Assembly (NCBI RefSeq): GCF_003367705.1 | Contig: NZ_CP031425.1 | Location: 620,001 to 684,000, forward strand | Direction: 5' to 3' | Length of the DNA stretch: 64,000 bases | Source of the DNA: Microbacterium foliorum | GTDB taxonomy: Bacteria > Actinomycetota > Actinomycetes > Actinomycetales > Microbacteriaceae | Notes under the pieces: generated by a model | What the model saw: the letters and a program-made list of their open reading frames with translations, nothing else | The model's database searches: none | What the model was told of the DNA's origin: nothing | Shown here: positions 1 to 64,000 of the stretch, piece after piece | Layout of the letters: each line of letters begins with the position of its first letter | Position numbering within the stretch: position 1 is the stretch's first letter | Made by a program: the position numbers and the translations under genes

Positions 1-1
1 G

Positions 2-886
2 CTCCAGCTCCTGATGGCCGGCGCGCTCGGCATCATCCTCACGCAGGTCGCCTTCCTCGCTCACGAGGCGGCGCACCGGCAGATCCTCTCCTCGGGCCCG
101 GCGAACTTCCGTCTCGCCCGCATCCTCGCCGCCGGAGTCGTCGGCATCAGCTACTCCTGGTGGGACTCGAAGCACACCAAGCACCACGGCAACCCGAACC
201 AGGTGGGCAAGGACCCCGACATCGAGGTCGACACGGTCTCGTTCCTCGAGACCGATGCCGCGAAGTCCCGTGGTCTGGTCCGTCTGATCACCCGCAAGCA
301 GGGGTGGCTGTTCTTCCCGCTGCTCACTCTCGAGGGGCTCAACCTTCACTACCTGGGCGTCAAGCACCTGGTCACGAGCAAGAAGGCCAAGGGCCGCTGG
401 ATCGAGCTGGGCCTCATCGCCCTCCGCTTCGCGATCGTGCTCGTCCCCGTGTTCCTGATGCTCCCGCTCGGCATGGCGTTCGCCTTCATGGGCGTGCAGC
501 TCGCCGTCTTCGGCGTGTACATGGGCGCATCGTTCGCGCCGAACCACAAGGGCATGCCGATCATCGACCCGAGCGCCCGCCTCGACTTCTTCTCGAAGCA
601 GGTGCGCACCTCCCGCAACATCCGCGGCGGATGGTGGGCGACCTGGCTCATGGGCGGCCTGAACTACCAGGTCGAGCACCACCTCTTCCCCAACATGCCG
701 CGTCCGCACCTGTCGAAGGCTCGCGAGATCGTTCGCGACTACTGCGCCGCGAACGACGTGCCGTACACGGAGACGAGCCTCGGCCGGTCCTACGCGATCG
801 TCATCCAGTACCTGAACCGCGTCGGCCTCGCCGCCGGTGCGGACCCGTTCGACTGCCCCGCAGTCGCGCAGTTCGGTCGCGCCTGA
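2..886 (+). CDS. Fatty acid desaturase, 3' part (start lies outside the window)
   Basis: This is a membrane di-iron desaturase that would introduce a double bond into acyl chains of membrane lipids. The reading frame is open to the window edge, so the true start lies upstream; 294 residues are visible. Three histidine boxes that bind the iron pair are present: HEAAH near the visible N-terminus, HTKHH about 40 residues later, and QVEHH close to the C-terminus, followed by LFPNMPRPH. A hydrophobic stretch between boxes two and three fits membrane helices. The box pattern matches the acyl-lipid/acyl-CoA desaturase family common in actinobacteria (DesA3-like). Its exact positional specificity cannot be told. 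A strong hairpin follows the stop. Confidence 0.93.
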   Translation, partial: LQLLMAGALGIILTQVAFLAHEAAHRQILSSGPANFRLARILAAGVVGISYSWWDSKHTKHHGNPNQVGKDPDIEVDTVSFLETDAAKSRGLVRLITRKQGWLFFPLLTLEGLNLHYLGVKHLVTSKKAKGRWIELGLIALRFAIVLVPVFLMLPLGMAFAFMGVQLAVFGVYMGASFAPNHKGMPIIDPSARLDFFSKQVRTSRNIRGGWWATWLMGGLNYQVEHHLFPNMPRPHLSKAREIVRDYCAANDVPYTETSLGRSYAIVIQYLNRVGLAAGADPFDCPAVAQFGRA

Positions 887-914
887 TCACCACGTCCGCA
901 CGGCGGTCGGATCG

Positions 915-944
915 AAGGGCCCCATCCTCCGGGATGGGGCCTTT
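915..944. terminator. Bidirectional terminator hairpin between desaturase and response regulator
   Basis: A perfect 10-bp stem (918-927 with 932-941) has a 4-base loop and is flanked by AAG and TTT, so it can act on either strand. It lies between the convergent desaturase (plus) and response regulator (minus) genes. Confidence 0.85.
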
Positions 945-958
945 CGCGTATACGGCGT

Positions 959-1582
959 CTAGAGCAGGCCGAGTTCCAGGGCGAGGGTCACGGCGCGCGT
1001 GCGATCCGAGACCTCGAGCTTCTCGAAGACATGCAGCAGATGCGTCTTCACGGTCGCCTCGCCGATGAGCAGTTCGCGGGCGATCTCGGGGTTGCTCCGG
1101 CCGGCCGCGACGAGGCGCAGCACCTCGCGCTCCCGGGGGCTCAGCGGCGGCCTGCTCGGGCGATCGCTGCGCATGCGCGACACGAGAGTCGTGGCGATGC
1201 GGGGCGCGAGGACGGTGTGCCCCTCGGCGACCGCGCGGATGCCGGCGAGGATCTCCTCGTGCGGTGCGGCCTTGAGCAGGTAGCCGCTGGCACCCGCCTC
1301 GATCGCGCCGATGATGTCGTCGTCGCTCTCGTAGGTGGTCAGCACGAGCACGCGCGCGGTCGGCTGCGCGGCCGCGAGGCGCGCGGTGGCCTCGATGCCG
1401 GATCCAGCCGGCATGCGCAGATCCATGAGCACGACATCGGGATGCAGTCGCGCCGCGAGCTCGACAGCCTCGGGCCCGCTCGCCGCCTGTCCGACCACCT
1501 CGAGGGAGGGGTCGAGGTCGATGAGCCCCACGATCCCGGAGCGCACGATGGGATGGTCGTCGGCGACGATGACACGGATCAT
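959..1582 (-). CDS. Two-component response regulator, NarL/LuxR type
   Basis: This 207-residue protein is a DNA-binding response regulator. The N-terminal receiver domain (about 1-120) has the acidic pair D8/D9, the phospho-acceptor D54 in VLMDLRMP, a conserved threonine in LTTY and the lysine in YLLKAA. The C-terminal LuxR-type helix-turn-helix begins at LSPREREVLRLVAAG and continues through the recognition helix around ATVKTHLLHVFEKL. Its start overlaps the kinase stop by four bases (ATGA), so the two are translationally coupled. As the last gene of the operon ABC ATPase-permease-kinase-regulator, it probably controls that exporter in response to envelope stress or an antimicrobial compound; this role is inferred from the layout. 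Confidence 0.93.
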   Translation of the reverse strand: MIRVIVADDHPIVRSGIVGLIDLDPSLEVVGQAASGPEAVELAARLHPDVVLMDLRMPAGSGIEATARLAAAQPTARVLVLTTYESDDDIIGAIEAGASGYLLKAAPHEEILAGIRAVAEGHTVLAPRIATTLVSRMRSDRPSRPPLSPREREVLRLVAAGRSNPEIARELLIGEATVKTHLLHVFEKLEVSDRTRAVTLALELGLL

Positions 1583-2784
1583 GCGGTCTCCTCGTTCGGA
1601 AGCAGGGGGATGCGGACGGCGAGGCGGGTGCCCGCGGCGCCCCCGGTGTCGTCGCGTGCGTCCTGCACGGTGAGCGTGCCGCCGACGAGGGCGACCCGGT
1701 CGCGCATGCCGGCGAGTCCGAATCCTCGGTCGTCGTCGATGGTCACCCCGCCCAGGCCGCGGCCGTCGTCGCGGACGGTGAGCTCGGCGGCGTCTCCGAC
1801 GATCAGAGTCACGCGCGCGGAAGCCGCCCCGGAGTGCTTGCGCACGTTGGCGAGGCCCTCCTGGGCGCAGCGGAGCAGAACGACCTCGATCTCCCGCGCC
1901 AGCACGGCATCCGACACCGCGACGTCGACCTGCACCCCGGTCTCACGGGTGAAGCGGTCGCCCAGACGCTGGAGGGCATCGCCCAGAGAATCGGCGGACG
2001 GGGCGGGGGAGGACACCGCGACGAGCGTCCTCGCCTCCAGCAACGCCTCGCGTGCCGCGCCCTCGATCAGCTCGAGCGCAGCGGGCGAGCCGTCGACGCG
2101 GGCGCGCTCGGCGAGCATCACGATGCTCGTCAGGCTCTGCGCGATCGTGTCGTGCACGTCGCGTGCGAGGCGGGCACGCTCCTCGAGCGCCCCGGCCTCC
2201 CGACTGGCGGTCTCGAGGCCCGCCTGTGCGGCGGTGAGCTCGGTCAGCAGGGTCTGCCGCTGCACGCCCCACTGCGCGATGCGAGTGATCCACAGACCCA
2301 GTGCCAGGCTGAAAGCGGCGGAGAGGGCGGTGGTCATGACACCGGCGATCACGGCATCCGCATCGAAGTCGCCGGCGTACGCGTAGGCGAGGGCGAGGAC
2401 CATGCCGTTGCCGATGGTGACGAGCACGGCCTGGGTGGTCGAGCGCGACGTCATCCAGATGAGCGGCAGCACGAGCGTCTGCAGCAGGAGCATGCTCGGC
2501 TCGAGCGCGGTACCCACGGCCAGCGCGGCGACCAGCCCGATCTGCAGGAGCGCGGAGGCCAGAGGGGAGGGATCGTCGACTCCCTCGTGGATGCCGACAT
2601 AGGGGCGAGCGCCGAGCGCGTAGAGCAGGTAGACCGCGAGGGCGACGCCGATCAGCATCCAACGGGATCCCGCGAAGCTCTCGCCGTCGGCGAAGATGAG
2701 AGCGACGACCGCGATGAGCAGCGCGGTGGCGGCGAGATCCCATCCGAGGCGCTCGCGGCGGATGGTGAGGCTCATGTCCTCCAC
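1579..2784 (-). CDS. Sensor histidine kinase, DesK/NarX-like (HisKA_3)
   Basis: This 401-residue membrane kinase would phosphorylate the regulator encoded directly downstream. About six hydrophobic segments fill residues 15-170 with almost no extracytoplasmic domain, as in DesK-like or intramembrane-sensing kinases. The HisKA_3 dimerisation helix carries the phospho-acceptor H211 in ARDVHDTIAQSL. The ATP-binding HATPase_c domain shows the N-box region with GLANVRKHS, then DDGRGLGG and the G-rich GFGLAGMRDRV. The gene starts 46 bases after the permease stop and overlaps the regulator by four bases. An alternative ATG three codons in is possible. The signal is unknown. Confidence 0.92.
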   Translation of the reverse strand: MEDMSLTIRRERLGWDLAATALLIAVVALIFADGESFAGSRWMLIGVALAVYLLYALGARPYVGIHEGVDDPSPLASALLQIGLVAALAVGTALEPSMLLLQTLVLPLIWMTSRSTTQAVLVTIGNGMVLALAYAYAGDFDADAVIAGVMTTALSAAFSLALGLWITRIAQWGVQRQTLLTELTAAQAGLETASREAGALEERARLARDVHDTIAQSLTSIVMLAERARVDGSPAALELIEGAAREALLEARTLVAVSSPAPSADSLGDALQRLGDRFTRETGVQVDVAVSDAVLAREIEVVLLRCAQEGLANVRKHSGAASARVTLIVGDAAELTVRDDGRGLGGVTIDDDRGFGLAGMRDRVALVGGTLTVQDARDDTGGAAGTRLAVRIPLLPNEETA

Positions 2785-2830
2785 TCTCCCACCCCTGCGA
2801 ATGCGCGGATCTCCGGCGCCGTCGTGCGCG

Positions 2831-3664
2831 TCATCCGTTTCGTCGGATCCAGCGGAACGTGGCGCGGCTCAGAATCACCCCGGCGACGAGCCACAGCGCG
2901 AGCGCGATCGCCACGAGTCCGAGCTCCCAGCTGCCGTTCGGCTCCGCCGCCCCGAAGGACTCCGGCAGGATCGCCGCGCGCATGCCCTGCGCGATCCATT
3001 TGAGCGGGAACACCGACGCCACGTTCTGCAGCCACTCCGGCAGCGTGGTGAAGGCGATGTAGACGCCCGAGATGAACTGCAGCAGGAGCACGACCGGAAT
3101 GACGACGGCCGATGCCGTCTTGCCGGATCGGGGGACGGACGAGAGGGCGATCCCCAGAAGCGCGCACGCGAGGAGGCCGAGCACGAAGACCCACGCGAAG
3201 CGTCCCCACGACTCGGCATCGGCGGGCAGCTGCACCCCGTAGAGCACCACCGCGACGGTCAGGAGCAGCGCGATCTGCAGGATCGCGGTCACGAAGACCT
3301 CGCCGATCTTGCCGATGAAGTACGTGGCGGGAGAGATCGGCGTGCTGCCGAGGCGCTTGAGCGTGCCGTCGCTCTTCTCGACGGCGATCTCGATCGACAG
3401 CCCCTGCACGCCGGAGAGGAAGATGCCGCCGGCGACCAGCCCTGGCAGGTAATAGGTGGCCATGCTGACGCTGTCGGGGCCCTGCCCCACGTCACCGGTG
3501 AAGATGGTGGCGAAGATCAGGTACATCACCGTCGGGAAGAGGAAGGTGAAGAACACCTGGTCGCCGGCCCGGAAGTACTGGCGCAGCTCGAAGCCGATGC
3601 GCCGGATGCCGAGCCGCACCGTGCGGGCGGCGGTGAATCCCGGGGATGCGGTGACGGCGGTCAT
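2831..3664 (-). CDS. ABC-2 type transporter permease
   Basis: This 277-residue integral membrane protein is the permease half of an ABC exporter. It has the ABC-2 layout: an N-terminal cytoplasmic region, a first helix near VFFTFLFPTVMYLIFATIF, a loop (TGDVGQGPDSVSM), then five more hydrophobic segments. The motif KSDGTLKRLGSTPIS after helix two is typical of DrrB/YhhJ-like ABC-2 permeases. Its ATG overlaps the ATPase stop by four bases, so a stoichiometric complex is likely. Exporters of this family move drugs, antibiotics or lipids; the substrate here is unknown. Confidence 0.9.
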   Translation of the reverse strand: MTAVTASPGFTAARTVRLGIRRIGFELRQYFRAGDQVFFTFLFPTVMYLIFATIFTGDVGQGPDSVSMATYYLPGLVAGGIFLSGVQGLSIEIAVEKSDGTLKRLGSTPISPATYFIGKIGEVFVTAILQIALLLTVAVVLYGVQLPADAESWGRFAWVFVLGLLACALLGIALSSVPRSGKTASAVVIPVVLLLQFISGVYIAFTTLPEWLQNVASVFPLKWIAQGMRAAILPESFGAAEPNGSWELGLVAIALALWLVAGVILSRATFRWIRRNG

Positions 3665-4563
3665 GCGGGCTCCTCTGCGGTGGCGGATGCAGTCGTGAGG
3701 GGAAGGGATGCGGCTGCGGCATCGTGCCGGCGGATGAGATCGAGGTAGATGTCCTCGAGCGTCGGTCGGACGATCTCGAGGGCATCGGGCTCGCCGTGCG
3801 TGCGCTGAAGCTCGGCGACCAGAGCCCCGGGCGACGACGTGCGCTCCTCGCGGCGTGCGCCGGTCGAGTCGATCCAGCGGACCATCGGGGTGCGGGCGTC
3901 CTCGCCGCCGATCTCGTCGATGGCTCCTATCGCCGCGATGCGTCCGCCCACGATGACGGCGGCGCGGTCGCCGAGCTGCGCCGCTTCGTCGAGGTAGTGC
4001 GTGGTGAGCAGGATGCTGGTGCCCTCGGCCTTGAGCGTTCGGATGAGTCCCCAGAACTGCCGTCGCGCCTCGGGGTCGAACCCGGTGGTCGGTTCGTCGA
4101 GGAACAGCAGCTCGGGGTGTCCGATGATCCCCAGCGCCACGTCGAGACGTCGCTGTTGCCCACCGGAGAGTCGGCTCGCGCGCGTACGCTGCTTCTGCTC
4201 GAGCCCGACAGCCGCGATCACCTCGTCGACCTCGCGGGGAGCGGGGTAGTAGCCCGCGAACTCGGTGAGCAGCTCACGGACGGTGAAAGACCCCGCCTCG
4301 CCCGTGGACTGCAGAACGATGCCGAGGCGCGCCTTCCAGTCCAGCCCTCCCCGCTGCGGATCCACGCCGAGCACCCGCACCTCGCCGGAGGTGCGGTGCC
4401 GATATCCCTCGAGGATCTCGATGGTCGTCGACTTGCCCGCGCCGTTGGGTCCGAGCAGCGCGAACGTCTCACCGCGGCGGATGTCGAAGCTGATGCCGTC
4501 GACGGCGGCGTGGCCGCCGTACTCCTTGCGGAGGTCGCGGACCTCGATCACGCTGTCTGTCAT
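3661..4563 (-). CDS. ABC transporter ATP-binding protein (exporter, DrrA-like)
   Basis: This 300-residue ATPase energises the adjacent ABC-2 permease. Walker A is GPNGAGKS at residues 38-45, the signature is LSGGQQRRLDVALG, Walker B is LLFLDEPTTGFDP, and the H-loop lies in LLTTHYLDEAAQLGDR. A C-terminal extension of about 80 residues resembles that of the DrrA/CcmA drug-exporter group. The frame stays open 29 codons upstream, but the ATG at 4563 (MTDSVIEV) is chosen because the ABC fold begins immediately after it. It is the first gene of the four-gene operon running to 959. Confidence 0.92.
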   Translation of the reverse strand: MTDSVIEVRDLRKEYGGHAAVDGISFDIRRGETFALLGPNGAGKSTTIEILEGYRHRTSGEVRVLGVDPQRGGLDWKARLGIVLQSTGEAGSFTVRELLTEFAGYYPAPREVDEVIAAVGLEQKQRTRASRLSGGQQRRLDVALGIIGHPELLFLDEPTTGFDPEARRQFWGLIRTLKAEGTSILLTTHYLDEAAQLGDRAAVIVGGRIAAIGAIDEIGGEDARTPMVRWIDSTGARREERTSSPGALVAELQRTHGEPDALEIVRPTLEDIYLDLIRRHDAAAASLPLTTASATAEEPA

Positions 4564-4654
4564 GACTCCAGCGTGGCCTTCGGCGCCGCCGAGCGGTAGC
4601 CGTGGAGCGGCGGAGCCCGGCATCCACCGATCGGAGGATGTCGGGATCACGACG

Positions 4655-4687
4655 CGGGGCGCACGCGGATCATCCGCATGCGCCCCG
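4655..4687. other. Long GC-rich hairpin after the DivIVA-like gene
   Basis: A 9-bp outer stem (4655-4663 with 4679-4687) and a 6-bp inner stem (4665-4670 with 4672-4677) are separated by one mismatch. There is no T-run on either side. It sits 20 bases past the stop of the minus-strand coiled-coil gene and ahead of the ABC operon, so a terminator or mRNA-stabilising role is likely. Confidence 0.5.
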
Positions 4688-4707
4688 AAGGTGTCGGTGG
4701 AGCGGGC

Positions 4708-6147
4708 TCAGCGAGCCGTGTCGTCGGACTCGACGACCTCGATCGTGATCTTCCCGTCGATGGTCTCGGCCTCGTCGTCGAGGTACTCGTCGTCGAGAGC
4801 CTCGTCGCCGCGGAACTCCGAGACGGGCGCGTCGTCGATCTCGACGTCACCGTCGTCGATCAGCTCCGCCTCGAGGGCCTCGTCGTCGGCCTCCTGAGCC
4901 GTGCCCGAACCGGCACCGGCACCGCTCGTCGCGGCGGTCGAGGATGCCGCGGTCTTGCCGGCCTCGTCGCTGAAGATGCCGTCGGGGCGGATCAGCTCGC
5001 GCACCTCGGCCATGAAGCTGGCGAGCTGCTGCTGCTGCCAGCGCAGCTGACGCGCATGGTCCTCGGCGTCGCGCAGCACCGAGGAGGTGTGGCTCGTGAC
5101 GGAGTCGACGATCTTCTGCGACTTCACCCTGGCGCGGTCGAGCGTGTCGCGCGCCCGCACCTGCGCGTCGGCTTCGATCGTCTGCGCCTGTGCGCGCATC
5201 AGACGCTCGTAGTCGTCGGCCTTGCCGGAGATGCGCTGCGCGTGCTCCAGTGATGCCGCGACCTGCTCGTTCGCGTCGGTGGTGATGCGCTCGGCGTGGG
5301 CGACGGCCTGGTTGTGCAGCACCAGGAACTCCTGCTGCGCGTCGTCCTGGCGGCGGGTGAGCGTCTCCTCGAACTCCAGCACGCGGGCGTTCATCTCCCG
5401 CACCTCGCGCTCGGCATCCGCACGCAGTTGCGTGGTCTCGCGGGTGACGAGCGCGCGCAGAGCCGCGGCGCCCTTCTCCGCCTCGGTGCGGATCGCGGTG
5501 GCCTCCTGCGTCGCCTGGTGCACCTTCTCGGCGGCGTGCGCCGCCTCGCGCTCGATCGTCGCCTCGTGGGCGGTGTACTCGGTGTCGATCTTGAGGCGCA
5601 CCTGATCGGCGTCGTGCTGGGCCTGCGCGATGATGCGCTCGACGTCGGCGTCGGCATCCGCGCGCTGAGTGGTGACCTCTTCGCGGGCGGCGGCCATGAG
5701 GCGGTCGGCCTGCACGGCTGCGTTCTGGATGAGCACGTTGGCCTGCTCCTCGGCGACCCGCAGAATGGCTTCGAACTGCTCGCGAGAGGGCGCCTCCTGC
5801 CCATCGGCACGCGGGGTGTCGACGAGCTCGTTGGTCAGCGTCGCGACCTGCTGTTCGGTCTCGGCGGCCTTGGCCTTCGCGGTGAGGAGCTCGGCCTCCA
5901 GATCCTCGCGCGCGATCCGCTCCTGCTCGCGGAGCGACTCGACGTCGTCTTCGTGCCGTGCCTCGGCGGCGGCGAGATCGGCCTTCGCCTGCTGCAGCTG
6001 GTTGCGCAGGGTGCTGAGCGCGGAGTCGACCTCGGCCTTGTCGTAGCCGCGGAACGAGGCGGTGAACCCGGACTGCTCACGAGGATTGTCTTCGATCAGC
6101 TTGTCGAAGAAGTCGGGAGTCCGGTTGTTGTCGGGGGATTCACTCAT
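4708..6147 (-). CDS. DivIVA-domain coiled-coil protein
   Basis: This 479-residue soluble protein is probably a cytoskeletal or cell-pole/septum organising protein of the DivIVA/Wag31 type. The N-terminal motif GFTASFRGYDKAEVDSALSTL (residues about 22-42) matches the DivIVA membrane-binding turn (xFxxxxRGYDxxEVD). It is followed by almost 350 residues of alanine-, glutamate- and arginine-rich coiled coil (about 45-400). The last 75 residues are strongly acidic (repeated DD/EE). A clear AAAGG ribosome site precedes the ATG. It is much longer than the canonical Wag31, so it is probably a second DivIVA-like scaffold rather than the main polar-growth determinant. The exact role is inferred. Confidence 0.8.
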   Translation of the reverse strand: MSESPDNNRTPDFFDKLIEDNPREQSGFTASFRGYDKAEVDSALSTLRNQLQQAKADLAAAEARHEDDVESLREQERIAREDLEAELLTAKAKAAETEQQVATLTNELVDTPRADGQEAPSREQFEAILRVAEEQANVLIQNAAVQADRLMAAAREEVTTQRADADADVERIIAQAQHDADQVRLKIDTEYTAHEATIEREAAHAAEKVHQATQEATAIRTEAEKGAAALRALVTRETTQLRADAEREVREMNARVLEFEETLTRRQDDAQQEFLVLHNQAVAHAERITTDANEQVAASLEHAQRISGKADDYERLMRAQAQTIEADAQVRARDTLDRARVKSQKIVDSVTSHTSSVLRDAEDHARQLRWQQQQLASFMAEVRELIRPDGIFSDEAGKTAASSTAATSGAGAGSGTAQEADDEALEAELIDDGDVEIDDAPVSEFRGDEALDDEYLDDEAETIDGKITIEVVESDDTAR

Positions 6148-6302
6148 TGATCAGCCTTTCCGGCGCAGGTCACAGGCACGGGATCTGTGATGAGAAGAGG
6201 TGCCGTCGCAGTCCGACTGCAGCACAGCGCAAAGCGCCGTCGGCAGTACCACAGCCTAGTTGCGACGGCTGTGAGATGCACAGGGCATCCGCGTCCGGCG
6301 AC

Positions 6303-6815
6303 TCACGCGCTCCCGTCGGACCCCGCCCATGATCCGTCGTCTCCTCGTCGGTGCGACAGAGGGGGGCCGGGATGCGCCTCGATCCCTCTGGCTCGCGCCG
6401 CCGACGCCGTACGGGTGCGCAGGTCGGCCCAGGCCTCGGCGGTGTTGGGTCGTCCGAGGTGCTCTCGGAACCCCTCGACCTGCATCCTCGTCCCCTGCAC
6501 CTCGGCGACGAGGCGGATGACCGCGTCGTCGGGCTCGACGAAGCGGATGCCGTAGCGGCCCCCGTCGAGCATCGCGAAGCGTCGCGGCTGCTGCACGACG
6601 AGGCCGTCGACGATCTCACGCACCGTGGTCTCGGGTGCGTGCAGGACGACGGTGGTGGCGAGCTCGTCGAGGATCGGCGCGAGCTGCGCATCGGCGAGTC
6701 TGCGCTGGGCCTTGCGTCCGGCGGCTCCCGCGGCCCCCCGCACCCATCGCGGCAGCAGCATCGCGAGCACGATGAGTGCGACGATCACGGCGACGAAGAT
6801 GAGCGGATTGTCCAC
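6303..6815 (-). CDS. Hypothetical membrane-anchored protein
   Basis: I do not recognise this 170-residue protein. One N-terminal hydrophobic segment (residues 4-22, FVAVIVALIVLAMLLPRWV) is followed by basic residues, so the rest is predicted to be cytoplasmic. The soluble part (about 40-135) is of mixed composition and contains DGGRYGIRFVEPDDAVIRLV, which looks like a small alpha/beta fold. The last 30 residues are polar and probably disordered. The start is a GTG with an AGGG ribosome site. It is a single gene divergent from the DUF2071 gene at 6883. Confidence 0.65.
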   Translation of the reverse strand: MDNPLIFVAVIVALIVLAMLLPRWVRGAAGAAGRKAQRRLADAQLAPILDELATTVVLHAPETTVREIVDGLVVQQPRRFAMLDGGRYGIRFVEPDDAVIRLVAEVQGTRMQVEGFREHLGRPNTAEAWADLRTRTASAARARGIEAHPGPPLSHRRGDDGSWAGSDGSA

Positions 6816-6882
6816 GAGACAACCCTAGGGGCGCCCGTCGACAGTCCTTGGAGGAATTTAGCTACAGTGCTATGTTCGCATC

Positions 6883-7641
6883 ATGAGGATCATCCGACAG
6901 GTCCGCGCGCAGCTGCGTCGTCGGCTCCTGATCAGCTATCGCGTCGACCCGGCGGCAGCCGCGGCGCTGCTCCCGAAGGGGTTCCGCCCGCAGCTCGTCG
7001 ACGGCTCCGCGGTCGCCGGCGTCTGCGTCCTCGGTCTCGAGGACATCCGCCCGCGGGTGGTCCGTCGTCGGATCGGACTTCGTTCGGAGAACGCCGCGCA
7101 CCGGATCGCCGTCGAATGGGACGGGCCGGACGGAGTCGAGACCGGTGTGTTCATCTTCGAGCGCCACAGCTCGGCGTGGCATCCCGTGCTCTTCGGCGGA
7201 CGCCTGTTCCCCGGAGTGCATCGCAGGGCGCGATTCCGGATCGCGGAATCGGAGGATCGCTTCGCCGTCACGATGGCGGCGGGCGCGCACAGCGTCGATG
7301 CCGACGTCGAGGTCACAGGGGAGTGGTCGAGCACGCTCTTCCCGACGATCGAGGACGCATCGGCGTTCTACCGCTCCGGCCGGGTGGGCTGGTCCCTGGC
7401 GCGCGACGGGCAGAGCGTCGAACCCGTCGCGCTCGCGGCCGACGGGTGGAAGGTCGAGACGGCGCGACTGCATCGCCTCCGGTCGTCGTTCTTCGATGCG
7501 CTGCCCGACGGCGCGGCCGTGTTCGACAGCGTCGTCGTGATGCGCGACCTTCCGCTCCTGCTGTCGGACGCCCGTGTCGACCGCACCGAGCCGATCGCCG
7601 TAGGAGTCGGCCGCGGGGGAATCAGCCCAGCAGGAGCATGA
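6883..7641 (+). CDS. DUF2071-family protein (acetoacetate-decarboxylase-like fold)
   Basis: This 252-residue protein resembles the DUF2071/YqjF family. The region PAAAAALLPKGFRPQLVDGSAVAGVCVLGLEDIRP is the usual N-terminal part, and GVFIFERHSSAWHPVLFGGRLFPGVH is the mid-domain motif. Members are thought to share the acetoacetate decarboxylase-like beta-fold, and no activity is established. No signal peptide or membrane segment is seen. Its last 20 bases overlap the convergent AEC transporter gene tail-to-tail, so the two transcripts would be antisense at their 3' ends. Confidence 0.72.
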   Translation: MRIIRQVRAQLRRRLLISYRVDPAAAAALLPKGFRPQLVDGSAVAGVCVLGLEDIRPRVVRRRIGLRSENAAHRIAVEWDGPDGVETGVFIFERHSSAWHPVLFGGRLFPGVHRRARFRIAESEDRFAVTMAAGAHSVDADVEVTGEWSSTLFPTIEDASAFYRSGRVGWSLARDGQSVEPVALAADGWKVETARLHRLRSSFFDALPDGAAVFDSVVVMRDLPLLLSDARVDRTEPIAVGVGRGGISPAGA

Positions 7642-8542
7642 TGCCGATGAGTACCGGCAGGCAGCCGAGCGTGGTGAGGAAGACGGTGTCGCGGGAGATC
7701 GTCTCGCCGATGTCATACCGCTGCGAGTAGTTGAAGACGTTCTGCGCGGTCGGCAGCGCTGCGAGGATCACCACGATCAGCACCTCGGGCGAGGAGAGCC
7801 CGAAGACGAACTCCGCCACGACCCAGGCGATCAGCGGCATCGCGAGCAGCTTCAGCGCGGTCGCGACGATGATGTCGCGTCGATGGCCCGGGGCGCCCAG
7901 CACGCGCTGACCGTGCAGGGAGATGCCGTAGCTGATGAGCAGAACGGGCACTGCGGCATCGGCGATCAGCTGAGCGGGCTGCATCACGATCGGCGGGACC
8001 GTGATGTCGAGCACCGAGACGAGCGTGCCGAGGATCGAGCCGATGATGATCGGGTTCGTCGCCGTGCGCACGAGCGTCTTGCGCAGCGAGACCCGGTCGC
8101 TCGTCACCGCATCGAGGATCGTCAGCGAGATGGGGGTGAACACCAGCAGCTGCATCAGCACGACCGGCGCGGGGTACGCGGCACTGCCCAGCAGGTAGAG
8201 CGACAGCGGGATGCCGATGTTGTTCGAGTTCACCTGGCCCGCGGACAGGGCGCCGATCAGCGTCTCGCCGACAGGACGCTTCCACCACAGCCGTGCGACG
8301 AGCGTGTAGATCGCGATGATCGTGACCGCGGCGATCGCCGACACCGGCAGCAGCGAGGAGAAGAGCATCTTCGCGTCCGCGTGCGCGAGCACCGTGAAGA
8401 GCAGGAAGGGCGACAGTACGAAGAAGATCAGCCGGCCGAGCACATGTCGCGCGTGCGGCCCCAGAAGGTCGATGCGCCCGAGCAGCCAGCCCAGGGCGAT
8501 CGCGACTCCCACGACGGCGAATCCGGTGAGCGTCTCGATCAT
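7622..8542 (-). CDS. AEC (auxin efflux carrier) family transporter
   Basis: This 306-residue integral membrane protein has about ten hydrophobic segments in two similar halves, the layout of AEC/MdcF-type permeases. The conserved region SAGQVNSNNIGIPLSLYLLG (residues about 98-117) matches the N-N-x-G-I-P signature of the family. Bacterial members move small organic acids or unknown metabolites. The frame extends 13 codons further to a GTG, but the ATG at 8542 (MIETLTGFAVV) starts at the first transmembrane helix and is preferred. Its 3' end overlaps the DUF2071 gene by 20 bases. Confidence 0.87.
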   Translation of the reverse strand: MIETLTGFAVVGVAIALGWLLGRIDLLGPHARHVLGRLIFFVLSPFLLFTVLAHADAKMLFSSLLPVSAIAAVTIIAIYTLVARLWWKRPVGETLIGALSAGQVNSNNIGIPLSLYLLGSAAYPAPVVLMQLLVFTPISLTILDAVTSDRVSLRKTLVRTATNPIIIGSILGTLVSVLDITVPPIVMQPAQLIADAAVPVLLISYGISLHGQRVLGAPGHRRDIIVATALKLLAMPLIAWVVAEFVFGLSSPEVLIVVILAALPTAQNVFNYSQRYDIGETISRDTVFLTTLGCLPVLIGIMLLLG

Positions 8543-8792
8543 CCTCCGAGCGTAACCGTGGCGCGATCGCGTCGTCGCCACGACGGCGTTCCCGGCGCAT
8601 ACCAGTCACTGCCACCCCGCGTCAACGGACGGCCGAAAGTGGGTGTCCGCCGGCGGTCCGTCCTACGCTGATATCACGACGAGCCGCCTATGGCGCTCTG
8701 CGTCGGTCGAACCAGACGGTGCCCTCGATCTCTCTCGGTCTCGAGCGCCCATCGGGGGGTGGGTGCGCGTGCGGACCTTCTCATCGACTGCT

Positions 8793-8825
8793 CCGGTCCT
8801 CCCCGTTCGGGCGCGGGAGGACCGG
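8793..8825. terminator. Hairpin downstream of the GntR gene
   Basis: A perfect 10-bp stem (8793-8802 with 8816-8825) has a 13-base loop. It lies 27 bases past the stop of the minus-strand GntR gene. No T-run follows, so this is a possible rather than a certain terminator. The rest of 8543-8851 shows no gene. Confidence 0.5.
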
Positions 8826-8851
8826 AACCAATCTCCTGCGCGTGCGACCGG

Positions 8852-9475
8852 CTACTTGAGGCGGAGCATCTGCTGCACGGCGCGTACGCCGGCGTTCGCA
8901 CTGCGGGCCCGCATCGCCGATTCGAGCTCCTCGAGCGACTCCTTCGTGTCGACTCTGGGCTCGCCGAGGTACAGGTCGCGGAAGACCAGGTACCAGAAGT
9001 CACTCAGCATCAGCCGGTAGAGGTCGTTGAGCGCACGGTCTGTCAGGAACTCGAACAGTTCGACGTGCGTCTCGATCCAGCCCTCTCCGGACTCGACGGA
9101 CTCGATCGCGTCGTGGATCAGCTCGCAGGCGATCACGAGATCCTGCTCGGAGAGCGCGAGCGCGGCTTCGCGGATGATCTCGCCACCCTGAGATGCGGCG
9201 AACTCGCGAGTGATCCGCGAGCGCTCGTCGGTGATGTCGGTGACCATCGAGTAGCGGTTCGCGTGCACCTCCATGAGTCCTGCACGCGCGAGTCGCTGGA
9301 CGGCCTCGCGGACGGGGGTGCGCGTCACGCCGAGGTCCTCGGCGATCGCCTTGTCGCTCAGCTTCGCGCCCGGTGCATACGTGCCGTCGGCGATCGAGGT
9401 CGCGAGTCGGCGGAAGAGCTCCTCGGCGCCGAGGTTGTGCTGCGCCCCAGGCACAACAGGTGATTCAGGTCCCAT
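8852..9475 (-). CDS. GntR-family transcriptional regulator (FCD type)
   Basis: This 207-residue protein is a DNA-binding metabolite sensor. The winged helix-turn-helix spans about residues 18-80, with the GntR signature KLSDKAIAEDLGVTRTPVREAVQRLARAG. The C-terminal helical domain (about 90-205) matches the FCD effector domain in length and helix pattern, and histidine residues in HDAIESVE and THVELFEFL could bind a metal. It stands alone between an AEC transporter and a lipoprotein gene; the transporter may be its target, but nothing in the sequence proves this. Confidence 0.88.
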   Translation of the reverse strand: MGPESPVVPGAQHNLGAEELFRRLATSIADGTYAPGAKLSDKAIAEDLGVTRTPVREAVQRLARAGLMEVHANRYSMVTDITDERSRITREFAASQGGEIIREAALALSEQDLVIACELIHDAIESVESGEGWIETHVELFEFLTDRALNDLYRLMLSDFWYLVFRDLYLGEPRVDTKESLEELESAMRARSANAGVRAVQQMLRLK

Positions 9476-9549
9476 ACCGGAATACTACGTGCCGAAACCC
9501 TCGTGGTTGCTGAGGAATCTCCGGGTCCCGCCGAGTTTTCCCGCAACGC

Positions 9550-9987
9550 TCATCCCGCTGCCGCGGTGCGCTCCGCTTCCGAATTCGGAGTCCAGCCGTA
9601 CCAGCCGTCGTCGGCGGAGATGACGCTCCATTCGCCGCAGGCGAAGACCCTCTCGGCCTTGTACGGATCAGGCGCGTCGTCGAGAACCCAGGCGGGTGCC
9701 GAAGAGCGCTCCACCTCGACGCATTCGCCGGGCAGAGACGACGAACTGGTGAGAAGGATCACGGCATCGGATGCGGCGTCGACGGTGGACGTGCGTGCGG
9801 TGATCGCGGTGGAATCGGCGGGCGCCCAGCTCGCATCGAGCTCGGTGCCGTCGCGGAACGCCCCGACGTCGTCGAACGTCGAGGTGGACTGCTTGTGGAG
9901 GATGCTGTCGACGGCGGAGCATCCGGTCAGCGACACCAGGCCCACGGCGACGAGAGCGGGGACGAAGAGAGCGGTTCGTATGTGCAT
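9550..9987 (-). CDS. Hypothetical lipoprotein
   Basis: This is a 145-residue secreted lipoprotein of unknown function. The signal peptide (1-22) ends in a good lipobox, SLTGC, with the lipidated cysteine at residue 23. The mature part is small and contains two further cysteines (GECVEV and FACGEW) that could form a disulfide, as well as many serine and acidic residues. The ATG at 9987 is chosen because the signal peptide begins there; the frame is open further upstream but without protein-like sequence. It diverges from the 84-residue protein at 10098. Confidence 0.75.
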   Translation of the reverse strand: MHIRTALFVPALVAVGLVSLTGCSAVDSILHKQSTSTFDDVGAFRDGTELDASWAPADSTAITARTSTVDAASDAVILLTSSSSLPGECVEVERSSAPAWVLDDAPDPYKAERVFACGEWSVISADDGWYGWTPNSEAERTAAAG

Positions 9988-10097
9988 CTCCTCAGCATCG
10001 CCACCCGACGAGGGCCCGGCATCGGGCGACGGAGGTATTGGCATCCGTCTGCAGGAGGATCCGAGCCGGTGCGGGTGGGCGAAGGTACGCTGAGAAT

Positions 10098-10352
10098 ATG
10101 AGCGATCCTGAGCGGGCCACCTCCCGCCCCCTGTGGGCGAGCGTGGCCGACGGCTTCTACGTCGGCAGCCAGGACGGGACCTTTCTCGGATACGTCGACC
10201 GGCAGCACGACGGGGCATGGCGGGCATTCGACGCGGCGTCGCGCGCCGTCGGCGACTTCTCCGATCACCACCGGGCCATGGCCGCGGTGACGCAGATCGG
10301 CGCGGTCTCGGTCTCTGCCGGCGAGCTCGAGACCCCGGGAGCGATCCGCTGA
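10098..10352 (+). CDS. Small protein coupled to the BLUF photoreceptor
   Basis: I do not recognise this 84-residue protein. The core reads WASVADGFYVGSQDGTFLGYVDRQ, which suggests a short beta-hairpin sheet, followed by an alanine-rich helix containing DAASRAVGDFSDHHRAMAAV. It is soluble, with no signal peptide. Its stop overlaps the start of the BLUF gene in TGATG, so the two proteins are made from one message with coupled translation. A role as partner or output of the light sensor is a reasonable guess only. Confidence 0.7.
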   Translation: MSDPERATSRPLWASVADGFYVGSQDGTFLGYVDRQHDGAWRAFDAASRAVGDFSDHHRAMAAVTQIGAVSVSAGELETPGAIR

Positions 10353-10816
10353 TGGCACCGCACAGCTCTCTCGTCTCGCTCGTGTACAGCAGCACCGCGA
10401 CCCGCCCCTTCGACGACGACGAGCTGGCTGGCCTTCTCGCAGTGAGCCGCGCGAGGAACGCCGAGCGGAACATCACCGGGATGCTGCTCTACCGCGAGCG
10501 TGAGTTCATCCAGATCCTCGAAGGCACGCGCGCCGACGTCGAGTCGCTCATGGCGGACATCGCGGGGGACCGGCGCCACAGCGACGTCCGCGTGCTCCTC
10601 GAAGAGCCGCTGCACGAGCGGCGTTTCGAGAAGTGGACCATGGGGTACCGACCGCTGGTCGCTGCCCAGCCCGAGATGCTCGACGGCTACCGCGACTCTT
10701 TCGACGACCTCCGCATGGGTGACCACGACATGATCGGTCGGGCCCTGATGGAGCTCACCATGTGGTTCCGCGTCCGCGAGGCGGCGCCGGGGCGGACGGC
10801 TGTGCGGACGCCATAG
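10352..10816 (+). CDS. BLUF-domain blue-light photoreceptor
   Basis: This 154-residue protein is a short BLUF (blue light using FAD) sensor. The key flavin-site residues occur at the same spacing as in the reference protein AppA: Y12, N36, Q54, W95 and M97 here against Y21, N45, Q63, W104 and M106. The motif ITGMLLY (41-47) and FIQILEG (52-58) are diagnostic, as is DRRHSDVRVL. About 50 residues follow the domain, forming one or two helices, as in short BLUF proteins that act through protein contacts rather than a fused enzyme. There is no output domain. The start overlaps the upstream stop by one base. Confidence 0.93.
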   Translation: MAPHSSLVSLVYSSTATRPFDDDELAGLLAVSRARNAERNITGMLLYREREFIQILEGTRADVESLMADIAGDRRHSDVRVLLEEPLHERRFEKWTMGYRPLVAAQPEMLDGYRDSFDDLRMGDHDMIGRALMELTMWFRVREAAPGRTAVRTP

Positions 10817-10838
10817 GTCCGCGCGTCGGCGTCCGCAT

Positions 10839-11489
10839 TCAGGCGCAGGACTCGTACGGCGGCTTCTCGAGGGTCGTCGCCGTCACTGCCCAGATGATGT
10901 CGCTGCCCGCCGTGTAGGTGAGGAAGACGGAGCCGACGCCGGCTTCCGACTCGATCGCGAGATATCGGCGGTCGCCGACGCTCTCGATCTCTGTGGCGTC
11001 GGGATAGGCGGCCAGCGCCTCGTCCACCCGCGAACCGACACCGATCCCCTCGGCCGTCAGCGGGCCGACGGCCGGCCCGCCTTCGAGATCGGCGGGCGAC
11101 GCGGACACCTGTACGAGATCGACCACTGCCGGATCCTGCTCCGGCAGCTCGGGGCTCTGCAGCGTCAGTGTGTATCCGTCGGCTTCGACCGTGGCAAGCC
11201 ACGGGCAGACTTCTGCGGGGGTCGCACCCGCTGTCGCGACCGCCTCGTCGTAGGGAGTGCCCAGCTCGACGTCGCCGATGCCCGACGGGCCGGCGCCCGC
11301 GGTCGGGGACGCGCTGGGAGATGCGCTCGGCGTGGGATCGGCGGGTGCCGTCACCGTCTGCGTGACGGTCGGCGTCGGCGAGACGGGGGCCGAGCATCCC
11401 GCCAGAAGAGCAGCTGTCACGGCCATCCCGAACAGTGGTGTGAGGATGCGTGCACTGCGAGCCCGAGGTCGTGTCGTGTCGATATCCAT
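10839..11489 (-). CDS. Hypothetical lipoprotein with Thr/Pro/Ser linker
   Basis: This 216-residue predicted lipoprotein has a signal peptide ending in the lipobox LLAGC, with C32 as the lipidated residue. A flexible linker rich in Thr, Pro, Ala and Ser (about 33-65) joins it to a globular domain. The domain contains the phrases GDVELGTPYDEAVA and GIGVGSRVDEALAAYPDA, two similar segments of the kind seen in surface proteins of Gram-positive bacteria that repeat a GxGxxxxEvxxxyP pattern. Two cysteines (VCPWL and the C-terminal ESCA) may pair. Function is unknown. It converges with the BLUF gene. Confidence 0.75.
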   Translation of the reverse strand: MDIDTTRPRARSARILTPLFGMAVTAALLAGCSAPVSPTPTVTQTVTAPADPTPSASPSASPTAGAGPSGIGDVELGTPYDEAVATAGATPAEVCPWLATVEADGYTLTLQSPELPEQDPAVVDLVQVSASPADLEGGPAVGPLTAEGIGVGSRVDEALAAYPDATEIESVGDRRYLAIESEAGVGSVFLTYTAGSDIIWAVTATTLEKPPYESCA

Positions 11490-11620
11490 CCTTCGACGCT
11501 ATCGGCGGGGACGAGCGTCGCGCGTCGATTCCCACGGGACTCCCAGATCGAGCAGATAGCAGATCTGCAGCGTCCCGCAAGGCATTGTGGTCGGTGATCG
11601 AGGGTTCATAGTGTGGATCG

Positions 11621-12124
11621 ATGGACACTCGCAATCGCACTCGCGCCGTCGCCATCGTGCCCACCGGGCTGGTGGCTCTCGCCTTCGTGATCGCCGGCTG
11701 CACCTCGGGCGACGCTCCCGAGCCGATGGCGTCGGAATCGACATCCGCACCGTCGCCGTCGGCGACGTCAGCACCTCCCGCGGAGGCATTCGCCTACCCC
11801 GACAAGACGGACCCGACTCAGGTCGGCATCGCCCTCAAGTACGAGGAGGGCAGCGATCCGTCGGGCGAGATCATCGCAGGGCCCGCTGTGCTCGTCGCGG
11901 ATCGACAGTTCACCGTCGAGGGGCAGTGCGAGGGCGATCGCGTCGGGTTCGAGGTGGTCACGGCCGACGGAGAGAGGCGGGTGCTCGCCGAAGGGGGATT
12001 CCGCTGCGACGATCCGCCGGCCGGTGAGTTCTCGTACCGGCTGCCGTACGCCGGTGTGGTGCAGGTGAACCTCACGGACGCCGACGACGTCGATCGGGCA
12101 TGGGTGCGCGTCGTCCAGACCTGA
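11621..12124 (+). CDS. Hypothetical lipoprotein
   Basis: This 167-residue predicted lipoprotein has a signal peptide ending in VIAGC with C27 as the lipidated residue, followed by a Ser/Pro/Thr linker to about residue 55. The mature part is beta-rich and includes the pair EGQCEGDRV and GGFRCDDP, whose cysteines could form a disulfide, and a C-terminal GVVQVNLTDADDVDRAWVRV strand pattern typical of a jelly-roll or Ig-like fold. It is divergent from the lipoprotein at 10839 and converges with the FGE gene. No function can be assigned. Confidence 0.72.
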   Translation: MDTRNRTRAVAIVPTGLVALAFVIAGCTSGDAPEPMASESTSAPSPSATSAPPAEAFAYPDKTDPTQVGIALKYEEGSDPSGEIIAGPAVLVADRQFTVEGQCEGDRVGFEVVTADGERRVLAEGGFRCDDPPAGEFSYRLPYAGVVQVNLTDADDVDRAWVRVVQT

Positions 12125-12152
12125 TCCGCGATTCGCGCCGCCACGGCGCCCG

Positions 12153-13028
12153 TCATCGCGCGCAGCGGAAACCCAGATGGGTGGTCGCGGAGTCCTCGGT
12201 CTGGGAGCTTCGCGCGGCGGGCCTGTAGCGCCGGCAGTACTCCGGGGCGCAGAGGTGCGAGCCGCCCTTCGTCACCCGACGTGGGGGACCTCCGGCGTCC
12301 ACGCCGAGAAGGTTGCGGCGTTCACCGGGCTGGATCGTCGGGCTCATGCTGTGACGAGCGCTCCACGTATCCGCTGTCCATTCCCAGACGTTGCCGATCA
12401 TGTCGTGCACGCCGAAGCCATTGGCAGGGAACGCCCCGGTCGCGGACGTTCCGATGAAGCCGGCGGCTCCGGAGTTGCGGTACGGGAAGTCTCCCTGCCA
12501 GGTGTTGGCCATGAGCTCTCCGTCCGGGCGCAGTTCTTCGCCCCACGCGTAGCGCGCGCCGACGAGCCCTCCTCGAGCCGCCCACTCCCACTCTGCTTCG
12601 GTGGGTAGCCGCTTATGCGCCCAGGCGGCGTACGCCGAGGCATCCTCGAAGGCGATCTGTACGACCGGATGCTCGAGGCGTCCGTCGACGTCCGATCCTG
12701 GCCCTTCGGGCGCACGCCAGTGCGCCCCGGGCTGCCAGCGCCACCAGCGCTGCCACTCGTTCAGATTCACGGGGCCGTCGGTCGGGGTGAACACCAGCCC
12801 ACCGGGAACGAGCGTGGCCGGATCAGCGCCCGGGAACTCGCGAGGATCGAGGGGGCGCTCGGCGACCGTCACGTAGCCGGTCTCGGTGACGAAGCGCAGG
12901 TACTCCGCATTCGTCACCGGGTACGGATCCAGATCGAACGCCTCGATCTCGCGTTCGTGCACCGGCCCTTCCTCGGGGTAGAAGTCGACGGAGCCCATGA
13001 GCAGCCGCCCCGCGGGGATGCGGGTCAT
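12153..13028 (-). CDS. Formylglycine-generating enzyme (sulfatase-modifying factor, aerobic FGE)
   Basis: This 291-residue enzyme converts the active-site cysteine of type I sulfatases to formylglycine using oxygen and copper. The SUMF1/FGE-sulfatase fold fills the protein. Both catalytic cysteines are present at the right spacing: C260 and C265 in SHLCAPEYCRRYR, equivalent to the Cys-x4-Cys of human and Streptomyces FGE. The motifs GNVWEWTADTW and HLGFRCAR are also typical. No signal peptide is seen, so it acts in the cytoplasm. The ATG at 13028 lies eight bases after the stop of the upstream DUF202 gene. Its likely client is the sulfatase at 16379, which carries the CxPxR motif. The presence of both cysteines separates it from SUMF1-like proteins that lack activity. 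Confidence 0.93.
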   Translation of the reverse strand: MTRIPAGRLLMGSVDFYPEEGPVHEREIEAFDLDPYPVTNAEYLRFVTETGYVTVAERPLDPREFPGADPATLVPGGLVFTPTDGPVNLNEWQRWWRWQPGAHWRAPEGPGSDVDGRLEHPVVQIAFEDASAYAAWAHKRLPTEAEWEWAARGGLVGARYAWGEELRPDGELMANTWQGDFPYRNSGAAGFIGTSATGAFPANGFGVHDMIGNVWEWTADTWSARHSMSPTIQPGERRNLLGVDAGGPPRRVTKGGSHLCAPEYCRRYRPAARSSQTEDSATTHLGFRCAR

Positions 13029-13036
13029 CGCGGCGG

Positions 13037-13390
13037 TCACGTCAGCACCGAGATCGTCACGAAGAGGATCGCTGCCGCGCCGAAGGCGACCGCCAGCACC
13101 GCCACTGAGATGAGTAGGCCACCGCCATGCGGTGTGCGCGATGACGTACCGGTCAGGAACGCGGTAAGCCGGGTCTGGCGGCGACGCGCAGCCATCCAGA
13201 TCGCGCATGCCGCCAGAAGGCCGAGGAGGCCCGGTATCACACCGAACGCCGCGGCGGGGGCCGGTAGTGCCACGGGGAGGACCCGTAGCGAGAGCAGCGA
13301 GCAGACGGCGATGGCGAGGGCGGTGCGGCGCCAGGCGAGCTCGGTGCGCTCGGGCTGCAGACCGGGATCGAAGAGCGTCGACTCTGTCAT
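13037..13390 (-). CDS. DUF202 membrane protein (second copy)
   Basis: This 117-residue integral membrane protein of the DUF202 family starts with the family motif PERTELAWRRTALAIAV (residues 13-29), followed by three hydrophobic segments (about 22-45, 48-68 and 92-114). It overlaps the upstream DUF202 gene by four bases and precedes the FGE gene by eight bases, so the three form one operon. The function of the family is unknown. The frame is open far upstream, but that part is shadow sequence of the neighbouring gene. Confidence 0.82.
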   Translation of the reverse strand: MTESTLFDPGLQPERTELAWRRTALAIAVCSLLSLRVLPVALPAPAAAFGVIPGLLGLLAACAIWMAARRRQTRLTAFLTGTSSRTPHGGGLLISVAVLAVAFGAAAILFVTISVLT

Positions 13391-13743
13391 CGCCAGATGA
13401 CCCCTGCGATGACGAGCAGGCCGACGACGAGCACGATGATGCCGAGGACGACTGCCGATATCGCACCGGGCAGTGGCAGCGACCGACGCAGAGCCCGCTC
13501 CGTCCTGCTCCACTCCCACCATGCGAGCGGCGCGACTGCCGTGCCGGCGACGATGAGGACCAGCGAGGCCGCGAGTCGGAAGCCGGGATGCAGATCGAGA
13601 CCGAGCACCTCGAGTGCCACGCCGCCGGCGATCAGAGCGAGTGCCGTGCGCGTCCACGCGAGGAAGGTGCGCTCGTTCGCGAGTGAGAAACGCGGATCCG
13701 GCTCCTCGCCGGTGCCGTACACGGATGTGGGGAAGCGGCGCAT
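13387..13743 (-). CDS. DUF202 membrane protein (YidH-like, first copy)
   Basis: This 118-residue membrane protein belongs to the YidH/DUF202 family. The signature FSLANERTFLAWTRTALALIAGG (about residues 19-41) is very well kept, and three hydrophobic segments are seen. It is the first gene of the operon DUF202-DUF202-FGE; the ATG at 13743 is the first start that gives a protein of family length. It lies divergent from the symporter at 13874, sharing a 130-base promoter region that holds a palindromic LacI-type operator. Confidence 0.85.
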   Translation of the reverse strand: MRRFPTSVYGTGEEPDPRFSLANERTFLAWTRTALALIAGGVALEVLGLDLHPGFRLAASLVLIVAGTAVAPLAWWEWSRTERALRRSLPLPGAISAVVLGIIVLVVGLLVIAGVIWR

Positions 13744-13814
13744 CCCGACATCGTATCCGCGTCCGGCTTCGGGAGCGCGGCGCGTCGGCCACGAAACTTC
13801 TTTTTCGGACCTGC

Positions 13815-13844
13815 TTGCCTTCAAACGTTTGAACTGGTTATCGT
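13815..13844 (+). promoter_or_regulatory. Promoter with a 14-bp palindromic LacI-type operator
   Basis: A -35-like TTGCCT (13815-13820) and a -10-like TATCGT (13839-13844) are 18 bases apart. The perfect palindrome TTCAAACGTTTGAA occupies 13820-13833, inside the spacer, and has the central CG typical of LacI-family operators. It precedes the symporter-LacI-sulfatase operon, so the LacI protein at 15291 is the obvious candidate repressor. The region is shared with the divergent DUF202-FGE operon. The promoter boxes are modest matches; the palindrome is certain. Confidence 0.75.
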
Positions 13845-13873
13845 CCTCTCGCCCGCTCTCGACGAGGAGAACC

Positions 13874-15286
13874 ATGACTTACACGAGCACGACAGAAGCG
13901 ATCGCCACCGCGAGGCCGTTCGGCTGGCGCGACAAGGTCGGATACCTGTTCGGAGACTTCGGCAACGACTTCCTGTTCATCCTGGCGTCGAGCTATCTCC
14001 TGATCTTCTACACGAACGTCCTCGGACTGAACCCGGCGCACGTCGGAACCCTGTTCCTGCTGGTGCGTCTCCTCGACGCGTTCACCGATGTCGGCTGGGG
14101 CCAGTTCCTCGATCGGCACATTCCGTCGGTTGCCGGGCGGTTCCGTCCCTGGATCATCCGCGCGGCCATCCCCCTCGTCGTCGTGAGCGCCCTGTTGTAT
14201 GCGCCGTTCGCGGCGGACTGGGATTACACCGTCAAGCTGATCTGGGCGACAGCGACGTACATCCTCTGGGGGTCCGTCTTCTACACGATGGTCAACATCT
14301 CCTACGGTTCCCTCGCCTCGGTGATGAGCGAGGAGCCCGCCGAACGAGCGTCCCTCTCGGTCTTCCGTGGAGTGGGGGCGAACCTCGCGGGGATCTTCGT
14401 CGCCCTCGTGCCGCCTCTGTTCATCTATGCGAACGTCGACGGCGTATCGCAGGTGCTTCCGCCGGCGTTCTTCGCGACCGGCGTGGCCTTCTCGGCCGCC
14501 GCGCTCGTCTTCTACATCGTCTGTTACTCGCTGGTGCGAGAGCGCGTGAGAGCGGTGCCGGGTCGTGCGAAGGCGTCGTTCCCCGCCCTGCTGCGTTCGC
14601 TGGCAGGCAACCGCGCTCTCCTTTCGCTCATGGGCGGCAATCTCGTGCTGATGCTGTCGTCGCTGTTGACCGGTTCGGTGGGTGCCTACCTCTGGCTCAA
14701 CTACTTCAACAACGGTGCGCTCTCGGGTGTCGCGGCGCTCGCCAACGTCGTTCCCGCGCTCATCGCCGCACCGTTCGCCGCCGCACTCGGTCGTCGCTGC
14801 GGCAAGAAGGAGATGCTCGTGGTGCTGCTCTTCGCGAGCGCGGCGATCTATCTGTTGCTCTTCTTCCTCGGAATCACATCGCCATGGGTGTTCATCGTGC
14901 TCAGCATCGTGGCCGGGTTCGGGGTGGGCATGTTCAACCTCCTGGTGTGGGCGATCATCACCGACGTCGTCGACCATCAGGAAGTGCGCACGGGGCAACG
15001 CGATGACGGCACGGTCTATGCCATCAACACGTGGGCACGCAAGCTCGGGCTCGCGCTCGCCGGCGGCCTCGGAGGTTACGCCCTCGCCATCATCGGCTAC
15101 GAGGCCGGCACCGACACACAGGCGGCAGGCACCGTGCAGGGCATCTACACCATCGCCACACTCGTGCCTGGCGTCCTGTACGCGATCGTCGCGCTCATCC
15201 TGCTGTTCTGGTTCCCGCTCGACCGCCGCACGGTCGAGGCGAACAGCGCCGAGCTGAGCAGCCGACGCGCAGTCGTGGTGGGATGA
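13874..15286 (+). CDS. GPH-family sugar:cation symporter (MelB-like MFS transporter)
   Basis: This 470-residue protein has about twelve membrane helices and the marks of the glycoside-pentoside-hexuronide:cation symporter family. These include GYLFGDFGNDFLFILASSYLLIFYTNVLG at the N-terminus and the loop motif RLLDAFTDVGWGQFLDRH after helix two, where the acidic residues bind the cation in MelB. The loop GRFRPWI and the C-terminal half with DVVDHQEVRTGQRDDGTVYAI are also typical. A GAGGAG ribosome site precedes the ATG. Its place upstream of a sulfatase suggests import of a small sulfated sugar or glycoside, which is an inference. Confidence 0.9.
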   Translation: MTYTSTTEAIATARPFGWRDKVGYLFGDFGNDFLFILASSYLLIFYTNVLGLNPAHVGTLFLLVRLLDAFTDVGWGQFLDRHIPSVAGRFRPWIIRAAIPLVVVSALLYAPFAADWDYTVKLIWATATYILWGSVFYTMVNISYGSLASVMSEEPAERASLSVFRGVGANLAGIFVALVPPLFIYANVDGVSQVLPPAFFATGVAFSAAALVFYIVCYSLVRERVRAVPGRAKASFPALLRSLAGNRALLSLMGGNLVLMLSSLLTGSVGAYLWLNYFNNGALSGVAALANVVPALIAAPFAAALGRRCGKKEMLVVLLFASAAIYLLLFFLGITSPWVFIVLSIVAGFGVGMFNLLVWAIITDVVDHQEVRTGQRDDGTVYAINTWARKLGLALAGGLGGYALAIIGYEAGTDTQAAGTVQGIYTIATLVPGVLYAIVALILLFWFPLDRRTVEANSAELSSRRAVVVG

Positions 15287-15290
15287 GAGC

Positions 15291-16352
15291 ATGGGCAGGC
15301 CGACACTGAAGGACATCGCCAGCAGGGCGGGGGTCTCGATCTCGACGGTGTCGTATGCACTGAACGACAAGAGCAGTCTGCCTCTGGCAGAGGCGACGAA
15401 GACCCGCATCCGCACGATCGCGCACGAGCTCGGGTACGTGCCCAACGGCTTGGCGCGGTCGCTGCAAGCGAGGTCGAATCGCACCATCGGAGTTCTGCTG
15501 AACAAGCCTCTGACGACGCCTCGATACGCCGAGATCGCCCAAGGGCTCAGTGAGGGACTGGCTCGACGGGGGTTCCATCTCGCTCTGCTCCACGGTGACT
15601 CGGCGGAGCGGTGCACGGACGATGTTCGCGGCGGGCTGCTCGACGGACTGGTGTTCATCGGTCACGATGACCTCGACGTGCCACACGAGCTGGCGGTCGA
15701 GGTCATGGCGCACAGGATTCCGTTCGTCGCGCTCGACTGCGGGCCCGCAGTGACGCCGGGCATCTGGTCGAGCGTCGACTTCGACTACGCCGCCGGCGCG
15801 GAGCAGCTCGTGCAGAATCTGATCGGCGAGGGCGTGTCGAGGATCCTCCACCTTCGACCGGATGTGACATCACGCGCTGATCGGACGAGGAATTCGGCGA
15901 TGGAGGCGCTCGCCCGCGACAACGGACTCGCTCTCATCGTGCTCTCCACCGGAGTCACCGATGAGATCCTCGCTCGGTTCGATCGTGACCCGGGCGGCAC
16001 CACCGGATATGCCGCGAGCGTCGTCGGGCGTCTGGATGCCGCTCGCGACTGGATCGATCAGGAGCCGGAATCCACGGCGATCGTCTGCTCCTGGGGTGCG
16101 GACGCCGAGGCGGCCTACTTCTGGATCGTGCAGCACGGTCCTCGCGTCAGGGTCGCCGCTCTCGCAGGCGGCTCTCTCGACCCGCGTCTCTGGCCGCGCC
16201 TCACATACAGTCGGCTGCCCCTCTCGGCGGCCGGAGAGGCCTGCGCGGGTCTCATCATCGACGCCAGCACGGCGAAGGATGCGCCGACGTGCGTCCTCCT
16301 CGCTCCCGCCCTCGACACCGGCGCCTCAGGCACCGGTGCGGCAGGCGACTGA
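15291..16352 (+). CDS. LacI-family transcriptional regulator
   Basis: This 353-residue repressor has an N-terminal LacI helix-turn-helix (TLKDIASRAGVSISTVSYALN, residues 5-25), a hinge helix (NGLARSLQAR) and a periplasmic-binding-protein-like sensor domain. It begins four bases after the symporter stop, so the two are cotranscribed. It probably represses its own operon through the palindrome at 13820-13833. The effector domain (about 65-350) is divergent, and the C-terminus lacks the usual RxSTxxP ending seen in many actinobacterial LacI proteins. The inducer is unknown. Confidence 0.9.
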   Translation: MGRPTLKDIASRAGVSISTVSYALNDKSSLPLAEATKTRIRTIAHELGYVPNGLARSLQARSNRTIGVLLNKPLTTPRYAEIAQGLSEGLARRGFHLALLHGDSAERCTDDVRGGLLDGLVFIGHDDLDVPHELAVEVMAHRIPFVALDCGPAVTPGIWSSVDFDYAAGAEQLVQNLIGEGVSRILHLRPDVTSRADRTRNSAMEALARDNGLALIVLSTGVTDEILARFDRDPGGTTGYAASVVGRLDAARDWIDQEPESTAIVCSWGADAEAAYFWIVQHGPRVRVAALAGGSLDPRLWPRLTYSRLPLSAAGEACAGLIIDASTAKDAPTCVLLAPALDTGASGTGAAGD

Positions 16353-16378
16353 ACGACCGATCTCGACGAAGGAACCGG

Positions 16379-17887
16379 ATGCCGAAACCCAACATCATCT
16401 TCATCATGTCCGACGACCATGCCGCTCACGCGATCTCCGCGTACGGCAGCCGGGTCAACTCCACTCCGCACCTCGACCGGATCGCCGACCAGGGGATGCG
16501 GATGGATGCCGTGTACTGCACCAATTCGATCTGCTCTCCGTCGCGGGCGTCGATCCTCACCGGCACGTACAGCCACGTCAACGGCGTGTCGTCGATCTGG
16601 ACGGAGATGGACTATCGCGTGCCCACGTTCATCGACGTTCTGCACGATTCCGGATACAGGACGGCGATGTTCGGCAAATGGCACCTCGGCGAGGAGGGCG
16701 TATCGCGCCCGCGGGGGTTCGACGCATGGAAGGTCTTCCCCGGACAGGGGGACTACGTCGATCCGCAGATGATCGATGAGGACGGAGTCTCGACCGTCGA
16801 GGGCTATGCCACCGACATCGTCACCGATCTCTCTCTCGAGTGGATCGACGGACTGGATGACGACGAGCCCTTCTGCATGATGGTTCATCACAAGGCGCCG
16901 CATCGTCCCTGGGTGCCCGACACGAAGCACTCGCATCTCTACGCCGACGGCACGATCCCCGAGCCCGAGACCTTCTTCGACGACAACGCGAGCCGCAGCA
17001 AGGCCGTCCGCGGCGTGCACATGACGATCGCCGACGACATGGGTGGCGACGATCTCAAGATCGCGATGCCCGAGGAGCTGCGCGGACCGGAGAACCGTGA
17101 GGCGCGGATGCGCTGGAAGTACCAGATCTACATGCGCGACTACCTGCAGTGCATCCAGTCGATCGACGACAACGTCGGGCGCCTCCTCGATCATCTCGAG
17201 GAGAAGGGGCTCGCCGAGAACACGCTGGTCGTCTACACCTCCGACCAGGGCTTCTTCCTCGGAGACCATGGATGGTTCGACAAGCGGCTCATGTACGACC
17301 AGTCGCTCCAGATGCCGATGCTGATGCGCTGGCCGGCGGTGATCGAGGCGGGGTCGCGGTCGGAGGCGATCATCACGAACGTCGACTTCGCTGCGACGTT
17401 CCTCGACATCTGCGGCGTCGATGCGACACAGGCGCTGCCCACCTCGCAGGGGCGCAGCTTCCTTCCGCTTCTGCGTGGCGAGGAGGTCGCGGATTGGCCC
17501 GACGCGATGTACTACCGCTACTGGGAGCACGACGACCCGATCCATGCGGCTCCCGCCCACTACGGCATCCGCACCGATTCGTACAAGCTCCTCTACTTCT
17601 ACGGGGCGGGACTCGGGGTTCCCGGAGCATCGGACGAGGTCTACGAGCCGGAATGGGAGCTCTACGACCTGAAGGCTGATCCCGAGGAGATGCGCAACGT
17701 CGCCGCCGATCCGGCGTACGCGCAGATCAAGGCCGACCTCGAGGTCACGCTCGCCGAGTACCAGCAGCGGTACGACGACGAGCCCTACCGGGGTCCGTCG
17801 ACGCCGCGACCCGAGTGGGGTCCGTACGACCACGAGATGTTCGGACGCCTGCAGGCGTACGTCGCGAGCACGCGTTCGGCCAGCTGA
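16379..17887 (+). CDS. Type I sulfatase (formylglycine-dependent)
   Basis: This 502-residue hydrolase removes sulfate esters. The CxPxR motif CSPSR places the formylglycine-forming cysteine at residue 52, within TNSICSPSRASILTG. Metal-binding D12 and D13 lie in IMSDDH, a catalytic lysine in GKWHLGE, and the second metal site in TSDQGFFLGDHG. The C-terminal subdomain ends with the usual ELYDLKADPEEM. The protein has no signal peptide, so it works in the cytoplasm on imported substrate and can be matured by the cytoplasmic FGE at 12153. The region around IYMRDYLQCIQSIDDNVGRLLD resembles glycosaminoglycan or GlcNAc-6-sulfate sulfatases (S1 family), but the substrate is not certain. It ends the operon that starts at 13874. 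Confidence 0.93.
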   Translation: MPKPNIIFIMSDDHAAHAISAYGSRVNSTPHLDRIADQGMRMDAVYCTNSICSPSRASILTGTYSHVNGVSSIWTEMDYRVPTFIDVLHDSGYRTAMFGKWHLGEEGVSRPRGFDAWKVFPGQGDYVDPQMIDEDGVSTVEGYATDIVTDLSLEWIDGLDDDEPFCMMVHHKAPHRPWVPDTKHSHLYADGTIPEPETFFDDNASRSKAVRGVHMTIADDMGGDDLKIAMPEELRGPENREARMRWKYQIYMRDYLQCIQSIDDNVGRLLDHLEEKGLAENTLVVYTSDQGFFLGDHGWFDKRLMYDQSLQMPMLMRWPAVIEAGSRSEAIITNVDFAATFLDICGVDATQALPTSQGRSFLPLLRGEEVADWPDAMYYRYWEHDDPIHAAPAHYGIRTDSYKLLYFYGAGLGVPGASDEVYEPEWELYDLKADPEEMRNVAADPAYAQIKADLEVTLAEYQQRYDDEPYRGPSTPRPEWGPYDHEMFGRLQAYVASTRSAS

Positions 17888-17995
17888 GAGGGACTTCCTG
17901 ATCCGACCGGTGTCGAGGTCGTAGACGGCTCTGCTGCCTCCGTCCAGGGCACTATCCGGAGGTCTCGAGATCCACCGCTCGCGGAGCTTCCTTGC

Positions 17996-18190
17996 TCACA
18001 GCGGGGGTGCGGTGCTTCGCCGCTCGATCAATTCGGTGGCGACGGTCGTTCGGGTCTCCGGAGCTTCGGTCAACGGAAGATGAACGTGCTGCGAACTGCT
18101 GCTGTCTCCCATCGGCTGAAGCGATGATCCGCTTGGCCGCCAACGGCGATTTCGCGGGCCTCGTCGCCTCCGACGTCCTCGACGAGGCGC
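17996..18190 (-). pseudogene. Remnant of a LacI-family regulator (C-terminal end)
   Basis: Between the sulfatase and the alpha/beta hydrolase, the minus strand encodes in one frame the sequence TELIERRSTAPPL followed by a stop at 17996, the typical end of actinobacterial LacI regulators. Upstream, in another frame, it reads LAAKRIIASADGRQQ, which fits the helix that precedes that end. The frame changes near a CAGCAG run around 18090-18105. The rest of the gene is missing. The remainder of 17888-18235 shows no other gene. Confidence 0.6.
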
Positions 18191-18235
18191 GTGGATAGAC
18201 TGCTCCGGCGGGGGGCGTCGGGGGAGGGAGCGCGG

Positions 18236-19039
18236 ATGAACGGTGCGAGAGGCGAAGATCGGGTGATCCTCGTGCACGGGTGGCCGGGGCTTGCGTCGGA
18301 CCATGACGCGGTGAGAGGTGCGCTTCAGCCCGCGACGGTCATCGTGCCCGATCTCCGCGGATTCGGAGCGGCATTCGACGGCGACCTTCCGCTGGCGGAG
18401 GCCACGGCCGACGCGCACGCGCGTCGTCTTCTCGAGGCGCTCGAGGCGCTCGAGAGCGACGGTGCGGGTGGTCGCACCGTCATCGCCGGATACGACATCG
18501 GCAGCCGCATCGCTCAGGCGGCCCTCCGCCTCGACCCGTCGCGTTTCGACGGTGCCGTGCTCACTCCGGGGTATCCGGGTATCGGAGACCGAGCTGCGGC
18601 GCCGGCCCTCGCGCCGGTGTTCTGGTACCAGCACTTCCATCGCGAGCCGATCGCCGCCCAGTTGATCGACGGCAACCCCGACGCGGTGGCTCGGTATCTC
18701 GACCATCTCTGGAGCGCCTGGAGCGGCCCCGCTGCGCCGACGGCCCACCCACACCGCGAGCACCTCATCGAGGCCTACTCGCGACCGGGAGCGTTCGCTG
18801 CAAGCATTCAGTGGTACCTCGCGAACCGTGGGTATGCAGGCGATCCTCCGACGATCGAGACACCCACGCTCATGCTCTGGCCGACGGATGACCCGCTGTT
18901 CCCGATCGAGTGGGCAGACCGGTTGAGCGACCACTTCACCGACATCGCCCTCCGACCCGTCGACGGAAGCGGGCACTTCGTGCCGCTCGAAGCGCCGTCG
19001 GCATTCGTCGACGCGATACGCTCTCTCCTCGCTCGCTGA
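18236..19039 (+). CDS. Alpha/beta hydrolase, epoxide hydrolase/haloalkane dehalogenase-like
   Basis: This 267-residue cytosolic hydrolase has the oxyanion motif HGWPG (14-18) and a nucleophile elbow GYDIGS in which the nucleophile is D87 rather than serine. This places it with epoxide hydrolases and haloalkane dehalogenases. The acid residue is probably in PTDDPLFP and the catalytic histidine in GSGHFVPLE. A helical lid region holds FWYQHF. The ATG at 18236 is preferred over a GTG at 18191 because a strong GGGAGGGAG ribosome site stands just before it. The gene is flanked on both sides by regulator remnants, so it may have arrived by rearrangement. The substrate is unknown. Confidence 0.82.
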   Translation: MNGARGEDRVILVHGWPGLASDHDAVRGALQPATVIVPDLRGFGAAFDGDLPLAEATADAHARRLLEALEALESDGAGGRTVIAGYDIGSRIAQAALRLDPSRFDGAVLTPGYPGIGDRAAAPALAPVFWYQHFHREPIAAQLIDGNPDAVARYLDHLWSAWSGPAAPTAHPHREHLIEAYSRPGAFAASIQWYLANRGYAGDPPTIETPTLMLWPTDDPLFPIEWADRLSDHFTDIALRPVDGSGHFVPLEAPSAFVDAIRSLLAR

Positions 19040-19059
19040 CCCCGCCGACGAGCGCGCTC

Positions 19060-19185
19060 TCAGACTGAGCGCGGCGTGTATCCGACCCCGTAGACGGTGA
19101 CCAGACGAGCGGGGTTCTGCGGGTCGTCCTCGATCTTCGCACGGAGATTCTTCCCGTGGGCGTCGATCGTGCGGCCTCGATGCCG
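19060..19185 (-). pseudogene. C-terminal fragment of an OmpR-family response regulator
   Basis: On the minus strand a short frame reads GRTIDAHGKNLRAKIEDD, then NPARLVTVYGVGYTPRSV and a stop at 19060. This is the recognition helix and wing of an OmpR/BaeR-type winged helix. No receiver domain or start is found upstream; the sequence loses similarity near 19185, before the MarR gene. It is best read as a leftover of a deleted gene. Confidence 0.7.
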
Positions 19186-19269
19186 CAGCGGTGACGGTCC
19201 GTGTCGTGACGAGGAGAGTGGAAGGCGTGCTGTTCACAGTCGGTTCGAGTTGGCGCTGTCTGCGCAGGC

Positions 19270-19755
19270 CTAGCGCGGCCGACGCTCGCGCGGCGGAACC
19301 TGGGCGTCGGTGCGAGTCGTGCCCTGCGGTGTCGGGTGAGGCTGTGCGATCAGCAGCCCGGTGATGGCGTCGAGGTCTCTGCTCGATTTGTCGGCGAGAG
19401 GTGAGTGGGTCGAGACGAGCGCCACGATCGATTCGCGTGCCGTGCGACCGCGTGCCGTGAGCTCGATCACGCGCTGACGCTTGTCTGACGGCGAGGTCCG
19501 TCGTTCGACCAGCCCCCTGGCCTCGAGCTGATGACACATGAACGTCACGTTCTGGGGAGTGCAGTGCGTCAGTCGGGCGACCGTACGCATGGATGGAGCC
19601 GGTTCGTCGGGGTCGATCGTCCAGAGCACATGCGCGGTCGTCGCGGTGATCCCATACTCGCGCAGGGCGGGCGCAAGAGCCTCGTCGGTGCGTGCGACGA
19701 CATCGTAGACGGCGAAGAGAGCCTTCGACAGCTGCTGTTCTCGCGAAGAGGCCAT
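19270..19755 (-). CDS. MarR-family transcriptional regulator
   Basis: This 161-residue protein is a winged-helix regulator. The DNA-binding domain spans about residues 35-105. It includes MRTVARLTHCTPQNVTFMCHQLEARGLVERR (recognition helix and wing start) and the wing SDKRQRVIELTARGR, a clear MarR signature. The C-terminus is a polar tail. It is divergent from the SDR gene at 19848 with 92 bases between them, a usual arrangement in which the MarR protein represses the neighbouring enzyme gene and itself. The effector is unknown. Confidence 0.88.
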   Translation of the reverse strand: MASSREQQLSKALFAVYDVVARTDEALAPALREYGITATTAHVLWTIDPDEPAPSMRTVARLTHCTPQNVTFMCHQLEARGLVERRTSPSDKRQRVIELTARGRTARESIVALVSTHSPLADKSSRDLDAITGLLIAQPHPTPQGTTRTDAQVPPRERRPR

Positions 19756-19778
19756 GCGCTCAGCGTATCGGTCTTCAC

Positions 19779-19817
19779 TTCAAGGACTGTACTATCGGAG
19801 AGTATGATTCAAGTCTT
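19779..19817. promoter_or_regulatory. Possible MarR operator: direct repeat in the divergent promoter
   Basis: Two related 10-base segments, TTCAAGGACT (19779-19788) and TTCAAGTCTT (19808-19817), lie 29 bases apart in the AT-richer intergenic region between MarR and SDR. Their place suggests control sites for both genes. The match is short, so this is a tentative call. Confidence 0.4.
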
Positions 19818-19847
19818 TAATTAAAACGAGGGAAAGAGAGGCTGCGC

Positions 19848-20762
19848 ATGAACCTGTCGAGACTCGACGGACGTACGATCCTCGTCACCGGTGCCAGTGG
19901 AGGCATCGGCTATTTCATCGCGGAAGGGCTCGCTCGCCGGGGCGCACGCCTCATCGTCGCCGCGCGCTCCACGACCAGGGCGGAGGCCGCCATCGATCTG
20001 CTGCCCGAACCGAGCCGACATCGTCACCTGGAACTCGACCTGTCCGACCGGGAATCGATCCGAACTGCCGGAGCCCTCATCGGCGGAGAGAGCACGCTCG
20101 ACGGGCTGGTGATGAACGCCGGAGTCATCGCCGCGTCGCCGACGTTCACGACCGGCGCCTTCGGGGTCGAATCCACCGTCGATGTGAATGTCGTGGCGCA
20201 CATGGAGCTCCTGCGCCTCGCGCTGCCCGCTCTCGACCGCGCACCCTCCGCGCGTGTCATCAGTACCGGCAGCATGCTCACGAAAGCGATCCCCTTCGAT
20301 CTCGCCAACTGGCGTGCGCAGACCTCCTACCGCCCCCGAGTCGCGTACGCCATGTCGAAGCACGCCGCCGAGATCTTGGGATTCGAGCTGGACAGGCGGC
20401 TCATCGCCTCGGGTTCGCGCATCCGATCCGTCGTCTCGCATCCAGGTGGAGCGATCGATGCGCTCACCCCCGACAGGCCGCCGCTGCATCAGCGGTCGCC
20501 GGCCGTGCGTCTTCTGGCGCCTGTCATCGCGCCGCTCTTCTCGCGGGTCGTTCAGGGCAAGGAGTCCGCTGCGCAGTCGGCCGTCGCCGCCGTAGCGATG
20601 ACGACGCCAGGCGTGCGACCCTACATCGGCCCCCGACATGTCGCGACGGGCACACCGCATCTCGCCGCGCCGGTGCCCACCAGCTCCGACGAGACGATCG
20701 GTGCCGCACTGTGGGCCGATATCGAGGGCATCCTTGGTGCCTCCGTCCTCCCGCGGGGCTGA
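19848..20762 (+). CDS. SDR-family NAD(P)-dependent oxidoreductase
   Basis: This 304-residue enzyme has a Rossmann fold with the cofactor motif TGASGGIG (residues 14-21) and AARSTTR following the second strand, which favours NADPH. The motif NAG lies in VMNAGVIAA, and the catalytic YxxxK is YAMSK. The C-terminal part is longer than in minimal SDRs and resembles the retinol dehydrogenase/WW-oxidoreductase-like group. A GAGAGG ribosome site precedes the ATG. It is probably under control of the divergent MarR protein. The substrate is unknown. Confidence 0.88.
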   Translation: MNLSRLDGRTILVTGASGGIGYFIAEGLARRGARLIVAARSTTRAEAAIDLLPEPSRHRHLELDLSDRESIRTAGALIGGESTLDGLVMNAGVIAASPTFTTGAFGVESTVDVNVVAHMELLRLALPALDRAPSARVISTGSMLTKAIPFDLANWRAQTSYRPRVAYAMSKHAAEILGFELDRRLIASGSRIRSVVSHPGGAIDALTPDRPPLHQRSPAVRLLAPVIAPLFSRVVQGKESAAQSAVAAVAMTTPGVRPYIGPRHVATGTPHLAAPVPTSSDETIGAALWADIEGILGASVLPRG

Positions 20763-20907
20763 GGTGCCCGTGCGTGGGCTGCCCGCAGGGGGATCCTCGA
20801 GCGCGACGGGGCCGTTCAAGCCGTCAGGATCGTCCAGCTTGCCGTAACCATCGTTTCCGGCGGGCGAGCGGTTGTGTCTGACGACCCTTCGGGAATCCGA
20901 TGGAGCG

Positions 20908-20956
20908 GAGCTCTGGAGATCTGAAGGCGGATCCCGAGGAGATGCGTCGCGAGTCG
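20908..20956 (+). pseudogene. Small sulfatase gene remnant
   Basis: Bases 20921-20946 are nearly identical to the 3' part of the intact sulfatase gene (around 17672-17697) and encode LKADPEEMR, the end of the sulfatase C-terminal motif ELYDLKADPEEM. One extra base just upstream breaks the frame between GAGCTCT and CTGAAGG. No other sulfatase sequence is visible around it. The remaining intergenic stretch 20763-21021 shows no intact gene. Confidence 0.55.
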
Positions 20957-21021
20957 TGGGCGGCCCCGGGCTCTTCCCGTTCCCGCGCGCGGGAGCTGAA
21001 TGTCCGTCCGACCGGTGGAAC

Positions 21022-23442
21022 TCACCCGATCGCAGGCTGCGGCTCCCAGTCGCAGGCAAGGGGGAGATCATGGACTGACGCGCCGGCGCGAAGGGTGAAA
21101 CGCCCCTCCTCGAGGCTCCAGCCCTGAGCGGTCCAATGCGTGAGCCGACGCGAGTCGATCGGGATGGTGACGGTGACGGTCTCTCCTGCCGCCGCGTGCA
21201 CGACAGCGAACCCCACGAGCCATCGGGCGGGACGCTCGATGGTGGAGTCGGGGCGCTCTGCATACACCTGAACAACCTGTTTGCCGGCTCGTAAGCCTGT
21301 GTTCGAGAGGAGCACCTCGAGCGTGTCATCGACGCGGGTCACCGCTCCCCAACTCCAGGTCGTGTATCCGAGACCGTGTCCGAAGGGGAACGCGGGCTCC
21401 GCCTCAGAGGTCAACCAGGAGCGGTAGCCGACGTGAATGCCCTCGTCGTAGGTCAGTCTGCCGTTCTCGGGAACCACATTCGTGGTCGGTGCGTCCGAGA
21501 GCGCGGCGGGCCACGTCGTCGGGAGGCGGCCGCCCGGCTCCGATGTGCCGATCATCATGCTCGCGATGGCCGAACCGAATTGCTCCCCGCCGAAGTACCC
21601 GTGCAAGATGGCGGAGACCTCGCCGGCCCACGGAAGCGCGACTGGAGAACCCGCGTTCACGATCACGATCGTTCGTGGATTCACCGCCGCCACCGCCCGC
21701 ACCAGGTCGTCCTGGCGGCCGGGAAGAACAAGGTTCTCCCGGTCGTGCCCCTCGGATTCGACCCGGGAATTCGTGCCGACGACCACGATCGCGACATCCG
21801 CACCGGTCGCGGCGGCCACCGCACGAGCGATGAGGCCGTCGGGGTCGGAGTCATCCGGGGCGATCCCCACCGTCACGCTCAGCGAGCCGGCGAGCGTTCC
21901 GGCGGTGGCGAGAGAGAACTCGGCCCGCACATCCACCGGGATCCCGACGGTGACCGGCACCGTCACCGTCGCGGACACCGGTGATGTGATCGCCGCACCC
22001 AGATCGTTGCCTCGGGCTACCGGAGCGTCCTGCAGAGCGAGCTCCCCATCCACGAAGATCTTGCCCGGGTTGGAGCCCGAGAATCCGAGCAGAATCGTTC
22101 CCGATGCCTGGGGTGTGTAGGCCGCCCGGATCTCGAGCGTGTCGGCCCCGGCCAGTGCGCTGTCTCCGCCGAACCAGATCAACTCCGTCGAGCGTCGGTC
22201 CTCGTGGGAGAGGTCCTCGCCGTCGGCATCGAAGAACGTGACACGGGCGCCTGGTTCGCCGGTGATCGGATTCGCGATCGTCTCCAGGGGGAAGCGGGAC
22301 ACGCCCTCCTGTACGACGGCACCGATCTCGTAGTCGATCTGCACGTGCGGCAACGCCTCGCGAAGACCTTCCAGAGGTGAGACGACATGCGCAGGAAGCA
22401 CCGTCGCCGAGCCGCCGCCCTGGGTGCGGGCCTCGCGGGCATTGTGGCCGATCAGCGCGATTCGCGAGAGCGCCGCTGCGTCGAGGGGGAGAGCGCCGTC
22501 GTTCGCGAGCAGGACGCTTCCCTGGATTGCGGCGGTGCGCGCAAATGCGGTTCCGTCGAGGGGAGCAGGGACCGCCGCAGATGCGTCGCCGAGAGCCCCG
22601 ACCCGTTCGGCCAGCAACAGCAGACGCAGAACCTTGCGATCGAGGTCCGACTCCTGCACGAGACCGTCGTTGATCGCGCTGAGAAGGTCGTCGTACGCGG
22701 GGGCGGGTCCCGGCATCGCGAGATCCTGCGCCGCGGGGATCGCGGCAAGGCTGCGCACAGCGGTCCAATCGCTGATGACCACTCCATCGAAGCCCCACTC
22801 GTCATTGAGGGGACTCTCGAGCAGGTCGTTCTCGGTCATCGTCACCCCGTCGACAGAGTTGTACGCGCTCATGATGCTCCAGGCACCGGCCTCGACCGCG
22901 CGCTCGAACGGCGCCAGGTAGACCTCACGCAGCGGGCGCTCGCCGACCTTGACGTTCACTGTGAACCTGTCGGTCTCCGAGTCGTTCGCGACGTAGTGCT
23001 TCGGGCAGGCTCCGACGCCGTTGTCCTGCAGCCCGGCGACATAGGTCGCCGCAAGCGCGGCGGTGAGCTCGGGATCTTCGCTGAAACACTCGAAGTTGCG
23101 ACCGCCGAGAGGCGTGCGCTGCAGATTGATGGTCGGGCCGAGCACGACGTCGACACCCTTGCGTCGTGCCTCGGATGCCGCGGCAGCTCCATATCGGTAC
23201 GCGAGATCGACATCCCACGATGCCGCGAGCGCAGATCCGGAGGGCAGGTTGAGGGAGGGATCGCGCTCATCCCAACGGGGTCCACGGACGCCTGCGGGCC
23301 CGTCAGACAGCGTCAGCGCGCGCAGCCCGATCGAGGGGAGGGGAATCGTCGTCCAGAAGTCGGCGCCCTGGATGAGCGCAGCCTTCTCTTCGAGGGTGAG
23401 CTTCGCCAGCAACGGCAACAGATGATCGGTGGGGGAACTCAA
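21022..23442 (-). CDS. Glycoside hydrolase family 3 (beta-glucosidase-like, with PA14-like insert)
   Basis: This enzyme of about 806 residues hydrolyses beta-linked glucosides, xylosides or related sugars. The N-terminal barrel has LSDGPAGVRGPRW, KHYVANDSE and the catalytic nucleophile D225 in GVVISDWTAV. The second domain holds ALPL and NAREARTQGGGSA. A beta-rich insert (about 390-530) with TILLGFSGSNPGKIFVDGE looks like a PA14 carbohydrate-binding module. The C-terminal fibronectin-like domain contains FPFGHGLGYTTW. There is no signal peptide, so it is cytoplasmic. No ATG is available; the TTG at 23442 has a GAAGGG site upstream and begins right before the conserved domain. A GTG at 23493 lies inside the palindrome upstream and is less likely. 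Confidence 0.9.
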   Translation of the reverse strand: MSSPTDHLLPLLAKLTLEEKAALIQGADFWTTIPLPSIGLRALTLSDGPAGVRGPRWDERDPSLNLPSGSALAASWDVDLAYRYGAAAASEARRKGVDVVLGPTINLQRTPLGGRNFECFSEDPELTAALAATYVAGLQDNGVGACPKHYVANDSETDRFTVNVKVGERPLREVYLAPFERAVEAGAWSIMSAYNSVDGVTMTENDLLESPLNDEWGFDGVVISDWTAVRSLAAIPAAQDLAMPGPAPAYDDLLSAINDGLVQESDLDRKVLRLLLLAERVGALGDASAAVPAPLDGTAFARTAAIQGSVLLANDGALPLDAAALSRIALIGHNAREARTQGGGSATVLPAHVVSPLEGLREALPHVQIDYEIGAVVQEGVSRFPLETIANPITGEPGARVTFFDADGEDLSHEDRRSTELIWFGGDSALAGADTLEIRAAYTPQASGTILLGFSGSNPGKIFVDGELALQDAPVARGNDLGAAITSPVSATVTVPVTVGIPVDVRAEFSLATAGTLAGSLSVTVGIAPDDSDPDGLIARAVAAATGADVAIVVVGTNSRVESEGHDRENLVLPGRQDDLVRAVAAVNPRTIVIVNAGSPVALPWAGEVSAILHGYFGGEQFGSAIASMMIGTSEPGGRLPTTWPAALSDAPTTNVVPENGRLTYDEGIHVGYRSWLTSEAEPAFPFGHGLGYTTWSWGAVTRVDDTLEVLLSNTGLRAGKQVVQVYAERPDSTIERPARWLVGFAVVHAAAGETVTVTIPIDSRRLTHWTAQGWSLEEGRFTLRAGASVHDLPLACDWEPQPAIG

Positions 23443-23482
23443 AGAAGGGCCCTTCGTCGTGTGGGGGAGGTCGGTTGGACTC

Positions 23483-23504
23483 CCGGTGAGCACGTGCTCA
23501 CCGG
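23483..23504. promoter_or_regulatory. Perfect 22-bp palindrome upstream of the GH3 gene
   Basis: Bases 23483-23493 (CCGGTGAGCAC) are the exact reverse complement of 23494-23504. The palindrome sits 41 bases upstream of the GH3 start, within a 373-base intergenic region shared with the TetR gene (23443-23815). It is a good candidate operator, perhaps for the TetR protein, or a hairpin in the leader. The rest of this intergenic region shows no gene. Confidence 0.7.
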
Positions 23505-23815
23505 CGCGCGCCCACAGGGAAGCGGGATCATGCGGGGGCGTCGTCCGCGTTCAGCAGTGGGCATCGTTCGAGCCGTCGGGCTTGCTGCTTGTCGGGGTCG
23601 GGCATCGGCCTCTTGCTTTGAGGAGAAGATCCGGTGAGCTCCCTCTGTGTGCGGGAGATGCGGCGTCACATTGCTTCAAGGAAAGGTAGCACTGAAAATG
23701 AGTATTCACTAGGTTTTAGTCACCTCGAGTCATGCTGAGTGCTGCAGGCCCGCGTCCCGAACGGCACAATAGAGTGGATGACCGATGTCGACCTTCGGAT
23801 CGAGTGACGGAGACC

Positions 23816-24463
23816 ATGGCTGATTCGCGTATGCGGAAGCCCCGCGGAGAGTACGCGAAGACACGCGCGAAACGCGCGGCTATCCTCGACGCCGCGCTCG
23901 ACGTGTTCGCCGACTCCGGCTATCATTCGGGTTCTCTTCGGGATGTGGCTGAGCGGGTCGGCATGAGTGAGGCGGGCCTGCTGCACCACTTCCCGAACAA
24001 GCCCGCGCTTCTGGCGGCAGTGCTCGATCGCCGCGATCAGCACACGTTGGAGTGGGTGCGTATGGCCGAGGGCAACGGCGAGGTGACCCTGAGTGGGCTC
24101 GTCACGACGGCGGTTCGGAACTCCACTGTCCCCGGGATCGTTGAGCTCTACTGCATCCTCTCTGCGGAAGGGACGAAGCCGGGGCACCCGGCGCACGAGT
24201 ACTTCGTCACTCGCTACGACGTCGCTCGTACCAATCTGCGCAGGGCCTTTGAGGATCTGCAGCGACAGGGCCGCATGCGGCCGGGGGTCACGTCGCAAGG
24301 GGCTGCTGTCGCCACCCTCGCCATGATGGACGGTCTGCAGGTGCAGTGGCTCTTGAATCCTGATGTCGTCGATATGGCGGAAGAGTTGAGCAGGTTCTTC
24401 AGGGCGTTCGTGGACATCGACCTGACTCCTGCCTTGAGCGGCACCTCGGGCGGGCTGGCATGA
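23816..24463 (+). CDS. TetR/AcrR-family transcriptional regulator
   Basis: This 215-residue repressor has the TetR helix-turn-helix (AILDAALDVFADSGYHSGSLRDVAERVGMSEAGLLHHFPNK), residues about 21-61. The C-terminal helical domain contains YCILSAEGTKPGHPAHEYF. This pattern recurs in TetR proteins that sit next to glycosidase genes in actinobacteria. The ATG at 23816 follows a GACGGAG site; an upstream in-frame stretch of 28 codons is not protein-like. It is divergent from GH3 and is its most likely regulator. Confidence 0.88.
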   Translation: MADSRMRKPRGEYAKTRAKRAAILDAALDVFADSGYHSGSLRDVAERVGMSEAGLLHHFPNKPALLAAVLDRRDQHTLEWVRMAEGNGEVTLSGLVTTAVRNSTVPGIVELYCILSAEGTKPGHPAHEYFVTRYDVARTNLRRAFEDLQRQGRMRPGVTSQGAAVATLAMMDGLQVQWLLNPDVVDMAEELSRFFRAFVDIDLTPALSGTSGGLA

Positions 24464-24595
24464 TCAGCCGATCTGGATCGGCACGATACCCCCCCGATGC
24501 GATGCGCAGAGCTTCGCAGCCATGAACAAGCCCTACAGGAAACGCGGGAACACCAGGACAGCACTCGAAGGCAGCTGTTGCGGCACGCGTCCCGG

Positions 24596-25639
24596 TCAAT
24601 CACAGCCGCAACTGCGGCGTATCCTCAGGCGCGAAGGCAGTTGCAGATCTATCGGAGCCGCGTCGGGGCTTTCGAGCCGATGGATCAGCGCGCGTGCGGC
24701 CTCACGGCCAAGCTGCTGCATGGGCTGACGAACGGTGGTGAGCGGAGGTTGGCTCAGTTGACTGGCGACGACTCCGTCGTAACCGGTGAGCGTCGTGTCC
24801 TGGGGAACGCGGATGCCGCGATCGTGGAGGGTACGCAACAGTGCAAGGGCGAGCTGGTCCTGCGCACAGACGAAGACCTGCGGCAGGCCGGTGGTCGCGA
24901 TGTACTCGTGTAGAGCGGTCCGCAGGTGCGGGTCATTCGCCATCACGGTGATGCGGGGGCGAGCACGAGATTCTGAGAGGTCCCATCGGGCGAGTTCTGC
25001 TCGGAAAGCGGCGTAGCGTTCCGCGATCTCCAGGTTCTCGTCGTTGCCGACGAAAACGAAATCGGAGCTGTGATGGATCTCCACCATGTGCTGGACGAGC
25101 TGGTGCATGCCGCTTGCGTTGTCAGTGTAAATGCGATCGAGGCCACCATTCGGTGGTTGCGAAATGAGCGCTACAGGAAGTCGACGGGCTATATTCGTGA
25201 GCTGCTCGGTACTGGTGTAATGCGTCATGACTGCGACGCCGTCAACACGGCCGGCGATATCGACGATCGATTCCGACCGTGCTCCGATGACCCCGCCGAG
25301 CATGGTGGCGTAGCCACGGGACCGGCATTCGAGCTCGAATCCGTGCTGGACCTCGTCAGCGTAGAGCGGGAAGAGCTCGAAGCCGTCCTCGTCCGTTGAA
25401 GTCTGCTGCTCGGCGTCGAGAATGAGGTCGAATGAGTAGAGCCCGAGCACGCCGGTGCGTCCGCCGGCGAGACCGCGGGCGCTGCCGCTGGGAACGTAAC
25501 CCAGCTGGTGCGCGGCGTCGTGCACCAGCTGTCGCGTCGTCGCTTTGACGCGTTCCGGCTTGCGGTAGGTGAAGGAGACCGTGGCAGTCGATACATTCGC
25601 CAGAGCCGCTACGTCATAAACGGTGGGCCGCTTGCTCAC
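24596..25639 (-). CDS. LacI-family transcriptional regulator
   Basis: This 347-residue repressor has the LacI helix-turn-helix TVYDVAALANVSTATVSFTY, a hinge around GSARGLAGGR and a sugar-binding domain. It ends in SCGCD, an S-C-G-C tail seen in several actinobacterial sugar regulators. The GTG at 25639 is chosen because a GGGAGG ribosome site stands six bases upstream and the domain starts at once. A longer frame would add a low-complexity RLRLRL stretch made by the repeat tract and is rejected. It is divergent from the ABC importer-GH43 operon and probably represses it. Confidence 0.9.
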   Translation of the reverse strand: MSKRPTVYDVAALANVSTATVSFTYRKPERVKATTRQLVHDAAHQLGYVPSGSARGLAGGRTGVLGLYSFDLILDAEQQTSTDEDGFELFPLYADEVQHGFELECRSRGYATMLGGVIGARSESIVDIAGRVDGVAVMTHYTSTEQLTNIARRLPVALISQPPNGGLDRIYTDNASGMHQLVQHMVEIHHSSDFVFVGNDENLEIAERYAAFRAELARWDLSESRARPRITVMANDPHLRTALHEYIATTGLPQVFVCAQDQLALALLRTLHDRGIRVPQDTTLTGYDGVVASQLSQPPLTTVRQPMQQLGREAARALIHRLESPDAAPIDLQLPSRLRIRRSCGCD

Positions 25640-25714
25640 TGTGATCCTCCCATCCGTGTCAGACGGAGCACGAGGGGGCGCCCGACCACACCTCGACGAT
25701 ACCAATATGCCCGC

Positions 25715-25793
25715 GAGACGGAGACGGAGACGGAGACGGAGACGGAGACGGAGTCGGAGACCGGGACGGAGACCGAGACCGAGACCGAGAGAG
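25715..25793. repeat. Hexanucleotide repeat tract (GAGACG)n
   Basis: Six perfect copies of GAGACG (25715-25750) are followed by imperfect copies (GAGTCG, GAGACC, GGGACG, GAGACC and so on) to 25793. The tract lies in the 315-base divergent region between the LacI gene (25639) and the importer gene (25955), upstream of the importer promoter. The remaining part of this region, 25794-25888, shows no gene. Confidence 0.92.
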
Positions 25794-25888
25794 ATGCGCG
25801 CCAACGGTGCTTCCCTCACGGTGAACGTTGCGATGGCCACTCAGGTTCTCGCATCCGTCGGTGCAGCGAAGGCTGGAATTCTGCAGGG

Positions 25889-25917
25889 TTGCGCTCCAGT
25901 TGTTACGCGCATAACAT
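25889..25917 (+). promoter_or_regulatory. Promoter with LacI-type operator for the importer-GH43 operon
   Basis: A -35 TTGCGC (25889-25894) and a -10 TAACAT (25912-25917) are separated by 17 bases. The imperfect palindrome TGTTACGCGCATAACA (25901-25916, two mismatched positions) covers the spacer and the -10 box, so bound repressor would block RNA polymerase. The divergent LacI protein at 24596 is the likely ligand. Confidence 0.72.
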
Positions 25918-25954
25918 GCAGGAGCACACATGGTGCTTAGAGACAGGAACAAAG

Positions 25955-27235
25955 ATGATCCGATCACGTCGTATGTGGGCCGCCAGTGCCCTTCCCCTGG
26001 CTGCCCTCCTCGCCCTTTCCGGCTGCAGCCGTGGTGCTGCTGCACCGGACGAAGCTGAGTCGGTCGACCTCACTTCCGGCCCCGCCACAGGACACGTGAC
26101 GATTTGGGCGCAGGGCGTGGAAGCGCAGAAGCTTCCCGAGGTGCTCGCCCCGTTCCTCAAGGAGAACCCGGACCTCACGGTCGACGTCACGGAGCTGGCC
26201 TGGGCTTCTGCAGAGAGCAAGTACCAGACGTCTGTCGCGGGGAACACGACCCCCGACATCGGCATGCTGGGCACGACGTGGATCGCGAACTACCCGCAGG
26301 CTCTGCAGGCCGTACCCGAAGGACTGGACACTTCCGACATGTTCCCTTCGGCACTCGAAGCCGCGAAGGTTGATGGCGTGTCGATCGGCGTCCCGCTGTA
26401 CCTCGACACCCGTGTCGTCTACTACCGCACCGATCTGGCGCAAGCAGCCGGCTACGACACCCCGCCGACCGACTGGGAGGGATTCCAGACTTTCACGCAA
26501 GACATGCAGTCCAAGGCGGGCTCGCAGTGGGGTATCGGGCTGACGACGAATCAGACGCTGAGCTTTTCCGGCAACATGGCCCTCCCCTGGTCCGCCGGAG
26601 GAGACATCATGAACGCTGACCAGACCGAGTGGACGCTCGATTCTCCCGCCATGAATCGGGGTTTCGAGTACTACAAGAGCTTCTTCGACAAGGGGATCGC
26701 GGATCCGGCCGGAGCCAGCAGCGATGTCACCGTGATGGCGAACGAGTTCATCTCTGGCAAGACGCCGGTCATCATGAACGCCCCCTTCTTCGGCCCGTAC
26801 ATGACGAGCATCGCCGGTGACGAATTCAACGACAAGTGGGGCGTCATGACGGTGCCGAAGGACAAGAGCTCGACGTCGTTCCTCGGCGGTGCGCTGATGA
26901 CTGTCTTCAAGGAGTCGAAGAATCCGGAGGCGTCGTGGAAGGTGCTGCAGTACCTGGCCGAGCCCTCGACTCAGCTCGCGTTCTTCAAGGCCACCGGGGA
27001 CCTCCCGGCCACGCAGTCGACATGGCAGGACGACGCACTCACCAGCGACCCTCGCCTGGCGGTGTTCGGTGAGCAGCTGAAGGCCGCGGAGATCACCCCA
27101 AACCTCACCACCTGGGCCCAGATCTCGTCGAAGGGTGACCAGCTGCTGGAGCAGATCGCTCGTGGTCAGTCGAGTGTGGACGATGCTCTGGCCGAGCTCC
27201 AGACGTTCGCCGACGGACTCGGAACAGGACGCTGA
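25955..27235 (+). CDS. ABC sugar importer, substrate-binding lipoprotein
   Basis: This 426-residue extracellular solute-binding protein (family 1, MalE-like) delivers a sugar to the permeases that follow. The signal peptide ends in ALSGC with C24 as the lipidated residue. The mature protein begins with the strand HVTIWAQGVEAQKLPEVL, and NTTPDIGMLGTTW is a typical hinge region of family 1. The phrase KGIADPAGASSDVTVMANEFISGKTPVIMNAPF fits the C-lobe. It is the first gene of importer, permease, permease and GH43; its expression is probably set by the operator at 25901. Confidence 0.92.
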   Translation: MIRSRRMWAASALPLAALLALSGCSRGAAAPDEAESVDLTSGPATGHVTIWAQGVEAQKLPEVLAPFLKENPDLTVDVTELAWASAESKYQTSVAGNTTPDIGMLGTTWIANYPQALQAVPEGLDTSDMFPSALEAAKVDGVSIGVPLYLDTRVVYYRTDLAQAAGYDTPPTDWEGFQTFTQDMQSKAGSQWGIGLTTNQTLSFSGNMALPWSAGGDIMNADQTEWTLDSPAMNRGFEYYKSFFDKGIADPAGASSDVTVMANEFISGKTPVIMNAPFFGPYMTSIAGDEFNDKWGVMTVPKDKSSTSFLGGALMTVFKESKNPEASWKVLQYLAEPSTQLAFFKATGDLPATQSTWQDDALTSDPRLAVFGEQLKAAEITPNLTTWAQISSKGDQLLEQIARGQSSVDDALAELQTFADGLGTGR

Positions 27236-27240
27236 CCGAC

Positions 27241-28158
27241 ATGACCGTCGCCCTCGGCCGGCGCGCCCGCACCCTTTCGGGTCGGGCGCGCCGGAAGCGG
27301 ACCCTCACGGCGTGGTTGTTCGCTCTTCCCTTCGTTCTCGTCTTCGCGACGTTCATGGTCGCGCCCATCGTGCAGTCCCTGGCGATGTCCTTCACCGATT
27401 TCCGCAGCAGCGACATCCGTTCGCCCTTCAACGTGAACTTCGTGGGCGTCGATCAGTACGTCAACCTTCTCGGCAACCCCGAGTTCCTGAAATCCCTTCT
27501 CGTCACGGGCTACTTCGTCGTCGTCGGCATCCCGCTGACGATGGTGATCGCGCTGGTTCTGGCCGTCGCGCTCAACAGTAAGATCGTGAAGTTCCGCTCG
27601 GTGTTCCGTGTGGGCTTCTACACTCCGGTCGTGACGAGCATCGTCGCTGTCGCCATCGTCTGGCGGTTCATCCTCCAGCCCGACGGCCTGCTGAACGTCG
27701 CTCTCGCTGGCTTGGGTATAGAGGGGCCCAGCTGGCTCACAGACCCGGCTTGGGCTCTGCCCTCGCTCATCCTGATGGCCGTCTGGCGCAACCTCGGGAC
27801 ACTGATGATCATCTTCCTCGCCGGGCTGCAAACCGTGCCGGAGGACGTCATGGAAGCAGCGTCGATGGACGGCGCAGGCAAGGTGCGCAGCTTCTTCAGC
27901 ATCGTCATCCCCATCCTGCGACCCACGCTCCTGCTCGGAGCCATCCTGCTCTCGGTCGGGTTCCTGCAGTTCTTCGAGGAGTCCTACGTGATGACGCAGG
28001 GCGGCCCGCTCGGCAGCACCCTGTCGATCAGCTACTACACCTTCAACCAGTTCGGATTCGGCAACTACGGTACCGCCTCTGCCGCGAGCTACATCCTGTT
28101 CGTGATCATCGCCGTGATAAGCGTCGTGCAGTTCCGACTTCTCCGCAGCAAGGACTGA
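27241..28158 (+). CDS. ABC sugar importer permease (MalF-like)
   Basis: This 305-residue membrane protein has six predicted helices. The EAA loop that contacts the ATPase is EAASMDGAGKVRSFFSIVIP. The gene starts five bases after the binding-protein stop. It pairs with the next gene to form the channel. No ATPase gene is present in the window, so a shared MsiK-like ATPase encoded elsewhere would power it, as is usual in actinobacteria. Confidence 0.92.
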   Translation: MTVALGRRARTLSGRARRKRTLTAWLFALPFVLVFATFMVAPIVQSLAMSFTDFRSSDIRSPFNVNFVGVDQYVNLLGNPEFLKSLLVTGYFVVVGIPLTMVIALVLAVALNSKIVKFRSVFRVGFYTPVVTSIVAVAIVWRFILQPDGLLNVALAGLGIEGPSWLTDPAWALPSLILMAVWRNLGTLMIIFLAGLQTVPEDVMEAASMDGAGKVRSFFSIVIPILRPTLLLGAILLSVGFLQFFEESYVMTQGGPLGSTLSISYYTFNQFGFGNYGTASAASYILFVIIAVISVVQFRLLRSKD

Positions 28159-28160
28159 CG

Positions 28161-29042
28161 ATGACGATCACACCCGCACCGCTCTCGCCCACGCACGCCC
28201 CCGCTCGATCGTCCCTTCGCACTCGGCGGATTCTGAGCTCGACGGCGCTGCACGTCAGCCTCTGCATCGCCCTTGCGTTGATCCTGCTGCCGTTCGTGTG
28301 GATGCTGCTCGGCTCATTCAAGACCCAGGCCGAACTCGCCCAGCGACCGATCACCTGGTGGCCCGAGAACATCACGTTCGAGAACTACGGCTCCTGGTTC
28401 GGAGAGCTGAACATCGGCGGCTTCTTCTTCAACAGCGCGGTGGTGTCCGTCATCACCGTCGCCGGCAACCTGATCTTCTGCTCGCTCGTCGGCTATGCCC
28501 TGGCGAAGATGGACTTCGCGGGAAAGCGGGTTCTCCTCGCACTGGTGCTCGTCACCCTGATGGTCCCCGGCGTCGTCACGTTCGTGCCGCTGTTCGTGTT
28601 GATCAGCCAGATGGGACTCGTCAACACGCTGCCCGCGCTGTTCCTCCCGTTCCTCGTCACGCCGCTGGGAGTCTTCCTCATGCGCCAGTTCATGATGTCC
28701 ATCCCGGACTCGCTGATCGAGGCGGCACGTCTGGACGGAGCCGGAGAGCTGACCACCTTCCGACGGATCATCCTGCCGCTGTGCGGAGCGCCACTGGCGA
28801 CCCTGGGCATCCTCACATTCCTGTCGTCGTGGAACAACTTCCTGTGGCCCCTCGTCGCGGCGCAAAGCGAAGACAAGTACACCCTCCCCGTAGCCCTGTC
28901 TCTCTACGCGACGAATCGCAACACCACCGACTACGGCCTCCTCATGGCCGGTTCCGTGCTCGTCATCGTCCCGATCCTCGTTCTCTTCCTGTTCCTCCAG
29001 AAGTACTTCACGGCCGGAATCGCCACCACCGGCATCAAGTGA
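28161..29042 (+). CDS. ABC sugar importer permease (MalG-like)
   Basis: This 293-residue membrane protein has six helices and the EAA loop EAARLDGAGELTTFRRIILP. The N-terminal leader is short and cytoplasmic. It begins two bases after the upstream permease stop. The C-terminal end, YFTAGIATTGIK, is the usual ending of MalG-like permeases. The frame is open upstream but only as shadow of the first permease gene. Confidence 0.92.
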   Translation: MTITPAPLSPTHAPARSSLRTRRILSSTALHVSLCIALALILLPFVWMLLGSFKTQAELAQRPITWWPENITFENYGSWFGELNIGGFFFNSAVVSVITVAGNLIFCSLVGYALAKMDFAGKRVLLALVLVTLMVPGVVTFVPLFVLISQMGLVNTLPALFLPFLVTPLGVFLMRQFMMSIPDSLIEAARLDGAGELTTFRRIILPLCGAPLATLGILTFLSSWNNFLWPLVAAQSEDKYTLPVALSLYATNRNTTDYGLLMAGSVLVIVPILVLFLFLQKYFTAGIATTGIK

Positions 29043-29091
29043 CACCTGCCCGCAGAACGAGTCCGACGTTCGCCATCCTGGAAAGATCTCT

Positions 29092-30582
29092 GTGACCACG
29101 CGTATCGCCCCGTCCCCTGTCGCCAACTCGGGTAGTCAGCCGATCCTCCCCGGCTTCTATCCCGACCCCTCGATCTGCCGCGTCGGAACGAGCTACTACC
29201 TGGTCAACTCGACCTTCGAGTACTACCCGGGAGTCCCGGTCTGGACGAGTACCGACCTCGTGGAGTGGCGACAGGTGGGTAATGTCTTCGAGCGTGCCTC
29301 CCAGATGGCACCGAGCGCCGGCGACTCCAGCACCGGCATCTTCGCTCCGACGATCCGCCACCACAACGGCCTGTTCTGGCTGATCACGTCGATCGTCGAC
29401 GGGCCTGATCCTGAGCAGGTCATCCTCCACTCCGAGCACCCCGGCGGACCGTGGTCCGACCCGGTAACGACGGACGGCGTCCACGGCATCGATCCCGATC
29501 TCGCCTGGGACGGAGACGACTGCTACCTGACGTGGGCCCGGAAGGTGCCAGGAGCGACGACCGAGATCGCACAATGCCGCGTCGACCTCGCCACGGGGAC
29601 GCCCCTCGAGGAGCCGCGTCGGCTGTGGTCGGGCACCGGGATGCGACACCCCGAAGGCCCCCACCTGCATCGAAAAGACGGCTGGTGGTACCTCCTCATC
29701 GCCGAAGGCGGCACCGAAGCAGGGCACAGCGTCAGCATTGCCCGCTCGCGCCGTCCCGACGGACCGTTCGGGGGCGCGCCCGGGAACCCGATCCTCACCC
29801 ATCGCAGCCTCGCTGCGCCCGTACAGAACACCGGCCACTCCGACCTCGTGCAGAGGGCAGACGGATCCTGGGCACTCGTCTACCTCGGTGTGCGACCGCG
29901 CGGAGTATGGAGCTTCCACGTGAACGGGCGCGAGACCTTCGTCGCCGACGTGCGCTGGGAGGACGATTGGCCGGTCATCGAGGAGAACACCCTGCACATC
30001 CCGCCGGCCGTCACCGCTTTCGATGACGACTTCGCCGGATCGACACTCGATCCGCGGTGGATCATGCCGGGCGACTACCCCGAGAGGCACGTCGTGAAGC
30101 GCGACGATGGCGGAGTGCTGCTGCGGGCCGAGCACGGCTCGTCCGCCCCGCTACTCTGCGTGCGAGCCCGCGACGAGTACTGGACCGTGACCGCTGACGT
30201 GGAGTCCTCCGAAGGTGCTCGGCTCGTCGTGCGCATCGATGATCTGCACGCTTTCGGTGTGGAAGTGCGTGACGGCACCTACTCCGGATTCTCCATCATC
30301 GGAGGAACCGAGATCCCGACCGGGAGCATCGCCGGCGCTTCTGCCCGAGCCCGCCTCATGCTCCGATCCACGCAAGCCCCGAGCACGCCCTATCAAGGCG
30401 GACCTGACCGCCTTGAAGCATCCGTGATCATCGATGGCGATCACCAGCCTCTAGGAAACCTCGACGGCCGATTCGTGTCGACGGAAGTGGCCGGCGGATT
30501 CACCGGTCGCGTCATCGGGGTTCAGCCGATCGGCGACCAACTGATCCTCCGTCGGTTCGCCTACCAACCCGAGAATCTGTAG
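29092..30582 (+). CDS. Glycoside hydrolase family 43 (beta-xylosidase/arabinofuranosidase-like)
   Basis: This 496-residue enzyme has the five-bladed propeller of GH43. Its catalytic triad can be read: general base D25 in GFYPDPSIC, the pKa-tuning D134 in GIDPDLAW, and general acid E188 in RHPEGPH. A C-terminal beta-sandwich domain (about 310-495) with DDDFAGSTLDPRW fits the accessory domain of subfamilies such as GH43_11 and GH43_12. There is no signal peptide, so it acts on imported oligosaccharides. The start is a GTG. It is the last gene of the importer operon and suggests that the transported sugars contain xylose or arabinose. Confidence 0.9.
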   Translation: MTTRIAPSPVANSGSQPILPGFYPDPSICRVGTSYYLVNSTFEYYPGVPVWTSTDLVEWRQVGNVFERASQMAPSAGDSSTGIFAPTIRHHNGLFWLITSIVDGPDPEQVILHSEHPGGPWSDPVTTDGVHGIDPDLAWDGDDCYLTWARKVPGATTEIAQCRVDLATGTPLEEPRRLWSGTGMRHPEGPHLHRKDGWWYLLIAEGGTEAGHSVSIARSRRPDGPFGGAPGNPILTHRSLAAPVQNTGHSDLVQRADGSWALVYLGVRPRGVWSFHVNGRETFVADVRWEDDWPVIEENTLHIPPAVTAFDDDFAGSTLDPRWIMPGDYPERHVVKRDDGGVLLRAEHGSSAPLLCVRARDEYWTVTADVESSEGARLVVRIDDLHAFGVEVRDGTYSGFSIIGGTEIPTGSIAGASARARLMLRSTQAPSTPYQGGPDRLEASVIIDGDHQPLGNLDGRFVSTEVAGGFTGRVIGVQPIGDQLILRRFAYQPENL

Positions 30583-30620
30583 CGACCACCAGCACGTTTC
30601 GGCCACATCGTCGAGGCTTC

Positions 30621-30662
30621 ACCGAAGCCGCCCACTGCCGGGGGTGCAGGGGCGGCTTCGGT
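30621..30662. terminator. Bidirectional terminator hairpin
   Basis: A perfect 13-bp stem (30621-30633 with 30650-30662) and a 16-base loop lie between the convergent GH43 and BNR_4 genes. No long T-run follows, but its place and strength make a shared terminator likely. Confidence 0.82.
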
Positions 30663-30681
30663 GTCTTGCGCTCGGAATCGT

Positions 30682-32748
30682 CTACTCCTCAGGGACTCCG
30701 ATGCGAACCAGTTCGATGCCGCTCCCCGACTGGGGCCATTCTGTGCGCGGCTGGTCCAGGTTGCTGGGCAGCGACTCCCAGCGGAGATACCAGGTTCCTC
30801 CCGTAGCGGCCGCGCCGTTGAGGTCGGTCTGAAGATTGACCTGAAGCCCCGGGTAGGTGCCTCGAACGGTGGTGACCGATGACGGCAGCGGCGGGGTCGG
30901 GGCCTGAGCCACACCGGTCAGCGAATCGTTGACCACGATGCTCTGGGGAGATCCCTCGCACCGGAAGTCGACGCGGATGTTCCCGTCGCTCATGACCTGA
31001 GATCCGCCCATGATGACCTTGAAGTCGAGGCTTCCGCCGCCGCCGAAGCTCCAGCGTCCTTCCCAGTTGCTGACCTGGCTGATATCCCAGTCACCGGTGC
31101 CGTCCGCGCGGGCGACATAGATCTGCGAGCGACCTGTGTCGTCGTACTTGTGGTAGCTGATGATGGGCGTGCCATCCGCGTCGAAGCCGAGCTTCGCGTT
31201 GCCGTTGAGCAGTCCTCCGCCATTGGGTACGGGGTCCACGACATCGGCGTCGCCATAGCGGAACGGAGAGGTGAGCGGGTTGCCCGCACTGTCGAACCAG
31301 TCGACCAGGTTCGCGCTGCGCGCGTACGTGAGCAGGCTGTTCGTCGCCGCGTCGGGTGTGTCTCGCCAGACCCAGATCATGTGGAAGTTGCCGTCCGGCC
31401 CGAGAAGCGGGGTCTCGAAGTAGGCGTTCCACGTGCCGGATGGGTTGGTGGCCGAACCGGTCCCGTTGAACAGCGGCTGGTCGACGAGACGGGACCAGGT
31501 GTTGGAGGTCTCGTTGTAGAGGTTGAAGTACGTGACGCCATCCCCGGAGCCGCCGTTGCGGTGGCTGAAGACGAGGCTGCCGTCCTGCCTGTTCACGAAC
31601 TCCGGGTAGGTGACCGAGTTCTCGGTGCTGGCGCTCACCATGTTCGTGACGCGTGTCAGGGTGTTGACATTGCCCGGCGTCGTGGTGCGGAAGTAGATCA
31701 GGCCGACGTTGTGCATGTTGCCGGCGACGTGGAGGTTGCGGTTGCGGTCGAGCCCGATGGAGATGTAGTTGTGACTGTCCCAGCCGAGGGTGGTGGGGAG
31801 GACCTTCGTCGTCCACGTGGGAGTCGCGGCCGAAAGGCTGCGGTGCGCGATGGTCATGCCGCGCTGCGCGTTGTAGTAGGCGACGTACTGGTCGTCGCCG
31901 TCGGTGAGCACGCGCTGTGTCACGGGCGCTCCAGCGAAGGTGGTGCCCACCGGGACCGTCTCGAGCACCTGTCCGCTGCCGCCGGGGAAGTCGTACTCCC
32001 CGGCGGGCTTGCACGCCACGGCGCCCGGGGGCGCGATCGCCGGAGTGGAGGTGGTGAGATCGAACGACCGCGCCTGGAGGTTGCCGGAGTTCGAGTAGAG
32101 CCCGGCGTGGCCGCCGACTCGCGCAGGGTCGACGACGGCAAGGGCGTGAGCGCCGGTGGCGAGAGTCGCTCCCGTCGCACCGTTGCGGACCGTCACCTGG
32201 AACTGTGCTCCGTCTCGCGCCAGGCTCAGCTGCAGACGCGTTCCGTAGGGAGCGGTCATCGTGCCCTGGGTGAGGACCGTGGGGGTCGCGTTGTTCGTCA
32301 TCTGCAGCAGCTGCCACTGGGCGGGCCGGGTGCCACCGGCGGTCGTCGCCCGGAGCACGTAGTAGCTCAGAGAGGTCGTGCCCTGGACGTTCGCGACGAT
32401 TCCTGACCACTCGGTACCGCTGGGCGCCGACGAGACGATGTCGATGTCAGCGGTCACCGTGTACGAGCGGCCGAGTTGCAGCGCTCGATGCGTGGCGACG
32501 TTGTTCCCGGGTGAGCTCGAGGACAGCGCCTTGCCCGATGCGATGCTCCACGCGCCGCGATCCGTGGTCCATGCAGTTCCCAAAGTGCCGTTCGCACGTT
32601 CGAAGTCGTCGGATGCGTTGGCGCTTCCGGTCGTGGCGTGGGCGGGTGGAGCCGCGGCGGCGCCCGCGAGCGCACCCGCCGCGAGCATCGCGGCGACGAA
32701 CGCGGCAGTGAGCCGGTTCCTTCGCTGTGTGAGTCGAACGGTCTTCAT
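30682..32748 (-). CDS. Secreted BNR_4-repeat protein, possible polysaccharide lyase
   Basis: This 688-residue exported protein has a classical signal peptide (1-38, cleaved after AHA). An N-terminal lectin-like domain (about 45-235) starts with DDFERANGTLGTAW. A BNR_4-type beta-propeller follows (about 250-600), with the motif DSHNYISIGLDRNRNLHVAGNMHN and later FSHRNGGSGDGVTYFNLYN. BNR_4 proteins include ulvan lyases (PL24/PL25) and relatives in rhamnose-rich polysaccharide loci; the His-rich motif is shared, so a lyase is possible, but the substrate cannot be read. It is the only clearly secreted glycan enzyme in the window. It lies downstream of a LacI gene and has its own promoter. Confidence 0.75.
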   Translation of the reverse strand: MKTVRLTQRRNRLTAAFVAAMLAAGALAGAAAAPPAHATTGSANASDDFERANGTLGTAWTTDRGAWSIASGKALSSSSPGNNVATHRALQLGRSYTVTADIDIVSSAPSGTEWSGIVANVQGTTSLSYYVLRATTAGGTRPAQWQLLQMTNNATPTVLTQGTMTAPYGTRLQLSLARDGAQFQVTVRNGATGATLATGAHALAVVDPARVGGHAGLYSNSGNLQARSFDLTTSTPAIAPPGAVACKPAGEYDFPGGSGQVLETVPVGTTFAGAPVTQRVLTDGDDQYVAYYNAQRGMTIAHRSLSAATPTWTTKVLPTTLGWDSHNYISIGLDRNRNLHVAGNMHNVGLIYFRTTTPGNVNTLTRVTNMVSASTENSVTYPEFVNRQDGSLVFSHRNGGSGDGVTYFNLYNETSNTWSRLVDQPLFNGTGSATNPSGTWNAYFETPLLGPDGNFHMIWVWRDTPDAATNSLLTYARSANLVDWFDSAGNPLTSPFRYGDADVVDPVPNGGGLLNGNAKLGFDADGTPIISYHKYDDTGRSQIYVARADGTGDWDISQVSNWEGRWSFGGGGSLDFKVIMGGSQVMSDGNIRVDFRCEGSPQSIVVNDSLTGVAQAPTPPLPSSVTTVRGTYPGLQVNLQTDLNGAAATGGTWYLRWESLPSNLDQPRTEWPQSGSGIELVRIGVPEE

Positions 32749-32807
32749 CTACTTCTCTCTTCCTTGAGATCGGTAAGCGCGCGGGGAGACTCCCGCAATC
32801 GAGCAAA

Positions 32808-32836
32808 ACGTTACGACATGCGAATAACTGCGTCAA
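32808..32836 (-). promoter_or_regulatory. Promoter of the BNR_4 gene
   Basis: On the minus strand, TTGACG (32836-32831) and TAACGT (32813-32808) are separated by exactly 17 bases, a strong sigma-70-like promoter. An AACGTT palindrome core overlaps the -10 box (CAAAACGTTACG on the plus strand), like the LacI-type sites nearby. Confidence 0.78.
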
Positions 32837-32871
32837 GGCAAGCTTTGCCATTGATTTTCAGCGCGTTCCGC

Positions 32872-32895
32872 TTTACTCTGAGTAAATCGTTTCGC
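32872..32895. promoter_or_regulatory. Operator cluster upstream of the BNR_4 promoter
   Basis: The palindrome TTTACTCTGAGTAAA (32872-32886, one central unpaired base) runs directly into AATCGTTTCGC (32885-32895). The second matches, in reverse, the GCGAAACGATT site before the importer at 35506. Both lie between the LacI stop and the BNR_4 start. Confidence 0.62.
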
Positions 32896-32980
32896 CACTT
32901 CGACGTCGAGGAGCCCCATGTCTATGGTCGGTCCCTCTGTCGTCCCCAGCGGTCCTGCGTGCGCGGACCGGCTCTGCGAC

Positions 32981-34012
32981 TCAGTCGCTCAGTCGCCGCA
33001 CCGACGCACCGATCTGCAGGTGTCCGGGAAGCTCGAGCGTCACGCGGCTCGTCGACGAATCCGGGTCATCCAGTCGAGAGTTCATGATTCGTGCGGCCTC
33101 GGTCGCGATCTGCTCGACGGGCTGCACGTAGACCGTCAGCTTCGGGCTCGTCACCTGGGCGAGGTCGACGGAGTCGAAGCCGACGAGCGAGATGTCATGC
33201 CCGAGACGGAGGCCGGAGTCGTTGATGGCGGTCACGGCGCCGACGGTCAGGTCGTAATTCCCGGCGAACACCGCCGTCGGCCGCGTATCTGCCGCGAGCA
33301 CCCGCATCATCGCCGCGTATCCCGCCTCGACGCTGATGGGACCGCGTTGGATGTGGTCTTCGGCGACAGCGATGTCGGCAGCTCGGGCTGCTGTGAGGAA
33401 ACCATCGAGCCTGCCCTGCAGGCTCCACATTCCCTCTTCTCCGACCAGGGCGCCGAGGGTCCGATGGCCGTGATCGATCAGATGCTGGGTTGCGACCTTG
33501 CCCGCCTGCACGTTGTCGAGCGAGACCGAGTCGGCGTCGAGTCCGCGCGGGAGCCAGTCCACCGTGACGACCGGGATGCCGATGGAGACGGCGGTCGCGA
33601 GCGCCGACGAGTCCGACAGTGCGGGAACCCCGATGATGCCATCGACCCTTCTGCTGAGGAGCAGCTCTACGGCATTGACGGTGGATGGTGTTCCGTCCTG
33701 CTCGTTGGAGGTCACCAGCACGCCGATGCCGTGGGTGCGCAGATACTTCTCGATGCCGACGACGATCTCGAGGTGGAAGGGGTTCTGGAACGAGGGCAGC
33801 AGGACGCCGACGGTTCGGGTGACGCCGCGCCGCAGACTGCTGGCGAACGCGTTCGGTCGGTAGTTCAGTTCTGCGGCCGCCGCCTCGATCGCTTCCCGGT
33901 TCGAGGTCAGAACGTTTCGCCCGTTGTAGTACTTCGAGATCGTCGCCAACGACAAGCCTGTCAGTCGCTGGATGTCCTTATACGTTGCGGGAGATCTAGT
34001 GCTTTTCGACAA
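32981..34012 (-). CDS. LacI-family transcriptional regulator
   Basis: This 343-residue repressor has the LacI helix-turn-helix TYKDIQRLTGLSLATISKYYNG, a hinge at NAFASSLRRG and a full sugar-binding domain containing SFQNPFHLEIVVGIEKYL and ISLVGFDSVDLAQ. The start is a TTG with an AAGGA site. It lies between the BNR_4 gene and the divergent fucosidase gene. Sites of the form GCGAAACG(A) occur before the BNR_4, fucosidase and importer genes, so this protein is the likely common repressor. Confidence 0.9.
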   Translation of the reverse strand: MSKSTRSPATYKDIQRLTGLSLATISKYYNGRNVLTSNREAIEAAAAELNYRPNAFASSLRRGVTRTVGVLLPSFQNPFHLEIVVGIEKYLRTHGIGVLVTSNEQDGTPSTVNAVELLLSRRVDGIIGVPALSDSSALATAVSIGIPVVTVDWLPRGLDADSVSLDNVQAGKVATQHLIDHGHRTLGALVGEEGMWSLQGRLDGFLTAARAADIAVAEDHIQRGPISVEAGYAAMMRVLAADTRPTAVFAGNYDLTVGAVTAINDSGLRLGHDISLVGFDSVDLAQVTSPKLTVYVQPVEQIATEAARIMNSRLDDPDSSTSRVTLELPGHLQIGASVRRLSD

Positions 34013-34098
34013 ATTCGGTCCTTCGTATCGCGAGGGTCGCCACCGTTCGCGCTGATCAACGATGTTGCCCGGAGTCTACCTACGATCCGCAAAACTTT

Positions 34099-34120
34099 AG
34101 TCGTTTCGCTGTATCGCGAA
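34099..34120. promoter_or_regulatory. LacI-type operator before the fucosidase gene
   Basis: AGTCGTTTCGC (34099-34109) matches the shared GCGAAACG motif on the reverse strand, and TTCGC (34105-34109) forms an inverted repeat with GCGAA (34116-34120) across six bases. It sits in the 173-base region between the divergent LacI and GH29 genes. Confidence 0.6.
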
Positions 34121-34185
34121 TGCAGAACCACCTACCAGGCGGTGCGCCACGCGGCGATTCGCCGAGTCACGCCGAGGAGAGAGCA

Positions 34186-35412
34186 ATGACCGATAGCCCC
34201 AGCCTGCCCGAATGGGCGAGACAGTCCACCCTGGGCATCTTCATCCATTGGGGGCCGTACTCTGTTCCGGCCTGGGCGGAGCCGACCGGAGCATGGGGTG
34301 CGGTCCCCGAAGAGAAGTGGTTCGCACACAACGCGTACGCCGAGTGGTACGCGAACACCTCGCGCATCGAAGGGTCCCCGGCAGCGCTGCACCACGTCGC
34401 TGAGTACGGGGACAACTCGTACGACACGTTCCTCGACCGGTGGATCCCCAGCCAGTTCGATGCGTCCGAATGGGCGCGGCTCTTCCATCGTGCCGGTGCG
34501 GACTATGTCATCCCTGTGGCGAAGCACCACGACGGAGTGACCCTCTGGGATGCACCCGGAGCGGGCAGGCTGTCCACGGTGGCTCGGGGGCCCAAACTCG
34601 ATCTGCTCGCGCCGCTCGCCGAGGCGGTGCGCAAGGAAGGAATGCGCTTCGGCGTCTACTACTCGGGCGGACTCGACTGGGCCTTCACGGATTTCCCTCC
34701 CATCGAGTCGATGGCTGATGTCGCCGAATACCGCCCCAACGGCGCGGAGTACGCCGAGTATGCGACCGCGCAGGTGCGCGACCTGATCGACCGCTACAAG
34801 CCGGCGGTGATCTGGAACGACATCGAGTGGCCGGACGCGGGAAAAGCTGACGGCTCGCTGGTGCAGCTGCTGGACTACTACAAGCGCGTGGTGCCGGAAG
34901 GCATCGTCAATGACCGTTGGGGTGCGCCGGTGTGGGACTACCGGACCAGCGAGTACTCGCACGACACCCAGAACGAGCGCGGGATCGGTTGGGAGCACAA
35001 CCGCGGGCTCGGCTTCTCGTTCGGACACAACCGCACGGAAGACGAATCCCTCACGCTGTCTGCGCGCGAGCTCGCTCGTCTGTACGCCGACGTCGTCTCG
35101 CGCGGCGGTCGTCTGCTCCTGAACATCGGGCCGGAGGCCAGCGGGCGGATCCCTGACGTTCAGCGCTGCAGTCTCGAGGGGTTCGGCGAATGGAGCCAGG
35201 ACCTGAAGCCGTACACGCTCGACAGGTCGCCGATCGAGCCCGGCACCGTCAGCGTCACCGGCAGCGACTGGTGGGTTGCATGGCGACACCGTGACTCGAT
35301 CGTCGTGGTGGCGGAGGATCCGCACGTCGTTGTCCGCACGGATGAAGGTCTCGATGCGATCGTCTTTGAGCTGCCCGCAGGGGAAGCTCCGGGAATGACT
35401 GCCCGAGCATAA
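34186..35412 (+). CDS. Alpha-L-fucosidase, glycoside hydrolase family 29
   Basis: This 408-residue enzyme releases L-fucose. The barrel starts with GIFIHWGPYSVPAW (18-31). The substrate-binding KHHDG (113-117) is typical of GH29, and the nucleophile is D212 in VIWNDIEWPD. The C-terminal part is short, with a small beta-sandwich. No signal peptide is present, so it acts in the cytoplasm. A GAGGAGAGAG site precedes the ATG at 34186. The acid/base residue is variable in this family and is not assigned. It heads the fucosidase-importer-esterase block. Confidence 0.92.
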   Translation: MTDSPSLPEWARQSTLGIFIHWGPYSVPAWAEPTGAWGAVPEEKWFAHNAYAEWYANTSRIEGSPAALHHVAEYGDNSYDTFLDRWIPSQFDASEWARLFHRAGADYVIPVAKHHDGVTLWDAPGAGRLSTVARGPKLDLLAPLAEAVRKEGMRFGVYYSGGLDWAFTDFPPIESMADVAEYRPNGAEYAEYATAQVRDLIDRYKPAVIWNDIEWPDAGKADGSLVQLLDYYKRVVPEGIVNDRWGAPVWDYRTSEYSHDTQNERGIGWEHNRGLGFSFGHNRTEDESLTLSARELARLYADVVSRGGRLLLNIGPEASGRIPDVQRCSLEGFGEWSQDLKPYTLDRSPIEPGTVSVTGSDWWVAWRHRDSIVVVAEDPHVVVRTDEGLDAIVFELPAGEAPGMTARA

Positions 35413-35464
35413 CGTTTCCCTCGCGGGGCATTCGTGAAATTCAACCTGATTATGGATGAAAGTC

Positions 35465-35517
35465 GAGACGTTTCGCTCGCTTGGTGCTATATTTGCCCCG
35501 GCAGAGCGAAACGATTC
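35465..35517. promoter_or_regulatory. Promoter region with two LacI-type operators before the second importer
   Basis: GAGACGTTTCGC (35465-35476) and GCGAAACGATTC (35506-35517) are two copies of the shared operator. A -10-like TATATT lies between them at 35488-35493; the first copy covers the expected -35 position and the second lies near the start of transcription. This layout fits simple repression. Confidence 0.68.
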
Positions 35518-35564
35518 ACCCTGAAGGATCGTCTACGCCGCACAGCAACCACAAAGGAGTGAAA

Positions 35565-36902
35565 ATGCACCAGATCAAGATCCACCGGGGGGCGCGCACA
35601 CGCGTTCTCTCGCTCAGCGCCTTCGTCGGCATCTCCGCACTCGCGCTCGCCGGATGCTCGTCCGGCGCAGCATCCGAGGGCGGTGGTGACAAGACGCTGA
35701 CCGTGCAGGTCCAGTCGGTCCAGCAGCCCGCCTTCGAGTACGCGGCCAAGATCTTCGAGAAGGAGAACCCCGGAGTGACCGTCGAGTTCCAGACGGTGAC
35801 CGAGCAGCAGAAGAGCACCACCAACACGCAGATCATGGCGTCGTCGAATGCTCCGGACATCGGTCTCGTGCCGGTCAACGCACAGCCCTACTTCGACCTG
35901 GTCAAGGCAGACGCGCTCGAGCCCCTCGACGACCTGTGGGCGGATGCGGACCTCGAGTCTCGCTACGGCGACACGATCGCGGGGGCCCTCAAGTGGAACG
36001 ACACTCCGTACCTCGTCCTGTTCGACACCACGTACTACAACGTCGTTTTCTACAACAAGGATGCGTTCGCGGAGGCCGGAATCACCGCACCCGTCAATCA
36101 CCAGATCGCGTCGAACGACGAACTGTACGACATCGTTTCGAAGCTCGACACGTCGGGGTATGACGGTCTCGCCGTCGGAGGGGCGGCCGGATATCAGCTC
36201 GCCTGGCTCCAGGATGCGCAGCTGCAGGCGAACGCGCCGGATGCCCTGAAGGACTACCTCGTCTCGTGGCAGCCGGGAGCGGAGCCCAAAGAGAAGTACG
36301 ACGACCCTGCGTTCACGGATTCGCTCCAACAGATCGCGGAGTGGAACGACAACAACGTCTTCCAGGAGGGAATGGCCGGCGCCGCGGGCGACCAGGCGCA
36401 GGCGGCCTTCGCTGCCGGTGATGCCGCGATGCTCCTCGGCGGCGTGTGGATTCCGTCCGTTCTCGGCGATGTCGACTTCGAGTACGATTGGCTGCTGCTC
36501 CCCGGAGCGGGAGACGAGCCGACACTCCCGTCGCTGTACGCAGGTGACACGCTGGCGGTCCCGAAGACGTCGAAGAACATCGACCTCGCCAAGAAGTTCC
36601 TGGCCGTGTACTCGTCCGACGACGTCCAGAAGTTCGCCGCAGAGAACGTCGGGTCTCTTCCCGCCGTCAACACCGTCGCTGCATCGGACGTTCCCGGTCT
36701 CGGCCCGGTGGTGCAGAGCGTCGTCGAGTTCACGAACACCGTCGGATTCGGACTCGGCTGGACCGGCAGCCTCCCGGGAGCGATCGGTCAATCGTTCCTC
36801 GATCCGCACATCCAGCAGCTCGTCAGCGGACAGACCACTGCTGAGCAGATCGGTCAGGCGGAGCAGGACGCGTTCGATGCTTGGAAGTCTCAGAACAAGT
36901 AG
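35565..36902 (+). CDS. ABC sugar importer, substrate-binding lipoprotein (second system)
   Basis: This 445-residue family 1 solute-binding protein has a signal peptide ending in LALAGC with C31 as the lipidated residue. The mature part starts with KTLTVQVQSVQQPAFEYAAKIFEKENPG, a common opening for oligosaccharide-binding proteins. NAPDIGLVPVNAQPYFDL marks the hinge. The gene has a strong AAAGGAG ribosome site and sits under two LacI-type operators. Together with the next two genes it imports an oligosaccharide, perhaps fucose-containing given the GH29 neighbour. Confidence 0.92.
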   Translation: MHQIKIHRGARTRVLSLSAFVGISALALAGCSSGAASEGGGDKTLTVQVQSVQQPAFEYAAKIFEKENPGVTVEFQTVTEQQKSTTNTQIMASSNAPDIGLVPVNAQPYFDLVKADALEPLDDLWADADLESRYGDTIAGALKWNDTPYLVLFDTTYYNVVFYNKDAFAEAGITAPVNHQIASNDELYDIVSKLDTSGYDGLAVGGAAGYQLAWLQDAQLQANAPDALKDYLVSWQPGAEPKEKYDDPAFTDSLQQIAEWNDNNVFQEGMAGAAGDQAQAAFAAGDAAMLLGGVWIPSVLGDVDFEYDWLLLPGAGDEPTLPSLYAGDTLAVPKTSKNIDLAKKFLAVYSSDDVQKFAAENVGSLPAVNTVAASDVPGLGPVVQSVVEFTNTVGFGLGWTGSLPGAIGQSFLDPHIQQLVSGQTTAEQIGQAEQDAFDAWKSQNK

Positions 36903-36965
36903 CGCACGACGGTGTGCCGTTCGCCATGGCGGGCGGCACACCATCCTGTTCTGCGAGAAAGGCGC

Positions 36966-37916
36966 ATGGTGAGTTCACTCGAAACCGTGACAGTAGTCCT
37001 CCCCGATGAATCGGGGCCCTCCCGACGAGCGGCACGATCAGCGACAGGACGGGGGACGCCCCGCGAAGTCTGGTGGATGCTCGCCCCGGGGCTGATCATC
37101 CTCGCGGTGTTCTTCGGGCTCCCGATCATCGATCTGATTCGAACGTCTTTCACGCAGTGGCCCGGTGTCGGTGAACCCCGGTACATCGGGATCGACAACT
37201 ACGTCGCGGCGTTCACCAGTTCCGCGGTGCGTGACGCTCTGTTCCGCTCCGTCCTCCTCGGCGTCGGCGCGGCGCTGGTCCTCTGCGCCATCGCCACCGT
37301 CCTTGCGGCGCTCGTGTCGGGTGGCATCCGAGGAAAGGCCTTCTACCGGGTCGTGTGGTTTCTGCCGGCGATCGCGCCGCCGTCTGCCGTCGCCGTGTTC
37401 TGGGCGCTGTCCGTCCAGCCTCGGTCGGGTGCCGTGAACGCCTTCCTCGGCGCCATCGGTCTCGGCGATACGCATGCATGGCTCGCGGATCCCTCCACGG
37501 TGATGTACGTCGTCATCGCCGTCGCGGTCTGGGCGGGCGTCGGATTCGCGTTCCTCGTGATTCTCGGGGCGATGGAGGAGGTGCCGGTCTCGGTGTACGA
37601 GGCGGCATCGATCGACGGTGCATCCCGGATCCGGCAGTTCTTCTCGATCACGCTCCCGCTCGTGCGCCCGGTTCTCTCCATGATCGTTCTTCTCGAGGTG
37701 ATCTGGGCGTTCAACGGATTCACCCTGGTGTGGGGAATGACTCAAGGCGGGCCCGGAAGCGCCTCGACGATCCTGCCCGTGCAGGTCTACAAGGATGCGT
37801 TCCTCTTCGCCAACTTCGGCCTCGCCGCCGCCGTCAGCGTGATCGGCGGGCTTCTTCTTCTCGTCGTCGGCCTCGTCGGCCAAGCCCTCGGATCCCGGAA
37901 AGGGGTCGACGAATGA
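36966..37916 (+). CDS. ABC sugar importer permease (MalF-like, second system)
   Basis: This 316-residue membrane protein has six helices after a basic cytoplasmic N-terminus of about 45 residues. The EAA loop is EAASIDGASRIRQFFSITLP. The start at 36966 follows a GAGAAAGG site. Its stop overlaps the start of the next permease by four bases. No ATPase gene is nearby, so it would share an ATPase encoded elsewhere. Confidence 0.92.
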   Translation: MVSSLETVTVVLPDESGPSRRAARSATGRGTPREVWWMLAPGLIILAVFFGLPIIDLIRTSFTQWPGVGEPRYIGIDNYVAAFTSSAVRDALFRSVLLGVGAALVLCAIATVLAALVSGGIRGKAFYRVVWFLPAIAPPSAVAVFWALSVQPRSGAVNAFLGAIGLGDTHAWLADPSTVMYVVIAVAVWAGVGFAFLVILGAMEEVPVSVYEAASIDGASRIRQFFSITLPLVRPVLSMIVLLEVIWAFNGFTLVWGMTQGGPGSASTILPVQVYKDAFLFANFGLAAAVSVIGGLLLLVVGLVGQALGSRKGVDE

Positions 37917-38764
37917 CCCGCAAGACTCGCGTTCGCGCCGGCACAGTCGTCGGCCACACCGCTGCAATCCTCTGGAGTGCTCTCGCGATCATCCCGTTCG
38001 CGCTCATCGTTCTCCTGGCGTTCAAGTCGAACACGGACATCTACACCGATCCCCTGGGGCTCTTCGACGTCGACTGGTATCCGCAGAACTTCGTCGACGC
38101 GTGGAACGGAGCCCCCGGCGGTCAGGGTTTCGCCGTCTACCTGATCAACTCGGCGATCGTCACGATCGTGGCGATCACGGGCTGCTTGCTCATCGGGGCG
38201 TTCACCGCCTACTTCGCGACGCTCGCATCGACGCGGGTGCGGTCGATGATCGTCCGACTGTTCCTGGTGGCGACGACGTTGCCGCTGATCATGCTGCTGA
38301 TCCCGTACTACTCGGCGTTCAACGCTCTCGATCTGCTGGGATCCCCCTGGGCGCTGGGAGTGCTGTACATCGCGCTGTGCCTCCCCACCTGCGTGCTGAT
38401 CCTGCACAGCTTCTACCTCGGGTTCCCCGCGGAGCTCGCGGAGGCTGCGGCGATCGACGGCCTCGGGCGATTCCAGGTCTTCGCGAAGATCGTGCTTCCC
38501 CTCTCGAAGGGTCCGATCGTCGCGGTGGGAATGATCAACGCGTTCTTCGTATGGGGTGAGACCCAGCTGGCGATCGTGCTCCTGCAGGCCCCCGACAGCC
38601 GCACCATCCCGGTCGGTCTGCTCGACTTCAAGGGGCAGTTCGCGAGCAACACCGGAGCCATCTTCGCAGGCCTCACACTCGCGACGATCCCGCTGATCAT
38701 CGTGTACCTCGTGTTCAATCGGAGCATCACCAAGGGTGTCGCCCTCGGTGGCGTGTTCCGCTAG
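37913..38764 (+). CDS. ABC sugar importer permease (MalG-like, second system)
   Basis: This 283-residue membrane protein has six helices, and the EAA loop is EAAAIDGLGRFQVFAKIVLP. It is translationally coupled to the upstream permease (ATGA overlap). The C-terminal sequence NRSITKGVALGGVFR is the usual end of this family. It forms the channel with its partner at 36966. Confidence 0.92.
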   Translation: MTRKTRVRAGTVVGHTAAILWSALAIIPFALIVLLAFKSNTDIYTDPLGLFDVDWYPQNFVDAWNGAPGGQGFAVYLINSAIVTIVAITGCLLIGAFTAYFATLASTRVRSMIVRLFLVATTLPLIMLLIPYYSAFNALDLLGSPWALGVLYIALCLPTCVLILHSFYLGFPAELAEAAAIDGLGRFQVFAKIVLPLSKGPIVAVGMINAFFVWGETQLAIVLLQAPDSRTIPVGLLDFKGQFASNTGAIFAGLTLATIPLIIVYLVFNRSITKGVALGGVFR

Positions 38765-38779
38765 TCGGAGAGGTAGACC

Positions 38780-39961
38780 ATGCTCCACGGTCATGTCGCC
38801 CCAGGCTTCTCCGCGGTCGGTGCCGCCTTCGAGCGCGGGCACTCAGGCGATCCCGGCGGCGCCCAACTGTGCATCTATCACGAAGGGCGAGTCGTGGTCG
38901 ATCTGTGGACGGGCACCGACCCGAACACGGGCGACGCGATCGACGGAGACTCCCTGTTCGTGCTGTGGTCCACCACCAAAGGGATGGTCGCGATCCTCGC
39001 AGCGCTGCTCATCGAACGCGGACAGCTCGACCCCGAGCAACGGGTGTCGAGCGTCTGGCCGGAATTCGGCGTCGGCGGCAAGGGCCAGACGACCGTGGCG
39101 CACGTCCTCAGCCATGCAGCGGGTCTGCCCTTCTTCCCCTCCGGGGCGGGGATTCAGAGTCGCGACCTGCCGAACTGGGCGCTGTGCACAGAGACGCTGG
39201 CCGCCGCCGAACCGCTCTGGGCGCCGGGGACCGCATCGTGGTATCACCCCTTCACGTTCGGGTATCTCAACGGTGAGGTGATTCGTCGCGTCGCGGGCAA
39301 GTCAGTGAGCGACCTCTTCGACGAGTACGTCGCCACCCCGCTGGGAGTCGACTTCTGGATCGGCGGGCTCCCGACCTCTCGCGAGCCCGACGTGACGCAT
39401 CGCAATGAGATGCACCCTGCCGCCAGCCCGGCCGACCTGTGGTCGCAACACGGAGTGGATCTCTCCGACCCGGTCGTCCAGGAGCTCCTCAGGGAGGTGC
39501 AGTCGATCCCCGACATGGTCGAGTTCCTCAACAGCGCCGAGGGGCACCGGATGGAGTTCGGCGGCGCCGGCGGAATCGCGAGCGCCCGATCGGTGGCAAA
39601 GGTCTACGCCGCCGCCATCGGGGAGATCGATTCCGTGCAGCTGCTCTCACCCACGACGCTCGACCTCGTCACCGAGCCTCGCACCCTGGGGCTCGGTCCG
39701 GTCCCACAACTGGCCGGCGTGCCCGATCAGCAGCTCGCCGAGTTCGGGCTGGGATTCTGGTTGGGGTCGCAATTCCCGTCGGGAAGATTCGCGACGGGGG
39801 GAACATTCGGGCACCCCGGCGCGGGCGGGAACATCGCGTTCGCGCATCCTGCGTCGACCACGGCGGTCGCCTACACGTGCACCGGGATGTGGTCAGACGG
39901 CTCCCGGCCGGACCCTCGTATGGGGTGGTCCGAGCCGCTCGCCGACCTGGCCGGTGCCTGA
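38780..39961 (+). CDS. Serine hydrolase, beta-lactamase/esterase family VIII
   Basis: This 393-residue hydrolase has the SxxK motif STTK (S64, K67) in LWSTTKGMVA, a tyrosine motif around WYHPFTFGYLNGE (Y155 is the likely catalytic base) and a third element HPGAGG in place of KTG. These are marks of class C beta-lactamase-like esterases such as EstB. No signal peptide is seen. It is the last gene of the fucosidase-importer block, so removal of acetyl or other ester groups from imported sugars is a plausible role; beta-lactam resistance is not supported. The start lies 15 bases after the permease stop, with a GAGAGG site. Confidence 0.82.
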   Translation: MLHGHVAPGFSAVGAAFERGHSGDPGGAQLCIYHEGRVVVDLWTGTDPNTGDAIDGDSLFVLWSTTKGMVAILAALLIERGQLDPEQRVSSVWPEFGVGGKGQTTVAHVLSHAAGLPFFPSGAGIQSRDLPNWALCTETLAAAEPLWAPGTASWYHPFTFGYLNGEVIRRVAGKSVSDLFDEYVATPLGVDFWIGGLPTSREPDVTHRNEMHPAASPADLWSQHGVDLSDPVVQELLREVQSIPDMVEFLNSAEGHRMEFGGAGGIASARSVAKVYAAAIGEIDSVQLLSPTTLDLVTEPRTLGLGPVPQLAGVPDQQLAEFGLGFWLGSQFPSGRFATGGTFGHPGAGGNIAFAHPASTTAVAYTCTGMWSDGSRPDPRMGWSEPLADLAGA

Positions 39962-40142
39962 GTCCCACGCCCCGCGGAGACCCGCGGAGACCGGCTCACA
40001 CACGAGTCGTCTCGAAATGGCAGTGGGTTCGATGATCGCACGCGCATCGAGCATCGATCCGGCTCGTGAGGTCGTGATTCCGGCAAGTGGGATCGGCGTC
40101 TCGGCGTTGCAGGGCGTAGCGGGGGAGAGGCGCCACTGCCGG

Positions 40143-40187
40143 AGAAAAGCGGAAACCCCCGCCATGTAGAAGCTAGGCGAGGGTTCC
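40143..40187 (-). terminator. Terminator of the tRNA array
   Basis: On the minus strand the stem GGAACCCTCGCC (40187-40176) pairs with GGCGGGGGTTTCC (40163-40151) with minor mismatches. A TTTT run follows at 40148-40145. It ends the Glu-Asp-Phe tRNA transcript. The stretch 39962-40142 holds no gene that I can support. Confidence 0.82.
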
Positions 40188-40212
40188 TAAGGTGACTGTA
40201 ATGATCACCCTG

Positions 40213-40285
40213 TGGCTCCGACGGGCGTCGATCCCGTGACCTCACGATTTTCAGTCGTGCGCTCTACCAACTGAGCTACAGAGCC
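40213..40285 (-). tRNA. tRNA-Phe (GAA)
   Basis: The acceptor stem is GGCTCTG with CGGAGCC (one G-T pair). The anticodon loop CTGAAAA carries GAA, and the D and T arms are regular. The discriminator is A, and CCA is not encoded. It is the last tRNA of the array. Confidence 0.96.
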
Positions 40286-40354
40286 GTGCGACCGGCGAAC
40301 CTGCCGCACCTAGACGAAAGGCCCTTCTCGAAGAAAAGAGCCCATCGCTTAGAG

Positions 40355-40428
40355 CGACCCTGACGGGACTTGAACCCGCGACCTCCGCCGTGACAGGGCG
40401 GCACGCTAACCAACTGCGCTACAGGGCC
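40355..40428 (-). tRNA. tRNA-Asp (GTC)
   Basis: The acceptor stem is GGCCCTG with CAGGGTC, and the anticodon loop CTGTCAC carries GTC on a five-pair stem (CCGCC/GGCGG). The discriminator is G, as expected for tRNA-Asp. CCA is not encoded. Confidence 0.96.
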
Positions 40429-40457
40429 ATACTTGTTTTCAATTGTATCGGAAGGAG

Positions 40458-40530
40458 TGACCCCAACGGGATTCGAACCCGTGCTACCGCCGTGAAAGGG
40501 CGGCGTCCTAGGCCGCTAAACGATGGGGCC
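40458..40530 (-). tRNA. tRNA-Glu (TTC)
   Basis: The acceptor stem is GGCCCCA with TGGGGTC, and the anticodon loop CTTTCAC carries TTC on the same CCGCC/GGCGG stem as in tRNA-Asp. It is first in the array. The 209 bases upstream (40531-40739) hold the array promoter region and no gene. Confidence 0.96.
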
Positions 40531-40739
40531 GAAGTCTGTCCCGGGGGACTTCCTTGCCGACGCTCAAGCATAAGGGAAGATTCGAGCAAAACGCGAATCG
40601 AGGGCGAGCCTGCTGTCCCCCGGGCGTGTTCGGGAGGAACATGGGGTCATCGCTGTGCCCGCTGATGTCGCCCGCCACCTGTTGCGGATGTGACTGATGT
40701 TGTTAGTGTGGCATCTGTGAAACCGGCGGAAGGGGCCGT

Positions 40740-42113
40740 GTGAACGACAAGCACTCTCCGACGGATGCTGCTGCGGCGGCATCCGACGACTGCGGCTGCG
40801 CGCCCACGCCCGCAGAGAGCCGCGCTTTCTGGAAGGACGGCGCGGTCAGCCGCCGCGGTGCCCTGACTCTCGGCGCGCTCAGCGTCGTCGCGCTCAGCGC
40901 ATTCGGCGTCACCTCCGGTGTGAACGCCGCCTACGCCGCGTCGTACCCCAGCTGGGACGACGTGCAGAACGCCATGAACAACCAGTCCTCGAAGGCCGCG
41001 GAGGTGACGCGCATCGAGGGGCTCATCCAGTCGCTCACGCAGCGGGTCGCCGACGCGCAGGCCAAGGCCATCCTCGCGGGCGAGGAGTACAACACCGCCC
41101 AGCTGGCGTACTTCGACTCGATCGCCGTCGCCGAGGAGCTGCAGTCGCAGGCCGACGCTCAGGCCGTCATCGCCGACGACGCCACCAAGAAGGCTGCACA
41201 GCTCGCCGCCCAGCTGTACCGCAACGGCGGCGACGACACGGCGCTCGAGCTCTTCTTCGCCGGGTCCGCCGACAACGCCGACGAGCTGCTCTCGCGCCTC
41301 GGCACGATGGACAAGGTCTACCAGTACAACCAGACGGTGCACGACAATGCGGTCGCCGCGCGCAACTCCGCGCAGTCGCTGACCGATCAGGCCAACGTCG
41401 CCCGCACCGAGCGCGACCGTCTGCAGAAGATCGCCGAGCAGAAGATGATCGAGGCGCAGGCCGCAGCGGATGCCGCGCAGGCCGCACTCGACGAGCAGTC
41501 GGCCAACCTCGCCACGATGCAGGCGCAGCTCGCCGCTCTGAAGGACGCGACGGCCACCACCGTGGCCGGCTACCAGGAGGGCGTGCGCGTCGCCGAGGAG
41601 GAGCGCAAGCGCCGCGAGGCCGAAGAGGCCGCCAAGGCCGCAGCGGGCAACGACAACGGTGCTGGCGGCGGGGGCGGCGGTGGCGGAGGTGGCTCCGCAG
41701 GAACCGGCGGTTGGGTCCGCCCGCACGGTGGTCACCGCAGCGCCGGATACGGCCCGCGTCCCAAGCCCTGCGCCGCGTGCTCGGGCTGGCACTACGGCGT
41801 CGACCTCGCGAACGGGTGCGGGGCCGCGATCTACGCCGCGCAGTCCGGCACCGTCGACTACGCCGGCCCCCGCGGCAACTACGGCAACTACGTCCGCATC
41901 CAGCACGGCGGGGGAGTCTCGTCGGGCTACGCGCACATCAGGGACGGCGGCTTCGCCGTCCGCAACGGCGACTGGGTGAACTCCGGCCAGGTCATCGCCT
42001 ACGCGGGCAACACCGGAGCATCCGTCGGCTGCCACCTGCACTTCGAGGTCTACCTCAACGGCGCGTACACGAACCCGATCTCGTTCCTCGCGGATCGCGG
42101 CATCTCGGTCTGA
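40740..42113 (+). CDS. M23-family peptidoglycan endopeptidase with coiled coil
   Basis: This 457-residue exported protein probably cuts peptidoglycan cross-links during division or growth. The N-terminus has SRRGALTLGALSVVALSAFGV, a signal or Tat-like segment (about 37-65). A long coiled coil (about 70-300) resembles that of RipC/FtsX-linked hydrolases. A glycine-rich linker leads to the LytM domain with zinc ligands H351 and D355 (HYGVD), H432 and H434 (HLH). All the catalytic residues are present, so it should be active. The start is a GTG with a GGAAGGGG site. A strong terminator follows. Confidence 0.92.
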   Translation: MNDKHSPTDAAAAASDDCGCAPTPAESRAFWKDGAVSRRGALTLGALSVVALSAFGVTSGVNAAYAASYPSWDDVQNAMNNQSSKAAEVTRIEGLIQSLTQRVADAQAKAILAGEEYNTAQLAYFDSIAVAEELQSQADAQAVIADDATKKAAQLAAQLYRNGGDDTALELFFAGSADNADELLSRLGTMDKVYQYNQTVHDNAVAARNSAQSLTDQANVARTERDRLQKIAEQKMIEAQAAADAAQAALDEQSANLATMQAQLAALKDATATTVAGYQEGVRVAEEERKRREAEEAAKAAAGNDNGAGGGGGGGGGGSAGTGGWVRPHGGHRSAGYGPRPKPCAACSGWHYGVDLANGCGAAIYAAQSGTVDYAGPRGNYGNYVRIQHGGGVSSGYAHIRDGGFAVRNGDWVNSGQVIAYAGNTGASVGCHLHFEVYLNGAYTNPISFLADRGISV

Positions 42114-42127
42114 TCCGCACCGCCCAC

Positions 42128-42170
42128 GCAGAAGACCCCCGGCCGCTGAGCGGAACCGGGGGTCTTCTGC
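42128..42170. terminator. Bidirectional terminator hairpin
   Basis: A perfect 15-bp stem (42128-42142 with 42156-42170) contains a small extra hairpin in the loop. It lies between the convergent M23 and ppa genes. Confidence 0.88.
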
Positions 42171-42182
42171 ATGCTGCTCGGG

Positions 42183-42674
42183 TCAGTGACCCTGCTCGCC
42201 GAAACGGACGATCGCCTCGTCGAGGATGCGCTCGGCCTCGGCCTTGTCGCCCCAGGCGTCGACCTTGACCCACTTGTTGGGCTCGAGGTCCTTGTAGTGC
42301 TCGAAGAAGTGCGCGATCTCCTTCTTCGTGTACTCGGCGATGTCGTCGATGTCCTGGATGTGGGCCCAGCGCGGGTCCTTCGACAGCACGGCGACCAGCT
42401 TGTCGTCGCCGCCGGCCTCGTCGCTCATCTTGAGAACCGCGACGGGGCGGACCTCGACGACGACGCCGGGGTAGATGGCGTGGTCGAGCAGCACGAGCAC
42501 GTCGAGCGGATCGCCGTCCTCGCCGAGCGTGTTGTCGAAGTAGCCGTAGTCGGCCGGGTACCCGAAGGTCGTGTAGAGCACGCGGTCGAGGTGGACTCGC
42601 CCGGTCTCGTGGTCGACCTCGTACTTCACGCGGCTGCCGCGCGGGATCTCGATGACGGCGTCGTGTGCGCCCAT
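42183..42674 (-). CDS. ppa: Inorganic pyrophosphatase
   Basis: This 163-residue cytosolic enzyme hydrolyses pyrophosphate, pulling biosynthetic reactions forward. It is a family I enzyme: IPRGSRVKYEVD at the N-terminus, then RVLYTTFGYPADYGYF and the metal-binding signature DGDPLDVLV, and later KDPRW. The length is as expected. It is a single gene converging on M23, with a strong shared terminator. Confidence 0.96.
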   Translation of the reverse strand: MGAHDAVIEIPRGSRVKYEVDHETGRVHLDRVLYTTFGYPADYGYFDNTLGEDGDPLDVLVLLDHAIYPGVVVEVRPVAVLKMSDEAGGDDKLVAVLSKDPRWAHIQDIDDIAEYTKKEIAHFFEHYKDLEPNKWVKVDAWGDKAEAERILDEAIVRFGEQGH

Positions 42675-42764
42675 GCGTGTGCTCCTCAGGAAAAGTTCGG
42701 TTGGATGCCGCGCAACAGCCTACCCGGGGTGGCCGTCGTCGTCCGGGCGGGGGTGCCCAGCCGT

Positions 42765-43406
42765 TCAGCCTCTCCGGCGCGTGATGCGGCCGAGCAGCCG
42801 GGAGACGGTGCCGCTGAGCAGCAGTATCAGCAGGCCGGCGTACCCGAACGGCGGTACGAAGATCGAGAGCGCCAGTGCGATCAGGAACAGGATGATCGCG
42901 GCGAGATCGCCGATGATCCCCTCGCGCAGGGTCTCGGGGCTCGTCGTGCCGAGCTCGGGATGACGCAGCAGATAGGCGCCACCCGCGAGCGTGGTGATCT
43001 GCGTCGCGATCAGGGTGCCGATGTACACCACGGGCTGCAGCATGTCGGTGTCCATCTGCCCGATCATCGCCGTCGGTACCGGCAGCCAGACGATCGTCGC
43101 CATCCACGCCACGTTGATCCACAGCAGCGGAGTCGTCGCCCGCTCCACCTCGCGATACTGCCGATGGTGCCCCATCCAGAACGTCGCGATCAGCACGAAG
43201 CTCAGACCGAAGCTCAAGAGCTGCCCCGAGTGCTCGGAGAAGAACTCCGCCGTGCTGAGCTTGTCGGACGCGGCCTCCGACACCGCCTCCATCAGAGGCA
43301 GGATCAGCAGCGTCATCGCGATCGCCACCACGGCGTCGATGAAGGTCTTGAAGCGCTCGATGGAGAATCGGCCGTCCGTGCGGGATCGCGTTACGTGTTC
43401 TGCCAC
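42765..43406 (-). CDS. TMEM175-like potassium channel (DUF1211)
   Basis: This 213-residue membrane protein has six hydrophobic segments. The first contains the family motif RxxxFxDAVxAIAxTLL (RFKTFIDAVVAIAMTLLIL). Bacterial TMEM175 proteins form potassium-selective channels; one motif copy per subunit fits the tetrameric bacterial type. It is divergent from tilS with 77 bases between them. The physiological role is unknown. Confidence 0.88.
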   Translation of the reverse strand: MAEHVTRSRTDGRFSIERFKTFIDAVVAIAMTLLILPLMEAVSEAASDKLSTAEFFSEHSGQLLSFGLSFVLIATFWMGHHRQYREVERATTPLLWINVAWMATIVWLPVPTAMIGQMDTDMLQPVVYIGTLIATQITTLAGGAYLLRHPELGTTSPETLREGIIGDLAAIILFLIALALSIFVPPFGYAGLLILLLSGTVSRLLGRITRRRG

Positions 43407-43483
43407 GGCGTCAGGTTAGGGCGATCGGCGTCATCCGCGCGACCGTCGCACGGCGATCCGTCGACGTGATCTACCGTGGAGCT

Positions 43484-44470
43484 GTGCCCTCGCTCTCACC
43501 CGCCATCGCCGAGATCCGCCTCGCCGTGCGCACCGCGCTCGCCGACCTGCACGAGGGCTCGACCGTCGTCGTCGCGCTGTCGGGCGGCGCGGACTCGCTC
43601 GCGCTCGCCGCGGCCGCCGCGTTCGAGGGGCCAAAGCTCGGACTGCGGGTGCGCAGTGTCACGGTCGACCACGGGCTGCAGGACGCCTCGGATGCCGTCG
43701 CCGCGCGCGCCGCTCACACGGCGACCTCGCTCGGTCTCGACGCTCTCGTCGTCACCGTCGACGTCGGTGCGGACGGCGGCCCCGAAGCCGCCGCGCGGGA
43801 TGCGCGCTACCGGGTGCTGAAGGACGCCGCCGCGGATGCCGGTGCCGCGGTCGTCCTGCTCGGGCACACGCTCGACGATCAGGCCGAGACCGTGCTGCTC
43901 GGCCTTGCCCGGGGGGCCGGCGCCGCGAGCCTGCAGGGCATGGCCCCGGTGCGCGCCGATGACGACGGACTGCGCTGGGTGCGCCCGCTGCTGCGGGTCA
44001 GGCGAGAGACGACGCGGGCGTTCTGCGCGGCATCCGACCTGGAGTTCTGGGACGACCCGCACAATCTCGAGGATCGCTTCGCTCGGGTGCGTGTGCGGGA
44101 GCGGGTGCTGCCGGTCCTCGAATCCGAACTCGGACCAGGCATCGCCGAGGCTCTCGCCCGCACGGCGGAGCAGCTGCGCGAAGACGCGGAAGCCTTCGAC
44201 GAGATGATCCACGAGACGATCGAGGACATCGTCGAGCACGCGGAGGCGGGAATCTCGGTCAGCGTCGCGGCGCTCGCCGCGAACCCCGCGGCGCTGCGCA
44301 ACCGCATCATCCGCCTGGTGGTCGACAGCGAGTTCGGTGTCAGCCTGACCCGGCTGCAGACCCTGGAGGTCGCGCGCCTGGCGACGGACTGGTCGGGTCA
44401 GGGACCCATCGACCTGCCCTCGTGCGCGGCGGCCCGCGTCGGCGGACGCATCGTGTTCACCGCGCGCTGA
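43484..44470 (+). CDS. tilS: tRNA(Ile)-lysidine synthase
   Basis: This 328-residue enzyme modifies C34 of the AUA-reading tRNA-Ile to lysidine using ATP and lysine. The PP-loop SGGADS is at residues 33-38, followed by TVDHGLQ, GHTLDDQAET, and RPLLRVRRETTRAFC. The length matches the short actinobacterial TilS with an N-terminal catalytic and a helical linker domain. The GTG at 43484 is used; a GTG six codons earlier is possible. The last codons lie in a short tandem repeat. It leads the group tilS, hpt, ftsH and fol genes, with one minus-strand gene in between. Confidence 0.93.
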   Translation: MPSLSPAIAEIRLAVRTALADLHEGSTVVVALSGGADSLALAAAAAFEGPKLGLRVRSVTVDHGLQDASDAVAARAAHTATSLGLDALVVTVDVGADGGPEAAARDARYRVLKDAAADAGAAVVLLGHTLDDQAETVLLGLARGAGAASLQGMAPVRADDDGLRWVRPLLRVRRETTRAFCAASDLEFWDDPHNLEDRFARVRVRERVLPVLESELGPGIAEALARTAEQLREDAEAFDEMIHETIEDIVEHAEAGISVSVAALAANPAALRNRIIRLVVDSEFGVSLTRLQTLEVARLATDWSGQGPIDLPSCAAARVGGRIVFTAR

Positions 44471-44525
44471 GGTGTTCACCGCGCGCTGAGGTGCAGACCG
44501 CGCGCTGAGGTGCAGACCGCGCGGG
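44453..44525. repeat. 19-bp tandem repeat covering the tilS stop
   Basis: A 19-base unit (GTGTTCACCGCGCGCTGAG) occurs twice exactly (44453-44471 and 44472-44490), then twice with TTC changed to CAG (44491-44509 and 44510-44525, the last one truncated). The first unit holds the tilS stop codon, so the gene end has been duplicated downstream. Confidence 0.92.
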
Positions 44526-44549
44526 GTGCGGACGAATCCGCACCCCGCG
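44520..44549. terminator. Terminator hairpin between tilS and the DUF937 gene
   Basis: A 13-bp stem (44520-44532 with 44537-44549) closes a CGAA loop. There is no T-run, but it lies between two convergent genes. Confidence 0.72.
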
Positions 44550-44568
44550 TCGATCGTGCGGCGCCGAC

Positions 44569-45105
44569 CTACTTCTTGCCGCCGAAGAGCCCGCCCAGCA
44601 GGTCGCCGATGCCGCCGCCGCCCGACGACGCGCCGCCGCCGCCGAGCAGACCGCCGATGATCTCGCCGATGCCGCCACCGCCCGATCGCGGCTCGGACGT
44701 GCTCGACGGTGCCGTCTTGCTCTTCGTCGCGTTGGCGATGAGCCCCATCACGATGGGGGCGAGGATCGGGAGCAGCGCGCCGAAGTCGATGCCGGCGGTC
44801 TCCTTCGACTCGGTGAGCTTCTCCGTCACCTTCTTCTCGTCGGCGCCGAGGATGTGCGAGACGATCTTGCCGCCGTCGGTCTGATCGATGTCGTCGACCG
44901 TCGCCGCGCCGCCCCTGCCTTCGTGGCGCTTGAGGGCGTTCTCGATCGCGGCCGAGCCCTCGGCGGTCGAGGCGTTCTTCGCCAGCCCGCCCAGCAGCAC
45001 GGCGCCGCCCTGCTCGACCGCCGACCTGGCGACGTCCGGCGAGACGCCGAGCTTCGCGGCGATGTCGTCGACCGGCACCTGCCTGAGGATGTCGTCTAGA
45101 GCCAT
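44569..45105 (-). CDS. DUF937-family protein
   Basis: This 178-residue protein has an N-terminal helical DUF937 domain (about 5-130: LGVSPDVARSAVEQGGAVLLGGLAKN, then IVSHILGADEKKV and LLPILAPIVMGLIAN). A glycine/serine-rich tail of about 45 residues ends in LLGGLFGGKK. The family has no known function. The ATG at 45105 gives the family N-terminus MALDDIL. It is divergent from hpt. Confidence 0.85.
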   Translation of the reverse strand: MALDDILRQVPVDDIAAKLGVSPDVARSAVEQGGAVLLGGLAKNASTAEGSAAIENALKRHEGRGGAATVDDIDQTDGGKIVSHILGADEKKVTEKLTESKETAGIDFGALLPILAPIVMGLIANATKSKTAPSSTSEPRSGGGGIGEIIGGLLGGGGASSGGGGIGDLLGGLFGGKK

Positions 45106-45239
45106 GGGTGATTCCTTCCCTCGGTGGACGGATGCCCGTTCCATCGCCAGGGTAATGCGCGCGGCGCACGTGGGGTATGCCGATCGTGCCGGTCTCGCCC
45201 GGTTGGGGAAGACCGCCTGCGACGACGTAACATCGATCC

Positions 45240-45791
<552 letters not shown>

Positions 45792-45905
45792 GCCGCGTTT
45801 CGTCTCGTCGCAGGCTCCTCGCTCGACGACCGGATCTGAGCGCCGGTACGCCGTGGGTGAACGCACAGCGCCCACCTAGAGCGTGCGCGATACGCTGATC
45901 CGACC

Positions 45906-47906
<2,001 letters not shown>

Positions 47907-47909
47907 GCC

Positions 47910-48512
47910 GTGGCTGTCGACCGCGCACGGGTCGAGCGGCTCACGCGTGAGCTGCTCGAAGCGATCGGCGAGGATCCGCACCGCCCGGGGCTGAAGCAGA
48001 CCCCTGCGCGGATGGGAGAGCTGTACGCGGAGTTCTTCGCGGGCGTCGGCGAGGATGCCGCCGCCCCGCTCGCGCACACCATCAGCGTCGCGCGCGGTCC
48101 GGCGCCCGACACCCTGCCCTCGGGAGCCGTGCTGCTGCGCGACATCCGCTTCCGCTCGGTCTGCGAGCACCACCTGCTGCCCTTCGCGGGACGCGCGCAC
48201 ATCGCGTACCTGCCGGGCGAGCAGGTCGTCGGTCTCGGCGCGCTGGTGCGCGTGGTCGAGACCCTCGCGGCCCGGCCGCAGGTTCAGGAGCGTCTCGGCG
48301 AGCAGATCGCCGACACGATCGCCGAGAACCTCGACACCCGCGGCGTGCTGGTCGTGCTCGACGCGAGCCACGGCTGCGTCACGATGCGCGGCGGGCGCCA
48401 GCCGGAGGCCTCGACCCTGACGATCGCCGCACGCGGCGAGTACACGGATGCGGTCGCTCGCACGGAGCTCATCGCGCTGATCGGCGCATCGACCGGGTCG
48501 GCGCACGCATGA
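47910..48512 (+). CDS. folE: GTP cyclohydrolase I
   Basis: This 200-residue enzyme turns GTP into dihydroneopterin triphosphate, the first step of folate synthesis. Zinc ligands are present: C85 and H88 in VCEHHLLPF, and C156 in HGCVTMRG. ERLGEQIADTIAENL and the helix EDPHRPGLKQTPARM are also typical. The start is a GTG three bases after ftsH, and its stop overlaps folP by four bases. It begins the folate operon folE-folP-folB-folK. Confidence 0.96.
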   Translation: MAVDRARVERLTRELLEAIGEDPHRPGLKQTPARMGELYAEFFAGVGEDAAAPLAHTISVARGPAPDTLPSGAVLLRDIRFRSVCEHHLLPFAGRAHIAYLPGEQVVGLGALVRVVETLAARPQVQERLGEQIADTIAENLDTRGVLVVLDASHGCVTMRGGRQPEASTLTIAARGEYTDAVARTELIALIGASTGSAHA

Positions 48513-49309
48513 CCGGCATCTGGGGCATCGTCAACGTCACCCCCGACTCGTTCAGCGACGGCGGGCGCTACTTCGACGTGGACCGCGCCGTCGCGCACGG
48601 GCTGCAGCTGCGGGCCGACGGCGCCACGGTGCTCGACGTCGGTGGCGAGTCGACGCGACCCGGCGCCGAGCGCGTCGGAGCCGAAGAGGAGCAGAGGCGC
48701 GTGCTGCCGGTGATCGAGGGGCTGGTCGCCGAGGGCGCACCGGTCAGCATCGACACCCTCGACGCCTCGACCGCCGCGGCCGCGGTGCGAGCGGGTGCGC
48801 GGATCGTCAACGACGTGTCGGGCGGTCTCGCGGATCCCGAGATGCTCGCGGCGGTCGCCGAGTCCGGGGCCGACTACGTGATCGGGCACTGGCGCGGTTT
48901 CTCCGACGACATGTACGCCAAGGCCGTCTACCGTCGCGCCGCCCGTGAGGTCGCGGGGGAGCTGCAGGAGCGGATGGGCGAGACCGCCGCATCGGGCATC
49001 GCCCCGTCGCGGCTCATCGTGGATCCGGGCATCGGCTTCGCGAAGGCGGGAGCGCAGAACTGGGACGTGCTGCGCGGACTCGACGAGATCGTCGCCCTCG
49101 GCCCGCGCGTGCTCATCGGCACGTCGCGCAAGAGGTTCCTCGCGGAGACGCTCGCCGCAGACCCCGCCGGGGTCTCGGAGGCCCGCCGCGACCTCGCGAC
49201 CGCGGTGACCAGTGCGCTCGCCGCGCGGGCCGGAGCGTGGGCAGTGCGCGTGCACGACGTGAGCGCCACACGGGATGCGCTCGCCGTCGTGCGCGCCTGG
49301 GAAGGATAG
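48509..49309 (+). CDS. folP: Dihydropteroate synthase
   Basis: This 266-residue enzyme joins p-aminobenzoate to the pterin to make dihydropteroate and is the target of sulfonamides. The motifs GIVNVTPDSFSDGG (6-19), DVGGESTRPGAE, SIDT and the phosphate-binding region GTSRKRFL are complete. Its start overlaps folE by four bases. Confidence 0.97.
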   Translation: MTGIWGIVNVTPDSFSDGGRYFDVDRAVAHGLQLRADGATVLDVGGESTRPGAERVGAEEEQRRVLPVIEGLVAEGAPVSIDTLDASTAAAAVRAGARIVNDVSGGLADPEMLAAVAESGADYVIGHWRGFSDDMYAKAVYRRAAREVAGELQERMGETAASGIAPSRLIVDPGIGFAKAGAQNWDVLRGLDEIVALGPRVLIGTSRKRFLAETLAADPAGVSEARRDLATAVTSALAARAGAWAVRVHDVSATRDALAVVRAWEG

Positions 49310-49313
49310 GACC

Positions 49314-49700
49314 ATGGATCCCCTCGACGAGATCGTCCTGACAGGACTCACCGTCTTCGGCAGGCACGGCGTCTACGACCACGAGCGCGAGGACGGCCAG
49401 GAATTCAGGGTCGATCTGCGCCTGACGATGTCGTTGCGCGCGGCCGCGGCATCCGATGATGTGGTCGACACGGTGCACTACGGCGAACTGGCCGAGAAAG
49501 TGGCCGCCGTGGTCGCCGGCGAGCCGGTCAACCTGATCGAGACGCTCGCCGAGCGCATCGCCCACGTCACTCTCGCGGATTCCCGCGTGCAGTTCGTCAC
49601 CGTCACGGTGCACAAGCCGCACGCTCCGATCGCACTCACCTTCAGCGACGTCGCGGTCACCGTGCGCCGTGCGCAGCCCACCGGGAAGGACGCGCGATGA
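49314..49700 (+). CDS. folB: Dihydroneopterin aldolase
   Basis: This 128-residue enzyme converts dihydroneopterin to 6-hydroxymethyl-dihydropterin. The family start LTGLTVFGRHGVYDHEREDGQEF, the catalytic glutamate region and the lysine in VTVHKPHAPI are present. The ATG at 49314 follows an AGGACC site four bases after folP. It overlaps folK by four bases. Confidence 0.95.
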   Translation: MDPLDEIVLTGLTVFGRHGVYDHEREDGQEFRVDLRLTMSLRAAAASDDVVDTVHYGELAEKVAAVVAGEPVNLIETLAERIAHVTLADSRVQFVTVTVHKPHAPIALTFSDVAVTVRRAQPTGKDAR

Positions 49701-50236
49701 GCCGCAACCTGGCGAACCCGCCCCGCCTTCCCGGCCCCCGCCCCGGACGTGCAGCGGCTGTGGCCGTCGTCGCCTTCGGTGCGAACCTCGGCGACCGCGA
49801 GGCGACGATCCGCGCGGCGGCCGACCGCATCGCACGACTGCCTCTGGTCAGCGACGTACGCCTGTCGCCGCTGTTCGAGACCGTGGCGCTGCGGGTGGAC
49901 GGGCCGGACCCCGAGGCGCCCGCCTATGTCAATGCGGTCGCGCTTGTCACGACGCGTCTGGCTCCGAGCATCCTGCTCGGGATGCTGCACGCCGTCGAGG
50001 ACGAGCACGGCCGAGAGCGGCACGAGCGTTGGGGGGACCGCACGCTCGACCTCGACCTGATCGCCTACGGCGACGAGAGCTCGGATGACGACCGACTGCA
50101 GCTGCCGCATCCGCGCGCCGCCGAGAGGCTCTTCGTGCTGGAGCCCTGGCTCGCTCTCGACCCGGACGCCGAGCTGCCGGGCCGCGGCAGGGTCGCGGAC
50201 CTCGTCACGAGCCTGCGCACCGCGGAGCAGCGATGA
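49697..50236 (+). CDS. folK: Hydroxymethyl-dihydropterin pyrophosphokinase
   Basis: This 179-residue enzyme transfers pyrophosphate from ATP to the pterin. The signature RWGDRTLDLDLIAYG, the N-terminal FGANLGDREATI and the C-terminal HPRAAERLFVLEPW are complete. It has about 25 extra residues at the N-terminus before the core. Its start overlaps folB and its stop overlaps the DUF3180 gene, each by four bases. Confidence 0.96.
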   Translation: MSRNLANPPRLPGPRPGRAAAVAVVAFGANLGDREATIRAAADRIARLPLVSDVRLSPLFETVALRVDGPDPEAPAYVNAVALVTTRLAPSILLGMLHAVEDEHGRERHERWGDRTLDLDLIAYGDESSDDDRLQLPHPRAAERLFVLEPWLALDPDAELPGRGRVADLVTSLRTAEQR

Positions 50237-50730
50237 AGCGCACCTCGGTCGGACTGCTCGTCGTCCTCGCGCTGCTCTCCGGGGCCGCGGGGTACGTGCT
50301 CGACCACGTGCTCACGGCCATGGGGCGCACCACCTTCACGCCGTCGCTCCTGCTGCCCCTGCTGCTCCTGCTCATCGGCGCGGCGTCGTTGGGGGTCGCA
50401 TGGCCGGTGCGCAGGAGCGTGCGCAGCGGTGTCCGCATCGATCCGTTCCAGGCCACCCGCGCCGTCACCCTCGCTCGTGCGTCGAGCCTGCTCGGAGCGA
50501 TCATGGCCGGATTCGGAGCCGGGCTGCTGGTGTTCCTGCTGTCCCGGCCGATCGATCCCCCGGTAGGGTCGACTGTGGCGATGCTGGCGCTGATCGGAAG
50601 TGCGGTCGTGCTCGCGGTCGCCGCGCTCATCGCCGAACAGTTCTGCACACTTCCGAAGGATCCTGATGACTCAGAACCCAGAGATCGAGCCGGGGATCCC
50701 GGCCCCGCTGAACTCGGCGGAGGTCACTGA
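50233..50730 (+). CDS. DUF3180 membrane protein
   Basis: This 165-residue membrane protein has four hydrophobic segments (about 8-28, 37-58, 83-105 and 112-132). DUF3180 proteins typically follow folK in actinobacteria; the region RRSVRSGVRIDPFQATRAVTLARASSLLGA is the usual centre of the family. The function is unknown. It overlaps folK by four bases, and its last 65 bases overlap the next gene in another frame. Confidence 0.88.
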   Translation: MKRTSVGLLVVLALLSGAAGYVLDHVLTAMGRTTFTPSLLLPLLLLLIGAASLGVAWPVRRSVRSGVRIDPFQATRAVTLARASSLLGAIMAGFGAGLLVFLLSRPIDPPVGSTVAMLALIGSAVVLAVAALIAEQFCTLPKDPDDSEPRDRAGDPGPAELGGGH

Positions 50731-51262
50731 CCTCGCAGCCCTCGACCAGGGGACCTACTCGTCGCTGCGCACCGCGCGCAGTGAGGCCCGCCTGGAGCTC
50801 GACGGCAGCTGGCACCAGATCTCGCCCCGCTACGTGGTGTCACAGATCGTGCAGAACCTCATCTTCCTGGCCTTCGTGCTCGCCGCCGCGGTCGTCCTGG
50901 CGCTCGTGCTCGACCAGAGCTGGGTCTGGATCCCCGCCGCCGTGGTGGTGGCGATCGAGATCATCACTCTCGTGATCCTCCCGCGTCAAGCGAAGGCCAT
51001 CGGCTACATGCTGCGCGACGACGACATCGTCTTCCGCAAGGGCATCCTCTGGCAGCGCATGATCGCCGTCCCCTACGGGCGCATGCAGCTCGTCGACATC
51101 ACCCAGGGTCCGCTCGACCGTGCGTTCGGCGTCTCCCAGCTCAAGATGGTGACCGCCGCCGCGACGACCGGCGTGCAGATCCCCGGGCTGACGCAGGCAG
51201 CGTCCGAGGCGCTGCGCGACACCCTCATCGAGGTCGCCGAGACCCGCCGGACGGGCCTGTGA
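50666..51262 (+). CDS. PH-domain membrane protein (bPH2, YdbS-like)
   Basis: This 198-residue membrane protein has two hydrophobic segments (about 60-105) and one bacterial PH-like domain (YLLRDDDIVFRKGILWQRMIAVPYGRMQLVDITQG in general form, about 115-190). The related B. subtilis YdbS/YdbT pair is linked to export of antimicrobial or surface factors. The ATG at 50666 follows a GAAGGA site but lies inside the DUF3180 gene, so the two genes overlap by 65 bases. It overlaps the next gene by four bases (GTGA). Confidence 0.88.
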   Translation: MTQNPEIEPGIPAPLNSAEVTDLAALDQGTYSSLRTARSEARLELDGSWHQISPRYVVSQIVQNLIFLAFVLAAAVVLALVLDQSWVWIPAAVVVAIEIITLVILPRQAKAIGYMLRDDDIVFRKGILWQRMIAVPYGRMQLVDITQGPLDRAFGVSQLKMVTAAATTGVQIPGLTQAASEALRDTLIEVAETRRTGL

Positions 51263-53319
51263 GCGAGCAGCAGCCTCCCGCCATCCCGGCGGCCCCCGCC
51301 CCGGCGGCGGAGACGCGGCGCCCGGACACGGGCGCGACCCTCGCCGACGGCGAGTGGCACCGGATGCATCCGCTCACCCCCCTGTTCAAGGGCGGGCTGG
51401 CGCTGATCATCGTCGCGGGCATCGCGTTCGCCAACCTGCGTGACCGACTGATCGCCTGGTTCGTCGATCTCTTCACTCCCGAAGAGGCGCATTATGACTA
51501 CACCGGGGGCGACCCCGTCGATTGGGTGCTGGCGAACAACCTTCTGCTGGTGGTGCTGGTCGGAGTGTTCGCCCTGGCGGTCGTCCTCGTCGGCATCTTC
51601 TGGTTCGTCTGGCGGTTCCAGCAGTTCCGCATCACCGGCGACCACGTCGAGGTCCGCAAGGGCATCGTGTTCCGTTCGCATCGTCGCGCACCCCTCGACC
51701 GCGTGCAGGGGGTCAACCTCACCCGGCCGTTCCCCGCGCGCATCATCGGACTCGCGAAGCTCGAGGTCGTGGGGGCGGGGAACGACTCGAACGTCGAGCT
51801 CGAGTACCTCGCGACGGCCCGCGCGGAGTCGGTGCGCACCGACATCCTGCGACTCGCCTCCGGCGCCCGCGCGGCGCGTCAGGGTGCGACGGATGCCGTC
51901 ACCCGCGGGCGTGCGGCGGACGAGGGCGTCGCCGGTGCGCCGGCCTCCGCCCGCTCGCAGCTCGTCGGCTCGATGAACGAGGGCGTCTCGGGTCTCATCA
52001 GCGGGGTCGACCTCACCGACGTCGCACCCGAGAGCGTCGTGAAGATCCCCACGGGCCGCCTCATCGGCTCGCAGCTGATCTCGAGCCTGCTCTGGTTCGT
52101 GGTCTTCGGTGTCATCTTCGGCGTGACGGTCGGCGGCATCGCGATCGGCTCGCTGCTCGACGGCGATCCGATCGACGGATTCCTCGGGCTGGGGATCACG
52201 CTGGGCATCGCGATCCCCATGATCGTCGCGGTCGTGGGTATCACCTGGGCACAGATCTCGAAGTCGCTGCGGTACTCGATCGCTCCGACGCCCGACGGCG
52301 TGCGGATCACGTACGGTCTGCTCACCACGGTCACCGAGACGCTGCCGCCGGGGCGCATCTTCGCCGTCGAGGTCACGCAGTCGCTGCTGTGGCGACCGTT
52401 CGGCTGGTGGATGATCAGGATCAACCGGATGAGCGGCAAGAGCGCGGCGCAGCAGTCGTCGGGGTCGGTCCAGCAGTTCAATGTGGTGCTGCCGGTCGGC
52501 AAGCGTGCGGACGTGGAACGCGTGCTCGCGCTGATCCTGCCGGAGGCGCCGGTCGCCGACATCCCGCTGGTCTGGGAGCACGGCATCCTCGGACCGGTGG
52601 AGGGCGACCCCTACCGCACGATGCCGCGACGTGCGTGGTGGCGTCGGCCGCTGTCGTGGAAACGTCACGGCTTCGCGCTCACCGAATTCGGCCTGCTGCT
52701 GCGCCGCGGCATCGTGTGGCGCAAGCTCGCGATCTTCCCGCTCGCCAGGCTGCAGGGAGTCTCGCTGTCGCAGGGGCCCGTCGATCGGGCGCAGCGGGTC
52801 TCGGGCGCGCAGGTGCACTCGGTGCAGGGCCTCATCACGGGGTATCTGTCCGGACTCGAGCGGAGCGACGCCCTCTACCTCATCGACGGTGTGAGCGCGG
52901 CCGCGGTCTCGGCGGCCGCCCGCGATCACACGCACCGGTGGGGGCAGTACGTGACGGATGCCGACGGTGCGCAGGTTCCGGGGTACCCCGGACAGGCCCC
53001 GGATGCGGCGGTCGATGCGCCTCCTGCTCCGCCGGCTGCTCCTGCTCCGCCGACGGCTGCGCCTGTTCCGCCAGCCGGTCCGCCTGCTCCGCCTGCGCCT
53101 CCGGTCGGTCCGCCTGCTCCGCCGGCTGGTCCGCCTGCTCCGCCTGCGCCTCCGGTCGGTCCGCCTGCTCCGCCGGCTGGTCCGCCTGCTCCGCCTGCGC
53201 CTCCGGTCGGTCCGCCTGCTCCGCCGGCTGGTCCGCCTGCTCCGCCGGCTGGTCCGCCTGCTCCGCCGGTGGCTCCGCCTGCTCCGCCGGTGGCTCCGCC
53301 TGCTCCCGACCGTGACTGA
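51259..53319 (+). CDS. PH-domain membrane protein (YdbT-like) with proline-rich tail
   Basis: This 686-residue membrane protein has several bPH2 domains (for example VRKGIVFRSHRRAPLDRVQGVNL and LLLRRGIVWRKLAIFPLARLQGVSL) separated by hydrophobic segments at about 45-62, 92-118 and 270-330. The C-terminal 85 residues are almost only proline, alanine, glycine and valine in a repeating pattern. The start is a GTG that overlaps the previous gene. It is the partner of the YdbS-like protein; the function is unknown. Confidence 0.88.
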   Translation: MSEQQPPAIPAAPAPAAETRRPDTGATLADGEWHRMHPLTPLFKGGLALIIVAGIAFANLRDRLIAWFVDLFTPEEAHYDYTGGDPVDWVLANNLLLVVLVGVFALAVVLVGIFWFVWRFQQFRITGDHVEVRKGIVFRSHRRAPLDRVQGVNLTRPFPARIIGLAKLEVVGAGNDSNVELEYLATARAESVRTDILRLASGARAARQGATDAVTRGRAADEGVAGAPASARSQLVGSMNEGVSGLISGVDLTDVAPESVVKIPTGRLIGSQLISSLLWFVVFGVIFGVTVGGIAIGSLLDGDPIDGFLGLGITLGIAIPMIVAVVGITWAQISKSLRYSIAPTPDGVRITYGLLTTVTETLPPGRIFAVEVTQSLLWRPFGWWMIRINRMSGKSAAQQSSGSVQQFNVVLPVGKRADVERVLALILPEAPVADIPLVWEHGILGPVEGDPYRTMPRRAWWRRPLSWKRHGFALTEFGLLLRRGIVWRKLAIFPLARLQGVSLSQGPVDRAQRVSGAQVHSVQGLITGYLSGLERSDALYLIDGVSAAAVSAAARDHTHRWGQYVTDADGAQVPGYPGQAPDAAVDAPPAPPAAPAPPTAAPVPPAGPPAPPAPPVGPPAPPAGPPAPPAPPVGPPAPPAGPPAPPAPPVGPPAPPAGPPAPPAGPPAPPVAPPAPPVAPPAPDRD
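53077..53303 (+). repeat. 51-bp tandem repeats encoding a proline-rich tail
   Basis: Two full 51-base units (53107-53157 and 53158-53208) and partial units on both sides (53077-53106 and 53209-53303) encode the pattern GPPAPPAGPPAPPAPPV. The repeat lies at the end of the YdbT-like gene and shows near-perfect copies, so copy number may vary between strains. Confidence 0.9.
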
Positions 53320-54016
53320 CCCGTCTCGACGCGACGGCCGGCTCGGGGTCGGGATCATCGGCGCCGGCCGCGTCGGTCCGGTGATCGGTGCGGCGCTGGC
53401 CGGAGCGGGCCATGCGATCACCGGCATCACGAGCGGCTCCGATGACGACCGTGCCTCCGCGGTGCTTCCGGACGTCCCCATCCTCGACCCGCTCGAGGTC
53501 GTGCGGCGCAGCGAGCTGGTGGTGATCGCGGTTCCGCACGACCAGTTGCCCGACCTCATCGCCGGCATCGCCGAGGTCGGCGGGTGGCAGCTCGGGCAGC
53601 TCGTGCTGCACACCGACCCCGCCTACGGCGTGGGCGTGCTGCGTCCCGCCGCGCAGAGCGGCGCGATCCCGCTGGCCGTGCATCCGGCGATCACGTTCAC
53701 GGGCTCGACGATCGACCTGCGTCAGCTGCAGGCGAGCTATGCGGCGGTCACCGCGCCGGCGGGGGTTCTCCCGATCGCACAGGCTCTCGCCGTGGAGATG
53801 GGGTGCGAACCGATCGTGATCGACGAGGCCGACCGCCCCGCCTACGCAGACGTGATCCAGACGGTGACGGAGTTCTCGCGCTCGATCATCGCTCAGGCCA
53901 CGGGGAGCCTCGGCGAGATCGGGGTCGAGAACCCCGGCGGATACCTGTCGGCGCTGGTGCAGTCGACGGTCGAGCGAGCGCTTCGCGACGCGTCGAGTCC
54001 CGAACCGCTGCTCTGA
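53312..54016 (+). CDS. Rossmann-fold DUF2520 protein
   Basis: This 234-residue protein has an N-terminal Rossmann domain with GIIGAGRVGPVIG (about 13-25) and a C-terminal helical DUF2520 domain (about 125-225, with AVHPAITFTG before it). Relatives resemble ketopantoate reductase or NADP oxidoreductases and are often next to panC in actinobacteria. The activity is unknown. The GTG at 53312 overlaps the end of the upstream gene by eight bases. Confidence 0.85.
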   Translation: MTDPSRRDGRLGVGIIGAGRVGPVIGAALAGAGHAITGITSGSDDDRASAVLPDVPILDPLEVVRRSELVVIAVPHDQLPDLIAGIAEVGGWQLGQLVLHTDPAYGVGVLRPAAQSGAIPLAVHPAITFTGSTIDLRQLQASYAAVTAPAGVLPIAQALAVEMGCEPIVIDEADRPAYADVIQTVTEFSRSIIAQATGSLGEIGVENPGGYLSALVQSTVERALRDASSPEPLL

Positions 54017-54060
54017 GTCAGCGTCCGCCCGAGAAACCGTCAGCGTCCGCCCGAGAATCC
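54017..54060. repeat. 22-bp direct repeat covering the DUF2207 stop
   Basis: Two near-identical 22-base copies (54017-54038 and 54039-54060; one base differs) contain the end of the minus-strand DUF2207 gene, including the stop in the second copy. Confidence 0.93.
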
Positions 54061-55848
54061 GCCTCCGCCTCCGCCGCCCGAGAACCCGCCGCCGAAGGAC
54101 CCGCCGCTCGACGAGCTGCCGGTGGTCGGAGCGGAGTACGACGCGGCGGCCTGGGAGGTCGCGGCGAAGCCGATGAGCTGAGCCCGCAGGAACGGTGCGT
54201 TCGGATCTCCGATCCAGGAGGCGCCTCGCTGCTCGTAGGCGTACACGTGCTCGAGCACGGAGCCCCATTCGTCTTCCATGCCGAAGAGCATGGCGTAGGG
54301 GAGAAGTCGCTCGTACACGTCGATCACGTTCGCGCTGCCGTCCTGCCGCCGCTCGGCGCCGGAATAGGACTGCAGCATCTGCAGTCGATCGGCCTCCGCC
54401 ACCCGGATGAACTCCTTGACGCCCATCAGGTACTCGTACTGCCGCGCGCCCTCGGCGGTCAGAACGACGTGCTTCGAGAAGCCGTAGAAGCTCGACAGCA
54501 GCACGAGCAAGGTCGCGAACGCGATGGCGGTGAAGGCGGGCAGGGCCGTGACACGGCCCGCGATCACACCCCAGAGGCCGAGTCCGAAGCCCGCGAGCAC
54601 GAGGGCGATCGCGCACCACTGCAGGATCACGGCCGTGCGGCTGCGCGCCTTCGTCGTGAGCCCGCGAGAGACCGCCGCGTCGATGCCGCTTCTGGACAGG
54701 GCGGTCATCCGGGCAGCGAACGCCTCGCTGGACGTCGGGAGGTCGGCGACGCCGTCGTCGGCTCCGTCGAACAGCGCGTCGAGGGCCTCGGCGTCCAGCG
54801 GATCGGGAGCGCGGCCGTCCAGGCGACGCAGGCGCGGCTGCTCGGACTCGGCGCCCTCTTCGATGCGCAGCGCCCCGCGCACCGCGAGGTGGACGATCTC
54901 GGCCGGGATCGCATCCTTCGACCCGGGCACGATGGCGGCCGCCAACAGCGGCGGGAGTGCATCGGGCACGTCGTACTGTGCGATGACGAGCCCGCTCGAC
55001 GTGCGGCGGGACCTCTTGAACGCGGACACCGCGAACCATCCGCCCACCGAGAGCGCCGCCGCGCCGACAGCTGCGACCGCGGGCACGGTGTCGGTGACCG
55101 GGTCGGGCTGACGTGCAGCCGGCTGCACAGCGGTGCCGGCGTCGAAGCCGATGGCGACGGTCACTCCTTCGCCGGCAGCGAGGTCGACCGACTCGACGCT
55201 GTACTCGCCAGGCGTCGGCATCGTGAGGTCGCATGTCTCCTTCGATCCGGAGACGCCGATGTAGCAGCGCGAGGATCCTGTCAGACGCTCGGTCATCTGC
55301 GGGTCGACGGCGATGTCGGCGCGGAACGCGTCGATGCGCTGCGTGCTGTCGAGGGGCAGCAGATCCCAGTAGAACTCATCGACGCCGGTGTCGGCGGCGA
55401 GGACGACATCCCGCATCTCGTACTCGATGACGTACGTGGTGAGGCCCCGGACGTAGTCGTCGTCGCCGGTGAGGACGTACAGCAGGCCGTCGTCCTCCTC
55501 GGTCTCGTAGGGGACCTCCGCGCCGGTCTCGTCGGTGACCGAGAGCACTCGCAGGTCGACTCCCGCGTTCTCGTATGTCGTGAGCAGGCCGCGGACGATC
55601 CCCTTGTTCTGGTCGGCGTCGGGGAACCGCGCGGTCAGCGACTCGGTGACGTGCATGCGCGCATGTCCGTCCTCATCGAGACCGAGGTCGATCTGCGTGT
55701 CCCACGACGCGTACGAGAAGTCGTCGACGTCGACGTCGGCTTCCGCTGCGGGCACAGGGGCGGAAGCGGATGCGGCCGCCGCAGGGAACAGCACTGCGGC
55801 AGCGGCGACGATCGTGGCGAGGACGGGGGCGAGTCTGTGGGCTGCCAT
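54040..55848 (-). CDS. DUF2207 membrane protein
   Basis: This 602-residue protein has a signal peptide (1-30) and an N-terminal beta-rich extracellular domain (about 35-255) with DTQIDLGLDEDGHARMHVTESLTARFPDADQNKG. A transmembrane helix lies near 260-280, followed by a cytoplasmic region and two more helices near 405-450. The C-terminus is glycine/serine-rich. DUF2207 proteins are widespread in actinobacteria without a known function. It is convergent with DUF2520 and divergent from lysS. Confidence 0.88.
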   Translation of the reverse strand: MAAHRLAPVLATIVAAAAVLFPAAAASASAPVPAAEADVDVDDFSYASWDTQIDLGLDEDGHARMHVTESLTARFPDADQNKGIVRGLLTTYENAGVDLRVLSVTDETGAEVPYETEEDDGLLYVLTGDDDYVRGLTTYVIEYEMRDVVLAADTGVDEFYWDLLPLDSTQRIDAFRADIAVDPQMTERLTGSSRCYIGVSGSKETCDLTMPTPGEYSVESVDLAAGEGVTVAIGFDAGTAVQPAARQPDPVTDTVPAVAAVGAAALSVGGWFAVSAFKRSRRTSSGLVIAQYDVPDALPPLLAAAIVPGSKDAIPAEIVHLAVRGALRIEEGAESEQPRLRRLDGRAPDPLDAEALDALFDGADDGVADLPTSSEAFAARMTALSRSGIDAAVSRGLTTKARSRTAVILQWCAIALVLAGFGLGLWGVIAGRVTALPAFTAIAFATLLVLLSSFYGFSKHVVLTAEGARQYEYLMGVKEFIRVAEADRLQMLQSYSGAERRQDGSANVIDVYERLLPYAMLFGMEDEWGSVLEHVYAYEQRGASWIGDPNAPFLRAQLIGFAATSQAAASYSAPTTGSSSSGGSFGGGFSGGGGGGGFSGGR

Positions 55849-55929
55849 GCTTCGAGGCTACCCAGACTTCGCCGCAGGAGCAGGGGCGCGACCTCGGTAA
55901 ACTGGACCCGACTTTCCAAGGAGCCCCGA

Positions 55930-57448
<1,519 letters not shown>

Positions 57449-57456
<8 letters not shown>

Positions 57457-58567
57457 TCGAGGTCGCGCCACGGCGGAACGCCCACTCCGGCAGCACGGCG
57501 GCGGCGATCATCGTCTCGAGCAGGGCGGCCAGTCCGTACTCGGGATCGATCGCCCGGACCAGACCCAGGTAGTGGGCGGCGTGACTGGCGCGCCCCAGCG
57601 CCCACGACAACCAGGCGGCGGCCGTCAGAGGAGCGGGCCTCGATGCCTGCGGTGCCCGCGCCGCCGCGATGCGGACGAGGGAGAGAGCGCGTCGCAGCCG
57701 CTCGGGATCGGGTGTCGGGCCCCGGCCCAGGAACACATCGCCGAGGTCGTCGGGCACGCTGGATCGGGCGTCGGCGAAGGACAGCTGGGCCTCGAGGGTG
57801 CGCATGCCTCCGACAGCGTCGGTGGCCCACTGCACCAGTGCGACGTCGCGGAACAGCGGACGATCGAGGCACCACAGGAGTGCGGCGATCGCGAAGGGCG
57901 GAAGCTCGTCCGGCGTGGTGATCGCGGCCTCGAAGAACGCCGGCACATCGTCGAGCAGGAGGAGCGCCGCGATCGCCTGAGGGTTCTGCGGAGCGGCCGG
58001 CTCGTGCACCCGAGCGTGCTCGAGCAGCGCGTCGATGTCGCGCAGCGCCCGGCCGACCCGTTCGGCCTCCGCGAGGTCGACCGGGGGAAGGTCGGCACCC
58101 GACCGCTGATCGCCCGAGACATCGCCGAGCCCCGGCACCACGGGAGCCGCACCATCGAGCACCCGCAGCTGCGGATCGTCGTCGAGATAGCTCGACCAGC
58201 CTCGCGGCGTGACGCAGAGGGCGTCGACGATGCGCAGCCCGGCGTCCTCGGCCCGCTGGAGCACCTCGTCGACGTCGATCGCGAAGGGCAGGACCAGACC
58301 CTCGGGGGTGACGTGCACCTCGTCGACGGTGTAGACGACGAGTGCCACGGCATCCGCTGCGCGCACCCGCGAGACGAGTCCGATGGCGGCATCGGCGTAG
58401 TCTTCGGTGCTCACGTCGTCGTGGGGGAGATCGAGGCGCATCGCACCGCTGGTGCGCGAGCCGTGGAAGGGGAGCAGCACGAGACTGTCGGTGGGGGTGA
58501 AGCCCGCGAGGGAGGGCACCAGCTGGAGGAACTCGGCGGAGCCGGAGGCACGAAGGAGTGTGGTCAT
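57449..58567 (-). CDS. DUF4192 protein
   Basis: This 372-residue soluble protein starts with LRASGSAEFLQLVPSLAGFTPTDSLVLLPF, the family opening, followed by a mixed alpha/beta domain and a helical C-terminal half with LSWALGRASHAAHYLGLVRAIDPEYGLAALL. DUF4192 is an actinobacterial family of unknown function. The ATG at 58567 is the family start; a longer frame is not protein-like. It overlaps lysS by eight bases tail-to-tail. Confidence 0.87.
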
Positions 58568-58679
58568 CACGGGAGTCTCGTCGGCACGTCGTGCCCGTGG
58601 CGCGATTCCACAGGCCGCACGGCCGGTTCCGCCTCTGGCGTCGAGTGTGGAGGAGTGATCGGTCGCGTACCATGGGGTC

Positions 58680-58853
58680 ATGGAGAACTTCTGGCTCGCC
58701 GCCGCATGGTCGATCATCCCGACCATCGGCGTGAGCGTCGTGTTCTTCTTCGTGCTCAGGGGGATTCTGAGATTCGACCGCACCGAGCGCCGCGTGCACG
58801 CACGGATCGAGGCGGAGGAGCGCGCCGCGCGCGGTCTGCCTCCGCGCCCCTGA
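58680..58853 (+). CDS. Small single-span membrane protein
   Basis: This 57-residue protein has one hydrophobic helix (about 8-29, with IIPTIGVSVVFFFVLRGIL) and a charged cytoplasmic tail rich in arginine and glutamate. It is divergent from DUF4192 and precedes cls. The frame is fully open, and the composition is that of a real membrane anchor. No function is known. Confidence 0.72.
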   Translation: MENFWLAAAWSIIPTIGVSVVFFFVLRGILRFDRTERRVHARIEAEERAARGLPPRP

Positions 58854-58950
58854 GGGGTGTCCGGACCATCGGCTACTGTGTAGCCAGAGCACCGCTGGTG
58901 CCCACTGAGGCGTTTGCCGTCGAGGTGCCGACCCGTCGGGAGGACGAGGC

Positions 58951-60411
58951 ATGACGCCGGAGACCTGGGCATGGTGGATCGCCGCCTTCCTGCTGGCGCT
59001 CGACCTGGCGATCCGCATCACGGCGATCATCGTGATCCCGAGGAATCGCCGCCCGACCGCCGCGATGGCCTGGCTGCTCGCCGTCTTCTTCATCCCGTTC
59101 GTCGGCGTCTTCCTGTTCCTCCTGATCGGAAACCCGCGTCTGCCGCGTGTGCGCCGCCGCAAGCAGGACCAGATCAATGAGTACATCGCCGACACGAGCG
59201 AGCATCTGCACTTCGGAACCCTGCGCCCCGACGCCCCGAGCTGGTTCCCGCCGCTGGTCGAGATGAACCACCGCCTCGGCGCCCTGCCGATCTCGGGAGA
59301 CAACGGCGCGCACCTGATCTCCGACTACCAGGAATCGCTCGACGCGATGGCCGACGAGATCCGCAAGGCCCAGGACTACGTGCACATCGAGTTCTACATC
59401 CTGCAGTCCGACGCCTCGACCGACAACTTCTTCCGCGCGATGGAGGAGGTCGCCGAGCGCGGGGTGCACGTCCGCGTGCTGCTCGATCACTGGGCGAACC
59501 GCTGGAAGCCGAAGTACCGGTCGACCATCGCGCGCCTCGACCGGATGGGCGCGCACTGGCACCTGATGCTCCCCGTTCAGCCTCTCAAGGGGCGCATGCA
59601 GCGGCCCGACCTGCGCAATCACCGCAAGCTGCTCGTCGTCGACGGCAAGGTCGCCTTCCTCGGATCGCAGAACGTCACCGACTCGACCTACAACCTCCCC
59701 AAGAACATCAAGCGCGGTCTGCACTGGGTCGACCTGATGGTCCGCATCGACGGTCCCGTGGTGCTGAGCGTCAACGCGATCTTCCTGAGCGACTGGTACA
59801 GCGAGACCGACGAGATCCTGCAGGAGATCGACATCGCCCATGCCGAGACGGGGTCGGGCGACCTCGACTGCCAGGTGGTGCCCTCGGGCCCCGGCTTCGA
59901 GGTCGAGAACAATCTGCGCCTCTTCCTCGGGCTGCTGTACGCGGCCAAGGAGAAGATCATGATCGTCAGCCCGTACTTCGTGCCCGATGAGGCGCTGCTG
60001 CTGGCCGTGACCGCGGCGGTCGACCGCGGCGTGCAGGTCGAGCTCTTCGTCTCGGAGGAGGGCGATCAGGCGATGGTCTATCACGCCCAGCGCAGCTACT
60101 ACGAGGTGCTGCTGAAGGCCGGGGTGCGCATCCGGATGTACCCCAAGCCCTACATCCTGCATACGAAGAGTCTGACCATCGACGACCAGGTCGCGGTCAT
60201 CGGATCGAGCAACATGGACATGCGCTCCTTCGGTCTGAACCTCGAGGTCTCGATGCTGGTGCGGGGCGAGGAGTTCGTCGCCGAGATGCGCGCGGTCGAG
60301 GACGGATACCGGTCGCTCAGCCGAGAGCTCACCCTCGACGAATGGATGCAGCAGCCGTTGCGCTCGACGGTGCTCGACAACCTCGCCCGACTCACCTCGG
60401 CACTGCAGTAG
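58951..60411 (+). CDS. cls: Cardiolipin synthase
   Basis: This 486-residue membrane enzyme makes cardiolipin from phosphatidylglycerol. Two N-terminal transmembrane helices (about 8-28 and 40-60) are followed by two phospholipase D domains. The HKD motifs are intact: NHRKLLVVDG and LHTKSLTIDD, each followed by GS.N (GSQN and GSSN). The length is typical. The ATG follows a GGACGAGGC region. Confidence 0.94.
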   Translation: MTPETWAWWIAAFLLALDLAIRITAIIVIPRNRRPTAAMAWLLAVFFIPFVGVFLFLLIGNPRLPRVRRRKQDQINEYIADTSEHLHFGTLRPDAPSWFPPLVEMNHRLGALPISGDNGAHLISDYQESLDAMADEIRKAQDYVHIEFYILQSDASTDNFFRAMEEVAERGVHVRVLLDHWANRWKPKYRSTIARLDRMGAHWHLMLPVQPLKGRMQRPDLRNHRKLLVVDGKVAFLGSQNVTDSTYNLPKNIKRGLHWVDLMVRIDGPVVLSVNAIFLSDWYSETDEILQEIDIAHAETGSGDLDCQVVPSGPGFEVENNLRLFLGLLYAAKEKIMIVSPYFVPDEALLLAVTAAVDRGVQVELFVSEEGDQAMVYHAQRSYYEVLLKAGVRIRMYPKPYILHTKSLTIDDQVAVIGSSNMDMRSFGLNLEVSMLVRGEEFVAEMRAVEDGYRSLSRELTLDEWMQQPLRSTVLDNLARLTSALQ

Positions 60412-60462
60412 CGAGACGAGGGAGCCTGCCCGAGATCGGGTCCCGAGGCTACCCTGAGATGT

Positions 60463-61200
60463 ATGGCCTCCCCCATGCGTGTCCTCGCCGCCGCTGCGCT
60501 CTCTTTCGCCGTCGCCGTTCTCGTCGCGGGGTGTGGGTCCGGACCCGTCGGCACGGCTCCGGAGTCCACCGGCGACCCGTCTGGCGGTCCGGGGCAGAGC
60601 TCCGGCGACTCCGACGACATGGAGGGGACGCTGCTCGATGATGGGCGCCTGTTCGCCGTCGTCACGAGGGGATCGTCGACGTGCGTGCCGCAGGTGGATC
60701 AGGTCGATGCAGACGGGCAGACCGTCTCGGTCACCCTGGCCGACCCCGCCGACGACCGCGACCGGGTCTGCACGGATGACCTGGCTCCGCGAGCGAGCAT
60801 CGGAGCTCTTCCCGAGGGCGTCGACCCGACGACGGAGATCACCCTGCAGGTCGCCTACGGGGATCTGCGCGACGATGTCGATCTCGACGGGGATCCCTCG
60901 TTCAGCGGCGTGCCGGGATCGCCGACGGAGTACCTGCCGACCGCGGGATGGGTCGACGACGCGACGCTCGTCCTACTCACCTGGGGATCGTCGGGGTGCC
61001 CTCCGGTCGTCGAGAGCGTCGAGGTGGCCGGGTCGGCCGGCACGGCGACCTTCGTGACCGATGACCAGCAGGCCTGCACGATGGACATGGCTCCGCGGGC
61101 GACTCTGATCGATCTCGGCGGCGACGCGGTGGACGACGATGCCTTCGTCCTCACGCTGGTCGGCGGCGGCCTCGACGGGACGGTCGACGTCCGCGGCTGA
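60463..61200 (+). CDS. Hypothetical lipoprotein with an internal duplication
   Basis: This 245-residue predicted lipoprotein ends its signal peptide with LVAGC, so C24 is the lipidated residue. After a Ser/Gly/Asp-rich linker, two similar segments occur. The first (about 66-115) holds TRGSSTCVP, VCTDDLAPRASI; the second (about 172-225) holds TWGSSGCPP, ACTMDMAPRATL. Each has a cysteine pair that can form a disulfide. Function is unknown. Confidence 0.78.
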   Translation: MASPMRVLAAAALSFAVAVLVAGCGSGPVGTAPESTGDPSGGPGQSSGDSDDMEGTLLDDGRLFAVVTRGSSTCVPQVDQVDADGQTVSVTLADPADDRDRVCTDDLAPRASIGALPEGVDPTTEITLQVAYGDLRDDVDLDGDPSFSGVPGSPTEYLPTAGWVDDATLVLLTWGSSGCPPVVESVEVAGSAGTATFVTDDQQACTMDMAPRATLIDLGGDAVDDDAFVLTLVGGGLDGTVDVRG

Positions 61201-61231
61201 CCCGCGGCCGCGGGTGACCCGCGGCCGCGGG
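61198..61231. repeat. Duplicated palindrome covering the stop of the lipoprotein gene
   Basis: A 17-base unit made of TGA and the palindrome CCCGCGGCCGCGGG occurs twice in a row (61198-61214 and 61215-61231). The first TGA is the gene's stop. Both palindromes can form hairpins and may end transcription between the convergent lipoprotein and kinase genes. Confidence 0.92.
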
Positions 61232-61246
61232 TTCCCGCGGTGTGCC

Positions 61247-62245
61247 TCAGAGGCCCGCGACGGGATGGTCGGCGGGCAGCGCCAGCAGCAGCGCCCGAGG
61301 GTCCACCCGGCACGTGATGCGCACGGCGGTGCCGAACCCGTCGCCGTCGAGTTCGATCGGGGTGGGGGCGGATGCCGCGGCCTCGGCCGCCACACCGCGG
61401 AAGTAGTGCACGGAGGCGTCTCTGCCGCGACGCTCGAGAACGCGTCGACCGGCGCGGGAGCGCCGCAGCACCGAGTTGTCCCACCAGATCTTGCGCCACA
61501 CCCCGAGCCAGCCGAGCACACCGGTCGGCTGGATCACAGCGACGTCGAGCACGGCGTCGGTGATCGACGCATCGGGGATCAGCGCGATCCCGGCGGGCAG
61601 GGTGCCGCAGTTCGCGAACAGGATGCTGTGCACCTTGGTCGAGTGCAGACGCCCGTCGTCGATCTGGAACACCGCGCGGAACGGCACGGCCGTCACCAGC
61701 GAGCGCGCCGCGCCGTCGACGTAGGCGATCCAGCCGACCGTCTTCTTCAGGTCGGGCCGGGTGTTGGCGATCATGTCGGCGTCCAGTCCGATCCCGGCGA
61801 GGACGACGAAGGCGTGCTCCTCGTGCGTGCCGTCGACCCGCGTCAGACGCGCCCAGCCGATGTCGATGGCGTGACGGAAATCGCCGAGGGCGGCGCGGAT
61901 CATCTCGTCGGGGTCGGACAGCGGGAGGCCGAGGTTGCGCGCGAGCAGGTTGCCCGTGCCGCTGGGGAGGATCGCCAGCGGCACCGCTGATCCGGCGATG
62001 GCCTCGGAGACCGCACGCACGGTGCCGTCGCCCCCGGCGACCAGCACGACGTCGACGTCGCGCGCCAACGCCTGCGAGGTCGCCTGCTGGCCCGCGTCAT
62101 CGACGGTGGTCGGATAGAAGGCCGGATGCTCCCATCCCGCCTCGCGGGACAGATCTCGCACCCGTGCGCGCAGATGCCCCTCGTCGACCTTGATCGGGTT
62201 GTAGACGAGTGCCGCCTGGCGTCGGCCGGTGGCGCTCGTGGTCAT
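61247..62245 (-). CDS. Diacylglycerol kinase-family lipid kinase
   Basis: This 332-residue protein has the DAGK catalytic domain. It carries VAGGDGTVRAVSEAI (GGDGT nucleotide site), LPSGTGNLLARNLGLP, and AGIGLDADMI in the second domain. Related proteins phosphorylate diacylglycerol, sphingosine or phosphatidylinositol-mannoside precursors; the lipid used here is not certain. It is divergent from serS. Confidence 0.9.
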   Translation of the reverse strand: MTTSATGRRQAALVYNPIKVDEGHLRARVRDLSREAGWEHPAFYPTTVDDAGQQATSQALARDVDVVLVAGGDGTVRAVSEAIAGSAVPLAILPSGTGNLLARNLGLPLSDPDEMIRAALGDFRHAIDIGWARLTRVDGTHEEHAFVVLAGIGLDADMIANTRPDLKKTVGWIAYVDGAARSLVTAVPFRAVFQIDDGRLHSTKVHSILFANCGTLPAGIALIPDASITDAVLDVAVIQPTGVLGWLGVWRKIWWDNSVLRRSRAGRRVLERRGRDASVHYFRGVAAEAAASAPTPIELDGDGFGTAVRITCRVDPRALLLALPADHPVAGL

Positions 62246-62318
62246 GGCGCTACTCTAGCCCCGGCATCCGCCCCCTCCCGCCGCAGGGTCGAGCCCGCCC
62301 GCCCCATAGACTTGGTGG

Positions 62319-63602
62319 ATGATCGACCTCGCACTCCTCCGCGACAATCCGGAGATCGTCCGCCGTTCTCAGGCCGCCCGTGGCAACGACCAGGGCACCG
62401 TCGACATCGCTCTCGAGGCCGACCGATCGCGTCGTGCGGCTCTCGCCGCCTTCGAGGAGCTGCGAGCGGAGCAGAACGCGTTCGGCAAGCGGGTCGCGAA
62501 AGCACCCAAGGATGAGAAGGCGGCACTCGTCGCCCAGGTCAAGGATCTCGCCGAGCGCGTCAAGCAGGCGCAGCAGGCCGCGAACGAGGCATCGGAAGCC
62601 GCGTCCGTCGCGCTCGCCCGCATCGAGAACGTCGTGATCGACGGCGTGCCCGCCGGTGGCGAAGCCGACTTCGTGGAACTGCGGACGGTGGGGGAGACTC
62701 CGACCTTCGACTTCGAACCCCGCGACCACCTCGAGCTCGGGGAGATACTCGGCGCGATCGACATGGAGCGCGGCGCGAAGGTGTCGGGCGCGCGCTTCTA
62801 CTTCCTCCGCGGCATCGGCGCGCGACTCGAGATCGCCCTGATGAACCTCGCGCTCGACAAGGCGCTGCAGCACGGCTTCGTGCCGCTGATCACGCCCACG
62901 CTCGTGCGGCCCGAGATCATGCAGGGCACCGGGTTCCTCGGCGAGCACGCCGACGAGGTCTACCACCTCGACAAGGATGACGACCTCTACCTCGTCGGAA
63001 CGAGCGAGGTCGCGCTCGCCGGCTACCACAAGGACGAGATCCTCGACCTCGGCAGGGGAGCGCTGCGCTACGCGGGGTGGTCGACCTGCTACCGGCGCGA
63101 GGCGGGGTCGCACGGCAAGGACACCCGCGGGATCATCCGCGTGCACCAGTTCAACAAGCTCGAGATGTTCGTCTACACGACTCCCGAGGAGGCGGAGGCG
63201 GAGCACCTGCGCCTCGTCGCGCTGCAGGAGGAGATGCTGACCTCGCTCGGCCTCTCCTACCGCGTCATCGACGTCGCCGCCGGAGACCTCGGATCCAGTG
63301 CCGCGCGCAAGTACGACATCGAGGCGTGGGTGCCCACCCAGGGTGCGTTCCGCGAGCTGACCTCGACCTCGAACTGCACGACCTACCAGGCGCGTCGCCT
63401 CGACATCCGCCACCGTCCCGAGGCCGTCGAGGGTCAGCAGGCGAAGACGCAGCCCGTGGCCACGCTGAACGGCACGCTCGCCACCACGCGCTGGATCGTC
63501 GCGCTGCTCGAGACGCATCAGCAGGCCGACGGCTCCGTGCGGGTGCCGGAGGTTCTGCGCCCGTACCTGGGTGGCCTCGAGGTGCTGGAGCCCGAGGCGT
63601 GA
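62319..63602 (+). CDS. serS: Serine-tRNA ligase
   Basis: This 427-residue enzyme charges tRNA-Ser. The N-terminal coiled-coil arm (about 25-105) binds the long variable arm of tRNA-Ser. The class II core has [15 protein letters not shown], motif 2 with [21 protein letters not shown], and motif 3 with [16 protein letters not shown]. The ATG begins [12 protein letters not shown], the canonical start. Its stop overlaps the next gene by four bases. Confidence 0.97.
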
Positions 63603-64000
63603 CCGCCCCCTGGCTGGTCGGTCTCGACGTCGACGGCACCATCCTGCTGCAGGACGAGTCGATGAGCCCGGGCGTGCCCGAGGCGGTCGCCCGCCTGCGC
63701 GACGCCGGCCACGAGGTGACCATCGCGACGGGGCGCAGCTGGATGGCCACGCGGCGGTGGGTCGAGCAGCTCGGCCTCACCCCGAAGTTCGTCGTCTGCT
63801 CCAACGGAGCCGTCACGATGCGTCGGGTCGGCGACGAGTGGGAGCGCTGGCACATCGAGACCTTCGACCCGTCGCCGGCGCTCGCGCTGCTGCGAGACCG
63901 TCTGCCGGATGCTCGCTACATGGTCGAGCTGGGGTCGGGACTGCGCCTGTACACCGCCCAACTCGACGACTGGACGCTCGACGGCGGACGTCAGGTCGGG
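63599..64000 (+). CDS. HAD-superfamily hydrolase (Cof-like), 5' part
   Basis: The N-terminal 134 residues of a phosphatase of the HAD superfamily run to the window edge. Motif I is GLDVDGTIL (nucleophile D8 and D10), motif II is near IATGRSW, and SNGAV follows, as in Cof/YbiV-type sugar phosphatases. The GTG at 63599 overlaps the serS stop, so the two are coupled. The 3' part and the last motifs are outside the window. Confidence 0.88.

Follow-up and report, generated by a model that had tools for sequence, protein, structure and literature searches.

The locus at positions 12153–17887 of the window, the stretch of 64,000 nucleotides of the Microbacterium foliorum genome that was analyzed (GCF_003367705.1, NZ_CP031425.1, 620,001–684,000), raises the question of which compound its sulfatase acts on, in which compartment, and with the help of which neighboring genes. 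A sequence-only reading had proposed a self-contained cytoplasmic module of four genes, encoding a formylglycine-generating enzyme (FGE), a GPH-family symporter, a LacI-family regulator, and a sulfatase, arranged around one palindromic operator and enabling the import and intracellular desulfation of a small sulfated sugar. Profile matches show that all four genes are present. The palindrome is present as well, but the gene list was incomplete, because two genes encoding small membrane proteins, DUF202a and DUF202b, lie between the FGE gene and the operator. Apart from this missed pair, the sugar reading agrees with the comparison of related loci, namely the co-recurrence of the genes, the link between operator and LacI gene, the presence of FGE, and the conserved sugar contacts. 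It is likely that the locus is a LacI-controlled module for the utilization of a sulfated sugar, working by the mechanism proposed below.

The sulfatase gene (16379–17887, plus strand) has no PF00884 counterpart elsewhere in the genome. Its product matches PF00884 with 186.5 bits and SGSH_C with 167 bits, and contains the previously reported motif CSPSR with the cysteine at position 52, which corresponds to the C/S-x-P-x-R signature of type I sulfatases. Of the relatives with known structure, a GlcNAc-6-sulfatase and a mucin-desulfating sulfatase rank highest. The top match of the PDB search, with 428 bits, is the GlcNAc-6-sulfatase BT4656 of Bacteroides thetaiotaomicron (5g2v), which is classed as S1_11 in the available text of its description (PMC6994673). 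The same text reports that residues D361, R363, and H447 of BT4656 bind O4 and O3 of GlcNAc6S (PMC6994673). These residues correspond to D301, R303, and H389 of the M. foliorum sulfatase and are invariant in 13 aligned sequences, including its own. The closeness to the characterized S1_11 member BT4656 indicates that the M. foliorum enzyme is S1_11-like. The triad is also present in L-galactose-6-sulfatase 7lha, and therefore it does not fix the identity of the sugar; an interpretation of the triad as specific for GlcNAc was dropped for this reason. The deposited sequence of 5g2v has a serine in place of the catalytic cysteine.

No hydrophobic N-terminal stretch was seen in the FGE or the sulfatase in a hydropathy scan, which was used instead of a dedicated signal-peptide predictor (best 15-residue mean of 0.87), and the longer sulfatase frame from 16289 likewise has none. 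The sulfatase start at 16379 is backed by a methionine in the same alignment column in four of five relatives with 79–83% identity, which is only suggestive because the left ends of the relatives were defined by the matches. The module sulfatase and BT4656 belong to the same family and share the contacts to O4 and O3; however, the M. foliorum enzyme has no visible signal peptide, and its gene shares one site with those of a regulator, a transporter, and an FGE.

The symporter (13874–15286, plus strand) scores 316.6 bits against TIGR00792, above the curated cut-off of 231.35 bits for GPH cation symporters, and 277.5 bits against MFS_2; it is 66% identical to that of genome G043. No equivalog model reached its cut-off with the symporter, so its cargo is not readable from the sequence. 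This would leave room for a sulfatase whose substrate is no imported sugar but, for instance, an alkyl or aryl sulfate or a sulfated metabolite made by the cell, with the symporter carrying the product or another solute, and some of the close solved relatives are labeled merely as sulfatase or arylsulfatase. Nevertheless, the conserved D/R/H sugar-contact triad and the identity of the two best solved relatives speak against a non-sugar substrate, as does a GH3 glycosidase, relatives of which, with 52–70% identity, occur inside the sulfatase locus in seven of 80 named loci. A substrate of this other kind is thus improbable. The GH3 glycosidase of M. foliorum (21022–23493, minus strand, identified by its GH3 domains) is located 3.1 kb from the module and is a possible metabolic partner; no copy of the operator was found beside it. 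Taken together, the genes are best explained by a module that takes up a 6-O-sulfated sugar and removes its sulfate in the cytosol.

FGE converts the cysteine of the sulfatase motif to formylglycine. The product of the M. foliorum FGE gene (12153–13040, minus strand) matches PF03781 with 266 bits, and solved formylglycine-generating enzymes, with which its C-x4-C pair aligns, are among its best PDB relatives (E about 1e-71). Both catalytic cysteines named previously are present: residues C264 and C269, numbered from the GTG start at 13040, are C260 and C265 in the earlier numbering from an ATG four codons downstream, which is an alternative start. Two PF03781 genes were found in the genome, and the second has no cysteine pair in its frame. 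Within the genus, an FGE occurs in all 16 genomes that contain a sulfatase at least 79% identical to that of the module, compared to 100 of the 231 remaining genomes.

The 130-bp gap between the DUF202a and symporter genes (13744–13873) contains the perfect palindrome TTCAAACGTTTGAA (13820–13833), the position of which makes FGE the third gene on its strand. At up to two mismatches the palindrome has a single place in the genome, and a control with the reversed pattern has zero. It is present at the module in eight of eight related genomes with the LacI gene (15291–16352, plus strand; PF00356, 57.2 bits) and in none of eight without it. Among the named loci, the palindrome is found in 18 of 18 with a LacI relative and in one of 62 without; this set and that of the related genomes share several genomes. 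Because the palindrome is unique in the genome and tracks the LacI gene, it is very probably the operator of the module LacI. It falls in the spacer of a putative promoter of the symporter operon (13815–13844, plus strand), predicted from the upstream regions and consisting of TTGCCT (13815–13820), 18 bp, and TATCGT (13839–13844). No promoter passed a sigma-70 consensus scan at the operator.

The LacI relatives of the 18 named loci have identities of 45–62%, and the symporter is present in 16 of these loci. FGE was found in just 31 of the 80 named sulfatase loci and a DUF202a relative in ten, within the fetched stretches; LacI and GH3 matches below 150 bits were excluded from the named-locus counts. 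The LacI–sulfatase pair occurs in half of the genus genomes that encode a close sulfatase (eight of 16), and five of these eight, including M. foliorum, have the symporter too. The other eight contain the sulfatase with neither an adjacent LacI relative nor the operator, showing that the symporter–LacI–sulfatase unit is not obligatory.

In the proposed mechanism, the LacI protein would occupy the palindrome in the promoter spacer in the absence of an inducer and repress the symporter operon; repression and inducer are presumed from the type of regulator, whereas the link between operator and LacI is comparative. LacI probably also acts on the divergent DUF202a–DUF202b–FGE operon. The GPH symporter would bring in a small 6-O-sulfated sugar or glycoside, and FGE would oxidize Cys52 in the CSPSR motif of the sulfatase to formylglycine, as expected from the established biochemistry, the motif, and the absence of other partners in this genome. 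The matured sulfatase may then remove the sulfate from the sugar in the cytosol.

The description of the module as self-contained is correct for the genome as it is, but the nearest relatives of its FGE partner an AtsA-like sulfatase instead. The closest FGE relatives (75–79% identity) and their DUF202a genes (82–84%) are convergent to an AtsA-like sulfatase in three genomes without a close S1_11 sulfatase (G066, G142, and G014), and the grouping of the module FGE with AtsA-partnered FGEs has a clade support of 100/98. The module therefore looks assembled from two sources. The same-genus loci L066–L068 contain an orthologous DUF202a–DUF202b–FGE cassette; however, the sulfatase convergent with their FGE is AtsA-like, of another and larger kind, and no relatives of the module symporter or LacI were found at these loci. 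It is conceivable, given the convergent arrangement in G066, G142, and G014, that the FGE–DUF202 operon is what remains of an AtsA-like arylsulfatase locus after the loss of its sulfatase, and lies beside the symporter–LacI–sulfatase operon by chance. However, the operator is also positioned between a divergent FGE and the sulfatase operon in Brachybacterium (L140 and L167), Isoptericola (L149), Microbacterium sp. AG1240 (L145, genome G139), and genome G096 (L080). The FGE of these loci is from a different clade, and their modules include a DUF202 pair. Since a different FGE clade occupies the same place in five genomes, the divergent layout was reached more than once. Furthermore, the sole sulfatase of M. 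foliorum is served by the only FGE found with the cysteine pair. A chance neighborhood is thus quite unlikely.

The sulfatase (ats) clusters of Bifidobacterium breve UCC2003 contain an anSME-type maturase and another transporter, whereas the module has an FGE, a GPH symporter, a LacI regulator with a mapped predicted operator, and the DUF202 pair. Common to both is an intracellular sulfatase for growth on a sulfated monosaccharide, which is predicted from the genes in the case of the module. The B. breve clusters serve the use of GlcNAc-6-sulfate, according to the available part of a review (PMC7326374).

The DUF202b gene (13037–13393, minus strand) overlaps the FGE start in a GTGA sequence, in which the GTG at 13040 overlaps the DUF202b stop codon. 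DUF202a (13387–13743, minus strand) overlaps DUF202b and encodes a protein of 118 residues, the start of which was selected from relatives. Both proteins match PF02656 above the cut-off, DUF202b with 45.6 bits (scanned as 13037–13426) and DUF202a with 61.4 bits (scanned as 13387–13875). Similar arrangements exist in enterobacteria, where the DUF202 pair of yidH–yidG–maturase loci overlaps a sulfatase maturase, as in the module. On a Serratia plasmid, and likewise in Enterobacter, the gene for an anaerobic sulfatase maturase immediately follows a DUF202 pair. E. coli yidFGHIJKL resembles the module in having a sulfatase (YidJ), a symporter (YidK), and a regulator (YidL) near the DUF202 pair. 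These loci differ from the module in having anSME in place of FGE and an SSF-family symporter; moreover, E. coli YidF seems to be no more than a C-terminal remnant of an anaerobic sulfatase maturase.

Within the genus, 37 of 101 DUF202 clusters among the matches listed (150 for DUF202, from 96 of 100 genomes, and 134 for FGE) are positioned within 4 kb of an FGE, compared to 0.26 expected; the Fisher and binomial tests on the genus counts ignore kinship. Of the 18 genomes of the phylum sample in which both FGE and DUF202 occur, three (that of M. foliorum, G296, and G320) have them at most 8 kb apart, by the positions listed. DUF202 loci on plasmids were examined in 25 of 30 records (H6–H30), six of which lack annotation (H11, H13, H15, H16, H19, and H29). 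The 17 annotated non-enterobacterial loci include six in which a gene for a sulfatase, an FGE, or an anSME lies no more than 6 kb away (H8, H14, H18, H21, H23, and H27), three with only other sulfur genes (H9, H12, and H22), and eight with nothing evident (H10, H17, H20, H24, H25, H26, H28, and H30), of which H20 and H24 have mostly common neighbors. The enterobacterial plasmid loci contain a full-length anSME at H7 and a short anSME relative at H6. No sulfatase, FGE, or anSME occurs in three stretches of the same plasmids that served as controls. The DUF202 pair recurs in sulfatase modules, yet not in all of them, and for many DUF202 pairs the surroundings contain no sulfatase. No link between DUF202 and sulfatases was found in the literature, which was covered in part.

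It is possible that the DUF202 pair is functionally unlinked to sulfatases, and is a general membrane gene pair found near them through shared mobility. Among 20 genus loci selected for the absence of an adjacent FGE, 17 have no sulfatase or FGE match to tblastn searches of the fetched stretches, two have AtsA, and one has a sulfatase–FGE group 6–11 kb away. None of 20 phylum loci has a sulfatase or FGE in the fetched stretch by tblastn, and their weak matches are sulfite-oxidase-like in three loci (47–51 bits), with one 4Fe-4S and one rhodanese. A Pfam scan of 144 of 154 neighbors of orphan DUF202 genes shows no sulfur theme among the 25 commonest of 129 families beyond two sulfatases. In addition, 15 of the 100 genus genomes with DUF202 have no FGE, and two of the 16 genomes with a close sulfatase have no DUF202. 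However, the excess of clusters near FGE in the genus, and the overlap or adjacency to maturases as unrelated as FGE and anSME, found across two phyla and in differing gene orders, speak against the absence of a link, which is rather unlikely.

Several functions of DUF202 were considered and set aside. A role as a helper of FGE alone, for example in copper supply, is less likely because DUF202 adjoins anSME in Serratia and Enterobacter, and the orphan DUF202 loci do not show the pattern of a general sulfur gene. YidH was picked in a screen for a D-alanine exporter, yet the transport assay was unchanged, according to the available text of that study (PMC10299036). The predicted structure of DUF202a contains three long helices with a mean pLDDT of 79, and its ten best Foldseek matches are chains of VTC complexes, with probabilities of 0.82–1.00 but E-values of 0.026–1.6. 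Yeast VTC1 matches the DUF202 profile weakly, with an E-value of 0.002. VTC1 is the membrane subunit of the yeast polyphosphate polymerase and has channel residues K24 and R31, as described in the available part of PMC9911596. These residues fall on R18 and R25 of DUF202a, which are invariant in A2, so that the basic residues of the first transmembrane helix of VTC1 are retained. The favored hypothesis is that the DUF202 pair deals with the released anion at the membrane, in preference to a role in maturation. More specifically, although with a rather low probability, pairs of the YidH/YidG kind may belong to the membrane part of intracellular sulfatase systems and form a basic, VTC1-like conduit through which the sulfate freed in the cytosol leaves. 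Such a conduit would have been joined repeatedly with maturases that work by two unrelated chemistries, the FGE type in Actinomycetota and the radical-SAM anSME type in Enterobacterales.

With one sulfatase, one FGE, and a predicted operator, the genome of M. foliorum, a soil-type actinobacterium, offers a clean test bed for the intracellular desulfation of an imported sugar. The DUF202 proteins, including E. coli YidG and YidH, which are annotated only as inner membrane proteins, gain a sulfatase-maturase context in two phyla. If the coupling of DUF202 to sulfatases is real, how cells handle sulfate released in their interior would become a testable question.

The complete 3.57 Mb genome of Microbacterium foliorum, of which the window covers positions 620001-684000, carries the sulfatase module as two divergent operons. 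From its innermost to its outermost gene, the minus-strand operon encodes DUF202a (13387-13743), DUF202b (13037-13393), and the formylglycine-generating enzyme FGE (12153-13040), with DUF202b overlapping both of its neighbors. The plus-strand operon begins with a GPH symporter gene (13874-15286), followed by those of a LacI regulator (15291-16352) and the sulfatase (16379-17887). The palindrome TTCAAACGTTTGAA (13820-13833) is positioned in the gap separating the operons. The sequence-only reading listed FGE, symporter, LacI, sulfatase, and palindrome, all of which are present, but overlooked the two DUF202 genes. A protein with a BLUF blue-light sensor domain is encoded at 10349-10816.

Profile searches of the whole genome identified a single PF00884 (sulfatase) gene, that of the module, and two PF03781 (FGE) genes, the second of which (G000:C1:1777361-1777837, locus L003) has no cysteine pair within its reading frame. 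Because of this, FGE and sulfatase are each other's sole evident partner in the genome, in agreement with the earlier description of the module as self-contained. A sulfatase with at least 79% identity occurs in 16 of 247 genus genomes, own included; FGE is encoded in all 16, compared with 100 of the 231 others.

The LacI gene adjoins the sulfatase gene in eight of these 16 genomes, five of which, own included, also have the symporter. The pattern YTCAAWCGWTTGAR is found in 8/8 genomes with the LacI gene, always at the module, and in 0/8 without it; its reversed control pattern had no matches in the same 16 genomes. A second collection, the named loci of the best 80 of 129 sulfatase relatives, shares several genomes with the genus set. 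An operator site with at most one mismatch is present in 18/18 of its LacI-bearing loci, and a one-mismatch site in 1/62 of those lacking LacI. Sequence and comparison together link the operator to the regulator, and LacI would repress at the palindrome. Paired sites 21 bp apart occur in 12 of the 18 LacI-bearing loci (best 80 of 129); the window has a single site. Among the upstream regions listed, a hexamer containing TA (in the window, TATCGT) often directly follows the site, which would place the operator over the promoter spacer, the usual position of a repressor. We infer a promoter here, with the operator in its spacer; the consensus promoter scan reported none at the operator. A near-identical relative (G134) contains an extra operator-like palindrome, TTCAATCGATTGAA (G134:C1:935835-935848), of which none was found in the window's genome. 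A contig labelled Planctomycetota (L139) encodes a symporter, LacI, and sulfatase 50-84% identical to those of the window, and is likely a misbinned actinobacterial contig.

The window's FGE groups with those of genomes G066, G142, and G014 (tree support 100/98), in which the order DUF202a-DUF202b-FGE is kept and the cassette faces an AtsA-like sulfatase; no close sulfatase of the S1_11 subfamily was found in these three genomes. The FGEs accompanying S1_11 sulfatases elsewhere form a separate clade (100/97, 29-row tree). Yet an FGE of that clade and the sulfatase operon flank the same operator in Brachybacterium (loci L140, L167), Isoptericola (L149), Microbacterium sp. AG1240 (L145, also G139), and genome G096 (L080), and all these modules include a DUF202 pair. 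The same architecture has therefore arisen with FGEs of both clades, an argument for function. The genes, their uniqueness, and the recurring unit are evident from sequence comparison. The architecture with FGE and DUF202 is not universal at sulfatase loci: within stretches of up to 8 kb per side, FGE is present in 31 of the named loci (best 80 of 129), a DUF202a relative in 10, and both in eight. By eye, two examples of the other FGE clade (L075:6892-7932, L080:8097-9050) are longer at the N terminus, where the added segment bears a C-x-C motif; the window's FGE has no such segment.

DUF202 (PF02656) is encoded in 100 of the 247 genus genomes. FGE is present in 85 of these 100, compared with 31 of the 147 without PF02656, and the remaining 15 have DUF202 without FGE. 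Of the 101 DUF202 clusters listed for the genus, 37 are within 4 kb of FGE, against a chance expectation of 0.26. The gene order is FGE-a-b in 17/20 of the class B loci retrieved, and a-b-FGE beside the window's kind of FGE. In the wider phylum, DUF202 occurs in 18 of 23 FGE genomes and in 62 of 246 genomes overall; FGE and DUF202 are apart in 15 of the 18 genomes with both, and G296 (at two loci) and G320 have FGE, a sulfatase match, and DUF202 clustered in a stretch of some 8 kb. These comparisons establish a linkage of DUF202 with FGE at the level of gene content and position. Against an association with sulfatase systems stand the 15 genus genomes with DUF202 but no FGE and the DUF202 loci chosen away from FGEs: of these loci, 17/20 in the genus and 20/20 in the phylum had no sulfatase or FGE match nearby, and no sulfur theme was seen among the neighbors (25 commonest of 129 Pfam families). 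Likewise, no evident sulfatase or sulfur neighbor was present at 8 of 17 annotated non-enterobacterial plasmid loci. On a Mycolicibacterium rufum plasmid (L237:4852-6651), a DUF202 pair is directly 3' of a sulfite dehydrogenase-like gene, whose product is possibly another sulfate source.

In Serratia and Enterobacter, DUF202 genes lie beside an anaerobic sulfatase maturase. The gene order on a Serratia plasmid is sulfatase, GntR, DUF202, DUF202, maturase, and in an Enterobacter hormaechei record it is yidH, yidG, full-length maturase; both maturases pass TIGR03942. In E. coli, YidF and YidG overlap, and YidF can be aligned with the Enterobacter maturase over residues 159-364 of the latter (29%, E 2e-20) but has no radical-SAM half; YidJ (sulfatase) and YidK (symporter) are encoded just past yidI. 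From the genes compared (L085:5115-5612, E. coli yidF; L257:6696-7184; L258:6697-7800), YidF and the 'chuR_3' product of Klebsiella aerogenes seem to be remnants of the maturase's C-terminal part.

A profile of DUF202a and its relatives matches VTC1 weakly (E 0.002). Structure prediction gives DUF202a three long helices (mean pLDDT 79). Foldseek's top ten hits for this model all belong to the VTC complex, but with E of 0.026 to 1.6. The Z scores are 11.6-12.2 for VTC chains, and the highest-scoring unrelated helical chain has 10.2, a margin that is not decisive for helical bundles. The VTC1 channel residues described include K24 and R31 (PMC9911596), which align with R18 and R25 of DUF202a, unvarying in ten aligned rows including E. 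coli YidH. Any function of DUF202 is conjectural: an anion conduit is a guess prompted by the VTC1-like matches and the arginines at channel positions, and an auxiliary role in maturation would be the alternative.

The top solved relatives of the sulfatase are the GlcNAc-6-sulfatase 5g2v (428 bits) and the mucin-desulfating sulfatase 7p24 (393 bits). In BT4656, described as an S1_11 GlcNAc6S sulfatase, O4 is bound by D361 and R363, and O3 by H447 (PMC6994673). The corresponding D301, R303, and H389 of the window's sulfatase do not vary across 13 aligned sequences, its own among them. Since this triad is kept, yet is also found in the L-galactose-6-sulfatase 7lha, the enzyme is read as a putative 6-O-sulfatase that would act on the terminal sugar of a small glycan, and GlcNAc-6-sulfate is a candidate substrate only. 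The region 20000-40000 of the window, which encodes GH3, a solute-binding protein, GH43, a BNR_4 protein, and alpha-L-fucosidase, has third-position GC mostly below that of the window's later genes and is perhaps a sugar-use island. Its GH3 gene (21022-23493) is 3.1 kb from the module and has no operator copy. A GH3 glycosidase 52-70% identical to it is encoded inside the sulfatase locus of 7 of the 80 named relatives (best 80 of 129), which would suit an imported glycoside. The substrate, presumably such a glycan, would be imported by the cell and desulfated in the cytosol.
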